From: Akkermansiaceae bacterium
GTDB lineage: Bacteria; Verrucomicrobiota; Verrucomicrobiia; Verrucomicrobiales; Akkermansiaceae
Length of the DNA stretch: 39,741 nucleotides
Assembly: GCA_013041925.1 (NCBI GenBank)
Contig: JABDRB010000019.1
Span: forward strand, 1 to 39,741
Reading direction: 5' to 3'
The notes beneath the pieces were generated by a model, which saw only the letters and a program-made list of their open reading frames with translations, did not search any database and was not told where the DNA came from. Made by a program: the position numbers and the translations under genes. This document shows positions 1-39,741 of this stretch, one piece after another (position 1 is the stretch's first letter; the number at the start of each line of letters is the position of its first letter).

Positions 1-152
1 GGGTTTTTAATCGGTGTGGATTGCCAGCCGAAAACGACTTTTCCGTTGTCGATGATTTCGATTCTTCCTTGATCCTCCTTGACTTCAAAGCCGGCGGATA
101 CAGGGAGGGCGATGAGCCCAATGAGGATGATGAGCGTCTTGGGTGATTTCAT
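1..152 (-). CDS. Exported DUF6807 (PmoA-like) family protein, 3' part outside window
   Basis: Only the first 50 codons are visible; the gene runs off the left edge. The ATG at 152 opens a frame with a signal peptide (MKSPKTLIILIGLIALPVSA, likely cleaved after the Ala) followed by a mature start of the type FEVKEDQGRIEIIDNGKVVF. A short beta-rich segment with an 'I.I..NGK.VF' pattern opens DUF6807 ('methane oxygenase PmoA') proteins, which are often found beside Gfo/Idh/MocA genes in Verrucomicrobiota and Planctomycetota. The start lies 11 bases after the stop of the upstream oxidoreductase, so it is the third gene of that operon. The export signal is well supported; the family is an inference from 30 mature residues and context. 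Confidence 0.55.
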   Translation of the reverse strand, partial: MKSPKTLIILIGLIALPVSAGFEVKEDQGRIEIIDNGKVVFGWQSTPIKN

Positions 153-163
153 GGATGTGGCGA

Positions 164-1528
164 TTATTTTTTGCGGCTGAGTTGGTAGGCGTCCATGATG
201 GTCTGGTACTTGACCAACATGTTAGGAACTTCCCATTCAGGTAATTTGCCCTCTTTGAGATAGTCGAGGTAGGCTTTGGTGACTTGGGCAAAGTGTCCTT
301 CGTGGCCGATTTTGTATTTTTCGGGGATGACGACCTGCCAGCCGTTGGTTGTGGTTTTGGTGGTGACGCCGGGCCAGTTTTTCTGAAGGTCGTGCACGGC
401 GGCCTGGACGAATGTTGTGAGTCCTGTTCCTTTTTTGACGGGTTCGATATAGAGTGTCGGTTGATACCCTTGTTCGGCGCCCTGACGGATGACGAGGGCG
501 CAGTTTCGGCCCTGCATGATTGAGTAATGGGTGTCTTTGGCTCCTTTTGGTGCTTCGAAGTTCCAGATCACTGAGGTTTTGCAGTGGATACCTTTGAGGG
601 TGTAGACCATCTCACCATTGCAGTCGACTTCCAGGATGCCGTCGGCATTGATGTATTTTTTCAGGTAGTCAGGAAATGCCTCCAAGCCGGTGGCTTTTTT
701 AAATTGAGCCAAGGTCAGCTTGGTTGGCCAGGTGCGAGCGCTGAGCATTTTGACATCACTTTGTTTGAGGGTTTCACCTGGAAAACATTCCCATTGGATG
801 AGGTCGACGAGGTGGGTGGTGACATCGACGATGCCTTCGCCCTCGGCAGTGACATCGAAGAACCACGGTGGGCGTTTGAGCGGTTTGCCTGAGACGTATT
901 TGAAGTAGTGGTGTACACTTTCCTTGGTGACGGCGGGTTGTTCTGGGGTGCCTGTGGCCTGTTGTCCGTAGAGCGCGGGTATTTGTGAGAGCTCGCGTTG
1001 CAGGATGGTGGTGATTTCATGACGTTCGGTCATGATGTCGTAGAGCAGGACGTTTTTTTCCTGAGCGACTTTGAAAGCCTCGCGCAGTTTGGTCATGCCC
1101 TCGGGGTTGATCACCATCGGCTTATCGGCGAGCACGTTGATGCCGGCTTTGACCGATGCGAGGATGTTGTCTGTTTTCCGTGAATTGTCGCCAGCGAGGA
1201 TGACGACGTTGCCGGGGCGCTGTTTGAGCATCGCCTCCAGGCTGTTGTCGGTGCGATGGACTTGCGTCTTCCAGTGGGTCGGGTTCTCGGGTCGGGTGTT
1301 GAATCCGTTGATCCGTTTCAGGTGGAGGTCGAGGTCTGGGCTAGTGGGCGCAAAGACATGCACGGCCGGCGAGACATCGTCATACATGGATTTCTGCACC
1401 AGGGCGGCATGGAAGTGCCCAGGGTCAAGCGTCATGAGTCGGACGGGTTTTTGCTCGGCGTTTAACGGGAGCAGGGAAATGAGGCCGGCGGCGGCGAGTG
1501 TGCTGGCCCGTGAAGTGATAGTCATCAT
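164..1528 (-). CDS. Exported Gfo/Idh/MocA-like oxidoreductase with putative oxidoreductase C-terminal domain
   Basis: 454 aa. A short hydrophobic leader (about residues 5-24) is followed by a Rossmann-like half. The usual EKP motif appears as DKPMV in 'NVLADKPMV' (about residue 140), and the preceding 'VVILAGDN...KTDNILASVKAGINVLADKP' layout is typical of NAD(P)-dependent Gfo/Idh/MocA dehydrogenases. The second half matches the long 'putative oxidoreductase C-terminal' type, with a conserved 'GIVDVTTHLVDLIQWE' segment. Members probably oxidise or epimerise sugars, here in the periplasm if the leader is cleaved; the substrate is unknown. It sits 20 bases downstream of a second Gfo/Idh/MocA gene and 11 bases upstream of the DUF6807-like gene, all transcribed leftward. 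The start could be either of two consecutive ATGs (1528 or 1525). Confidence 0.85.
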   Translation of the reverse strand: MMTITSRASTLAAAGLISLLPLNAEQKPVRLMTLDPGHFHAALVQKSMYDDVSPAVHVFAPTSPDLDLHLKRINGFNTRPENPTHWKTQVHRTDNSLEAMLKQRPGNVVILAGDNSRKTDNILASVKAGINVLADKPMVINPEGMTKLREAFKVAQEKNVLLYDIMTERHEITTILQRELSQIPALYGQQATGTPEQPAVTKESVHHYFKYVSGKPLKRPPWFFDVTAEGEGIVDVTTHLVDLIQWECFPGETLKQSDVKMLSARTWPTKLTLAQFKKATGLEAFPDYLKKYINADGILEVDCNGEMVYTLKGIHCKTSVIWNFEAPKGAKDTHYSIMQGRNCALVIRQGAEQGYQPTLYIEPVKKGTGLTTFVQAAVHDLQKNWPGVTTKTTTNGWQVVIPEKYKIGHEGHFAQVTKAYLDYLKEGKLPEWEVPNMLVKYQTIMDAYQLSRKK

Positions 1529-1548
1529 CGTGTTTTTGGGTTCGGGTG

Positions 1549-2979
1549 TTAGCCTTTTTGGACTTTATCGGCAAATTGCTGGATACCGTAGGGTGCGCGT
1601 TCTGCGCGTGCGCGCAGGGCATTGGCTTCGGCATCGTTGAACTGCTCCTTGACGGGGTCCCATTTCAGCGGGCGGGCGAGTTTCATGCCAATCCAAGACA
1701 CCATACAGGCGGAGCATGATCGGTGACCCGTTTCTACGTTGGTGACGGCACTGCGGCCTTCCTTGACGGCTTGGAACCAGTCGAGATGGTGGTCCCAGTT
1801 TGGGCTGCGGTGCAGTTGCACATCGTCTTTGCTGAGGTCGGAGGTGATCCAGCTTTGATTGCTGGCATCAAAGGCCTTGGTGGCTTTTTTGCCGGCGGTC
1901 GGGTCGCTCTTGGTCGCCGTATAGCTGCCTCGGCTCACCCAGATCCAACCCTCGTCGCCCTCGAATCGGATGCCGTTAGGAAGTTTGTGGCTGACCTCGA
2001 GTTCGACACCATTGGCGTAGGTGAGCGCGATATTGTAATCTCCGTGGACATCCCAGAAGCTGTCTTTGCCAGGCCAGCTAGCGGAGGCATTGATGGCAAT
2101 GGGGCCTGTATATTCCGTGTCCATTCCCCAGTGGGCGATATCGAGGTGGTGAGACCCCCAACCTGTGATCATCCCGAGGGTGAATTGATTTTGGCGCAAC
2201 CAGCCAGGACGACCTTTCAGACTGCCATCGGTGTGAACGCGGTCAACGGTATAGGGGACTTCAGCTGTGGAGCCGAGCCATTGATTGTAGTCGAGGTGCT
2301 TGGGCACGGGGACAATTTTTCCATTCCCACCTGATGGGTCACTGGGTAAGCCAATTTTGATGCGGCGGACTTTGCCAATTTTGCCATTGCGGACGAGTTG
2401 GCAGGCGCGGTGAAATTGTTCAGTCGACCGTTGTTGCGAGCCGATTTGGAGGATGCGGTTATTGGCTCGGACGATATCGGATGCCATGCGGCCCTCGGTG
2501 AGGGTGAGGGTGAGGGGTTTTTGGACGTAGATGTGTTTGCCTGCGAGGGCGGCCTCGATGACGGGTTGGGCGTGCCAGTGCTCGGGTGTGCTGATCATAA
2601 CGGCATCAACGTCATCTCGGGCGATCAAATCGCGATAATCACAACTGGTGGCAATCTTGGGCGCCTCGCCGAGTGATTTTTTGTAAGAGTTCTCGACCTT
2701 TTGCTTTGCCCAAGCGACGCGTTGAGAATCGACATCACAGACGCCGACGATACGTGCTAGGTCAGGGTGGCGTAGTGCTCCCGGCATGTCCATGCCATGG
2801 GCAATCCTGCCGCAACCGATCTGGACGACGCGAAGGGGTTTAGCGGTTTTGGCGGCCTTGGCCGCTGCCGTGGATTTGGAAGTCACGATCGCAGGGAAGC
2901 TGATGGCTGCGGTTGTGGCGGCCGTGCCACGGAGGAACTGGCGGCGGCTGACTTGATGAATGGATGATTTATTTTTCAT
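1549..2979 (-). CDS. Gfo/Idh/MocA family oxidoreductase with Tat signal
   Basis: 476 aa. The N-terminus has a twin-arginine signal (SRRQFLRG, residues 9-16, then a hydrophobic Ala-rich stretch to about 40), so the protein is probably exported folded with its cofactor. The nucleotide-binding motif is GCGRIAHG, and the Gfo/Idh 'EKP' region reads HIYVQKPLTLT with the usual 'PEHWHAQPVIEAALAGKH' lead-in. The C-terminal half has the family's beta-sheet substrate domain ('GWGSHHLDIAHWGMD' carries the conserved His-Asp-His region). It is the promoter-proximal gene of a leftward operon with 164-1528 and the DUF6807-like gene. Verrucomicrobiota carry many such exported sugar dehydrogenases; the substrate cannot be deduced. 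A perfect palindrome lies about 90 bases upstream. Confidence 0.92.
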   Translation of the reverse strand: MKNKSSIHQVSRRQFLRGTAATTAAISFPAIVTSKSTAAAKAAKTAKPLRVVQIGCGRIAHGMDMPGALRHPDLARIVGVCDVDSQRVAWAKQKVENSYKKSLGEAPKIATSCDYRDLIARDDVDAVMISTPEHWHAQPVIEAALAGKHIYVQKPLTLTLTEGRMASDIVRANNRILQIGSQQRSTEQFHRACQLVRNGKIGKVRRIKIGLPSDPSGGNGKIVPVPKHLDYNQWLGSTAEVPYTVDRVHTDGSLKGRPGWLRQNQFTLGMITGWGSHHLDIAHWGMDTEYTGPIAINASASWPGKDSFWDVHGDYNIALTYANGVELEVSHKLPNGIRFEGDEGWIWVSRGSYTATKSDPTAGKKATKAFDASNQSWITSDLSKDDVQLHRSPNWDHHLDWFQAVKEGRSAVTNVETGHRSCSACMVSWIGMKLARPLKWDPVKEQFNDAEANALRARAERAPYGIQQFADKVQKG

Positions 2980-3070
2980 GATGGATTAAGATGTTTGAGC
3001 GTGGGTTATGCGGGGAGTCGGTTGGAGCATAGAGGATCGTTTATTGCTGTATTTGGAATACGAGGCCGAA

Positions 3071-3084
3071 TGACAAATTTGTCA
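3071..3084. promoter_or_regulatory. Perfect 14-bp palindrome, candidate operator of the Gfo/Idh/MocA operon
   Basis: TGACAAATTTGTCA is its own reverse complement. It lies in the 156-base gap between the glutamate-synthase-like gene and the oxidoreductase operon, about 92 bases before the oxidoreductase start. On the minus strand its right half contains TTGTCA, a 5/6 match to a -35 hexamer, with AATACA 17 bases further on as a weak -10. An operator covering the -35 is therefore plausible. The binding protein is unknown. Confidence 0.45.
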
Positions 3085-3133
3085 GATCCGTGGGTTTTTT
3101 CAAGAAGTTGTTTTTGAGCCGCGGAGGGTTTAG

Positions 3134-3155
3134 CGTCATGATACCGTCATGATAC
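3134..3155. repeat. Perfect tandem duplication of an 11-mer at the 3' end of the glutamate-synthase-like gene
   Basis: CGTCATGATAC occurs twice in direct succession (3134-3144, 3145-3155). On the minus strand the second copy shifts the frame and supplies the present stop (TGA at 3138-3136). With a single copy the frame would continue about 30 codons further left. Confidence 0.8.
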
Positions 3156-4671
3156 CTGAGATCTTACTGCAGTCGCGATCACAGGGGCACTGTCGGACGA
3201 GTTCGTAGCCAAAGGCTTCCTTGAAGGATAGCGAGCCTAGCTGTCCGTCGAGGATTTCAAAATGCTCGGTGGTGACAAAGGCAGGGTGGCAGAAGCCGGC
3301 AGCGTGGCAGAGTTTAATGAGTTCGTGACGTAGGGTGACGATATAGTTGGCGAGGCGTGCCGATTTTAATGTCGGGTCGAGCCCGCGCATGAGCCATTTG
3401 TTGTGGGTGGCGATGCCGGCGGGGCAATGTCCAGTGTGGCAGCGTTGCGCTTGAATGCATCCGATGGATATCATGGCTTCGCGAGCGATGGAAATCATAT
3501 CGCAGCCGAGGCCAAAGGCGAACAGCGCGTCCATGGGGAAGCCAAGTTTTCCAGAGCCGATAAATATAACGCGCTCACTTAGCCCGGCATGGGAAAAAAT
3601 TGAGTAGACGCGGGCGAAGGCAAGTTTGAAGGGGAGGGCAACGTGATCGGCAAAGACAAGCGGTGCCGCTCCGGTGCCACCTTCACCTCCGTCGATAGCG
3701 ATGAAATCAACGCCGCGCGTACCATCTTTCATGAGTTCGGCCAGTTCATGCCAGAACTCGATCTGTCCAACTGCAGACTTAACTCCCACGGGGAGACCGG
3801 TGGCTGTGGCGATGTCCTCGACGAATTGTAAGAGGGTGTCGGTATCGTGAAAGGTGCTGTGGCACGGTGGGCTGGCGCAGTCGCGATCTTGCGGGATCCC
3901 ACGGGCGGCTGCTATTTCTGCGGTAATTTTTGCCTTCGGTAGAAGTCCACCGATGCCAGGTTTTGCTCCTTGGCTGATTTTAATTTCGATGGCCTTAATA
4001 GAGGGGTTGCTGTTGACGGTTTGCAGCAGGGCATCGAGAGAGAAATCTCCTTTGTCGTCTCGGCACCCGAAGTAGCCAGTGCCGAGCTGGAGGATGAGGT
4101 CGCCGCCGTGTTGATGGTGGGCGGATACACCGCCCTCGCCGCTATTATGCAGGCACTCAGCGAGGGAGCAGCCCTTATTGAGAGCCTCGATGGCGGCGCT
4201 GCCTAGCGAGCCGAAGCTCATGGCTGAGATGTTCACCACCGAGCGTGGTCGGAAAGATTTTTTGCGACCCCGTGCCGCCCCCATGACCTTAGCACAGGGG
4301 ATGGGGTGGAGCGGGTCGTATGAGTCACCGGCGACAGGCGTATCATTGTAGGGGAAGGTGGACTGTTTAAGGATTAGGTAATTGGATGTGAGTTCGATGT
4401 CGTTGTCGGTCCCAAACCCGAAGTAGTTATTTTCATTTTTGGATGAGGCGTAAACCCAGCGTCGCTGGTCGCGTGAAAAGGGTCGCTCCTCGTTATTGTT
4501 CGTGACGATATACTGGCGTAGCTCTGGGCCAACAGTTTCGAAAATATAGCGGAAGTGTCCGATGATCGGGAAGTTTCTTAAGATGGCGTGGCGTTTCTGC
4601 AGGAGGTCATAGATGATGACGCCTGTTAACAGTATTCCGGTGGCAATGAGGGTGATGATAGACCAGTGCAT
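3136..4671 (-). CDS. FMN-binding glutamate synthase family protein, membrane-anchored
   Basis: 511 aa from the ATG at 4671. One transmembrane segment (about residues 3-22) is followed by the family's 'YDLLQKRHAILRNFPIIGH' signature. The body is the FMN-binding alpha/beta barrel of the GltB synthase domain: 'SFGSLGSAAIEALNKG', 'KISQGAKPGIGG', 'IDGGEGGTGAAP', and the 3Fe-4S cysteines in CIQAQRCHTGHCPAGIATHN (about 403-422). The amidotransferase domain of GltB is absent, as is usual for this stand-alone family, whose substrate is not established. A TTG at 4707 would add 12 residues, but it lies inside a strong inverted repeat, and the ATG gives a compact membrane anchor, so 4671 is preferred. 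The C-terminus has been altered by an 11-bp duplication. Confidence 0.9.
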   Translation of the reverse strand: MHWSIITLIATGILLTGVIIYDLLQKRHAILRNFPIIGHFRYIFETVGPELRQYIVTNNNEERPFSRDQRRWVYASSKNENNYFGFGTDNDIELTSNYLILKQSTFPYNDTPVAGDSYDPLHPIPCAKVMGAARGRKKSFRPRSVVNISAMSFGSLGSAAIEALNKGCSLAECLHNSGEGGVSAHHQHGGDLILQLGTGYFGCRDDKGDFSLDALLQTVNSNPSIKAIEIKISQGAKPGIGGLLPKAKITAEIAAARGIPQDRDCASPPCHSTFHDTDTLLQFVEDIATATGLPVGVKSAVGQIEFWHELAELMKDGTRGVDFIAIDGGEGGTGAAPLVFADHVALPFKLAFARVYSIFSHAGLSERVIFIGSGKLGFPMDALFAFGLGCDMISIAREAMISIGCIQAQRCHTGHCPAGIATHNKWLMRGLDPTLKSARLANYIVTLRHELIKLCHAAGFCHPAFVTTEHFEILDGQLGSLSFKEAFGYELVRQCPCDRDCSKISGIMTVS

Positions 4672-4694
4672 GTTCTCGAGACAGAAGTGGGTTA

Positions 4695-4723
4695 TGAGAT
4701 AACTCAACTTGAGCCTTATCTCA
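4695..4723. promoter_or_regulatory. Near-perfect inverted repeat upstream of the glutamate-synthase-like gene
   Basis: TGAGATAA (4695-4702) pairs with TTATCTCA (4716-4723). Inside these arms CTCAA (4703-4707) pairs with TTGAG (4709-4713), leaving only an unpaired CC and a one-base centre: 13 complementary pairs within 29 bases. It starts 24 bases upstream of the ATG at 4671. With a one-base loop it is better read as a protein-binding dyad than as an RNA hairpin. It covers the alternative TTG start and so argues against it. Confidence 0.5.
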
Positions 4724-4765
4724 GTTGAAATCCAGCAGATTTACGAGGAACCCATAAACGGAGTG

Positions 4766-4784
4766 ACAGGTTAGCCTTGTCTAA
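4766..4784 (+). promoter_or_regulatory. DtxR-box-like operator in front of the iron-uptake operon
   Basis: The 19-mer ACAGGTTAGCCTTGTCTAA matches the classical DtxR/IdeR consensus (TTAGGTTAGCCTAACCTAA) at 14 of 19 positions by my alignment, with an inner TTAG-N6-CTAA dyad (4771-4774, 4781-4784). It lies 46 bases before the start of a gene encoding a DtxR-type regulator fused to FeoA, so autoregulation by iron is the simple reading. A TTGACC hexamer at 4795-4800 could be a -35 box, but no convincing -10 follows. Confidence 0.5.
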
Positions 4785-4829
4785 TTTTATTTGCTTGACC
4801 TTATTTGAGGGATCTCATACAGGGCAGAC

Positions 4830-5795
4830 ATGGCAAATGATCGTCGGTCCCATCGGGAGATTGAGTTGGAGGATGCGCTTAAACACCTATTTGATTGTGA
4901 AGAGGTTGGCAGTGCCGCGAGTGTGGATAGTCTATCGGGAGCCCTGCAGGTGCGAGGTGAGCAGTCGACGATGATTTTAGGTCGATTGCGGTCTCAGGGC
5001 TTGGCCGAGCCTCGGGGGGATGTTTGGTTGCTTACCGAGGATGGGCAGAAGTCCGCCATGGCGATGGTGCGTCGGCACCGACTTTATGAAACCTGGTTGG
5101 CTCAGGAAGAAGGGGTGCCGATCGAAGAATTGCATCGAAGGGCGCAGGTCGAGGAGCATCTGTTGAGTCTTGATCAGGTTGATGCGTTCGCGAACAAGTT
5201 AGGAAACCCACGATTTGATCCACATGGTGACCCGATACCGACCCGTGATGGTGAGATACCCATGGCTCGCCGTGTTTCGCTGGCAGAGTGGGATTTGAGA
5301 AAGCCTGCGATGATAGAACACGTTGAGGATGAGCCGGTGAGTATGTATCGAGGTATTGTCAAAGACGGGTTGTATGCGGGTATGGTTCTAATGGAAATGG
5401 AAAGTCTTCCAGATGGTGGTGTAAGCCTGACGACGGATGGTCGGAAATTGGTAGTGGCTCCTGAGTTGCTAGGTATGATCCACGTTGATGCAGTGGATCA
5501 ACAAAAGATGATGCCTGAGGGGGTGAGTCGGTTGAGTGAACTTGCGGTTGGTGAGGAGGGGGTTGTGTATGGTTTGTCTGCGGCGTGTTATGGGCCAGAG
5601 CGGAGGAGGTTGCTGGATATAGGGATTGTTCCGGGAACTCGAATTCGATGTCAGTTTCAGAGTCCCTTTGGATCGCCTCGATCCTATCAAATCCGTGGTG
5701 CTCTGTTTGGTTTTCGTGATGAACAAGCAGACAAGGTGTTGCTTGCTCCAAGTTGTGCAGCCACCAATAAAAATCAAGCCAATCAAGAAGCATGA
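4830..5795 (+). CDS. DtxR-type metalloregulator fused to a FeoA domain
   Basis: 321 aa. Residues about 10-75 are a winged helix (ends 'RSQGLAEPRGDVWLLTEDGQ'). Residues 76-135 are the DtxR dimerisation/metal region, with RRHRLYE, VEEHLLS and LGNPRFDPHGDPIP, closely following known DtxR/IdeR/MntR proteins. A middle SH3-like segment (about 165-230) precedes a C-terminal FeoA domain (about 232-308: 'LSELAVGEEGVVYGL', 'RRRLLDIGIVPGTRI', ending 'DKVLLAP'). FeoA is normally a separate small protein that supports FeoB; here sensor and FeoA are one polypeptide. The stop overlaps the feoB start (ATGA), indicating coupled translation. The RBS is a modest AGGG six bases before the ATG. The predicted role is iron- or manganese-dependent repression of its own operon plus a FeoA function. 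Confidence 0.88.
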   Translation: MANDRRSHREIELEDALKHLFDCEEVGSAASVDSLSGALQVRGEQSTMILGRLRSQGLAEPRGDVWLLTEDGQKSAMAMVRRHRLYETWLAQEEGVPIEELHRRAQVEEHLLSLDQVDAFANKLGNPRFDPHGDPIPTRDGEIPMARRVSLAEWDLRKPAMIEHVEDEPVSMYRGIVKDGLYAGMVLMEMESLPDGGVSLTTDGRKLVVAPELLGMIHVDAVDQQKMMPEGVSRLSELAVGEEGVVYGLSAACYGPERRRLLDIGIVPGTRIRCQFQSPFGSPRSYQIRGALFGFRDEQADKVLLAPSCAATNKNQANQEA

Positions 5796-8029
5796 GTTCT
5801 AATCTATCTGATCAACCCGTGGATCATCCATCAAGTGATGCCTGTCTGAGGTGTCCATCACGCCATGGCCTGTTGCGGAAATTAGGCGTGAATGTAGAAG
5901 ATTCTGATTATGTGGTTGCGCTGGCGGGAAACCCAAATACGGGAAAAACGACCGTGTTTAATGCGCTGACTGGGTTGAGGATGCATACGGGAAACTGGCC
6001 GGGAAAAACAATTTCACGTGCTGAGGGCGCGTTTTCTTATGATGATAAACAGTTTAAGATCGTCGACCTCCCTGGCACGTATTCTCTGCTTTCGGCCTCG
6101 CCCGACGAGGAGGTGGCGCGAGGTTTTCTTCTTTTTGGGCAGCCCGATGTCACCTTAATTGTCGTCGATGCCACCAGCCTCGAGCGTAACCTTAATTTAA
6201 CGCTTCAGGTGCTTCAGATTACGCGTCGTGCGGTGATATGTCTGAACCTGATGGATGAAGCTGAGGCTCATGGTATCGAGATTGATGTTCGTCATTTATC
6301 GCGGGAGTTAGGTGTTCCAGTGGTTCCCTGCTCGGCGCGATCGGGTGAGGGGGTTCCCGAGCTACTGCGTGAGGTGGCCCATATGGCGAAGCTGCCAAAA
6401 GAACCGGAGCCATTAAAACTGAAACTTGAAATACCTGGGCTCCGTGGCCTCCTGAAAAAAATGGAAGGCGAGGTGAAGTCGGCGTTTCCTGATCTACAGC
6501 AAACCCGCTGGGTGGCGCTTAGGTTGTTAGAAGGGGATCGTGAAGTGATCGATGCGGTGAGGTCAAAGGATTTAGCTCAGCTATCGACTGTTTCCCAGAC
6601 GTTTGAGCCACAAGATGAATCAGCGTATGATCGTGTGCTCACCATCGCGCATGAGTTGAGCTGGGGTTTGCCTCAGAACCTTCACGATCGAGTGACCGAA
6701 ACGATCTATGGGGAGGCGGCAAAAATTGCGTCCCGCAGTGTGACTCGTCAGGGGAGGTCCTCTCGCCTTGCCTGGCAGCAGCGAGTGGATCGGTTGCTTA
6801 CTCATCCTGTGACGGCATTTCCTGTGATGTTGGCCGTGTTGGGGGTTGTTCTGTGGTTGACCATTACCGGAGCTAATCTGCCATCACAATGGCTTGCGAC
6901 CTTGTTGGTGGACCAAGGGCATACGGTGATTTCCTCATGGTTTGAAATGATGGGATCTCCCGCGTGGTTGAAGGGGTTGGTGGTGGACGGGATGTATCTG
7001 GCCACCGCTTGGGTGATCTCGGTGATGCTGCCTCCCATGGCGATTTTTTTCCCGTGTTTTACCTTGCTTGAGGATTTGGGGTTTTTGCCACGTGTGGCGT
7101 TCAATCTCGACCGTATGTTCCAGAAAGTTGGGGCTCATGGTAAGCAGGCATTGACGATGGCGATGGGGTTGGGCTGCAATGCCGCTGGAGTGGTTGCGGC
7201 GCGAGTGATCGACTCGCCACGGGAGCGATTGATTGCGATTATTACTAATAATTTTGCACTCTGTAATGGTCGATGGCCGACGCAGATATTACTAGCGACG
7301 ATCTTTATTGGGGCTGCTGTGCCGGCGGCATGGTCGAGTTTAGCCGTGATGGGATCGGTATTTTTGGTCACCTTGCTCGGTTTTGGGCTGACCCTGCTGA
7401 GCTCGTGGATGTTGGCGAGGACGGTGCTGCGTGGAGAGGCGACCTCGTTTTCTCTGGAGCTGCCGCCGTATCGCCCACCTCAAATTCTCAGCACGCTATA
7501 CAGGTCACTGATTGACCGCACCTTGATTGTGTTATGGCGAGCCGTTGTGTTTGCCCTACCAGCGGGGGCTGTAATTTGGTTGGTGGCCAATGTTTCGTGG
7601 GGCGATCATTCGCTGGCGCACGGGTTGATTGCGTTTTTGGAGTCGCCCGCTCAGTTGATGGGGCTCACGGGGGTTATTTTGTTGGCCTATATTGTGGCGA
7701 TCCCAGCCAATGAAATTGTGATCCCAACGATTCTGATGCTGAGTGTATTGGTTACGGGTCAATCCGAACTGGGTGAGGGGGCGGGTGTGATGTTTGAAAC
7801 GGGGAACGAGGGCATTCATCAAATCTTGATGAATGCTGGCTGGACGATGTTGACGGTGGTGAGTCTGATGCTGTTTTCACTTTGCCATAACCCATGCAGC
7901 ACGACGATCTACACGATTTATCGTGAAACACGATCATGGAAATGGACCTGGGTGGCAACGTTTTTGCCTTTGGTTTTTGGGGTGGTTATCTGTGTCACTT
8001 TGGCCACTGTCTGGAGGGTATTTGTTTAA
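5792..8029 (+). CDS. feoB: Ferrous iron transporter FeoB
   Basis: 745 aa, usual length. The cytoplasmic G domain has G1 GNPNTGKT (46-53), G3 DLPG (92-95), G4 NLMD (152-155) and a SAR G5 motif; a helical GDI-like linker follows to about 340. The C-terminal half is polytopic with the Gate motifs (a 'PCFTLLEDLGFLPRVAF' segment, 'GLGCNAAGV', 'NNFALCNGRWP', and 'CHNPCSTT' near the C-terminus). It imports Fe(II) across the inner membrane using GTP. The N-terminus carries CLRC..RHG before the G domain, a small Cys pair seen in some FeoBs. The start overlaps the stop of the DtxR-FeoA gene by four bases. The 3' end overlaps the convergent flavoprotein gene by four bases, with no terminator between them. 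Confidence 0.97.
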   Translation: MSSNLSDQPVDHPSSDACLRCPSRHGLLRKLGVNVEDSDYVVALAGNPNTGKTTVFNALTGLRMHTGNWPGKTISRAEGAFSYDDKQFKIVDLPGTYSLLSASPDEEVARGFLLFGQPDVTLIVVDATSLERNLNLTLQVLQITRRAVICLNLMDEAEAHGIEIDVRHLSRELGVPVVPCSARSGEGVPELLREVAHMAKLPKEPEPLKLKLEIPGLRGLLKKMEGEVKSAFPDLQQTRWVALRLLEGDREVIDAVRSKDLAQLSTVSQTFEPQDESAYDRVLTIAHELSWGLPQNLHDRVTETIYGEAAKIASRSVTRQGRSSRLAWQQRVDRLLTHPVTAFPVMLAVLGVVLWLTITGANLPSQWLATLLVDQGHTVISSWFEMMGSPAWLKGLVVDGMYLATAWVISVMLPPMAIFFPCFTLLEDLGFLPRVAFNLDRMFQKVGAHGKQALTMAMGLGCNAAGVVAARVIDSPRERLIAIITNNFALCNGRWPTQILLATIFIGAAVPAAWSSLAVMGSVFLVTLLGFGLTLLSSWMLARTVLRGEATSFSLELPPYRPPQILSTLYRSLIDRTLIVLWRAVVFALPAGAVIWLVANVSWGDHSLAHGLIAFLESPAQLMGLTGVILLAYIVAIPANEIVIPTILMLSVLVTGQSELGEGAGVMFETGNEGIHQILMNAGWTMLTVVSLMLFSLCHNPCSTTIYTIYRETRSWKWTWVATFLPLVFGVVICVTLATVWRVFV

Positions 8030-9234
8030 AAATCGCTGGCAGCTCGGCCTGCTTGGTTGCCGGTGGCAAAGCAGGCTTGAAGGAGGTAGCCGCCGGTGGG
8101 GGCCTCCCAGTCGATCATTTCACCTGCGACAAATACGCCGGGGAGTTTTTTAAGCATGAGATTCTCGTCGAGCTCGCTCCAACAGATTCCGCCGGCCGAC
8201 GAGATGGCCTCGGCGATGGGTCGGGGTCGGGTCAGGGGGATGTGGCAGCGTTTGACCTCATGGGCGAGTTGCTCGGCGGATTTCCACGGTCCGCGATCGG
8301 GGAGATGCTTGAGGATGGCGCAGGTAGCGGGGTCGAGTTTCCATCGTCGGCGAGCTTCGCGGATGAAGTTGCGTTTGACCGCGCCCATACGGGTGATGAG
8401 TTCATCGACGGGGGTGTCGGGTTTAAAATCAATGATGACGTGCGGGTGAGGCAGGTTGCGGATGGCGCGGCCTAGACGATAGATCGGGCCGCCTTCGAGG
8501 CCGTAGCGGGTGATGACGAGTTCGCCGCGACGTGATGCGTTACCTGCTGAGAGGTGGATGTTTTTGATTGGTAAACCCTCGGCCTCATCGAGCAGGGCGT
8601 CTGGCCAGTCGGTTTCCCAGCCGCAGTTGGCGGGCGTAAGTGGGGTGATATGGATATCATGTTGGCTGAGGATATTGGTCCAATGTCCAGTGGACCCTGT
8701 TTGTGGCCATGAGGCGCCGCCGAGGGCGAGGATGACGGCGTGGTGTTGGTGGGTGATGGACTGATCTCCGTGGTGGAAAGTGAGATGATGGTTGGGCTCA
8801 AGGCCAGTCCATTGGTGGTTGGTTTTAAAAGTGACACCGAGACTGCGGAGACGTTCGATCCAACGCCGCAGCAGGGGGGCGGCTTTGATACTGCCCTGGA
8901 CGGGGGAGGGAAAGACTTTGCCGCTGCTGGCGACAAAGGTATCGATTCCTAATCCAGCAGCCCAGTCACGGAGTGCTTGGTTGTCGAACTCAGCGAGGAT
9001 CGATCGCCAAGGGGCGGCGGGCAGGTGGTTGCCGCTATATTTTTCAACAAAGCTGTCGAAGTTTTCGTTGTGGGTCAGGTTGAGGCCGCTTTTTCCGGCG
9101 ACGAGGAATTTGCGACCGACCGAGCGCATGGCATCGTAGACGGTCACGTTGGCACCGTTTGATGCGGCGACCTCTGCGGCTCTGAGTCCGGCGGGGCCAC
9201 CTCCGATGACGGCGATATTTGGCTGGGTGTTCAG
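8026..9234 (-). CDS. NAD(P)/FAD-dependent oxidoreductase, BaiN/HI0933 family (PP_4765-like), apparent CTG start
   Basis: About 402 aa. Motifs follow the HI0933/YhiN flavoprotein family: FAD Rossmann 'IAVIGGGPAGLRAAE' (about 8-22), 'SVGRKFLVAGKSGLNLTHNE', 'FPSPVQGSIKAAPLL', and the C-terminal 'GVFVAGEMIDWEAPTGGYLLQ'. No ATG, GTG or TTG lies in frame between the upstream stop (TGA at 9288-9286) and the Rossmann motif; the first conventional start (GTG at 9147) would delete the FAD-binding loop. A CTG at 9234 gives MNTQPNIAVIGGGPAG, exactly where family members begin, so CTG is proposed. No Shine-Dalgarno sequence precedes it. Members' substrates are mostly unknown. It is convergent with feoB and divergent from the Nudix gene. 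Confidence 0.85.
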   Translation of the reverse strand: MNTQPNIAVIGGGPAGLRAAEVAASNGANVTVYDAMRSVGRKFLVAGKSGLNLTHNENFDSFVEKYSGNHLPAAPWRSILAEFDNQALRDWAAGLGIDTFVASSGKVFPSPVQGSIKAAPLLRRWIERLRSLGVTFKTNHQWTGLEPNHHLTFHHGDQSITHQHHAVILALGGASWPQTGSTGHWTNILSQHDIHITPLTPANCGWETDWPDALLDEAEGLPIKNIHLSAGNASRRGELVITRYGLEGGPIYRLGRAIRNLPHPHVIIDFKPDTPVDELITRMGAVKRNFIREARRRWKLDPATCAILKHLPDRGPWKSAEQLAHEVKRCHIPLTRPRPIAEAISSAGGICWSELDENLMLKKLPGVFVAGEMIDWEAPTGGYLLQACFATGNQAGRAASDF

Positions 9235-9312
9235 TGGAGTGGTTGAGTGAGGGTGATCTGTCGCGCGTTGTTTTCTCTTTGCTATTCAGAAATGAGCACC
9301 TAGAACGTGCGC

Positions 9313-9831
9313 ATGGATGATTGCAGCGTGAATTGGAGTATCTGGCAAGGTGAGATGCCGGCAACGCTGATGTTTGTGGTGCAGGAGGGGAAGGTTCTTT
9401 TGATCGAAAAATTACGCGGCATCGGTAAGGGGAAAATCAATGGCCCGGGAGGGAAGATTGACCCCGGAGAAACACCTGCGCAGTGTGTCGTCAGGGAGTG
9501 TCAGGAGGAGTTACACATTACCCCGAAAAATCCGGTCAAAATGGGTGAGCTCTGGTTTGCGATGTCTGATATCCCCGATATTCATTGCCACGTGTATACG
9601 GCCACTGATTTTGACGGCGTGCCAACCGTTACGGATGAGGCGATCCCTCTGTGGACGGAGATCGATGAAATCCCGTGGGCGAAGATGTGGGAAGATGACC
9701 TTCACTGGCTCCCCCACATGCTCGAGGGACGAACATTTCTGGGTAAATTTATTTTCGAAGGTGAAAAGATGAAGTGGCGAGAAATTCTGTTCGATGCCGA
9801 AGGCGTTTCGGGGTGGGCTGAAGGTGTCTAG
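9313..9831 (+). CDS. Nudix hydrolase, MutT/MTH1-like (8-oxo-dGTP diphosphatase type)
   Basis: 172 aa from the ATG at 9313. The Nudix box runs from about residue 47 to 69 and fits GX5EX7REX2EEX: GKIDPGE, then RECQEEL. The preceding 'GIGKGKINGPGGK' resembles the MTH1-like 8-oxo-dGTP diphosphatases, and the N-terminal 'VNWSIWQGEMPATLMFVV' matches the family's 'W..W....ATLLFV' opening. It probably removes oxidised purine nucleotides. Alternative starts are a GTG at 9307 and an ATG at 9355 preceded by AAGGTGAG; the family N-terminus favours 9313. It is divergent from the flavoprotein gene, with 78 bases shared as promoter region. Confidence 0.88.
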   Translation: MDDCSVNWSIWQGEMPATLMFVVQEGKVLLIEKLRGIGKGKINGPGGKIDPGETPAQCVVRECQEELHITPKNPVKMGELWFAMSDIPDIHCHVYTATDFDGVPTVTDEAIPLWTEIDEIPWAKMWEDDLHWLPHMLEGRTFLGKFIFEGEKMKWREILFDAEGVSGWAEGV

Positions 9832-9845
9832 TTAGTCTACCGTTG

Positions 9846-10496
9846 TTAGGGGTTGGATTGCTCTGGCTTGGTTGTTTGATTTTGAGGTTCCGAGCTTTTT
9901 ACCTCGTCCTCGGGTGCCTCCTTATTGAGGATAGAAAGGATCGGCTTGGTGACATCCGTGGCGTCTCTCGCGTAGATCAGGGGTGATATTTGGCTATTGC
10001 TGGCGCCTGAGGTTTCGATCATCCAGTGGTATCCATTGTCCTTGGCGTATTGATGGATGACCTTTTGAATTTCATTCAGGTGTTGGCGTGTCGATTGTGC
10101 GATGGCCTTCTTGGTTTTTGCCGCCTTTTGCGCTTGGTCACGCTTTGATGTCTCGATGTCCTTGTGCAGCACTTTGTATTGGCTTACGAGGTCGTCGAAC
10201 TCCTCGTAGAGTTGATTCTGCTCGGTTGTGGGGGTGGCCTTGTTTCGGATTTTGGTGAGGGTTGCGGTGATTTTTCCGGACACCTCTCGAAGATACTGTT
10301 GGCGTTCCTCGTGTTCCTTGGCGTGATTTTTCTGATCGGCGTTGAGTTCTCTGATTTTGTTGTGGGCAACATGATAACCTGTGAGGAGTTGACCGACGTC
10401 GACCGTAGCCGCCTTGATGTCAGCTAAGGATGTCTGGGCGGTCAATACCCAACAAAAAATCGCGAGGGTTGCGGGGAAATAGCGCAGCAAGTTCAT
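9846..10496 (-). CDS. OmpH/Skp-like periplasmic chaperone
   Basis: 216 aa. A signal peptide (about 1-25, ending SLA) is followed by 'IKAATVDVGQLLTGYH', the usual first strand of OmpH/Skp ('KIAVVDM..vf..y'), and a long charged coiled coil (about 50-145). It ends with a strand region 'YHWMIETSGASNSQISPLIYARDATDVTKPILSIL' split by a short insertion and a Gln/Pro-rich tail of about 25 residues. Skp proteins trimerise and hold unfolded outer-membrane proteins in the periplasm. In many bacteria the gene sits between bamA and lpxD; here those partners are absent, so this is probably a paralogue. The gene is 45 bases downstream of msrA on the same strand and may be co-transcribed. Confidence 0.8.
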   Translation of the reverse strand: MNLLRYFPATLAIFCWVLTAQTSLADIKAATVDVGQLLTGYHVAHNKIRELNADQKNHAKEHEERQQYLREVSGKITATLTKIRNKATPTTEQNQLYEEFDDLVSQYKVLHKDIETSKRDQAQKAAKTKKAIAQSTRQHLNEIQKVIHQYAKDNGYHWMIETSGASNSQISPLIYARDATDVTKPILSILNKEAPEDEVKSSEPQNQTTKPEQSNP

Positions 10497-10541
10497 GGAA
10501 GGATTTTCGGCAATGTCTGATGATTTTGTCGAGCGGGAGAT

Positions 10542-11192
10542 TTATTTTTCCAGCTTGAGTTTTCTGAGCTTGGGCGTGATGACGGCTCGGCAGTAGGGGT
10601 TTTTGTTGCCGTTGATTTTGTAGTAGTCCTGATGGGAGGCCATGGCAGGGTAGAAGGTGGCGGCTTGGGTGATCTCAGTGACAATGGGCTGGGTAAAGCT
10701 TTCCTGAGCCTTGTTGCGTGAGGTTGTTGCGGCTTGTTTTTGGCTGTCGTGATGGTAGTAAATGGCGGACCGATACTGGGTGCCAACATCACCGCCTTGA
10801 CGGTTCAGAGTGGTCGGGTCATGCAAACGCCAAAACCAGTCCAGCAACGTGTCATAGGAGATTTTTTGGGGGTCAAAGATGACTAGGACCGCTTCGGCAT
10901 GGCCGGTGGTCTCGGCGCAGACTGCCTCATAGCTGGGGTTGGCAACGTGTCCACCCGTAAACCCAGAGACGACCGCGTGCACGCCATCGAGTCGTTCGTA
11001 GACAGCTTCTACGCACCAGTAGCAGCCGGCGGCAAATGTGGCTTTTTGGTGGCCGTCTGGCACGGCAGGTAAGGCAGCGGTTTTCTTTTGATTCATGGTT
11101 TCTTCTGACTGCAGGGTTTGGTGGCTGGTGAGGAAGACGAGTATGGCTCCAAGTGCAGCGAGGGGCAAGGTGAAGGTGAACAGACGTTTCAT
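10542..11192 (-). CDS. msrA: Peptide-methionine (S)-S-oxide reductase MsrA, exported
   Basis: 216 aa. A signal peptide or membrane anchor spans about residues 3-23. The catalytic motif is GCYWC (56-60; usually GCFWC), followed by 'VVSGFTGGHVANPSYEAVCAETTGHAEAVLVIFDP' family hallmarks and 'DVGTQYRSAIYY'. The nucleophilic Cys is 57. MsrA reduces the S-epimer of methionine sulfoxide in proteins; with the leader it would act in the periplasm and need an external reductant. The C-terminus ends in a basic tail without an obvious recycling cysteine pair. It lies upstream of the OmpH-like gene on the same strand. Confidence 0.95.
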   Translation of the reverse strand: MKRLFTFTLPLAALGAILVFLTSHQTLQSEETMNQKKTAALPAVPDGHQKATFAAGCYWCVEAVYERLDGVHAVVSGFTGGHVANPSYEAVCAETTGHAEAVLVIFDPQKISYDTLLDWFWRLHDPTTLNRQGGDVGTQYRSAIYYHHDSQKQAATTSRNKAQESFTQPIVTEITQAATFYPAMASHQDYYKINGNKNPYCRAVITPKLRKLKLEK

Positions 11193-11283
11193 AAGCCCAA
11201 GCTACTGGCGTGGAGATGGGGAGTCAAATAATGAATATTGTCGCCTCCCTCGTAGGTGAGTCTTAAGCGGCACGCATGGGTGC

Positions 11284-12147
11284 TCAATGCTTCAGATGCT
11301 GTTTACCCTTGCCTTGGGATTCTGCGTAGAATTTCATCGCAACAGGCATGAAGTTCTCAAGGGCGCGGATCCGTGATTGATCGCTTGGGTGAGTGAGTAG
11401 GAGCTCGTTTTTTTGACCGCCATGAAGCGCGTGGTAGTGTTCCATATTGCGCCAGAGTTTGATCGCCTGCCGCGGGTCATAGCCGGCCCGTGCCATGTAA
11501 ACGGCCCCGATGCGGTCGCTTTCATATTCCAGTTTTCTGGAAAAGGGTAAGCTGTCGATCAGATATCCAGCGAGTGCCAATGCGGCCGCATGATAACCCG
11601 CGTGATCTACGTCCTGATGATCGAGGCTCTGCCAGAGTATGGCGCTTGCCAGCACGAGGCCGATCATTCTGTAGGTGCGTTGTTTGGCGTGATTGCCCGT
11701 GGCATGTGATATCTCATGTCCAAGCGCGGCGGCGAGAAGCGCATCATTGTCGGCCAGCCGGAATAGCCCCGTATTGATACCCACTTTACCTCCGGGGAGG
11801 GCAAAGGCATTGGGCGAATTGTCTTTGAAGACAACAAATTCCCACTCGGCTTCGGGAATATCGATGGCCTTCTGCAGGCGTTTGGCCACACGATTCACGG
11901 GGTCAGTGTATCTTGGGTCGTGACTGATCTGCCTGCTTTTTTTGATTTTATTAAACTCGCGAGTGCCGAGGCTGAGAATCATTTTGTGGGTTGGGCGCAC
12001 GGTCACCTTACCTTGGTCGTCGATCGAGGGACGGAAGACGCAAGATGAGAAGCTCAGGCTGATGACCAGAGAGAGCAATATGGGGGGTTGAAATCTCAAG
12101 GTTTTAGGGGGGATTATGATACTAGGGGGATAAATTATTTTTTGCAA
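11284..12147 (-). CDS. M48 family metalloprotease lipoprotein (LoiP/YcaL-like)
   Basis: 287 aa from a TTG at 12147; no ATG or GTG precedes the signal region and an in-frame stop lies shortly upstream, so TTG is inferred. A hydrophobic leader ends in a lipobox-like LSFSSC (Cys 36), predicting a lipoprotein. The zinc motif HEISH is at 144-148 within 'LGHEISHATGNHAKQR', and the third-ligand region SRKLEYESD is at about 203-211 with 'RAGYDP' following. This is the YcaL/LoiP/BepA-type quality-control protease class that degrades misassembled outer-membrane proteins. The product fits the neighbouring OmpH-like chaperone functionally. It is divergent from the MsbA-like gene. Confidence 0.9.
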   Translation of the reverse strand: MQKIIYPPSIIIPPKTLRFQPPILLSLVISLSFSSCVFRPSIDDQGKVTVRPTHKMILSLGTREFNKIKKSRQISHDPRYTDPVNRVAKRLQKAIDIPEAEWEFVVFKDNSPNAFALPGGKVGINTGLFRLADNDALLAAALGHEISHATGNHAKQRTYRMIGLVLASAILWQSLDHQDVDHAGYHAAALALAGYLIDSLPFSRKLEYESDRIGAVYMARAGYDPRQAIKLWRNMEHYHALHGGQKNELLLTHPSDQSRIRALENFMPVAMKFYAESQGKGKQHLKH

Positions 12148-12168
12148 GATAAAATCTGATAGTAAAAT
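12142..12168 (+). promoter_or_regulatory. Weak sigma-70-like promoter candidate for the MsbA-like gene
   Basis: TTGCAA (12142-12147) and TAAAAT (12163-12168) are separated by 15 bases, shorter than ideal. AAAATCT also occurs twice here (12151-12157, 12164-12170). It lies 51 bases before the ATG at 12219, in the divergent gap shared with the M48 gene. Only sequence similarity supports it. Confidence 0.25.
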
Positions 12169-12218
12169 CTAGGGTTGCAGATCGTAGGGCGGGAGGTGAT
12201 GCTGGCGCCCCGTCATTT

Positions 12219-13952
12219 ATGAAACGATTTCTTCCATATTTTAAATATCTCAAGAAGGTGAAGTGGTTCTTTGTGCTGGCGGTGCTAGCGGGAGCTGTTT
12301 TTGGGGTTGCATCGGGGGCGGGCCTGCCCTGGATGATGAAGACAGTGTTGCCTGAGATTTTTAGCCAGAAGGACATCCCTTTGGTTGAGCTGATCGGGGT
12401 GGCATTGATTATGCCAGCGGTGTTTCTGGTTCGTGGTGCGAGCCAGTTTATCAACACCTATTATGTGGCCTACTGCGGCAACAGGGTGTTGGAGTTTCTC
12501 CAGGTGGATGTCTTTAAGAGGTTGCAAATATTACCTCTCAAATTTTTTCATAAACACAAGAGTGGTGACCTGCTGAGTCGTTTGATGGGAGACACTCAGA
12601 TGATGCGGCAAATCATCGTGGATGCGGCCAATGATATCATCATTCAGCCGATGCAGTTGATTGGGGCAATGGGGTTCCTTGTGTGGATGTCGATGCAGAA
12701 AAGTGAGTTCTTTTTCCTGCTGGTGTGTCTGGCTACGGTTCCGCTGTGTGTGTTTCCCATCCGGCTGATTGGTAAAAAATTGTTTCGCAAGGCGAAGGTG
12801 GTGCAGGCACAAACAGGTGATTTGACGGCGTATGTGTCCGACGGCTTGCAGGCGCCGATGGATATCCGTGCCTATAATATGCAGGACGGGGTGGTGAAAA
12901 ACCTGCATGAGCGTGTGCTGGATTTATTCAGGGCACGCATGAAGGTGACGAAGTATGATAAGATGCTCGGGCCGATCGTCGAGTTTGTTTCGGCCTGTGG
13001 AATCGCGATTACGATTGTGTATGCCGGCAGGGCGGACATGGATTTTAAGGAGGAGATCATGCCCTTGTTGATGGCTCTCTACATGAGTTACGATCCGATT
13101 AAAAAAATAGGCAAACTGAACTCGAAAATTCAGCGGGCGACGGCGTCGCTCGATCGTGTCGAGTATGTCTTGGATTACCCCGACGATCTTCCGGAGCCTG
13201 ATAAGCCAGTTCCGATGACTGATATCAAGGGGGGCGTTGACTTTAAAAAGGTTTCGTTTTCCTACGAGGATGAAGTTGTCTTAAATGACGCTGATTTAAC
13301 GATTCCAGCGGGCCAAGTGGTGGCACTTGTCGGTCCGAGTGGCGCGGGTAAGACGACATTTGCCAATCTCATCCCTCGGTTTTATGACGTCAACGACGGG
13401 CAGTTGCTGGTGGATGGACTGGATGTGAGGGCGGTGAGTAAACACGCGCTGAGGGAATCGATCGGGCTTGTGTCTCAGGCGCCGGCATTATTCAATGAGA
13501 CGGTGATGGAGAACATCAGGATCGGGCGTCGTGACTCGAGTGATGAGGAGGTGCTGGCCGCCGCGAAGAAGGCACATGCTCATGAATTTATCGAAAACAC
13601 CTTGGATGATGGCTATCAGACGGTGGTCGGGGAGCGGGGGACCCGGCTCTCGGGTGGACAACGCCAGCGGATTGCTATTGCTAGGGCGTTCTTGAAAAAT
13701 GCCCCGATCTTGATTCTGGATGAAGCCACCTCGGCACTCGATAGTGAAAGTGAGGCGCATGTGCAGCAGGCGCTGGAGGAGCTGGTCAAAGGTCGGACGA
13801 CCTTCATCATCGCACACCGATTCAGCACGATTAAGATAGCGGACAGGATTCTCGTCTTTGACAAGGGACGGATTGTGGCCGACGGGCCGCATGACGAGGT
13901 CTATGCGGAGAGCGAGCTTTACCAGTCACTCTACGACCGCCAAGGAGCTTAA
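12219..13952 (+). CDS. MsbA-like ABC exporter (fused permease and ATPase)
   Basis: 577 aa. An N-terminal type IV ABC exporter membrane domain (about 15-310) has segments near 17-35, 55-75, 140-160, 163-185 and 250-272. The nucleotide-binding domain has Walker A GPSGAGKTT (372-380), LSGGQRQRIAIARA (477-490), Walker B LILDEATSALD and H-loop IIAHR. The length and single-chain half-transporter layout match MsbA, which flips lipid A-core across the inner membrane. The gene sits directly before LPS-core glycosyltransferases, which supports that role, although peptide or polysaccharide export cannot be excluded. The 3' end overlaps the convergent GT4 gene by 27 bases. A strong GGGAGGTG lies about 20 bases before the ATG, just in front of a 7-codon minicistron. 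Confidence 0.9.
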   Translation: MKRFLPYFKYLKKVKWFFVLAVLAGAVFGVASGAGLPWMMKTVLPEIFSQKDIPLVELIGVALIMPAVFLVRGASQFINTYYVAYCGNRVLEFLQVDVFKRLQILPLKFFHKHKSGDLLSRLMGDTQMMRQIIVDAANDIIIQPMQLIGAMGFLVWMSMQKSEFFFLLVCLATVPLCVFPIRLIGKKLFRKAKVVQAQTGDLTAYVSDGLQAPMDIRAYNMQDGVVKNLHERVLDLFRARMKVTKYDKMLGPIVEFVSACGIAITIVYAGRADMDFKEEIMPLLMALYMSYDPIKKIGKLNSKIQRATASLDRVEYVLDYPDDLPEPDKPVPMTDIKGGVDFKKVSFSYEDEVVLNDADLTIPAGQVVALVGPSGAGKTTFANLIPRFYDVNDGQLLVDGLDVRAVSKHALRESIGLVSQAPALFNETVMENIRIGRRDSSDEEVLAAAKKAHAHEFIENTLDDGYQTVVGERGTRLSGGQRQRIAIARAFLKNAPILILDEATSALDSESEAHVQQALEELVKGRTTFIIAHRFSTIKIADRILVFDKGRIVADGPHDEVYAESELYQSLYDRQGA

Positions 13953-14993
13953 AAAATCACAGAGCGCCTTGGCTTCGCGTTCTAGCGTGTAGTGCTGTTC
14001 GACACGCTCACGCCCGTGACGACCCATTTCGACCAGTTGATCTGGGTCGGCCATCATCAGGTCGAGTTGTTGTTGCGTGGCCTCCAGATCATCGCAGGGG
14101 ACGATCTGGCCATCGACGTCTTCGCGGACAATATCTTTCCAGGCGCCGGCTTCGGACGCGAGCACGGCGACGCCGCTGGCCATGGCTTCGGGGATGGTCA
14201 GGCCAAAGCCTTCGTTGCGGCTGAGCGCGGTGACGAGGGTCATCGCTTTGAATAATTTGGGCAGCGCGGAGAATGGTTGTTTACCGAGGAAGATAAAACG
14301 ATCCGTAAGTCCGGCCGCATCAATCTCACCTTGGAGGCGGTCTTGGAAATGTTGCTGGTCTGGGGTGGTTTCACCACAGATGACAACCGTGAAATCGGGG
14401 TGCTTTTTGAGAAGGGGGATAGCGGCGTGAATGAGAAGATCGACACCTTTCTGGTGGCGGACACGACCAAAGATCCCGATGCCGTATTTTCCGGGAAACC
14501 CGAACGCCTTCCAGAGCTCGGTGCGGTCGTCCGCTGGGGCGTAGGTGCTAAGATCGATGCCGTGGGGGATGATGATGTCCGGGCCCCCTTGGATGTAGGA
14601 GGCGGCGGCGCTACAGGTGCTGATGATGGCATCCGACTGACGGATGAGATAACGAGTAATCCAGCTGTGTTGGCGCTGGGCGGTGGAGGTGAAGGCGATA
14701 CGGATTTTGGCCCTGAAGAGCTTTTTGAGCAGAAGGGCCTGGATGACTTCGTTGTTGCGGCGGGCATGAAAAACGCGGCACCGTCCGTCGGGGAGGGGTT
14801 TTTGGCAGAGTCGGATAAGCTGACGAAAAGTCGCTGTCTGGATGTCCTCGGGGAGGTGGTGGTTTCCGAGCACGGCGACCTTCATCAGATCCTTCTGGTA
14901 CCGGAGAACTTGCAACATCGTCGAGGTCACGCCAGAAAACCGGGGGTTTGAGTTGCCTAGGATGAGTTCGGTCGCTGATAAGTGGGATGACAT
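13926..14993 (-). CDS. GT4 glycosyltransferase, LpcC-like LPS-core mannosyltransferase
   Basis: 355 aa. It follows the rhizobial LpcC pattern closely by memory: 'NPRFSGVTSTMLQV' near the N-terminus, 'RVFHARRNNEVIQALLL', 'TSTAQRQHSWITRYLIRQSDAIIST', 'IIPHGIDLSTY', and the C-terminal donor-site region 'SRNEGFGLTIPEAMASGVAVLASEAGAWKDIV' with the GT4 EX7E motif. LpcC adds mannose to the Kdo of the LPS inner core in the cytoplasm before export by MsbA. The sugar donor here is inferred, not shown. It is the second gene of a leftward pair with 15010-16077 (16-base gap) and overlaps the MsbA-like gene tail-to-tail. Confidence 0.87.
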   Translation of the reverse strand: MSSHLSATELILGNSNPRFSGVTSTMLQVLRYQKDLMKVAVLGNHHLPEDIQTATFRQLIRLCQKPLPDGRCRVFHARRNNEVIQALLLKKLFRAKIRIAFTSTAQRQHSWITRYLIRQSDAIISTCSAAASYIQGGPDIIIPHGIDLSTYAPADDRTELWKAFGFPGKYGIGIFGRVRHQKGVDLLIHAAIPLLKKHPDFTVVICGETTPDQQHFQDRLQGEIDAAGLTDRFIFLGKQPFSALPKLFKAMTLVTALSRNEGFGLTIPEAMASGVAVLASEAGAWKDIVREDVDGQIVPCDDLEATQQQLDLMMADPDQLVEMGRHGRERVEQHYTLEREAKALCDFLSSLAVVE

Positions 14994-15009
14994 GGCTGCT
15001 GGGGTGATA

Positions 15010-16077
15010 TTAGCTGCGCACCAATGGAGTGATCACCTGCGGGAGATTCTGGCGGAATTCCCGATCGTTTTCCTCGAACCATAGGCGGGCATGGGCTCCG
15101 TAGGATTGTTTTTGTTCTGGTGTCATCAGCAGCAGGTCTTGGATGTTTTTTTCAAGTTTGTCGGGGTCGATGTGGAAGTTGGTGCCGAGGTGGCGAGGTT
15201 CGGAGTGGTGGTAGGGGACGGGGATGCCTCTCGCGGGTGTGATCAGCTCGTTCATCGGTGGGGCATCGGTGGTGACAACCACGGCGCGGCAGCTCATCGC
15301 CTCGACGATATAATGCCCCCATCCTTCCGAGAGGGAGGTGCAGAGATGCACGCCGTGGCTATTGAGCAGCGCTTTGATTTCCTCGTGCGGGATGTAGTCG
15401 GTGACCAGACACACGTTTTTTGGCACGGATTCAGGGGCATTTTCCTTACACTGAACGACGGTAAGAGTCGGCCACTCGGGGTGTTTTTTCCACAGCTTAA
15501 GAATTGTTTCAGTGCCTTTCAGTGTGCTGCGTCCGGCGAGGTGGAAAAACGATTGATAGTCGGGCTCGATGCTCGCGTCCAGCAGGTCGGATGAGGTGAA
15601 TGCCGTGAAGTGAGTCGAATACCCGAGGCCCTGAAAAATTTCCTCGGCGTGTCGGCTTTTGCAGAGGATATGGTCGATGTGCCGGAGGTGCTTCAGATGA
15701 CGATGTGGGAAGCGTTCCTGATTAGGGATGAGGAGGTTGGTTTTTGCGGTGCCAAACCATCGAGGAAAGACCCGTTCGAGAAAGATGTTGGCATCGAATC
15801 GGGGTGTGCCCGGAAAAAGGGTGCGCAGCGGCGAGATGCCGCGGCAGTGGCTGACAGTGACCTCGAATCCAGCCGCAGTGAGCGCGCTGTGGATGAGATC
15901 GACGTCGCGGTCGAGCCCAACACCATTGGTGCGGGCGATGATGTTGATTTTTTTTGGCACGAATGATAGCTTGGTAAACGGCCTCACTTCGCTCTCGCGG
16001 ATCAGCTCGGGCAGTCTTTCGTATTTTTGGCCTACTGACAAGCGAATCTGGATGTAGGGAAGATGGAATTGAAACAT
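15010..16077 (-). CDS. Glycosyltransferase family 4-like protein
   Basis: 355 aa. After a 40-residue N-terminal lead, 'KKINIIARTNGVGLDRDVDLIHSAL' begins the first Rossmann half. The C-terminal donor half has 'HLAGRSTLKGTETILKLWKKHPEWPTLTVV', 'NVCLVTDYIPHEEIKALLNSHGVHLCTSLSEGWGHYIVEAMSCRAVVVTTDAPPMNEL', the typical GT4/GT1 arrangement with two glutamates around SEGWGHYIVEAM. The donor and acceptor are unknown; the position before the LpcC-like gene suggests LPS-core or surface glycan assembly. A tract of nine G (C9 on the coding strand) lies about 75 bases upstream of its ATG. Alternative internal starts cannot be excluded because the first 40 residues are not recognisable. Confidence 0.82.
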   Translation of the reverse strand: MFQFHLPYIQIRLSVGQKYERLPELIRESEVRPFTKLSFVPKKINIIARTNGVGLDRDVDLIHSALTAAGFEVTVSHCRGISPLRTLFPGTPRFDANIFLERVFPRWFGTAKTNLLIPNQERFPHRHLKHLRHIDHILCKSRHAEEIFQGLGYSTHFTAFTSSDLLDASIEPDYQSFFHLAGRSTLKGTETILKLWKKHPEWPTLTVVQCKENAPESVPKNVCLVTDYIPHEEIKALLNSHGVHLCTSLSEGWGHYIVEAMSCRAVVVTTDAPPMNELITPARGIPVPYHHSEPRHLGTNFHIDPDKLEKNIQDLLLMTPEQKQSYGAHARLWFEENDREFRQNLPQVITPLVRS

Positions 16078-16151
16078 CCTTGCCTAAAGCATGGAGCTTA
16101 GTCGAAAGGCGCGATATCCCTCGTGTTTCGCCAATGAAAGATGTCGCCGAA

Positions 16152-16160
16152 GGGGGGGGG
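16152..16160. repeat. Homopolymer tract of nine G upstream of the GT4 gene
   Basis: Nine consecutive G on the plus strand, about 75 bases in front of the ATG of the GT4 gene at 16077 and 17 bases past the stop of the small minus-strand gene. Tracts of this length can slip, and in surface-glycan loci they are often phase-variable; here it would act through the promoter or leader rather than the coding frame. Confidence 0.7.
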
Positions 16161-16176
16161 ATCGTTGCGCCATAAT

Positions 16177-16497
16177 TCATGACAGCCAGACGTTGGCTGT
16201 TTTTGGTTTCTTTTTTGTTGGTTTGGCAAGGTTTTCCAGAGCCGGAGCGCAACCCGCGTCACCGGAGGGCTCGTTTGCCCGGGCCGCTTCTTCAGCCCTC
16301 TGTTCTTCAATCCGATCAATGATCAGGTGGATGGCCTTGAATTTGATTTCAATCTCTTCGGCGAGTTCCATCGAATCGAGTTGCTCACGCTGTCTGCGAA
16401 GTTCAGCGTTGATTATTTGGCTCACTTTGGGGCACTCAAACAGGCGGTCAGAGGGTGTTTGCGGGCGTGTTGTCAATGATTTGGTTTGTATTGACAA
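16177..16497 (-). CDS. Small hypothetical protein with a helical charged core
   Basis: 106 aa from a TTG at 16497, or shorter from a TTG at 16476; no ATG is well placed. I do not recognise a family. Residues about 22-75 are predicted strongly helical and amphipathic ('INAELRRQREQLDSMELAEE', 'IIDRIEEQRAEEAA'), consistent with a coiled coil. The tail is Lys/Pro-rich. Codon use with frequent G/C in the third position resembles the left-hand neighbours more than the A+T-rich island to the right. A plus-strand frame of similar length overlaps it but has a composition typical of an antisense shadow. It lies just before the island boundary. Confidence 0.45.
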   Translation of the reverse strand: MSIQTKSLTTRPQTPSDRLFECPKVSQIINAELRRQREQLDSMELAEEIEIKFKAIHLIIDRIEEQRAEEAARANEPSGDAGCAPALENLAKPTKKKPKTANVWLS

Positions 16498-16583
16498 AAA
16501 ACCTGAAAATTATAGGTTGCCAATTGCTTAGGAATACTTGGCTGTCACCAGAAGAATCTACTAAAATAAGCGGATAAATTCGT

Positions 16584-17360
16584 ATGCTATTAAAATTCAA
16601 AAAAAACCGACAGCGTCCAGTGTTTGTAATTGGAACAGGACGATCGGGTACTCATTGGTTGGGTTTTTCTCTAGGGGGGCACCCAGAAGTGCGGGCTACC
16701 GTGGAAGTCGATCCGATGTTTAAGCTGTCAACCAAGATGGCACTCAATGAATCACTCGAAGGTGAATTGTATGGCTCGTTGGTGAAAGCCTATAAGAAGC
16801 AACTTTTAAAATCAGGATCGAAGTTGTACGTTGATAAAACACATCCCAATATTTGGATTGCTGAAAAACTAAAAGAGACCTTTCCCCGAGCTCTTTTTGT
16901 CGGTATTGAGCGAAATCCATACGCAACGGTAGCCAGCATGTTAAAGCATAAGTCTGTATCAGCTTGGCATCGCCGATGGAAAGAATACCCTGTACCCAAC
17001 CGTTTTCTTGGCATAACTGAGAAAATGGCAGATAGATATGATGACATTCCATTGGCTTCGCAGTGTGCAATACGTTGGGTTGCACATCATCAAAGAATGA
17101 ATCAACTTAGGAGTAGCTTGGCTGATGATCTCTCCGTCATTTCTTATGAAGATTTTGCCTATGATGCTGAGGAAACAATTTTAAAGTTGCAGAAGTTTCT
17201 TGGGTTACATGAGCCTATTCCGGTTCCAAAGGTGAAAACAGAGTCATTAAGGAAGTGGAGAGCCAACTTGTCTGATGAAAACCTGTCTCAGATTGAAGAT
17301 ATTGTAGGTTTCCCCCCTCATGCCATCGAGGGCTTACCAGGAACTAGTTCATCTCTATGA
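16584..17360 (+). CDS. PAPS-dependent sulfotransferase
   Basis: 258 aa. The 5'-phosphosulfate-binding loop is GTGRSGTHW (17-25) and the 3'-phosphate-binding region is 'VGIERNPYATVAS' (106-118, Arg 110 and Ser 118). This places it in the Golgi-type/bacterial sulfotransferase fold, which moves sulfate from PAPS to a hydroxyl or amine on a sugar, lipid or small molecule. The acceptor is unknown, but the neighbours (pyruvyltransferase, GT2, aminotransferase) suggest a surface glycan. Its stop overlaps the next start by four bases (ATGA). Base composition is clearly A+T-richer than the genes left of 16100. It is the first gene of the island on this strand. Confidence 0.9.
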   Translation: MLLKFKKNRQRPVFVIGTGRSGTHWLGFSLGGHPEVRATVEVDPMFKLSTKMALNESLEGELYGSLVKAYKKQLLKSGSKLYVDKTHPNIWIAEKLKETFPRALFVGIERNPYATVASMLKHKSVSAWHRRWKEYPVPNRFLGITEKMADRYDDIPLASQCAIRWVAHHQRMNQLRSSLADDLSVISYEDFAYDAEETILKLQKFLGLHEPIPVPKVKTESLRKWRANLSDENLSQIEDIVGFPPHAIEGLPGTSSSL

Positions 17361-18127
17361 AAGAAATCAAGCTCTACTGGTCCCACTCGAAGCCCAATTT
17401 TGGTGACGCCATGTCACCGCTTATCTGTGAACGCCTATCGGGACGGTCCGTTGTTCATGCTTCCAAGCGCACTTGTGACTTAGTGGCTGTAGGTAGTCTG
17501 CTTGATCGTTTTAAGGAACGCTTTTTCCATCCACGTGTAAACGTCTGGGGAACAGGATTTATTGAGGATGGGCAGCCCCGCTCAAGTCGATTTCATTACC
17601 ATGCTGTTCGAGGAAGGTATTCTGTAGACCTTGTTCGTGGGCAATCTATCAACACATTCGGAGATCCCGGTTTGTTGGCGGATGTGTTATGGCCGGAGCT
17701 GAGGGGAGGCAAAAAAAGTCATCGCATTGGTATTGTGCCTCATTACAAGGATCGTGGTGAGAAAATGGTTAAGGATCTAGCTAACAGTCTTAAATCCAGT
17801 TTTATTATAGATGTTTTTGGTGATGTTACTGATGTGTTACGGCAAATTGCAAGTTGTGATTGTGTGCTGTCTTCTAGCCTTCATGGATTGATTATTGCTG
17901 ACTCGTTTGGAATCCCAAATGCACGCATCAAGCTTTCCGACAAAGTCCGAGGTAAAGATTTCAAATTCAAGGATTACTATAGTATTTTCGATCTTGAATA
18001 CCTAGCTGTTGCACTAGATCCGGCACAGATTAACGAAGGGGTCCTGGATCATATTATTCAGAGCCATGATCGCCCAGGTGTCGATTTGATTAAGGATAGA
18101 TTGATCGAGGCTTTTCCTTTTTTGTAG
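17357..18127 (+). CDS. Polysaccharide pyruvyl transferase family protein
   Basis: 256 aa. The N-terminal 'LYWSHSKPNFGDAMSPLI' and 'VWGTGFIEDG' blocks, the central 'HAVRGRYSVDLVRG' and 'FGDPGLLAD', and the C-terminal 'CVLSSSLHGLIIADSFGIPNARI' are the standard series of the pyruvyltransferase family (CsaB/ExoV/WcaK type). These enzymes transfer enolpyruvate from PEP to make a pyruvate ketal on a sugar, adding negative charge. It is coupled to the preceding sulfotransferase by a 4-base overlap, so one glycan may receive both groups. The 3' end abuts a decayed transposase fragment; the last codons (FPFL) still look family-like. Confidence 0.9.
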   Translation: MKEIKLYWSHSKPNFGDAMSPLICERLSGRSVVHASKRTCDLVAVGSLLDRFKERFFHPRVNVWGTGFIEDGQPRSSRFHYHAVRGRYSVDLVRGQSINTFGDPGLLADVLWPELRGGKKSHRIGIVPHYKDRGEKMVKDLANSLKSSFIIDVFGDVTDVLRQIASCDCVLSSSLHGLIIADSFGIPNARIKLSDKVRGKDFKFKDYYSIFDLEYLAVALDPAQINEGVLDHIIQSHDRPGVDLIKDRLIEAFPFL

Positions 18128-18344
18128 GGGCGCAAGCGAGTCCATTTGATGTTGCGGGTTTTTTCCAATAGGTAGCTTTCGATGACTGTGTTGAGGAACT
18201 CGCTGCCGCTGTTGCCCCAATTCGGTATATCCTCCGCTCTCGGCTTGACTACCACCAACCAACCTCCTAGAACAATTTCGCACCTTGCCACCATAGCTTA
18301 ATTTAGCCTTCCAGTGGCCGGAATTTCGGGTCCACCCCAAATAA
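18116..18344 (-). pseudogene. Decayed fragment of a DDE integrase-type transposase
   Basis: On the minus strand one frame reads NSGSEFLNTVIESYLLEK then WTRLRPYKKG, closely resembling the 'DNGSEFLN...I.FTRSRPYKKND' block of integrase-core (IS481/ISNCY-like) transposases. Upstream, in another frame, 'GWTRNSGHWKAKL...GGKV' resembles the preceding 'GWTE.RA.W.KG..GV' block. The frame change, the loss of the first catalytic Asp (DNG to NSG) and the absence of the rest of the gene mark it as a relic. It occupies nearly the whole 295-base gap between the pyruvyltransferase and the next sulfotransferase. No terminal inverted repeats were found. Confidence 0.55.
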
Positions 18345-18367
18345 AAGAAAAACTCAGACGCAGTTGC

Positions 18368-18395
18368 TTGATTCGTTTGGCTAAAAAAATATGAA
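18368..18395 (+). promoter_or_regulatory. Weak promoter candidate before the second sulfotransferase
   Basis: TTGATT (18368-18373) and TATGAA (18390-18395) are 16 bases apart and lie 27 bases before the ATG at 18423, in an A+T-rich stretch to the right of the transposase relic. Each hexamer is a 4/6 match only. Confidence 0.25.
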
Positions 18396-18422
18396 AATCA
18401 TTGACCCGTAGCATCATCATTA

Positions 18423-19121
18423 ATGAGAAAGAAACTAAATAAATTCATCAATCGCATGCGCATCAGCAGCCTTGAAAAACAGCCAAAAGTCTTCTGTATT
18501 TCTATGCAGAGAACGGGAACAACTTCCACTGGCCAGTTTTTCAAGGATCACGGGCTACGCTGGTCAGGGTGGGGTTCTGATAAGCGAAACAACTGGTCAC
18601 AATTATGGGCCCTATGTGACTATGAAAGCATCTTCGCGTCGGAGGAATTTCGCCTTGCCAATGCCTATGAGGATTCACCTTGGTGGTACTCAAAGTTTTA
18701 TGAAGAACTGTATAAACGATTTCCAGATGCCAAGTTCATCCTTCTCAAACGTGATCCTTCCAAATGGTATAAATCTGTATTAAGCCGCGCACAAGATGGC
18801 GTCATGGGAGCTGTAAACACCCATTGCATGAATTATGCAAGAGAAGCAGAACTGAATCAACTTATCGAGGCTGGGACTCCGCAGAAGCAACTGACCAGCG
18901 TCTCAGGAGAGAAACCAATGAGCATGAAAAATATGGAGGAGCATTATACCACCTGCTATCTCGAACACTTCGACAATGCCACGGAGTTCTTTAACAAAAA
19001 CCAGCCGGATGCACTCTATGCTGGGGAACTGGAAGACCCTAAAAAGTGGCAGAAGATTGGTCATTTCTTGGGAATAGATGTTGCAGACGACTACGAAAGC
19101 CACAAAAATGATGGTCATTAA
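18423..19121 (+). CDS. Sulfotransferase family protein (P-loop)
   Basis: 232 aa. A basic N-terminus of about 20 residues precedes 'KVFCISMQRTGTTSTGQFF', where QRTGTTS (29-35) is the 5'-phosphosulfate loop. 'FPDAKFILLKRDPSKWYKSVLS' gives the 3'-phosphate region with Arg and Ser. The 'MQRTGTTS' form with a C-terminal 'Y..H...' segment resembles the Sulfotransfer_4-like group rather than the two other sulfotransferases in the window. The acceptor is unknown. The next gene starts two bases after the stop, so both are probably one transcript. It lies right of a transposase relic, which could mark a junction within the island. Confidence 0.85.
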   Translation: MRKKLNKFINRMRISSLEKQPKVFCISMQRTGTTSTGQFFKDHGLRWSGWGSDKRNNWSQLWALCDYESIFASEEFRLANAYEDSPWWYSKFYEELYKRFPDAKFILLKRDPSKWYKSVLSRAQDGVMGAVNTHCMNYAREAELNQLIEAGTPQKQLTSVSGEKPMSMKNMEEHYTTCYLEHFDNATEFFNKNQPDALYAGELEDPKKWQKIGHFLGIDVADDYESHKNDGH

Positions 19122-19123
19122 TT

Positions 19124-19999
19124 ATGGGATGCTACATCCATCAATTTGACAGAAAACTTACAGCTATCCTCAAAACCTATAATCAAGAGGACACTGTTGA
19201 GGCTGCTGTGGAATCTATGCTGAATCAAAATACTAATTTTGACTACACCATTATGATTCTCGATGACTGTTCTACAGATAAAACCTCAGCTATTTGTAGT
19301 GATTATGCAAAGAAGCACCCTGAGAAAATCGTCCACATATGTCAGAAAAAAAACCTTGGAGTAACTAGCAACTACCGAGACGGCCTGAATCGCATCCGAT
19401 CTTCCTTCATAGCCGTACTCGAAGGGGATGATCTGTGGACAGATGCCAACAAGCTACAACTGCAAGTCGACGCAATGGAGGAGAATCCGGAATGCTTGAT
19501 CGGGGGGCATGATACCCTTGTTGTGAATCTTAACACTGGAAGAAGATCCCTGTTCATAGGAGGAAGAGCAGATACGGAGAAGCAAATAATCTTCTCGGGG
19601 CCACCAGGCCCATTTCGCATGCACCCTTCCTCCCGAATTTACCGCAATCACGACTGTCTACGCAATCTTCCCAAAAACCTACTTTTTGACACACATTTGT
19701 ATCGGCATTTTATGATGTTGGGCAAAGGGATTTACCTCAACAGAAATATGTCAACTCATCACATCACGGGCCAGGGCTTCTGGTCCGGCCGCAAAAAGAT
19801 CGACCGCAAGATTTTCTCAATCAATCTAGCTTATGAAGCCTGTCGCTACTACAATTTCGAGCAAGATAGGCTAATCTGTAAATCAAAAAATTTTCTGGGG
19901 CTATTGAAAAGTATGTTTGGACCCGCTATTGGTTGGAAAGTCTATCACAGCACCTATTTATTTTATTTGAAACTGAGGAAAATATTCAGTCACAAATAA
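19124..19999 (+). CDS. Glycosyltransferase family 2
   Basis: 291 aa. The GT-A fold is evident: 'LTAILKTYNQEDTVEAAVESML' (about 12-33), nucleotide-binding DDCSTD (47-52), and EGDDLW (100-105), the metal-binding DXD region. The C-terminal 'THHITGQGFWSG' segment is seen in GT2s that add sugars to surface glycans. There is one weakly hydrophobic C-terminal helix but no clear transmembrane segment. The donor is unknown. It follows the sulfotransferase by two bases and overlaps the convergent third sulfotransferase by ten. Confidence 0.88.
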   Translation: MGCYIHQFDRKLTAILKTYNQEDTVEAAVESMLNQNTNFDYTIMILDDCSTDKTSAICSDYAKKHPEKIVHICQKKNLGVTSNYRDGLNRIRSSFIAVLEGDDLWTDANKLQLQVDAMEENPECLIGGHDTLVVNLNTGRRSLFIGGRADTEKQIIFSGPPGPFRMHPSSRIYRNHDCLRNLPKNLLFDTHLYRHFMMLGKGIYLNRNMSTHHITGQGFWSGRKKIDRKIFSINLAYEACRYYNFEQDRLICKSKNFLGLLKSMFGPAIGWKVYHSTYLFYLKLRKIFSHK

Positions 20000-20868
20000 T
20001 CAAAGCGACACAGAGATTCTTTGGCTATCTGGTTGAAACATTGAATTTCTTCCGGACTGAGAAGCCTTGAATAGCGACCTAGCGTGTCCGCGCTAACCGG
20101 ACCCAAGGTCCTTTTTTTCCAGTCCATGGTCTGAGAAGGCTCAAGTCCCTGCTCCATGTTTTTTTTATGAAAACTAAGCATATTCGGATCAAAATCAACC
20201 GCAAGCCATTGGCAGAGACCCTGCATTTGAGGCAAGCAATCGGTAACGATGTCTTCATAACGAACGCGAAAGGTATTCTTCGGCTTTATCATGGCCGATA
20301 GCGAGGCCTCCACGGTAGAAACATTTTTGTGCCATTGCTCTGCAATCTCACCAGCCTCTGTCGGCAAATCGGGTTTAAAAGAGCTGGCGCTCTCTAACTC
20401 CATGACTTCCCTGTAAGAACAGGCGACATCGCGACCGTCCCGAACAATATGAATAAAACGAGCATCGGGAAACAGGCTGGCAATTTCGTTGATGTAGTGA
20501 ATGTAGTAATTGTTTTTATCGCCCCAAAACTTGTATGTTTTTCCTGTTTTATGAGCATAAGCAGCGATGACCGCATCACATACTCTTTGATATGAAGAGC
20601 CAAATCTGATAATATTTTCCTTCAGCAAATGTTGATCCAAGCCCCAAGTATCCATTTTTTTTGAGCTCAGGATTGCTCTTACGAGTTCATCCACTCGAGC
20701 TGGATTCTTAGCATCTCTGATACTCCAGTCAGCAAAAGCAGGCGCGTTCCATAAAATGTAGCCACACTCCGGCGGTACAAGAATATCTTGGTGACTGGCC
20801 AGCAACAAACGTAGTAAAGTAGTACCAGAGCGCGGTGAACCGAGGATAAATAGTGGCGGATCACACAT
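19990..20868 (-). CDS. Sulfotransferase family protein
   Basis: 292 aa. 'PPLFILGSPRSGTTLLRLLL' near the N-terminus holds the 5'-phosphosulfate loop GSPRSGTTLL (10-19), and 'RFIHIVRDGRDVACSY' the 3'-phosphate region, both canonical for bacterial Sulfotransfer_1/3 enzymes. The C-terminal part has 'RVRYEDIVTD', typical of the fold, and 'RYSRLLSPEEIQCF'. The substrate is unknown. It starts two bases after the stop of the DegT aminotransferase on the same strand, so the two are transcribed together; this raises the possibility that an amino sugar made by that enzyme ends up in the sulfated glycan. Confidence 0.92.
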   Translation of the reverse strand: MCDPPLFILGSPRSGTTLLRLLLASHQDILVPPECGYILWNAPAFADWSIRDAKNPARVDELVRAILSSKKMDTWGLDQHLLKENIIRFGSSYQRVCDAVIAAYAHKTGKTYKFWGDKNNYYIHYINEIASLFPDARFIHIVRDGRDVACSYREVMELESASSFKPDLPTEAGEIAEQWHKNVSTVEASLSAMIKPKNTFRVRYEDIVTDCLPQMQGLCQWLAVDFDPNMLSFHKKNMEQGLEPSQTMDWKKRTLGPVSADTLGRYSRLLSPEEIQCFNQIAKESLCRFDYL

Positions 20869-20870
20869 GG

Positions 20871-21983
20871 CTACTCCTCAGCTACTTGATGCACTAAGTC
20901 TATTACAAGCTGCTGCCGTCTACCGAGCTCGGGAAAAATAGGCAGGCAGAGAACAGATGCCGCAGCCGCCGAGGCTATTGGAAGATTATCCGGCTGAGCC
21001 GAACGCAAATGCCTGTAAGGAGAAAATTCACTGACCAAAGGGGAGAAATATTTGCGGGCGTGAACGCTATTCACTTTGAGATAATCATAGAGTTGATCAC
21101 GGCTTAGAGGAAAAGAGCTTTCAACAAGAATTGGATAATAACCATAATTGGCCTTCACCGATGCAATTTCTGTTGGAAGCCTCAGGCCTTTTACATTTGT
21201 GAATGCCTGAGTATATGCCTGAGCAATCAATTGACGCTTTAAAATCTGCTCATCAACTGATTTCAACTGCATCAGCCCGAAGGCTGCTTGAAATTCATTC
21301 ATTTTACCGTTACCGGCAATATTAACTGTTTGCTCCTCGTTCAGAATACCAAAGTTTTTTAACTGATCAATGCGAGTTTTGGTCTCGACGTCGTTGGAAA
21401 CAATTGCCCCGCCCTCCAGCGTATTAAAAACCTTAGTCGCGTGAAAACTAAGCGTGGTTAAATCGCCCTTCGTCAAAATAGAATCCCCATTCTGCTCTAT
21501 GCCAAAAGCGTGGGCACCGTCATATATGACTTGCAGCTTGTAGCGGCGTGCAATCGCTTCGATGGCTTCGGTATCACAAGGTCTGCCGTAGACGTGAACA
21601 GGCATAATCGCACTCGTTTTATCTGTGATGAGTGCTTCGATTTTTGATGCATCGATGTTGAGCGTTTCTGGGTCGATATCACAAAAAACTGGTGTACTTC
21701 CATGTAGACTGATGGAATGAGAAGTAGCGACAAAAGTAAAAGGCGTGGTGATGACTTCCCCCGAAACACGAAGGCAGTTTAAGGCCGTCTGCAAGGCAGC
21801 CATTCCGTTACAGAAAAGGTTTAAATAAGGAACTTTTAGATAAATAGCCAGCTGCTCTTCTAGCTGCTGGTGCATTTGTCCGTTGTTAGTGAGCTGTTTG
21901 TTATCCCAGATTTTTTGTAAATAAGGTAAAAAATCTTCTAATGGAGGCAGACTCGGCTGAGTAACAAAAACAGGCTTACTCAC
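20871..21983 (-). CDS. DegT/DnrJ/EryC1/StrS-family PLP aminotransferase
   Basis: 370 aa from the GTG at 21983, a start supported by a strong Shine-Dalgarno sequence. The family pattern is complete: 'NGMAALQTAL' (59-68), 'TTPFTFVATSHSI', 'CDIDPETLNID', 'VIYDGAHAFG' with Asp 155, and the PLP lysine in SFHATKVFNTLEGGAI (Lys 184). These enzymes usually put an amino group on a nucleotide-linked 3- or 4-keto sugar for O-antigen, capsule or glycoprotein sugars. The partner dehydratase is not in this window. It is followed two bases later by a sulfotransferase. Confidence 0.93.
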   Translation of the reverse strand: MSKPVFVTQPSLPPLEDFLPYLQKIWDNKQLTNNGQMHQQLEEQLAIYLKVPYLNLFCNGMAALQTALNCLRVSGEVITTPFTFVATSHSISLHGSTPVFCDIDPETLNIDASKIEALITDKTSAIMPVHVYGRPCDTEAIEAIARRYKLQVIYDGAHAFGIEQNGDSILTKGDLTTLSFHATKVFNTLEGGAIVSNDVETKTRIDQLKNFGILNEEQTVNIAGNGKMNEFQAAFGLMQLKSVDEQILKRQLIAQAYTQAFTNVKGLRLPTEIASVKANYGYYPILVESSFPLSRDQLYDYLKVNSVHARKYFSPLVSEFSPYRHLRSAQPDNLPIASAAAASVLCLPIFPELGRRQQLVIDLVHQVAEE

Positions 21984-21985
21984 TG

Positions 21986-21994
21986 CACCTCCTT
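21986..21994 (-). promoter_or_regulatory. Strong ribosome binding site that fixes a GTG start
   Basis: On the minus strand AAGGAGGTG lies immediately before the GTG at 21983 (GGAGG ends about four bases upstream). It is one of very few clear Shine-Dalgarno sequences in the window and decides the aminotransferase start. Confidence 0.7.
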
Positions 21995-22485
21995 GGTGAA
22001 ATGTTAGCGTTGTCTGACAGGATTGATGATGAAATCATAAACAACCTGCGTCGCTCAAGTGATAGATTCTCCGATGTTATTCGTGTTCGAGTGGGGCTGC
22101 TTTTCATAATACTGGATCATGTGCTACGATTCTCTTATAAACTTTCTTGCAGAATTAGATGTATTCAAGATGGATTTACTTTGACAACTTAAACTGGAAT
22201 ATATTTTTTACGAGGAAATAGGATGTTGTGGCGAAAATGCGCCTCTCCCATGTCTGTAGTAGATTTTATCTCATCCCAGCTGGGCTGCTTATGCTATGGT
22301 GCTTGCTGGTTCTATTTGGGTAATTCATTTCGCAACTCACGCCAAGCCCTAATTTTACGAGTGTTGTATTTGTCAGAGCTAACTCACCGTGGATAGTGCA
22401 ACACGCTATCGATATTATATCATTGACCTCGCTCTTCCAGATGCCGAGTATGACGTGCCGTAACTTATCACTACATAGAGAAATC
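21995..22485. other. Long A+T-rich divergent intergenic region
   Basis: About 490 bases between the GTG of the aminotransferase and the ATG of the outer-membrane protein. I find no convincing gene: the frames present lack recognisable protein patterns. It holds a small dyad ATGAT-N3-ATCAT (22026-22038), TTGACA (22181) with TATATT at 22200 (spacing only 13), a short GGCG-N6-CGCC dyad (22230-22243), and TTGTCA-N16-GATAGT (22370-22397), a weak promoter for the rightward gene. It also marks the right edge of the A+T-rich island. Confidence 0.5.
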
Positions 22486-23397
22486 ATGAAAATTAAAATA
22501 TCCTCAGCGATTACATTTGTTGGCAGCCTTACCTTTGCCCTGTCGAGCCACGCAGGTGAGTCCGTCTCCGCCAAAGGTGGAATTGAGATCGTGCCGTCAG
22601 CGCCCGAGTGCTCTCCTTATGAAATCCAGCCGCTTTTTTCGCGTTATGCCCAAACGGCGAAGCGTTGGACATTGAGAGCGGGTTATCGTTCGTTTAACGA
22701 TATGGAGCTTCAGGAGGCTGACCATGTGGACGGGACGATTCAAGATTTTGAGTTGATCATGCCATTGAGCGATCGTTTGCAATTGCGCTTTTATTATCCT
22801 TACAGCACCGATGCGGATGGGCGAACCACGGGATTGACGGAGCGTGAGATCGGAATCGATGGCAATGGAGGTCTGCTGGATTTCCCCAGCCTGATTCTGG
22901 ATTACCAGTATAAAAAAGCGACATCACCTGGCGACTACAACCTCGCTGCCTATGTGGGTGTTGGAAATGTGCGTCAATTTCTTGAAGCCAAGGATAAATT
23001 ATCTGGAGGTATTGACCGGTATAACCACCGTGGCTCCGCGTTGCTTGTTGGTTTCAAGGCAGACAAGCAGCTGAATAACTGCTGGACGTTTGTGGGGAAC
23101 GTTGGCGGTCGTTACTACTGGGACTCCGATGATATTCACCCGAATGGTGGATCGGATATGTTTGTCCTGATCGAAGCATCCGCTGCCTTTATCTATGCTC
23201 CTGAGAACGCATGGATTTATCCCGCTGTTGAAGTGCTTTATCAGGGGACTGTAAGCGAATATAATAGCGTTCAGGTGGTGCCTCAGGTGATCATTCCTTT
23301 TGGCGATCACGTGGATCTGAATGCGGGAGTCAGTGTGGGCCTACTTGATGATGGTCCTAGCACCGAGGCTCGTGTGCAGCTGAACCTCCGTTTCTAG
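22486..23397 (+). CDS. Outer-membrane beta-barrel protein, function unknown
   Basis: 303 aa from the ATG at 22486, chosen because it begins a clear signal peptide (MKIKISSAITFVGSLTFALS, cut near SHA-GE); an upstream in-frame ATG would add 30 unrelated residues. The mature protein alternates polar and hydrophobic residues in many short strands ('WTLRAGYRSF', 'LQLRFYYPYS', 'YNLAAYVGVGN', 'WTFVGNVGGRYYWDSDD') and ends LNLRF, a C-terminal Phe typical for BAM insertion. No exact family is recognised; general resemblance is to small transporter-like barrels. The protein could serve the neighbouring envelope genes or be unrelated. A Rho-independent terminator follows. Confidence 0.75.
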   Translation: MKIKISSAITFVGSLTFALSSHAGESVSAKGGIEIVPSAPECSPYEIQPLFSRYAQTAKRWTLRAGYRSFNDMELQEADHVDGTIQDFELIMPLSDRLQLRFYYPYSTDADGRTTGLTEREIGIDGNGGLLDFPSLILDYQYKKATSPGDYNLAAYVGVGNVRQFLEAKDKLSGGIDRYNHRGSALLVGFKADKQLNNCWTFVGNVGGRYYWDSDDIHPNGGSDMFVLIEASAAFIYAPENAWIYPAVEVLYQGTVSEYNSVQVVPQVIIPFGDHVDLNAGVSVGLLDDGPSTEARVQLNLRF

Positions 23398-23420
23398 GTC
23401 ATTCCTACTTTTTTTAAAAA

Positions 23421-23463
23421 GACGGCTGAGTAGGAGGGGGTAAACCTTCCTACCGGCCGTTTT
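23421..23463 (+). terminator. Rho-independent terminator after the outer-membrane protein gene
   Basis: Outer arms ACGGC (23422-23426) and GCCGT (23456-23460) and inner arms GTAGGA (23430-23435) and TCCTAC (23448-23453) form a two-part stem with a small internal loop and a 12-base apical loop, followed by TTTT. It ends about seven bases before the ATG of the next gene (23471), so it may also limit or attenuate that gene. Confidence 0.65.
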
Positions 23464-23470
23464 CTTGTTG

Positions 23471-24805
23471 ATGGATCAGTCGCAAAAACGATTCCGGCTT
23501 ACGGTGGAGGATACGGCCTCGGCTGATTACTCGAAGAGTGATGAGCTGGTTGTAGAGACATCGTTGTGTCTCAGGCACCTGCCTGGCCGGAGAACGGTTT
23601 GGAAGGCATTATGTCAAGGGACGGATGTTCTGCTCAAGGTGTTTGACCCGCATCCAAAACAAAGGCGTGATGTCGACCGCGAGTGGAATAACACATCGAA
23701 GTTGTATTCTGCGGGGTTGTCCATTCCGGCGCCTTTATTGAGGGCAAAGGTGGACGGAGGATTGGTGGCGGTGGTGTATACCTTTATCGAAGGGGGGCGG
23801 ACGCTTGACGAGGTGCTTGTGGATGCTGACGAGGCGACTCAGTCAGAGTGCATGAGGCAGTTGGTGGTCATGCATGTCCGGCAACATGCGTTGGGGAGTT
23901 ATCAGAGTGATGACCATCTGGGAAATTATCTTTGGAGTGGAGGTCAACTTTATCTGCTGGATGCTGGATCATGTGTAATGAAGCCGAACTCACTGGGTTT
24001 GGATGATCGGGTAAAGAATATGGCCATGCTCACAGCCAATATTCCGATGGCTCAACGGTCGCACTTTGAGCTGGCCTATTCCCATTATGAAGAGCTTTGC
24101 CTTGAGGAGATTGACCCGCGTGGATTTAAGGTCGCGATGGCAAGGGCCGTGCCTGAGGCGGTGAGTAAGAGGTTAGGGAGTTATCTCCGAAAGACAAGAA
24201 GGTCATCGAGTAAGCTGGAACATCAAGATTTCCCCAGTTTGAGCTGGCATGCATGCCGAGATATGGATGCTGCCCTTAAAGGGAAACTCGTAGAGAACCC
24301 AGAACAGTTTTTTAAGGGTAAGGCGCGATTAGGTTCTCGCTCTGAACAAGGAGAACGATATGCTGAGGTTGATATTGAGCATGAAGGGCGATCCTACGTG
24401 TTGAGACGTTATGACCAACCATCGCTCGGTTACCGGTTATGTCATTTTTTCTCATTCCCGCGCGCGTTGCGTGTCTGGAGTAACGGACACGCACTTAGGA
24501 TGGTGGGTATGGCCTCGACCCGGCCGGTCGCCTGTATGATTTACAAAAAATGGGGGATGCAGGCGGAGAATTATGTGCTTTTGGAAAAGCCCGCGGGTGA
24601 GCCCCTTCCTACGCTTGATGAATCAGATCTCGAGGAGGATGTGAAAGCTCAGCTCGTTAGCGTCTGGCGCGATCTAAAATTCTTGAGAGCGAGCCATCAA
24701 GGGGTCATAGCCAGCGACTTGATGGTGGACGGCAACGGCCGGCTGAGCTTGGTCGACACGGCGAGCATTCGCTTTCATCAATCGGCAGCGGATGATGCCC
24801 AGTAG
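23471..24805 (+). CDS. Tandem Kdo/WaaP-fold kinase protein of the LPS-core locus
   Basis: 444 aa from the ATG at 23471. It contains two kinase-like halves. The first (about 30-230) has 'LPGRRTVWKAL', Lys 56 in VLLKVF, the loop 'YQSDDHLGNYLW' with Asp 147/148 and Asn 152, and LLDAGS with Asp 164. The second (about 285-435) has 'YVLRRY' (Arg where the ATP lysine is expected), 'RALRVWSNGHALRMVGMASTRPVAC', 'GVIASDLMVDG' with Asp 416 but no Asn, and LVDTAS with Asp 429; this half looks degenerate. Large two-domain kinase-like proteins also occur in the Pseudomonas LPS-core cluster. It probably phosphorylates a core sugar. Its start lies just behind a terminator without a Shine-Dalgarno sequence. 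Confidence 0.78.
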   Translation: MDQSQKRFRLTVEDTASADYSKSDELVVETSLCLRHLPGRRTVWKALCQGTDVLLKVFDPHPKQRRDVDREWNNTSKLYSAGLSIPAPLLRAKVDGGLVAVVYTFIEGGRTLDEVLVDADEATQSECMRQLVVMHVRQHALGSYQSDDHLGNYLWSGGQLYLLDAGSCVMKPNSLGLDDRVKNMAMLTANIPMAQRSHFELAYSHYEELCLEEIDPRGFKVAMARAVPEAVSKRLGSYLRKTRRSSSKLEHQDFPSLSWHACRDMDAALKGKLVENPEQFFKGKARLGSRSEQGERYAEVDIEHEGRSYVLRRYDQPSLGYRLCHFFSFPRALRVWSNGHALRMVGMASTRPVACMIYKKWGMQAENYVLLEKPAGEPLPTLDESDLEEDVKAQLVSVWRDLKFLRASHQGVIASDLMVDGNGRLSLVDTASIRFHQSAADDAQ

Positions 24806-24870
24806 GCCGAAGGCTCACCGCCCCGCCGTGGGGAGACCCTTGTGAACGGAGCTGATGAATCTGTGCTATG

Positions 24871-25707
24871 CTATGCGGGAGAGTCAGGCTTTACAAAAGG
24901 ACGTTTTTTCTTACGTCGAGGCACCAGATCGAGGATGATCGCTTTTGCCTCGGGGGTGAGTTTGTCGATACCGAGGTATTTTTTTAAGAACCAGAGGCAA
25001 TCTCGGGCTGGCCACTCGGGGATGTATTTAAACATCGTTCTGAGATCATGGTCGATCATCTTGCGTGATCGCGGTCCTGGATACTTGGTGCGTTCGAGAT
25101 CGATGAGCGTGGTGTGGATTTTCTCTGGGACCTCGACGGGTGCACCGTCGACAAACGGGATGTTGAGATAAAGATGTCTGCCGTAGAGGGCATTGTGGAT
25201 CATGCCGGCTTGGTGCATTTTTTTGATAACTTTGAGGATCGAGTCGAGGATGGCGAGCCGCTGGGCGCGTGGCGGCCAGCCATGTTGTGCATACCAGCGG
25301 GCAAGTTGGTCGATATCAGACATGTCGACAAGGGATTCGGAGACAACAATACACTGGTGGTTGCCATTCTTTTTGCGGCTGGCGAAGTAGACGATTTTCA
25401 TCGTCGGGATGCCGGCTTCCTGAAGGCGTTGGTAATTTCGCCATTCGAGCTCAAAGGTGGGAACCTTCCTCAGCTTGAGAATGAGGTTCGTCGGGTAGTG
25501 GTTTTGCTGCCGTTTCAGGTAGATGGTCTTACCGTTGTCCAAGTGGATGCGGCAGACGTGGCTCCACGACGTGTTGTCGTCCTTGCCTCGGAAGTTCCCG
25601 ACTTCGACTTGTTCTCCTTCTGCATCCCACCATGTGTCGAAATCAGAGTATCCCGCTTGTTCCAGCGCAGTTGTCCATTCGGGATCGGTAAATGACTTGT
25701 TTGGCAT
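24871..25707 (-). CDS. Lipopolysaccharide kinase InaA/WapP-like
   Basis: 278 aa. Features of the InaA branch of the Kdo/WaaP kinases: 'YLKRQQNHYPTN' with Lys 65, 'FELEWRNYQRLQEAGIPTMKIVYF', 'MHQAGMIHNALYGRHLYLN' (166-182) and 'TLIDLERTKYP' with Asp 203. In the catalytic loop the usual HRD Asp is replaced (His 171-Asn-Ala-Leu-Tyr), with 'LYGRHL' as in InaA ('LY.KH'). InaA/WapP-type proteins lie in LPS-core loci and probably phosphorylate core heptose or act as scaffolds. A Lys/Arg-rich tail (RRKKKRP) follows. It is convergent with the tandem kinase gene and upstream of nothing on its own strand except the hypothetical and WaaG-like genes, probably in one leftward transcript. Confidence 0.85.
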   Translation of the reverse strand: MPNKSFTDPEWTTALEQAGYSDFDTWWDAEGEQVEVGNFRGKDDNTSWSHVCRIHLDNGKTIYLKRQQNHYPTNLILKLRKVPTFELEWRNYQRLQEAGIPTMKIVYFASRKKNGNHQCIVVSESLVDMSDIDQLARWYAQHGWPPRAQRLAILDSILKVIKKMHQAGMIHNALYGRHLYLNIPFVDGAPVEVPEKIHTTLIDLERTKYPGPRSRKMIDHDLRTMFKYIPEWPARDCLWFLKKYLGIDKLTPEAKAIILDLVPRRKKKRPFVKPDSPA

Positions 25708-25796
25708 GCAATGAGGTTCGGTCGCTCACATTCCATGGTCAAGAGGAATTGAGGAAATTGAAGCTGCAATTGATTGTTTGCCCGTTCTTCTTAGTT

Positions 25797-26405
25797 TTAC
25801 TGCTTATTTTGGGCGGTATAGCGGTCGACGGCTTGGGTCCATTGTTCGATGTTGTTGCCGTGCTCTAGCTCCAGGTGGAATTCAAGCAGCTCGACAGCTT
25901 CGTCGATGACCTGGGTGTGGGTGCCTTGGATGACCTTGAGGGCGGTAGTGAGTTGAATGGTGTCGGGTCGATTCAGGGTGTCGTCAAGGATGGTCTGGAT
26001 GAGGGGCTCGGGTAATTCCTTATTCTTGGATCCCATCACGCTTTGAATGAGTTGGAAGTCCTCGTCGTCGACCAGGTTGAGGGCATGCTCGAGGGCATCA
26101 TTGCGGACCGAAATAGGGGCGTCGGCGTCGAGGACGATGCCAAGGAGGAGACGGGTGGCTTTTTCGTTGGAAATGGAATCGGAGCCGAGGACGAAATCGA
26201 TTTTTTCCTCCCACTTCATCGAGGTGGCTGGAGTAGGCTGCCGCTGGGGTGTCCGGTTGTCACGGGCTTGGTTGCCTTGTTCCGGTGGTGTCCCCGTATG
26301 ATCGCGGGTGGCAGGATCGTCTTGATGGTTCGATGCGATGATGAGGAAGATGGCGATCACCAAAAGGATGGCGGCGATGGCGATGGTGAGAGGTTTGGAT
26401 TTCAT
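25797..26405 (-). CDS. Hypothetical membrane-anchored protein with a helical periplasmic domain
   Basis: 202 aa from the ATG at 26405, which begins a single transmembrane segment (about 5-26: 'LTIAIAAILLVIAIFLIIAS'). A Pro/Gln-rich linker (30-60) leads to a helical region (about 60-195) of repeated 30-residue helix pairs resembling HEAT-like folds. No family is recognised. The frame stays open to 26510, but there the codons include the C9 tract and low-complexity residues. It lies between WaaG-like (stop at 26494) and the InaA-like kinase on the same strand, so it probably belongs to the LPS-core operon. A tract of nine C (coding strand) sits 10-18 bases before the ATG, where a ribosome binding site would be. 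Confidence 0.6.
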   Translation of the reverse strand: MKSKPLTIAIAAILLVIAIFLIIASNHQDDPATRDHTGTPPEQGNQARDNRTPQRQPTPATSMKWEEKIDFVLGSDSISNEKATRLLLGIVLDADAPISVRNDALEHALNLVDDEDFQLIQSVMGSKNKELPEPLIQTILDDTLNRPDTIQLTTALKVIQGTHTQVIDEAVELLEFHLELEHGNNIEQWTQAVDRYTAQNKQ

Positions 26406-26414
26406 AGCTGGAAT

Positions 26415-26423
26415 GGGGGGGGG
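26415..26423. repeat. Homopolymer tract of nine G just upstream of the hypothetical membrane protein
   Basis: Nine G on the plus strand, C9 on the coding strand, 10-18 bases before the ATG at 26405. If translation began further upstream the tract would lie within the frame (as Pro codons) and slippage would switch it; with the ATG at 26405 it would alter spacing of the initiation region. Confidence 0.7.
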
Positions 26424-26493
26424 CTTGTGAATGAGAATGACGGACGAGGTGGAAAATGTCTGCTGGGTGCGGAGCTGAGTCAAGTCGGTTGGA

Positions 26494-27591
26494 TCAGTCG
26501 ATGGAGGCACGGATGCGGTCGAGGATCACATCTGCGGTGCGGTAATGATCGGGGTTGGCCGCCCAGGTGAGGGCTTTTTGTTGCAGTGACGGGAGTTTGG
26601 CGAGCATGCCGTTGATTGTCTGAGCGATTTCCTCGGGTGGGCAGTCGTTGCTGAGCAGGTGGCCGCCTGCGTCAGCGACGTGATTAGCGTATCCGCAGGC
26701 GCGTGTGCAGGTGACAGGTAAGCCGTAGGTGAGGGCTTCGACGAGGACCATGCCAGCGGTTTCCCGGCTGGATGGATGGACGAGGAGATCAGCGGCAGTC
26801 ATCCAAGCAGGGATGTTATCGCGTGGTCCCATGATGTGGACGCGGTGGGCAACCCCGAGTAAGTTGGCCAGCTTCTCCAATGGTGCTGGATCGTCCTTTC
26901 CACAGACGGCGAGGTGGATGTGGTCGTCTAAGAAAGGCAGAGTCTCGATGATTTTAGCTACGCGTTTGAGTTTGAAATTGGATCCGACAAAGAGAAGGAG
27001 TTGATCTTCTTCTGAGAGGCGCAGCTCCGTATGGATTTTTTTTCGGGTTTCGCCCTCCGAGGTATCAAGTGAATCGGCTTGTTTGAGCCACGGTGGTAGC
27101 AGAGAAAATCGATCATCTCCGAGCTGATAATGCTGTTGATACGATTGGCTATCTGGTTCGGCGAGGAAAAAAATATGAGTGCGGGCGTCGGGGCCGAAAA
27201 CGAGTTTCTCATTGGTCAGGAAATACCGATATCTGGGAAGGAATCGTGTGAGTGTAGGCTTGTTTGCCTGAAACCCCTCTAGAAAACAGGAGTCGCCACA
27301 GAAGTGGAATGGGGCATTGGGCACCCTGCTGAAGGCGATGGCGCTGTCGAATTTTTCTGAGCTAAGAAAGGGCTGACAGGCATCGGCGAACCTTGCGGCT
27401 TTGCGATGGTTGCTGCGGCCTCCGCTGTTGAGTTCGACTATGGGGATGTTTTTGGGTTTTTCCCCATCCCACTTAGCAACAATCAGAGTAGGTTGTTCGC
27501 CGGCAGCCTGGGCAGCTATCGCGAGGCGGACGGCGTCACGTTGCAGCCCTCCATAGGGGAAATAATGCTGTAGGAAGATGGCGAGCTTCAT
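26494..27591 (-). CDS. waaG: WaaG-like LPS core glucosyltransferase (GT4)
   Basis: 365 aa. The N-terminus 'MKLAIFLQHYFPYGGLQRDA' with GGLQRD (14-19) is the hallmark of WaaG (RfaG), the UDP-glucose:heptose alpha-1,3-glucosyltransferase of the LPS outer core. 'NAPFHFCGDSCF', 'TRFLPRYRYFLTNEKLVFGPDART' and the donor-site 'HPSSRETAGMVLVEALTYGLPVTCT' follow in order. It acts at the cytoplasmic face of the inner membrane. Association with waaP, which phosphorylates the heptose next to the WaaG site, is seen in enterobacteria and Pseudomonas. It is divergent from waaP, with about 100 bases of shared promoter region. Confidence 0.9.
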   Translation of the reverse strand: MKLAIFLQHYFPYGGLQRDAVRLAIAAQAAGEQPTLIVAKWDGEKPKNIPIVELNSGGRSNHRKAARFADACQPFLSSEKFDSAIAFSRVPNAPFHFCGDSCFLEGFQANKPTLTRFLPRYRYFLTNEKLVFGPDARTHIFFLAEPDSQSYQQHYQLGDDRFSLLPPWLKQADSLDTSEGETRKKIHTELRLSEEDQLLLFVGSNFKLKRVAKIIETLPFLDDHIHLAVCGKDDPAPLEKLANLLGVAHRVHIMGPRDNIPAWMTAADLLVHPSSRETAGMVLVEALTYGLPVTCTRACGYANHVADAGGHLLSNDCPPEEIAQTINGMLAKLPSLQQKALTWAANPDHYRTADVILDRIRASID

Positions 27592-27694
27592 GGCGGAGGC
27601 ACGGCCAGCTTCGCCCTGATTAGGGGGATTGCCAAGAGTAATTCTAATCGGCAGTTCTTGACCTAAGCCGCGATGCGGGTTGTGCTGGTTGCGG

Positions 27695-28552
27695 ATGATT
27701 AAGCTGGCCGACGAAATACGGGGTAAATTTTCAGATGTTTTATCGAGTGATGGCGCCTTTGACGAGGTGCTCGTGCTTGAGGGCGAGATTTATCGGGCGA
27801 AGGAAGGCCGTAGAACCCTACGCTTTGAGTATGGCGGGGAGAATTATTTTGCCAAGATCCACATGGGGATTGGTTGGAAAGAGGTTTTCAAGAATTTGAC
27901 GGCTTTCAGGTTACCCATTACGGATGCATCCAACGAGTGGATGGCGGTCGAGGTCCTCGAGCATGTGGGTGTGGATACCGTGAAAATCGTGGGCAAGGGG
28001 AGTCGCGGTTGGAATCCGGCGAAGCGGGAGTCGTTTGTGGTGATGAAGGCTCTCGATGAACTGGTTGAGGTGGAGGATTTCCTGAAAGAATTGGGTGGTT
28101 TGCAGGGGAGGCGGCGATTGGAGCTCAAGCGTGTCATCGTGCGTAAGGTGGCCGAGTCAGCACGGCGGATGCACGCGGCTGGCATGAATCACCGGGATTT
28201 TTACCTGTGTCACTTTCATATCCTTGAGCGTGACTGGTCGGACTGGTCGCCGGAGGAAGATTTTCGATTACCATTGATCGATCTCCATCGGTCGCAGATC
28301 AGATCCCATGTCCCGATGCGCTGGTTGGCGAAGGATTTGGGGGCCTTGCTTTATTCGGCGATCGACTGCGGCATGACCGATCGCGATCTGGTTGCCTTCT
28401 TGCGTGTCTATCTCGGTCGGGAGTGGAAACAACGACTGAGTGACGAGTCAACGCTATGGCAAATGGTGGTGAAGCGGGCCGGAGGGTTTTATCAGCGTCA
28501 CCGAGGTCGGAAGATGCCGTTGCCTGGCGTGTTTCAGCGCTTTGAATACTGA
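27695..28552 (+). CDS. waaP: LPS core heptose(I) kinase WaaP
   Basis: 285 aa from the ATG at 27695 (TTG codons upstream would add five residues). It matches WaaP/RfaP throughout by memory: 'EGRRTLRFEYGGENYFAKIH' with Lys 54, 'GIGWKEVFKNL', 'NEWMAVEVLEHVGVDTVK', the loop MNHRDFYLCHF (164-174; catalytic Asp 168) and LIDLHRSQIR (Asp 196). WaaP uses ATP to phosphorylate the first heptose of the inner core, and this phosphate is critical for outer-membrane stability in Pseudomonas. It is divergent from waaG and its 3' end overlaps the convergent kinase-like gene by 19 bases. No Shine-Dalgarno sequence is visible. Confidence 0.93.
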   Translation: MIKLADEIRGKFSDVLSSDGAFDEVLVLEGEIYRAKEGRRTLRFEYGGENYFAKIHMGIGWKEVFKNLTAFRLPITDASNEWMAVEVLEHVGVDTVKIVGKGSRGWNPAKRESFVVMKALDELVEVEDFLKELGGLQGRRRLELKRVIVRKVAESARRMHAAGMNHRDFYLCHFHILERDWSDWSPEEDFRLPLIDLHRSQIRSHVPMRWLAKDLGALLYSAIDCGMTDRDLVAFLRVYLGREWKQRLSDESTLWQMVVKRAGGFYQRHRGRKMPLPGVFQRFEY

Positions 28553-29193
28553 TTCAGCACCTTCATGAAGCGCTCCTTTTGCTGGGTGTCGGGTTTGAGT
28601 AGGTCGAGATAAGATTCCGGCATACTGGGGAGTCCGGCTGCATTCATACGATCGACGTCTTCAGGGTAACGCAGCGGAAAGGCGAGGTTGGCAGCTCGGC
28701 GGTCGAGGGACACCGGTTGATTGAAGTATTTGACGTCCGTAAAGTCGATCAGACCATACGTGCCGTCGGGCAGCAGGATGATATTGCCGAGGTGGATGGA
28801 GCGGAATAGAATGCCTTTTTCATGAAGGTCAAGGATGTAGGCGCAGAGGCTCGGGATATCCACTTCCCTGGGTGCGTCTTTCAAGAGGTCACGGATGCTG
28901 CTTCCTGGGAGTGACCGATAAGTGACGATCTTGATGTGGCTGCCCTTGACTCGGGCGTGGTTGAGAACCTCGGGGACGACTAGACCTCTTTTGGCGAGAC
29001 GAGTAGCGTTGTTGACAAATCGACGGGAATACGGGTTCAGTGTGGCCGAGGAGAAGAACCCTTTTTTGATGGCCCAGATCTTGGTGATGGTGTCATCGGG
29101 GTGAAGGACAACACAGGGGTAGCCGCCCTGCATGTCGATGGGGGTTCCATTGCGGCAGAGTTCCTTGAGTTGATCCTCGGTGATTATTTTCAC
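28534..29193 (-). CDS. Small Kdo/WaaP-fold LPS kinase-like protein ('toluene tolerance' type)
   Basis: 219 aa. A one-domain kinase fold: 'TITKIWAIKKG' (Lys 38), 'LAKRGLVVPEVLN', 'VTYRSLPGSSIRDLL', then 'LHEKGILFRSIHLGNIILL' (123-141) and 'YGLIDFTDVKYF' with Asp 150. The canonical HRD Asp is replaced (FRSIHLGN); Asn 137 and Asp 150 remain. This pattern resembles a small protein of the Pseudomonas LPS-core cluster often labelled 'toluene tolerance protein'; that link is from memory. The activity may be weak or different. It starts 14 bases after the LtaS-like gene and so closes the leftward operon that begins at priA. It overlaps waaP tail-to-tail. Confidence 0.78.
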   Translation of the reverse strand: MKIITEDQLKELCRNGTPIDMQGGYPCVVLHPDDTITKIWAIKKGFFSSATLNPYSRRFVNNATRLAKRGLVVPEVLNHARVKGSHIKIVTYRSLPGSSIRDLLKDAPREVDIPSLCAYILDLHEKGILFRSIHLGNIILLPDGTYGLIDFTDVKYFNQPVSLDRRAANLAFPLRYPEDVDRMNAAGLPSMPESYLDLLKPDTQQKERFMKVLNQYSKR

Positions 29194-29207
29194 GAAATTG
29201 TTAGTTG

Positions 29208-31208
29208 TTATTCTTTAGGCAGGTCATTGCCCTTGCGCAAGCGCCACCATGAGATGCCGTGGGTCAGCTTGTATCTTCTTTTTGCCGCCTTTAATTCTGA
29301 GGGGAGGGTGTCGAGGTGCTGGCCGTCGAGCGTTTCGATCCGCTTGTCGCGTGTTGCGGCCATAATGGCATTGTCGCCAATGATCCAGAGGCGAGACATG
29401 GCGACATCGCCTTCCTTAGGGTCGAGGATATTGCGACCGATCGCGTGGTATCCGAACCCGGGGTCGGCAGCTAGCTCGATCAGCGTGGCTCCAAGATCAT
29501 AGTGGCTGCCACGGAGGCGTTTCTCGTCGAGGTTCTCGGGGAGGACGCCGGAGCCGTATAAAACCAGCGGGACGGTGGCTCTCTCAAGGGCGATGGGGCG
29601 AGGGCCTGGGAACTTTCGGCTCCAGTGGTCGCCTGTGATAGCAAAGAGACAGCCAGGAACCTTGCTTGAGACACTGCGGACAAAGTCACCCATCCACTTA
29701 TCCGAATACCAGTGGTGACCGAGCGTATGAAGTGAGGCACTACCGTTTTGGAAATCGTTTTCATAAGCGGTAGGCACGGAAGCGAGTGGGCAGCCGACCT
29801 TGTCCATATCGAGGCTGTAGGGTGGGTGGTTGGAGGAACTCAGGACCAAGTTGAACGTGGGTTGATCGGGGTTGAGCTGCTCCTTCATGTAGGAAAACAG
29901 GCGCTCGTCAGAAACCCCCCACTCGTTGGTATCGTGGCCCTGGTCCATGCTCGAGCCCGTGTGGGTGTGATCGAACCCTTGCTCTTTACAAAAATCCTCG
30001 ATACGCGCCCAGCCACCGTAGCCCGCATACCATAAATGAGTTTGGTAGCCGAGTTTCTTCATCTGGCTGGCGATCGCAGTGGGGTAGGCGGGGTCCGTGG
30101 GGCGTGAGCGTTCATTACTGATCACGCCAGCGTCGGCCATGCCTCCGATGATCGTTGCCAGAGACGTCATAGTGCTGCGTGACCCTGGTAGAAAATGTTT
30201 CACATAAATACCGTCCTCGCCGAGTTGTTTAAGTTCGTTGGCGATGTTCCAGTCGGCGTGGGGGTCGAACATCGTCCAGCCGTCGTAGCTTTCCATGACA
30301 AGCAGGAAAATATGGCGCGGCTTCTCTCCCGGGCGCCCTTTCGCGGTGCGACGGAAGGCATCATCGACGTTTTCGATGTTCTGGTTGCCCGCGTATTCAT
30401 GGAATGCTGTGAGGAGGTTTTCTTTTTTTAAATAGCTATCAAGTCCATCGCCAGTCATCAGTTCCTTGTGGGATTTGATGGCGTAGTTCAGTGAGCTGAA
30501 GGGGTTGATGATGCAGCGGTTGAGCACGAGGTCCTTGGTGCGGGAGGCATCTTTTTGCTGCATGGGTCTGCGTCCTAGTGAGCCACGCAGACCGATGGCG
30601 AGCATGACGAGCAGGAGGAGGGTTAATCCGATCCGCGCAATGATGTTGGGCGGGCTCATAGGAGGACGCAGCGGGAAGGGGGCGCGGATCCAGCGTCTGC
30701 CTAAAAAGATGAGGCCGGCGGAGATAACGATCATCACCAGTGAGCCGATGACCACTGGGTAGCTCGTCCAGATGGTTTTGACGATGGCATCGAAGTCGTC
30801 GTAAACAACGCCCAACAAGTTGGCATCGAACTGGTTGTGGTATTCCTTGAAGTAGCCGAGGGTGACGGTGGTGATGATCACCCAGAGGATGGTGAATAGG
30901 TAAGTTATCACGGCGCGTGCGCCATGGGTTGTTTGCTGGGTTGGGACGAGGGTGCCGAGGCAGGCGCAGAGGAAGCTGGGAAGAACGAAGATCGTAGCCA
31001 CTGGCATGTCAAAGCGGAACCCGGTGAAGAACGCGAGGGCGTAGGATGAAAAGGGGGTGTCATCGGTGATGCTGTGCCGGTTCTGCCAGACGAGGATCAT
31101 GCGGGAGATGAAGAGGAGAAAAATAATCCAGAGCCATAGCTTGGAGTCGCGGCCGAGGTGGTGGCGAAAGGTATGCCATCCCTTCGCGGGTGGTTGATTT
31201 GAATGCAT
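29208..31208 (-). CDS. LTA synthase/OpgB-like membrane sulfatase-fold transferase
   Basis: 666 aa. Membrane segments lie at about 24-41, 55-82, 98-120, 150-170 and 190-207. A large extracytoplasmic alkaline-phosphatase-fold domain (about 297-640) begins 'HIFLLVMESYDGW' with metal-ligand Glu 306, has the nucleophile region GSRSTMTSLATIIGG (342-356; Ser 345 or Thr 346), 'YPTAIASQMKKLGYQTHLWYAG' and GDHWSR. This is the architecture of LtaS, OpgB and EptA-related enzymes that transfer phosphoglycerol or similar groups from lipid donors. In a Gram-negative LPS locus the likely role is adding phosphoglycerol (or phosphoethanolamine) to LPS or periplasmic glycans. The donor and acceptor are unknown. 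It lies in the leftward operon 24 bases after the LpxL-type gene. Confidence 0.88.
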   Translation of the reverse strand: MHSNQPPAKGWHTFRHHLGRDSKLWLWIIFLLFISRMILVWQNRHSITDDTPFSSYALAFFTGFRFDMPVATIFVLPSFLCACLGTLVPTQQTTHGARAVITYLFTILWVIITTVTLGYFKEYHNQFDANLLGVVYDDFDAIVKTIWTSYPVVIGSLVMIVISAGLIFLGRRWIRAPFPLRPPMSPPNIIARIGLTLLLLVMLAIGLRGSLGRRPMQQKDASRTKDLVLNRCIINPFSSLNYAIKSHKELMTGDGLDSYLKKENLLTAFHEYAGNQNIENVDDAFRRTAKGRPGEKPRHIFLLVMESYDGWTMFDPHADWNIANELKQLGEDGIYVKHFLPGSRSTMTSLATIIGGMADAGVISNERSRPTDPAYPTAIASQMKKLGYQTHLWYAGYGGWARIEDFCKEQGFDHTHTGSSMDQGHDTNEWGVSDERLFSYMKEQLNPDQPTFNLVLSSSNHPPYSLDMDKVGCPLASVPTAYENDFQNGSASLHTLGHHWYSDKWMGDFVRSVSSKVPGCLFAITGDHWSRKFPGPRPIALERATVPLVLYGSGVLPENLDEKRLRGSHYDLGATLIELAADPGFGYHAIGRNILDPKEGDVAMSRLWIIGDNAIMAATRDKRIETLDGQHLDTLPSELKAAKRRYKLTHGISWWRLRKGNDLPKE

Positions 31209-31231
31209 GATGATATTGGGGGGAGCTGTCC

Positions 31232-32644
31232 CTAGCGGGGGGTGTCGACTGTCGGCGGCGGGGGGGAGCTGATGCGCTGGATGAAATAATCTAGTCGAGC
31301 GTCATAGCTGGAAGATCCGGCGGCGGGCATGGGGCCGTGGCCTGCGGATTTGGGTGGAGAGGAGAGGGCGAATTGCGGGCGGATACCCGCCTTGGTGAAG
31401 AGGCGAATACCCGTTTTGTCATCTGAAAAATCGAGGGCGCAATCAAACGGCGCGGGCATGGCATCCTCGAGTTTACTGAGTGCGTTTACCGCCAAATGAG
31501 GTGGGTCCTGCGCGTTGATCGGCAGGCAGTGGTCGGTATGGGGGAACTCGCTATGGTGTCCTGTCAGGGTGATGTTCAGATCAGGTCGGCAAGCGCGAAG
31601 GTAGGTAAGCGCCTTGGCCAGTTGTTCATCAGAGATGGTGCTTCCGGAGTGAGCCAGGACGTAAAAGGGTTGGCTGGAATGGTGTGGAGACAGGTTGGCC
31701 TTTCGGGGTGATTGGCCGCGTATTTTCAGGGCGGTTCTTTTTCCTCCGCGCCAGTAGTTGTGCATCCAGAGGACGTCGGCCGGGCTTTCCTTCATCAGTT
31801 TTTCATAGGCGTCGGCGCATTGGGTCGTGATCTGATAGGTGTCCCTTTTGTTTTCCTCGAGAACCTCGATCAGTGGATGCAGGACGACCTTCCATTTCCC
31901 GGGGAAAACGGAGCACATCGAAATGGGCAGGATCGGAGCTTTGGTCTTTCTGTGTAATAAGGCGGGGAGGTTGGTCATCGATGTTTGTTTGCCAAACAGG
32001 GAGACGGTTACGCCGTGTTTGCCTGCGCTCTGGTCCGCGATGCAGCCTAGCGAGCCACCAAGTTTGAGGTGGGTGATGGGTTTGGCGAAGCCGTCCTCAC
32101 GACTGTAAAGTTTGGCGTCTTTACTCTGTCGGCGACGTTTGACTAAGCGGTCGAGCAGTGGGTTGTTGAGAGGCCGGTAGAGTGAGGCGAGGGAGTCAAT
32201 CTCAGGGATGAGCACCTTGAGTTGGGTGAGGATTTCCCAGTTTCCCATGTGGGCGAGTAAAAGAATGCAGCCGTTGCCTTGGTTTTGGGCCTCGAGGAAA
32301 TGTTCGCGGCCCACGACCTCGACGCGCTGCTTGAGTTCCTCATCGCTCAGGGTGGAGGCGGGTATGCTCGCGATCAGATTTTGTCCAGTGTGGCGGAAGG
32401 TTTTACGGGTAAGAGCCTTGATCTCCTGCATGCTCAGTTGCTCGCCGTAGACGATGCGCAGGTTGCGCAGGACGACGTTCCTGCGGCGGTTCATCAGGTG
32501 ATACGCGATCTGGCCGAAGCCCGACCCGATGACGCAGACAACTTCCATCGGGAGTAACCTGAGGACAAATTCAAACACCCGGTAGATGCCGTAGGTGATG
32601 GAGTCACCGAGGGACGGTGATGGGTTGTTTGAATTTTTGTTCAT
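31232..32644 (-). CDS. LpxL/HtrB-type lipid A acyltransferase with a GT9-like C-terminal extension
   Basis: 470 aa. Residues about 20-310 are a complete lysophospholipid/lipid A acyltransferase: 'RRRNVVLRNLRIVYGE', the catalytic 'LLLAHMGNWEILT' (His 132, Glu 137), 'LYRPLNNPLLDRLVKRRRQ', 'CIADQSAGKHGVTVSLFGK', 'VLWMHNYWRGGK'. It adds a secondary acyl chain to lipid A. Residues 310-470 are extra: 'PFYVLAHSGSTISDEQLAKALTYLRACRPDLNITL', 'PFDCALDFSDDKTGIRLFTKAGIRPQFALSS' resemble the N-terminal half of GT9 (heptosyltransferase) enzymes, but the donor half is missing. It is 15 bases downstream of the OppF-like gene and 23 before the LtaS-like gene. The GT9 resemblance is an inference. Confidence 0.85.
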   Translation of the reverse strand: MNKNSNNPSPSLGDSITYGIYRVFEFVLRLLPMEVVCVIGSGFGQIAYHLMNRRRNVVLRNLRIVYGEQLSMQEIKALTRKTFRHTGQNLIASIPASTLSDEELKQRVEVVGREHFLEAQNQGNGCILLLAHMGNWEILTQLKVLIPEIDSLASLYRPLNNPLLDRLVKRRRQSKDAKLYSREDGFAKPITHLKLGGSLGCIADQSAGKHGVTVSLFGKQTSMTNLPALLHRKTKAPILPISMCSVFPGKWKVVLHPLIEVLEENKRDTYQITTQCADAYEKLMKESPADVLWMHNYWRGGKRTALKIRGQSPRKANLSPHHSSQPFYVLAHSGSTISDEQLAKALTYLRACRPDLNITLTGHHSEFPHTDHCLPINAQDPPHLAVNALSKLEDAMPAPFDCALDFSDDKTGIRLFTKAGIRPQFALSSPPKSAGHGPMPAAGSSSYDARLDYFIQRISSPPPPTVDTPR

Positions 32645-32659
32645 ACGCCTTGATTTATG

Positions 32660-33460
32660 TTAGACGACCTTGTCGATATGCGGGATGGCTTCCAGCAGCT
32701 TGCGGGTGTAGTCGTGTTGCGGGTTGTTGAAAACCTCGTCGGCGTCGCCGTATTCGACGATTTTTCCGGCGTGCATAACGGCGATGTGATCGGCGATGTA
32801 ACGAACCACAGAGAGGTCGTGGGAGATGAAGATCATGGTCAGGCCGAGGTCCTTGCGGAGGTCGAGGAGGAGGTTGAGGATCTGGGATTGGATGGAGACA
32901 TCGAGGGCGCTGACGGGTTCGTCGGCGATGATGAGTTTCGGCTCGGGGGCGAGGGCGCGTCCGATGGCAATCCGCTGTCGTTGTCCGCCAGAGAACTCAT
33001 GGGGGTATTTTTGAATAAAGCGAGGGTCGAGGCCGACCCGCTCCATCAGTTCTGCGATTTTGTGGTCGAGTGCTTCCCCTTTGAGTTTCGGGTGGCGTTG
33101 TTTGATCGCCTCGGCCAAGGTGGAGAAAACCGTCATTCTTGGGTTTAATGAGGCGTAGGGGTCTTGGAAAATCATTTGAAAATCGAGCCGTTTGGCGCGG
33201 ACGTCACGATGGTGGAGATCGGACAGATTTTCGTCTTCGAGGATCACGGCGCCGGAAGTGGCCGGGATGAGCTGCATGATGGTGCGCGAGAGCGTGGATT
33301 TCCCGCAACCGGACTCACCGACGAGGCCGAGGATTTTGCCATGGTCGATGGTGAGGTTGACGCCGTCGACCGCCTTGACGGTGTGCGTGGTTTTTCCTGC
33401 CAGCATCCCTTTACGGAGGGTGAAGTGAGTCTTGATGTCTTGGAGCTCAAGGAAGGGCAT
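32660..33460 (-). CDS. OppF/DppF-like ABC transporter ATP-binding protein
   Basis: 266 aa. Walker A is GESGCGKST, the Q-loop 'FQDPYASLNPRMTV', the signature 'FSGGQRQRIAIGRALAPEPKLIIADEPVSALDVSIQSQILNLL' and 'FISHDLSVVRYIADHIAVMHAGKIVEYG'. These are exact hallmarks of the peptide/nickel transporter ATPases. The C-terminus ends after 'HDYTRKLLEAIP' at 266 aa, shorter than the usual 320-330, so the oligopeptide_HPY tail with its Cys motif is absent. The usual substrate-binding protein, permeases and second ATPase are not adjacent; priA is upstream and the LpxL-type gene downstream. Its partners must lie elsewhere, or it serves another membrane partner. Confidence 0.9.
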   Translation of the reverse strand: MPFLELQDIKTHFTLRKGMLAGKTTHTVKAVDGVNLTIDHGKILGLVGESGCGKSTLSRTIMQLIPATSGAVILEDENLSDLHHRDVRAKRLDFQMIFQDPYASLNPRMTVFSTLAEAIKQRHPKLKGEALDHKIAELMERVGLDPRFIQKYPHEFSGGQRQRIAIGRALAPEPKLIIADEPVSALDVSIQSQILNLLLDLRKDLGLTMIFISHDLSVVRYIADHIAVMHAGKIVEYGDADEVFNNPQHDYTRKLLEAIPHIDKVV

Positions 33461-33490
33461 GTGGGTCTTTTAAGCGTTAATGGCGAAACT

Positions 33491-33503
33491 CCAAATACCA
33501 AAA
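33491..33503. repeat. Intergenic 13-mer repeat, copy 1
   Basis: CCAAATACCAAAA lies in the short gap between priA (stop at 33518) and the OppF-like gene. An identical copy lies at 35756-35768, upstream of priA, so the gene is framed by a direct repeat in A-rich surroundings. Confidence 0.6.
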
Positions 33504-33517
33504 AGTGAAAAAATGCG

Positions 33518-35725
33518 CTAAAACCCCATGGCATCCATATCGAAGACGATGGTGACGTCTTCGGGTGGCGGGGTTTGGGCGAGGATTTTGTTGATGTGAC
33601 GGGACAGGCCACGGGCGGAATGACCGAGGAGCATGAGTTGAAAACGATACTGGCCGTGTGCCTTGGTGAGTGCTGCGGGCATGGGTTCGCCGAGGGTGAT
33701 GCCGTCAGGGAGGTCGGTTTTAAGCCGTTGATGTAGGTTTTCCAAGGTGAACTCGGCACGGCGTTCGTGGTTCGAGCGGGTGCCGATCAAGGCGCAGTGG
33801 GTGTAGGGTGGGTAGCCGAATTGCTTGCGGAATTCGAGCTCTTGGTCGGCGTATCCGAGGAAGTCGTGGTGGCGGGCAAACTGGATCGATGGTGAGTGCG
33901 GGGTGAATGTCTGGATGATGACCTCACCTTCGAGCTCGCCACGACCGGCACGGCCGGCGACCTGAGTGAGCAGCTGGAAGGTGCGCTCGCCGGCACGGAA
34001 GTCCGGGACATGCAGGCCGAGGTCGGCATTGAGCACGCCGACCAAGGTGACGTTGGGGAAGTGGAGGCCTTTGGCGATCATCTGGGTGCCGATGATGATA
34101 TCGATTTTCCTCTGGTGGAAGGCGCGCAGGGTGTCGCGCAGCGCATTTTTGCGCCGCATCGTATCAGTGTCGATGCGCGCGAGGCGTGCCTGCGGGAAAC
34201 ATTTTTTGAGCACTCCCTCGACTTGTTCGGTGCCGTAACCTTGGAAGCGGATGGCGGGGTCGCCGCACTCGGGGCACTTGCGTGGTGTGATCGCCTGGTG
34301 GCCGCACATGTGGCAGATGAGTCGCTCCTCGGCGCGGTGATAGGTCATCGGCAGGGCGCAGTGACGGCACTCGCAGACGTGACCGCACCCGGGGCATTGG
34401 AGTGAGCGGGCGAAGCCGCGGCGGTTGAGAAAAAGAATAACCTGTTCACCTTCGGCGAGCTTTTTTTCCATGTGACCACGCAGTGGGTCGGAGAGGATGG
34501 CGGGGCCACCTTTGTGTTTTTTCCCTTCGATGCGCATGTCGATGATGCGGATGATCGGGAGGGATTGGTTATCGGCACGTTCCTCGAGTGTGAGGAGATG
34601 GTATTTTCCGGACTCGGTATTATGAAACGACTCTAGCGACGGAGTGGCGGAACCGAGCAGGACGGCGCAATTTTCTATATGACCGCGGAGCACGGCAAGG
34701 TCACGCCCGTGGTAGCGTGGCGCGCTGTCTTGTTTGTAGGAGTTTTCGTGTTCTTCATCGACGATGATGATGCCGAGGTTGGTGAGCGGGGCGAAGACGG
34801 CGCTGCGGGCGCCGATGACGATGCGCGCCTTGCTGGTGCGGATCCGGTGCCATTCATCGAAGCGTTCGCCTTGGGACAGGTGGGAGTGGAGCACGGCAAC
34901 TTGATCTTGGATCGAGGCGAAGCGGGATTTGAATCGCTGGACGGTCTGGGGCGTCAGTGAGATTTCCGGCAGGAGGACGAGCACACTTTTGCCGAGGTCG
35001 ATGCAGCGTTGGGCTGCCTGGAGGTAGACCTCGGTTTTGCCTGAGCCCGTGACGCCGTGCATGAGCATGGGTTTTTCTGGTTGGTCGATCTGAGCGATGA
35101 CCTGCTCCATGGCCGCGGCCTGGTCGGGGTTGAGTTTCAGCGGTTGGTCCTCGAGGAACTCCTCACCCTCATCGGGGTCGCGGCGGATGGCTTCATCCTT
35201 GAGTTCGACGTAGCCATTTTTCTCCAATGATTTGACGGAGGCGGTGACCGAGCCGCCACCGAGGTCGGCGAGGGGCATCTGCCCCCCTGCGGCATCGACC
35301 AGGGTGAGGATGAGGTGCTGGCGCGGCGCACGTTTGGCGAGTTTATCCATCGTTTCCTCATCGGGTTGATCGATGATGTGGACAACCTTGCGTGTTTTTT
35401 CTGAGTGCGATTCTTGGCGGACCGATTCTGGGATCAGGGCGCGCATGACCAACTCCATCGGGGTGCCGTAGTAATCGGCCATCCATTTCCCGAGTTCCAT
35501 GAGTTTCGGGGTGATCAGCGGCTCGGGGTCGATCAGTTCTCCCATGGGTCTGAGCGTGAAATGGGTGGGCATTTCCTCGGTGATATCGAGGATGGTGCCA
35601 GTGGATGACCTGTTGCGTAGGGGGATTTTTACTCGGCAGCCTGGCTTTGCTTCCATTCCCTCAGGGATGGAGTAATCGAAGACCAGTTCGGATGGTCCGT
35701 CTATCAAAACGCGGGCGGCAGGCAT
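33518..35725 (-). CDS. priA: Primosomal replication protein N' (PriA helicase)
   Basis: 735 aa, normal length. An N-terminal DNA-binding domain (about 1-105), a helicase core with Walker A GVTGSGKTE (224-232), DEEH box (323-326, 'IIVDEEHENSYKQDSAPRYHGRD') and 'FLNRRGFARSLQCPGCGHVCECRHC', the start of the eight-cysteine zinc region (about 430-475), then 'GYGTEQVEGVLKKCFP', 'IIIGTQMIAKGLHFPNVTLVGVLNAD' and 'QLLTQVAGRAGRG'. PriA reloads the replisome at stalled forks. It heads a leftward run with the ABC ATPase, LpxL-type, LtaS-like and kinase-like genes (gaps 57, 15, 23 and 14 bases), an unusual companion set. Confidence 0.97.
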   Translation of the reverse strand: MPAARVLIDGPSELVFDYSIPEGMEAKPGCRVKIPLRNRSSTGTILDITEEMPTHFTLRPMGELIDPEPLITPKLMELGKWMADYYGTPMELVMRALIPESVRQESHSEKTRKVVHIIDQPDEETMDKLAKRAPRQHLILTLVDAAGGQMPLADLGGGSVTASVKSLEKNGYVELKDEAIRRDPDEGEEFLEDQPLKLNPDQAAAMEQVIAQIDQPEKPMLMHGVTGSGKTEVYLQAAQRCIDLGKSVLVLLPEISLTPQTVQRFKSRFASIQDQVAVLHSHLSQGERFDEWHRIRTSKARIVIGARSAVFAPLTNLGIIIVDEEHENSYKQDSAPRYHGRDLAVLRGHIENCAVLLGSATPSLESFHNTESGKYHLLTLEERADNQSLPIIRIIDMRIEGKKHKGGPAILSDPLRGHMEKKLAEGEQVILFLNRRGFARSLQCPGCGHVCECRHCALPMTYHRAEERLICHMCGHQAITPRKCPECGDPAIRFQGYGTEQVEGVLKKCFPQARLARIDTDTMRRKNALRDTLRAFHQRKIDIIIGTQMIAKGLHFPNVTLVGVLNADLGLHVPDFRAGERTFQLLTQVAGRAGRGELEGEVIIQTFTPHSPSIQFARHHDFLGYADQELEFRKQFGYPPYTHCALIGTRSNHERRAEFTLENLHQRLKTDLPDGITLGEPMPAALTKAHGQYRFQLMLLGHSARGLSRHINKILAQTPPPEDVTIVFDMDAMGF

Positions 35726-35755
35726 GGGAGTTATTTAAACGCCAGAATTCAAACA

Positions 35756-35768
35756 CCAAATACCAAAA
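35756..35768. repeat. Intergenic 13-mer repeat, copy 2
   Basis: CCAAATACCAAAA again, 31 bases upstream of the priA start, identical to 33491-33503. Both copies sit outside coding sequence. Confidence 0.6.
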
Positions 35769-35785
35769 TCCAACTATCTTCAACA

Positions 35786-35798
35786 ATTTGTCACAAAT
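35786..35798. promoter_or_regulatory. Odd-centred palindrome between priA and the ECF sigma gene
   Basis: ATTTGT-C-ACAAAT is a perfect 13-base dyad. It is 30-42 bases before the sigma-factor start and 61-73 before priA. Its left part, ATTTGTCA, is also the half-site of the palindrome at 3071-3084 and occurs upstream of the outer-membrane protein (22368-22375). It may be an operator or -35 region. Confidence 0.35.
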
Positions 35799-35827
35799 CC
35801 TCGTGCTCAGGCCAATTACGGGTGAAG

Positions 35828-36367
35828 ATGATGCAAGCTATTGATACATTACATACGATGAAAACTGGAACGGACCGAACATCTTTTGCTATTCTCGTGA
35901 AGGAGCACCACCGTGGGTTGTTGGCCTATGCGAGGGCACTGACCAAGGAAGAGCACACGTCGCGTGATATTGTGCAGGATGCCTTTGTGGTGGCATGGAG
36001 GAATTTGGATACCTTTGATGTCACCCGCGACTTTGGTTCATGGATGCGCGGGATTGTGCGTAATAAGTGGCGTGAGTCGTTACGGAAGAGTGCACGCGTG
36101 ATAGCACTTGATGATGAGACATTGGAATACTTTGAAGCCGATGCCCGCCAATGGGATGGGCTGCGTGATCATGGGGGGGTATTTACCCGACTCGAACTTT
36201 GCTTAAAAAAGCTCCCCGAGAGCTTGGCCGATGCGGTGAAGGCCTTTTACTATGATGAACAGAGCGGTGAGGATGCCGCACGGAAGTTGAATGTCCAGAG
36301 TGCCACGCTTCGCAAACGACTGGAACGAGCGCGCAGCGGCCTGCGGGATTGCCTCAAGGGAGCCTAA
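35828..36367 (+). CDS. ECF-type sigma-70 factor
   Basis: 179 aa from the ATG at 35828; a GTG at 35822, ATG at 35831 or ATG at 35858 are alternatives, and a weak GGGTGA just upstream favours 35828 or 35831. Region 2 is 'HTSRDIVQDAFVVAWRNLDTF' with the core-binding pattern, 'FGSWMRGIVRNKWRESLRK' follows, and region 4 is 'DAVKAFYYDEQSGEDAARKLNVQSATLRKRLERARSGLRDCL', a helix-turn-helix for -35 recognition. There is no region 3, as in ECF factors. It lies 41 bases before the VWA gene whose N-terminus looks like an anti-sigma segment, so the pair is probably one regulatory unit sensing envelope state. Confidence 0.92.
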   Translation: MMQAIDTLHTMKTGTDRTSFAILVKEHHRGLLAYARALTKEEHTSRDIVQDAFVVAWRNLDTFDVTRDFGSWMRGIVRNKWRESLRKSARVIALDDETLEYFEADARQWDGLRDHGGVFTRLELCLKKLPESLADAVKAFYYDEQSGEDAARKLNVQSATLRKRLERARSGLRDCLKGA

Positions 36368-36408
36368 ACGCAACGATGAGAAATTGTAAAAACAAACCAT
36401 TTTAAAAC

Positions 36409-38559
36409 ATGAAAAACGAAGATGAAATGATCGATGCTCTGCTGCAAGAGCATGCCCGTCAGGGAAGCAAGGATGATGCCCCGTTTCTCGCATCTCTGGA
36501 ACATCGTCTGGATGAGGAAGATGGAATGGTGGCGATGCCTCACGGTGCGCGCCGTGGTAAAAGTAGACTTGGAATTGGTGTCGGAATTGCGGCAGCCCTG
36601 ACCGTGGTCGCTGTCGGGTTTTATGGCTGGAAGCAAGATCGTGAGCGTGACTTAGCGATGAACATTGACCACCAGGTTGATATGGCGTCGCAGGGTGGCG
36701 AGTCGGTTCCTCGTGCCGGTAAAAAGAAACCTTACAAGCTGGCATCTAGGACATCCCCCCCTCTTGCCGACCCCGCTCCAGAGGCAGTAGTGGTGGCTGG
36801 CGATAAGCCGCAAGTAAGTTTGAAGCCGAGAACTTTATCGCCTGCGCAGCAGACCTTGGATGGGCAGTCCAGTAAGAACGAAGGCATTGATTCTGCGCCT
36901 CCTGTGCTCAAATCATTGGCTCCAGTTGTGGCTAATCATCTCGAGAGAAAAGACTCAAGAATGGCTGGCGTGGGGGAGGAACGAAAAATGAACAAAAGAA
37001 TGGATTTTAAGGCCGAAGGCCGAAGCGGTAAGCTTCATGTTGACTATGAGTCACAGCGTATCAGGATTCCTGATCGCCGGATTCGACCATTTCCAGACTC
37101 GATTGGTCGTGCTGTTGGGCCTTCGGGTAATCGCTACGGCTCCCTAGTTGATAACAAATTTAAGTCCCCATGGAAGGCTCCCCTTTCCACCTTTTCCGTG
37201 GATGTGGATACGGCGTCATACACGAATGTCCGCCGTATGATTCAGGGTGGGCAGCCGGTGCCAGCCGATGCGGTGCGTATCGAGGAAATGATCAACTACT
37301 TCAACTACGCCTACCCGGAGCCTGAGGGGAGGCACCCGTTCAGTGTGCATGTGGAATCGGCCTCCTGCCCGTGGAATCCTGAACACCGACTCGTCAAGGT
37401 GGGGTTGCAGGGAAAAGAAATCGTCCGCGAGGCACGCCCAGCTGCCAACCTTGTGTTTTTACTGGATGTTTCTGGCTCGATGAACAGTCAGGATAAATTG
37501 CCGCTGCTGGTGGACTCGATGAAAATCCTGCTCAAGGAACTTAATGCGGACGACTCCGTGAGTATTGTTGTTTACGCAGGTGCCCAAGGGCTCGCGTTGC
37601 CTCCTACCTACGTCAATGAAGCAGGTCGCCAAACTATCCTTAAGTCCTTGGCTGGGATGCGATCCGGTGGATCAACCAATGGGGGCGCCGGTATTACCCT
37701 CGCCTACAAAATGGCGAAAAAGCACTTTGTGCAAGGTGGTGTAAATCGTGTGATTCTTGGCTCTGATGGTGATTTTAATGTGGGGGTCACGGATCGCAAG
37801 GCGCTGGTTAGTATGGTCGAGAGTGAAGCCAAGAGTGGCGTTTTTCTCAGTGTGCTCGGATTTGGCCAAGGTAACCTCAACGATGCCATGCTCGAAGATA
37901 TCACCAACAAGGGAAATGGAAACTATTCCTACATTGATAATCTGCGCGAGGGCCGCAAGGTTTTCCTCGACGACATGATGGGCACGATGGTGACGATCGC
38001 GAAGGACGTTAAAATCCAAGTTGAATTCAACCCAGCTAAGGTGAAGAGCTACCGACTGATCGGTTATGCCAATAGGATGTTGAAGGCGGAGGATTTTAAA
38101 AATAAGCGAATCGATGCCGGTGAGATCGGGGCGGGGCATACGGTGACGGCCCTTTACGAAATCGTTCCGGGCAATGCAGCGGACGCCTCCGTTGTTGATG
38201 GTTTGAAGTATCAGAAAAACAAAAAACAACCCGAGCCTGCGACACGTGAGCTGGTGGATAGTCCAGAAATGATGACGGTGAAGCTTGCCTACAAACAGCC
38301 GAATGCGACTAAGGAAACGGAAAGCACCTACTTCAATACTGCGGTGGTTGATTCTGATACGGTGTGGAAGGATGCCAGTGACGACTTCAAGTTCGCTTCG
38401 GGTGTCGGTCTCTTTGGCATGCTTCAACGTGGTAGCAGTCATGCTGGACAAGGGGATTATGATCTCGTCCGCAAGCTTGCCGAGGCCGGGCGTGGGAAAG
38501 ACCCCAAAGGATTACGCACGGAGTTTTCCGACTTGGTAAGAAAGGTGGCTAGTGAGTGA
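36409..38559 (+). CDS. YfbK-type von Willebrand factor A protein with anti-sigma-like N-terminus
   Basis: 716 aa. Residues 1-50 are a charged cytoplasmic segment ('DEMIDALLQEHARQG') similar in layout to anti-sigma/FecR-type N-termini, followed by one transmembrane helix (about 55-73). A low-complexity linker (about 75-225) leads to the YfbK core: 'PLSTFSVDVDTASYTNVRRMI', 'RIEEMINYFNYAYPEP', the VWA domain (about 345-520) with MIDAS DVSGSMNS near 352, and a C-terminal DUF3520-like domain ending 'LVRKVASE'. The VWA domain faces the periplasm. The gene follows an ECF sigma factor, a frequent pairing in Verrucomicrobiota and Bacteroidetes. It probably binds a ligand outside and controls the sigma factor inside; this is inferred from layout. 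Confidence 0.88.
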   Translation: MKNEDEMIDALLQEHARQGSKDDAPFLASLEHRLDEEDGMVAMPHGARRGKSRLGIGVGIAAALTVVAVGFYGWKQDRERDLAMNIDHQVDMASQGGESVPRAGKKKPYKLASRTSPPLADPAPEAVVVAGDKPQVSLKPRTLSPAQQTLDGQSSKNEGIDSAPPVLKSLAPVVANHLERKDSRMAGVGEERKMNKRMDFKAEGRSGKLHVDYESQRIRIPDRRIRPFPDSIGRAVGPSGNRYGSLVDNKFKSPWKAPLSTFSVDVDTASYTNVRRMIQGGQPVPADAVRIEEMINYFNYAYPEPEGRHPFSVHVESASCPWNPEHRLVKVGLQGKEIVREARPAANLVFLLDVSGSMNSQDKLPLLVDSMKILLKELNADDSVSIVVYAGAQGLALPPTYVNEAGRQTILKSLAGMRSGGSTNGGAGITLAYKMAKKHFVQGGVNRVILGSDGDFNVGVTDRKALVSMVESEAKSGVFLSVLGFGQGNLNDAMLEDITNKGNGNYSYIDNLREGRKVFLDDMMGTMVTIAKDVKIQVEFNPAKVKSYRLIGYANRMLKAEDFKNKRIDAGEIGAGHTVTALYEIVPGNAADASVVDGLKYQKNKKQPEPATRELVDSPEMMTVKLAYKQPNATKETESTYFNTAVVDSDTVWKDASDDFKFASGVGLFGMLQRGSSHAGQGDYDLVRKLAEAGRGKDPKGLRTEFSDLVRKVASE

Positions 38560-38682
38560 GGGTTAAAGGCTAGAAGGATGCCGCTACATGGGGGAGCGAA
38601 TCGACAACGCATCAGACCGGGGGGAGATTGGGCTGGAGAGCTCACGTTTTGAGCCTGCGTGTCATGGCGTCGCCACCGTCCA
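38560..38682. other. Gap between VWA and RAYT genes with a small palindrome
   Basis: No gene is seen. TGGCG-T-CGCCA (38665-38675) forms a 5-bp hairpin 8 bases beyond the 3' end of the RAYT gene, a position where REP-like elements recognised by such transposases can occur. A single short hairpin is weak evidence; no second copy was found in the window. Confidence 0.25.
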
Positions 38683-39741
38683 TCACTTCAAAACATACAG
38701 GCAGGAATCATCACCGCCCTCCGAGCCCTGCTGGCCATTTTCGATTCGGGCTTTCGGGCTCTCAGCCACCGGTTTTGCGCCACGCTTCCTTTGTGGACCA
38801 AATTTCCCTCGGTTCTGGTGAAACAAAGCATCAACAAACCCACGACTGCCGAGCGCGATCCCAGCGGTAAAGTAACTCACCCGACTCCGCAACTGCTCGG
38901 CCTTAGAGAGCTCACCGCCGCGGGCCAGTTCTTTTTCGACCGTTTCCGCCGCCATCCCCTTTTTCGCCCTCACTTCGTGGGTTTTGTTTTCTTGCACCTC
39001 CTCGCCATCGATCATTAACCAGCATCGATACCACGAGCCGTTCGCCGACCAGCTATCGAGCGGCTTGCCCATGACCCGACACAGCCCACGCCTTGCCCGT
39101 TTACTTCCGCCCACCGCTTCCGCATAGCCACAGAAGCGGTAATCCTTGGGGTCTTCAACCAGTCCGGCTCGGACAGGGTTCAGGTCGATGTAGGCTGCCA
39201 TCGTCTGCAGCGCCTCCCCATTTTCCACCAGCACACTCTTAAATCGTTCCATCCACAGCGTCCCGCGTCGACTGTGTTTCTTGTTATACCATCGACTAAA
39301 CCGTTCTTTCACCTCCTTGACAAACAAGCTCAGGTCGCAGAAGCGTTTTTTGTATCTTCCGAGAAATTGGACCACATCATCGTCCAGACCCATCTCGCGC
39401 ATCATCGCGATTTCTGCCCGCAGTTGCTTGATGTAGGCCTTGCTGTAGAGCGTCGATAAATGACCCATCAAGCGCTCCTCACCAGCCCCTGGCTCCTCGC
39501 CGTCACGATCGTCAAAGCGACGCAAAAACTTCTCCTGACTCGGCACCCGCACCAGCATGTGAAAATGGTTATCCATCACGCAGTAGGTCAGCAGTTTCAC
39601 CCCACAAAACTCCGCCATCCGCCACATCATCCGACGCAATGCCTCTTTTTCCTCCGATCCCAACAAATAATCCCCACCCGTAGTCCGACTCATCACATGA
39701 TAGCAATAATCGTCCGCCTCCCCACCCAAGATCCGCCGCCG
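38683..39741 (-). CDS. REP-associated tyrosine transposase (RAYT, Y1/IS200-like), 5' end outside window
   Basis: 352 residues are visible and the frame is still open at the right edge (RRRILGGEADDYCYHVMSRT), so a TTG at 39729 is unlikely to be the true start; family members begin a few residues earlier. The HUH motif is in 'VMDNHFHMLVRVP', the N-terminal strand is 'YHVMSRT', and 'NKKHSRRGTLWMERFKSVLVENGEALQTMAAYIDLNPVRAGLVEDPKDYRFCGYAEAVGG' is the standard RAYT block. The long C-terminal tail (about 120 residues) is common in Verrucomicrobiota. RAYTs process single-stranded REP hairpins with a catalytic Tyr and are usually single-copy and domesticated. It is unrelated to the neighbouring VWA operon. 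Confidence 0.93.
   Translation of the reverse strand, partial: RRRILGGEADDYCYHVMSRTTGGDYLLGSEEKEALRRMMWRMAEFCGVKLLTYCVMDNHFHMLVRVPSQEKFLRRFDDRDGEEPGAGEERLMGHLSTLYSKAYIKQLRAEIAMMREMGLDDDVVQFLGRYKKRFCDLSLFVKEVKERFSRWYNKKHSRRGTLWMERFKSVLVENGEALQTMAAYIDLNPVRAGLVEDPKDYRFCGYAEAVGGSKRARRGLCRVMGKPLDSWSANGSWYRCWLMIDGEEVQENKTHEVRAKKGMAAETVEKELARGGELSKAEQLRSRVSYFTAGIALGSRGFVDALFHQNRGKFGPQRKRGAKPVAESPKARIENGQQGSEGGDDSCLYVLK

Follow-up and report, generated by a model that had tools for sequence, protein, structure and literature searches.

The core locus of Pseudomonas runs in the order waaF-waaC-waaG-waaP-wapP-wapQ, followed by a gene of the PA5006 type. We saw this order in one comparison locus (L164), and part of its gene names are our assumption. 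These sugar-phosphorylating genes help Pseudomonas to harden its outer membrane. WaaP has been named a heptose kinase and described as a drug target (PMC6147952, excerpt). LpcC, WadC and LpsB have been described as core mannosyltransferases (excerpts of PMC2912274, PMC3349745, PMC6171495 and PMC3568095), and the excerpt of PMC6171495 limits the acidic groups of the Brucella core to Kdo and the lipid A phosphates. A kinase-fold enzyme that phosphorylates mannose in an LPS glycan is WbdD, the O9a terminator (PMC3482155, excerpt).

We analyzed a stretch of 39,741 nucleotides (the window) from an Akkermansiaceae genome (G000; other G and L codes denote comparison genomes and loci). The first-pass annotation had reported a Pseudomonas-like LPS-core phosphorylation locus outside the proteobacteria, and the host is indeed a member of the Verrucomicrobia. 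Like the Pseudomonas locus, the window holds homologous, clustered genes for WaaG, WaaP, a WapQ-position kinase and a tandem kinase. Unlike it, the window has neither waaF/waaC nor a close homolog of the WapP-position gene, its gene order is divergent, it carries an LpcC-type GT4, and the second domain of its tandem kinase is degenerate. With the LpcC/LpsB/WadC-type cores of Rhizobium, Sinorhizobium, Brucella and Francisella it shares an LpcC-type GT4, WaaA and a locus without heptosyltransferase, whereas the kinases and WaaG are additions. WbdD differs from the window kinases in acting at the O-chain end and in being fused to a methyltransferase. We lean narrowly towards an LPS-core phosphorylation locus whose substrate is an inner core free of heptose and probably built on mannose; this acceptor is deduced from gene content.

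Gene map of the locus

The WaaG, WaaP, further kinase, LtaS-like and LpxL-type genes of the first-pass annotation were all recovered where it had placed them, mostly in divergent or convergent order as it described (Table 1). The locus boundary lies further left than position 23471, and extends to the MsbA-like gene at 12219. Close counterparts of the variable cassette are mostly missing from the other family loci read. The 333-residue protein shares 57–87% identity with counterparts in L051, L056, L058 and L218 and has no Pfam match. The LtaS/OpgB-like gene is accessory, being found elsewhere only in G010 and L106 among the stretches read. An Rfam search of the window gave no match.

Table 1 Genes of the proposed core locus, in window coordinates.
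Feature	Coordinates	Strand	Evidence
MsbA-like lipid A/LPS flippase ABC transporter	12219..13952	+	TIGR02203 MsbA_lipidA 470 bits, below cut-off 602; top among 185 families
LpcC/LpsB-type (Kdo-mannosyltransferase) GT4 glycosyltransferase, proposed WaaC replacement	13926..14993	-	PDB 5i45_A E=1.1e-43
Partner GT4 glycosyltransferase	15010..16077	-	Co-occurs with WaaP in the family
Variable cassette: 3 sulfotransferases, pyruvyltransferase, GT2, DegT aminotransferase	16584..21983	.	Pfam
333-aa conserved protein of unknown family, left edge of kinase block	22396..23397	+	
Tandem two-domain kinase	23465..24805	+	Homolog of ~480-aa gene after waaP/wapQ in Pseudomonas
WapQ-type LPS kinase (InaA/Kdo family)	24871..25707	-	PF06293 111 bits
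237-aa protein of unknown family	25797..26510	-	Homolog in G010 only, among stretches read
WaaG-family glycosyltransferase	26494..27591	-	2iv7 E=8e-60
WaaP/RfaP LPS-core kinase	27680..28552	+	NF011703 289.8 bits
Small kinase-fold protein, 219 aa	28534..29193	-	AlphaFold model
LtaS/OpgB-like sulfatase-fold membrane protein	29208..31208	-	PF00884 71.8 bits; 3lxq E=9e-13
LpxL/HtrB-type lipid A acyltransferase with C-terminal extension	31232..32644	-	PF03279 174.8 bits, residues 20-299 of 470

WaaP and its ancestry

The window WaaP scores above the cut-off of 170 bits for the NCBIfam RfaP equivalog and matches the P. aeruginosa WaaP structure 6dfl (E=2e-59). We compared the seven Akkermansiaceae WaaP sequences and that of L106 with 102 other WaaP rows, which include many near relatives. 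All eight keep the nine key residues K51, E78, H161, R162, D163, Y165, H168, D188 and R191, whose catalytic and substrate roles, with Y165, H168 and R191 binding substrate, are set out in the excerpt of PMC6147952. They share a Leu to His change two residues after H168 (His in 4 of the 102 others) and a Thr to Met change at position 122 (Thr in 101 of 102), and seven of the eight have Ala for Arg at position 239 (Arg in 100 of 102). WaaP exceeds the cut-off in eight of 58 relatives, seven of them Akkermansiaceae, and in E. coli alone among 14 control genomes. A 139-residue piece occurs in G032, a genome with heptose genes. The model matches 87 of 383 genomes, none of them from genus g3, which we take to be Akkermansia.

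From 116 WaaP sequences (matches under 150 bits, the short row L089 and the duplicates L004, L104 and L105 being left out), 40 were thinned to give a tree of 76 rows. The window WaaP falls in a verrucomicrobial clade (support 100/99) apart from the Pseudomonadota, so its acquisition was not recent; a recent transfer from Pseudomonas is rejected, and the old ancestry proposed in the first-pass annotation stands. The phylum's other families contribute 21 genomes, thinned from 30 loci returned (G095, G227 and G291 are absent), and 19 of their 21 rows, from f27, f32, f35 and f37, form a second clade (99/96). The two f38 rows lie elsewhere. A single common origin of all WaaP in the phylum is thus not supported. 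Within the window's own WaaP clade, the verrucomicrobial loci L109, L112 and L116 carry two heptosyltransferase-like genes beside waaP, both confirmed by the GT9 Pfam model in L109. The class-mates G095 and G227 have gmhA about 3 kb from waaP. Heptose may therefore be the older state.

Companion kinases

WaaP and three more kinase-fold genes are homologous to core-locus genes of Pseudomonas or Rhodocyclales, which bears out the Pseudomonas-like kinase set reported at first. One kinase, initially called InaA/WapP-like, does belong to the InaA/Kdo family, but is nearer to the WapQ-position gene of Pseudomonas-type loci (80–92 bits) than to their WapP-position gene (15–19 bits); both position names are those we presume. 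The tandem kinase has no Pfam kinase match, yet its AF2 model (pLDDT 90.8) gives kinase-fold matches. Of the 80 named WaaP loci, 54 have open frames that match it at 47–109 bits. Its second domain is degenerate in the window genome, missing the HGD...N catalytic motif and the C-terminal tail that are present in the three full-length family copies read; the tail motif was found in no frame of 24641-24900. The small kinase has an APH match under the cut-off, a kinase-fold AlphaFold model (pLDDT 93.7) and homologs (80–105 bits) in 13 named loci, eight of them of Rhodocyclales type. WbdD is among its many fold matches, a match common to many kinases that carries no substrate evidence.

The companion set differs between the Akkermansiaceae WaaP genomes. 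We saw the WapQ-type kinase in G000, G008, G012 and G013, and the small kinase in G000, G010, G012, G013 and G022.

The kinases could instead act on Kdo in the manner of KdkA, and not on a hexose, with WaaP shifted to Kdo or a Kdo-proximal sugar. The tandem kinase (a weak Bud32/KdkA match by NCBIfam) and the small kinase match the KdkA model at 23.5 and 12.7 bits, and WaaA, the Kdo transferase, is present in all seven Akkermansiaceae WaaP genomes. However, both scores are far below the cut-off of 142, and WaaP itself reaches only 11.5 bits with KdkA against 289.8 with RfaP; we consider a Kdo acceptor improbable.

Glycosyltransferases

The best PDB match of the LpcC-type GT4, over 202 residues, is 5i45_A, presumably Francisella LpcC; a search for a paper naming 5i45 found none. 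Of 1017 matched records in a plasmid collection, seven had a coverage of at least 80%; all seven were alphaproteobacterial, at 36–40% identity. Homology to alphaproteobacterial proteins is full-length (97% coverage, ~40% identity). In the two alphaproteobacterial records opened, the homolog follows greA, near lrp-trxB, and is annotated just as a glycosyltransferase family 4 protein; we take the gene in this greA context to be lpsB. Homologs at 64–85% were read in all six other Akkermansiaceae WaaP genomes, and the gene also occurs without an above-cut-off WaaP in G032, G034 and, as a partial copy, G002. It was not seen in 20.8 kb of L106, whose WaaP is of the window type. The enzyme resembles the LpcC/LpsB Kdo-mannosyltransferase type, and mannose transfer is predicted from its sequence.

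The adjacent partner GT4 was found in ten of 58 relatives (E<=1e-20), including all seven family members with WaaP. Across 36 family genomes it is present in 7/7 with WaaP and 3/29 others (Fisher p=1.4e-5), and in the 26 that are at least 90% complete the association remains (p=1.2e-4), both values ignoring relatedness.

The window WaaG matches E. coli WaaG (2iv7) over residues 3-353 of 365 and the entries 8b5q/8b5s at E ~1e-56. In a quick tree of 42 rows, built from a thinned list that left out matches under 150 bits or 200 residues, the window type forms a strongly diverged seven-row branch (1.89 changes per column). The WaaG proteins of G008 and G012 are of a different type, on a branch of 0.83. 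Two proteobacterial WaaG rows likewise sit on very long branches.

Heptose genes

One refutation named in the first-pass annotation was a genome with no heptose pathway. G000 does hold one, a GT9-hldA-gmhA-hldC-gmhB operon (gmhA 203.7 bits, hldA ~302.6, hldC about 163-165.4), while the pathway looks absent from the six other genomes with WaaP and WaaG, which are drafts of 83–98% completeness. Among the seven, gmhA occurs in G000 only (E<=1e-6). In the six, hldA (searched at E<=0.001) reaches 24–42 bits, a generic strength, and hldC 50–57 bits or nothing under 1e-10, as strong as the match of unrelated G000 nucleotidyltransferases. G022 has no GT9, and the other five have one each, never on the WaaP contig.

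GT9 is absent from the WaaP contig in all seven genomes; its matches in G000 are confined to contigs 19 and 22, off the window's contig. A single-sequence phmmer scan of 13 stretches of the seven genomes, which would miss weak GT9 proteins, gave no GT9 or heptosyltransferase above 50 bits. Local absence is by itself weak evidence, because 29 of 80 named WaaP loci also show no GT9 or ADP-heptose gene above 50 bits (two of the 29 are these same genomes). The low heptosyltransferase-model scores of the family GT9s do not discriminate either, since G015 and G023, which bear heptose genes, also fall under the cut-off.

An ordinary phosphorylated heptose core would have the G000 operon make ADP-heptose, its GT9 attach the heptose, and WaaP and WaaG act as in Pseudomonas. 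The gathering of gmhA, hldA, hldC, gmhB and GT9 in one operon and the retention of all nine WaaP key residues fit this, as does the A. muciniphila LOS, which is from the same family and shares the Kdo inner core and is reported with one heptose (excerpts of PMC13135019 and PMC12527988). Across the phylum WaaP co-occurs with hldA in 54 of 57 genomes (exceptions G022, G222 and G283), from two genome lists compared by eye. Against it, the operon lies on a contig other than that of the core locus, within a Wzx/Wzy-like polysaccharide cluster whose neighboring genes encode a flippase, two Wzy_C proteins, a GT61 and phosphonate-type proteins, and WaaP, WaaG and the GT4 pair persist in the six relatives, where gmhA is not found and hldA and hldC match at generic strength. 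Heptose genes are not enriched among family WaaP genomes (gmhA 1/7 vs 3/29, p=1); in this tabulation hldA was counted above 180 bits (G002 counts, at 189.5). The heptose core of the first-pass annotation is not supported, and we regard it as unlikely.

A diverged or non-homologous heptose route in the relatives, with nothing having changed, is improbable. In other families some genomes with WaaP and strong hldA (E<=1e-40) have a gmhA match no better than 1e-21 to 1e-30, or lack one at 1e-20; the searches might therefore overlook a diverged isomerase. Five of the six relatives also retain one GT9. However, hldA and hldC are also generic in all six, and G022 lacks even the GT9.

Discussion

We propose, for a heptose-free and probably mannose-based core, that WaaA would add Kdo and the LpcC-type enzyme would place mannose on it, at the step where WaaC adds heptose. 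Extension of this mannose may fall to the partner GT4 or to WaaG, and WaaP with its companion kinases may phosphorylate manno-configured core sugars or Kdo. Such phosphorylation would restore an anionic, cation-bridging layer, as phosphoheptose does for Pseudomonas, and MsbA would flip the product. Mannose and L-glycero-D-manno-heptose are identical in their ring, and the difference lies past C5, heptose having a seventh carbon; a heptose kinase could therefore shift to mannose without a rebuilt active site. Tentatively, and with slightly more doubt than belief, we suggest that one Akkermansiaceae branch swapped inner-core heptose for mannose, with the LpcC-type pair replacing WaaC/WaaF, and with the heptose-specific WaaG and WaaP and a varying set of further core kinases kept and retuned to the new sugar. 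A phosphate-rich core is a fair prediction for the window organism; phosphoheptose is not its likeliest form.

Literature searches, mostly outside subscription journals, found no paper on WaaP together with LpcC, nor one joining verrucomicrobia, lipopolysaccharide, heptose and WaaP. Among the matches listed (titles and abstract openings) none treated WaaP in heptose-free LPS outside E. coli mutants, and no LPS chemistry was found for any member of the window organism's genus.

Automatic annotation of WaaP would predict phosphoheptose in genomes that seem to lack the means of heptose synthesis. Should the swap be true, a function, the anionic, cation-bridged inner core, has been separated from its carrier sugar, and these genomes offer a natural test of the acceptor specificity of WaaP and WaaG. 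One family would then hold two core types, with heptose in Akkermansia and the LpcC type in its sister genera.

Kinase genes of the core locus

The window forms contig 32 of its 3.28 Mb draft genome (G000), and every gene that the first-pass annotation listed for the locus was found in it. With 289.8 bits, WaaP clears the cut-off of 170 set for the RfaP equivalog model; WaaG matched solved WaaG proteins with E-values of about 1e-56 to 1e-60, and a further kinase is a clear member of PF06293. The small protein and the 446-residue protein gave no or nearly no Pfam signal; structure models built from homolog alignments (pLDDT 93.7 and 90.8, respectively) both match kinase structures, and in the latter the kinase order of elements occurs twice. 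On the PF06293 and WaaP matches, the models and this doubled order, we assign four kinase genes, with five predicted kinase domains, to the locus. Among the four full-length family copies of the tandem kinase examined, that of G000 alone has lost the HGD...N catalytic motif of the second domain and the C-terminal tail; the other three retain both. The sulfotransferase-family genes and pyruvyltransferase that lie within the LPS locus suggest that the outer glycan is sulfated or pyruvylated.

Coordinates of features in the window and in compared contigs
Sequence	Position	Feature
Window	13926-14993	LpcC-type GT4
Window	15010-16077	Partner GT4
Window	16584-20868	Three sulfotransferase-family genes and a pyruvyltransferase
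Window	23465-24805	Tandem kinase (446 aa)
Window	24871-25707	PF06293 kinase
Window	28534-29193	Small kinase
Window	38683-39729	IS200-like transposase match (PF01797) at contig edge
L049 (G000 contig 19)	9276-19285	Cluster containing the heptose operon
L053 (G008)	3307-4356	GT9 gene adjoining metG
L075	1474-3492	Open frame with C-terminal WaaP
L092	1483-3525	Open frame with C-terminal WaaP
L089	247-2307	Open frame with C-terminal WaaP

Comparison with other WaaP loci and ancestry of WaaP

We compared the kinases with 80 named WaaP loci, the best 80 of 565 confirmed in one scan of genome contigs. A tandem kinase homolog (47–109 bits) was present in 54 of these best 80 of 565. Using wapP, wapQ and PA5006 as what we take to be the position names of genes in Pseudomonas-type loci, the PF06293 kinase scored 80–92 bits against the WapQ-position gene and 15–19 bits against the WapP-position gene; its best named match was a Rhodocyclaceae gene directly before waaG (L177, 120 bits). 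Open frames homologous to the small kinase occurred in 13 of the same best 80 of 565 loci (80–105 bits), eight of them Rhodocyclales-type. According to an excerpt of PMC6147952, waaP, wapP and wapQ are kinase genes that share a single cluster.

In a maximum-likelihood tree of 76 WaaP rows, 14 verrucomicrobial rows form one clade (100/99), comprising seven Akkermansiaceae, the loci L106, L107, L109, L110, L112 and L116, and genome G050. Other families of the phylum contribute 21 rows, 19 in a second clade (99/96) and two placed elsewhere. On the phylogeny of these verrucomicrobial rows, WaaP is old in the lineage of the window and not a recent acquisition from Pseudomonas; where ancient transfer or deep ancestry had been proposed, the tree upholds old verrucomicrobial ancestry. 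The distribution is patchy, with WaaP over cut-off in 8 of 58 relatives and 57 of 383 phylum genomes. Three loci from other phylum families (L075, L092 and L089) have WaaP at the C-terminal end of an open frame of 672–686 residues, perhaps fused to a glycosyltransferase. Weak RfaP-model matches also lie inside proteins of ~750 residues in several phylum families (open frames 687–838 aa; for example in G385, G344, G380, G393 and G297), predicted to be a large kinase-domain protein.

The heptose pathway in genomes with WaaP

Across the phylum, the heptose kinase gene hldA was found in 54 of 57 genomes with WaaP vs 224 of 326 without (p=9e-6, kinship ignored). Within the family, where 7 of 36 genomes examined have WaaP, this association breaks down. 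The search for waaC, waaF and the heptose pathway proposed in the first-pass annotation gave a divided answer. G000 carries GT9-hldA-gmhA-hldC-gmhB in a single operon on its contig 19, and is probably capable of ADP-heptose synthesis. The six other WaaP genomes (G008, G010, G011, G012, G013 and G022) gave no gmhA match at E<=1e-6, as judged on drafts, 83–98% complete, which can miss genes; their hldA matches reached 24–42 bits vs 302 in G000, and hldC 50–57 bits or none vs 163. WaaA was found in all seven.

Around the operon in G000 lie genes for two Wzy_C proteins, a flippase, GT61 and GT2, together with a PEP-mutase/cytidylyltransferase fusion and a TPP enzyme. The cluster looks like one for a phosphonate-bearing Wzx/Wzy polysaccharide rather than for core, perhaps a heptose-containing surface polysaccharide with phosphonate decoration. 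Unlike G000, the relative G023 has hldA-gmhA and an LpxL-like gene together within 10 kb. Excerpts of PMC13135019 and PMC12527988 give three Kdo and one heptose for the LOS of A. muciniphila. Another relative, G002, has a diverged HldE-like open frame of 509 residues on contig 271, and no gmhA match in the genome.

No GT9 protein was found in G022; the other five relatives have one each, on contigs other than that of WaaP. These five score over the Pfam cut-off and under the heptosyltransferase II cut-off, which is uninformative by itself since G015 and G023, with heptose genes, also score under it. The GT9 gene of G008 adjoins metG, and a single GT9 recurs in the genus (also L061, L062, L063 and L067) including in genomes that seem to lack the heptose pathway.

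Three members of the window's own WaaP clade (L109, L112 and L116) retain two heptosyltransferase-like genes beside waaP, both matching the GT9 Pfam model in L109, and waaP is ~3 kb from gmhA in G095 and G227, two genomes of the same class; heptose may be the older state.

Several observations count against a heptose-free core. In 29 of the 80 named loci (best 80 of 565), L104 and L105 included, the surroundings of waaP gave no match over 50 bits to GT9 or ADP-heptose genes, so local absence is weak evidence and the genome-wide searches carry the weight. Outside the family, WaaP and hldA occur together in some genomes where gmhA gave no match at 1e-20. G032, which bears heptose genes, has a 139-residue piece of WaaP, and LpcC-type homologs are also found in certain family members that lack a WaaP over cut-off.

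Glycosyltransferases proposed to replace heptosyltransferases

An MsbA-like gene opens the core locus, and two GT4 genes come next. The closest solved relative of the first GT4 is 5i45 (E=1.1e-43, the sole match under 1e-30), which we take to be Francisella LpcC. In a plasmid collection, 7 of 1017 records matched by this gene were covered over at least 80%, all alphaproteobacterial; in the two inspected, the gene follows greA near lrp and trxB, presumably the lpsB/lpcC locus. Excerpts of PMC2912274, PMC3349745, PMC6171495 and PMC3568095 describe LpcC, WadC and LpsB as LPS-core mannosyltransferases.

LpcC-type homologs (64–85% identity) are present in 6/6 other WaaP family genomes, and the gene also occurs in G002 (partial), G032 and G034; none was seen in the stretches examined of G021 and L106. 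We count its presence in 7/7 WaaP genomes for a heptose-free core, and its not being seen in the examined part of L106 against. The partner GT4 occurs in 10 of 58 relatives, namely the seven WaaP family genomes, G002, G021 and G034, and is associated with WaaP among the 36 family genomes (counts 7/0/3/26, p=1.4e-5) and among the 26 at least 90% complete (p=1.2e-4).

The GT4 pair sits at one end of the locus, with MsbA or a neighbouring M48 gene close by in 6/7, WaaG, WaaP and LpxL, in differing forms, occupy the opposite end, and the cassettes that separate the two ends are variable. The WapQ-type and two-domain kinases are both found in G000, G008, G012 and G013, a shorter one-domain relative of the latter in G011 and G022, and the small kinase in G000, G010, G012, G013 and G022; the G010 and G011 loci are cut by contig ends.

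Possible signs of a changed acceptor

Of the WaaP residues for which a role is reported, all nine are kept in 8/8 window-type proteins (seven family rows and L106), among them Y165, H168 and R191, which bind the substrate; from this the enzyme is probably active and probably still binds a similar sugar. These eight proteins nonetheless differ at positions that hardly vary in other WaaP rows. Residue 122 of the window protein is M in 8/8 and T in 101/102 others; residue 180, two after H168, is H in 8/8 vs L (H in 4/102 others); residue 239 is A in 7/8 and R in 100/102 others. In a quick tree, the branch shared by seven WaaG rows of the window type measures 1.89 changes per column; one of the seven comes from G021, where no WaaP exceeds the cut-off. 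G008 and G012 carry a different type of WaaG (branch 0.83), and two proteobacterial rows match or surpass the 1.89 branch in length. The residue changes and the WaaG branch may be read as signs of a changed acceptor, short of proof of a new substrate.

Proposed assembly of the core

From the observed gene content, homology, phylogeny and co-occurrence, we infer the sugars, acceptor and order of action as follows. WaaA would add Kdo, to which the LpcC-type enzyme would add mannose, and the partner GT4 and WaaG would attach further sugars. Phosphorylation of manno-configured sugars would fall to WaaP and its companion kinases, and export of the product to MsbA. Mannose has the ring of heptose minus the seventh carbon. 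A kinase-fold LPS enzyme, WbdD, is able to phosphorylate mannose, according to an excerpt of PMC3482155. Of the phosphorylated heptose core first claimed for this organism, the Pseudomonas-like kinase locus stands and the heptose probably gives way: we propose a core-kinase locus of old verrucomicrobial ancestry that probably serves a heptose-free core.
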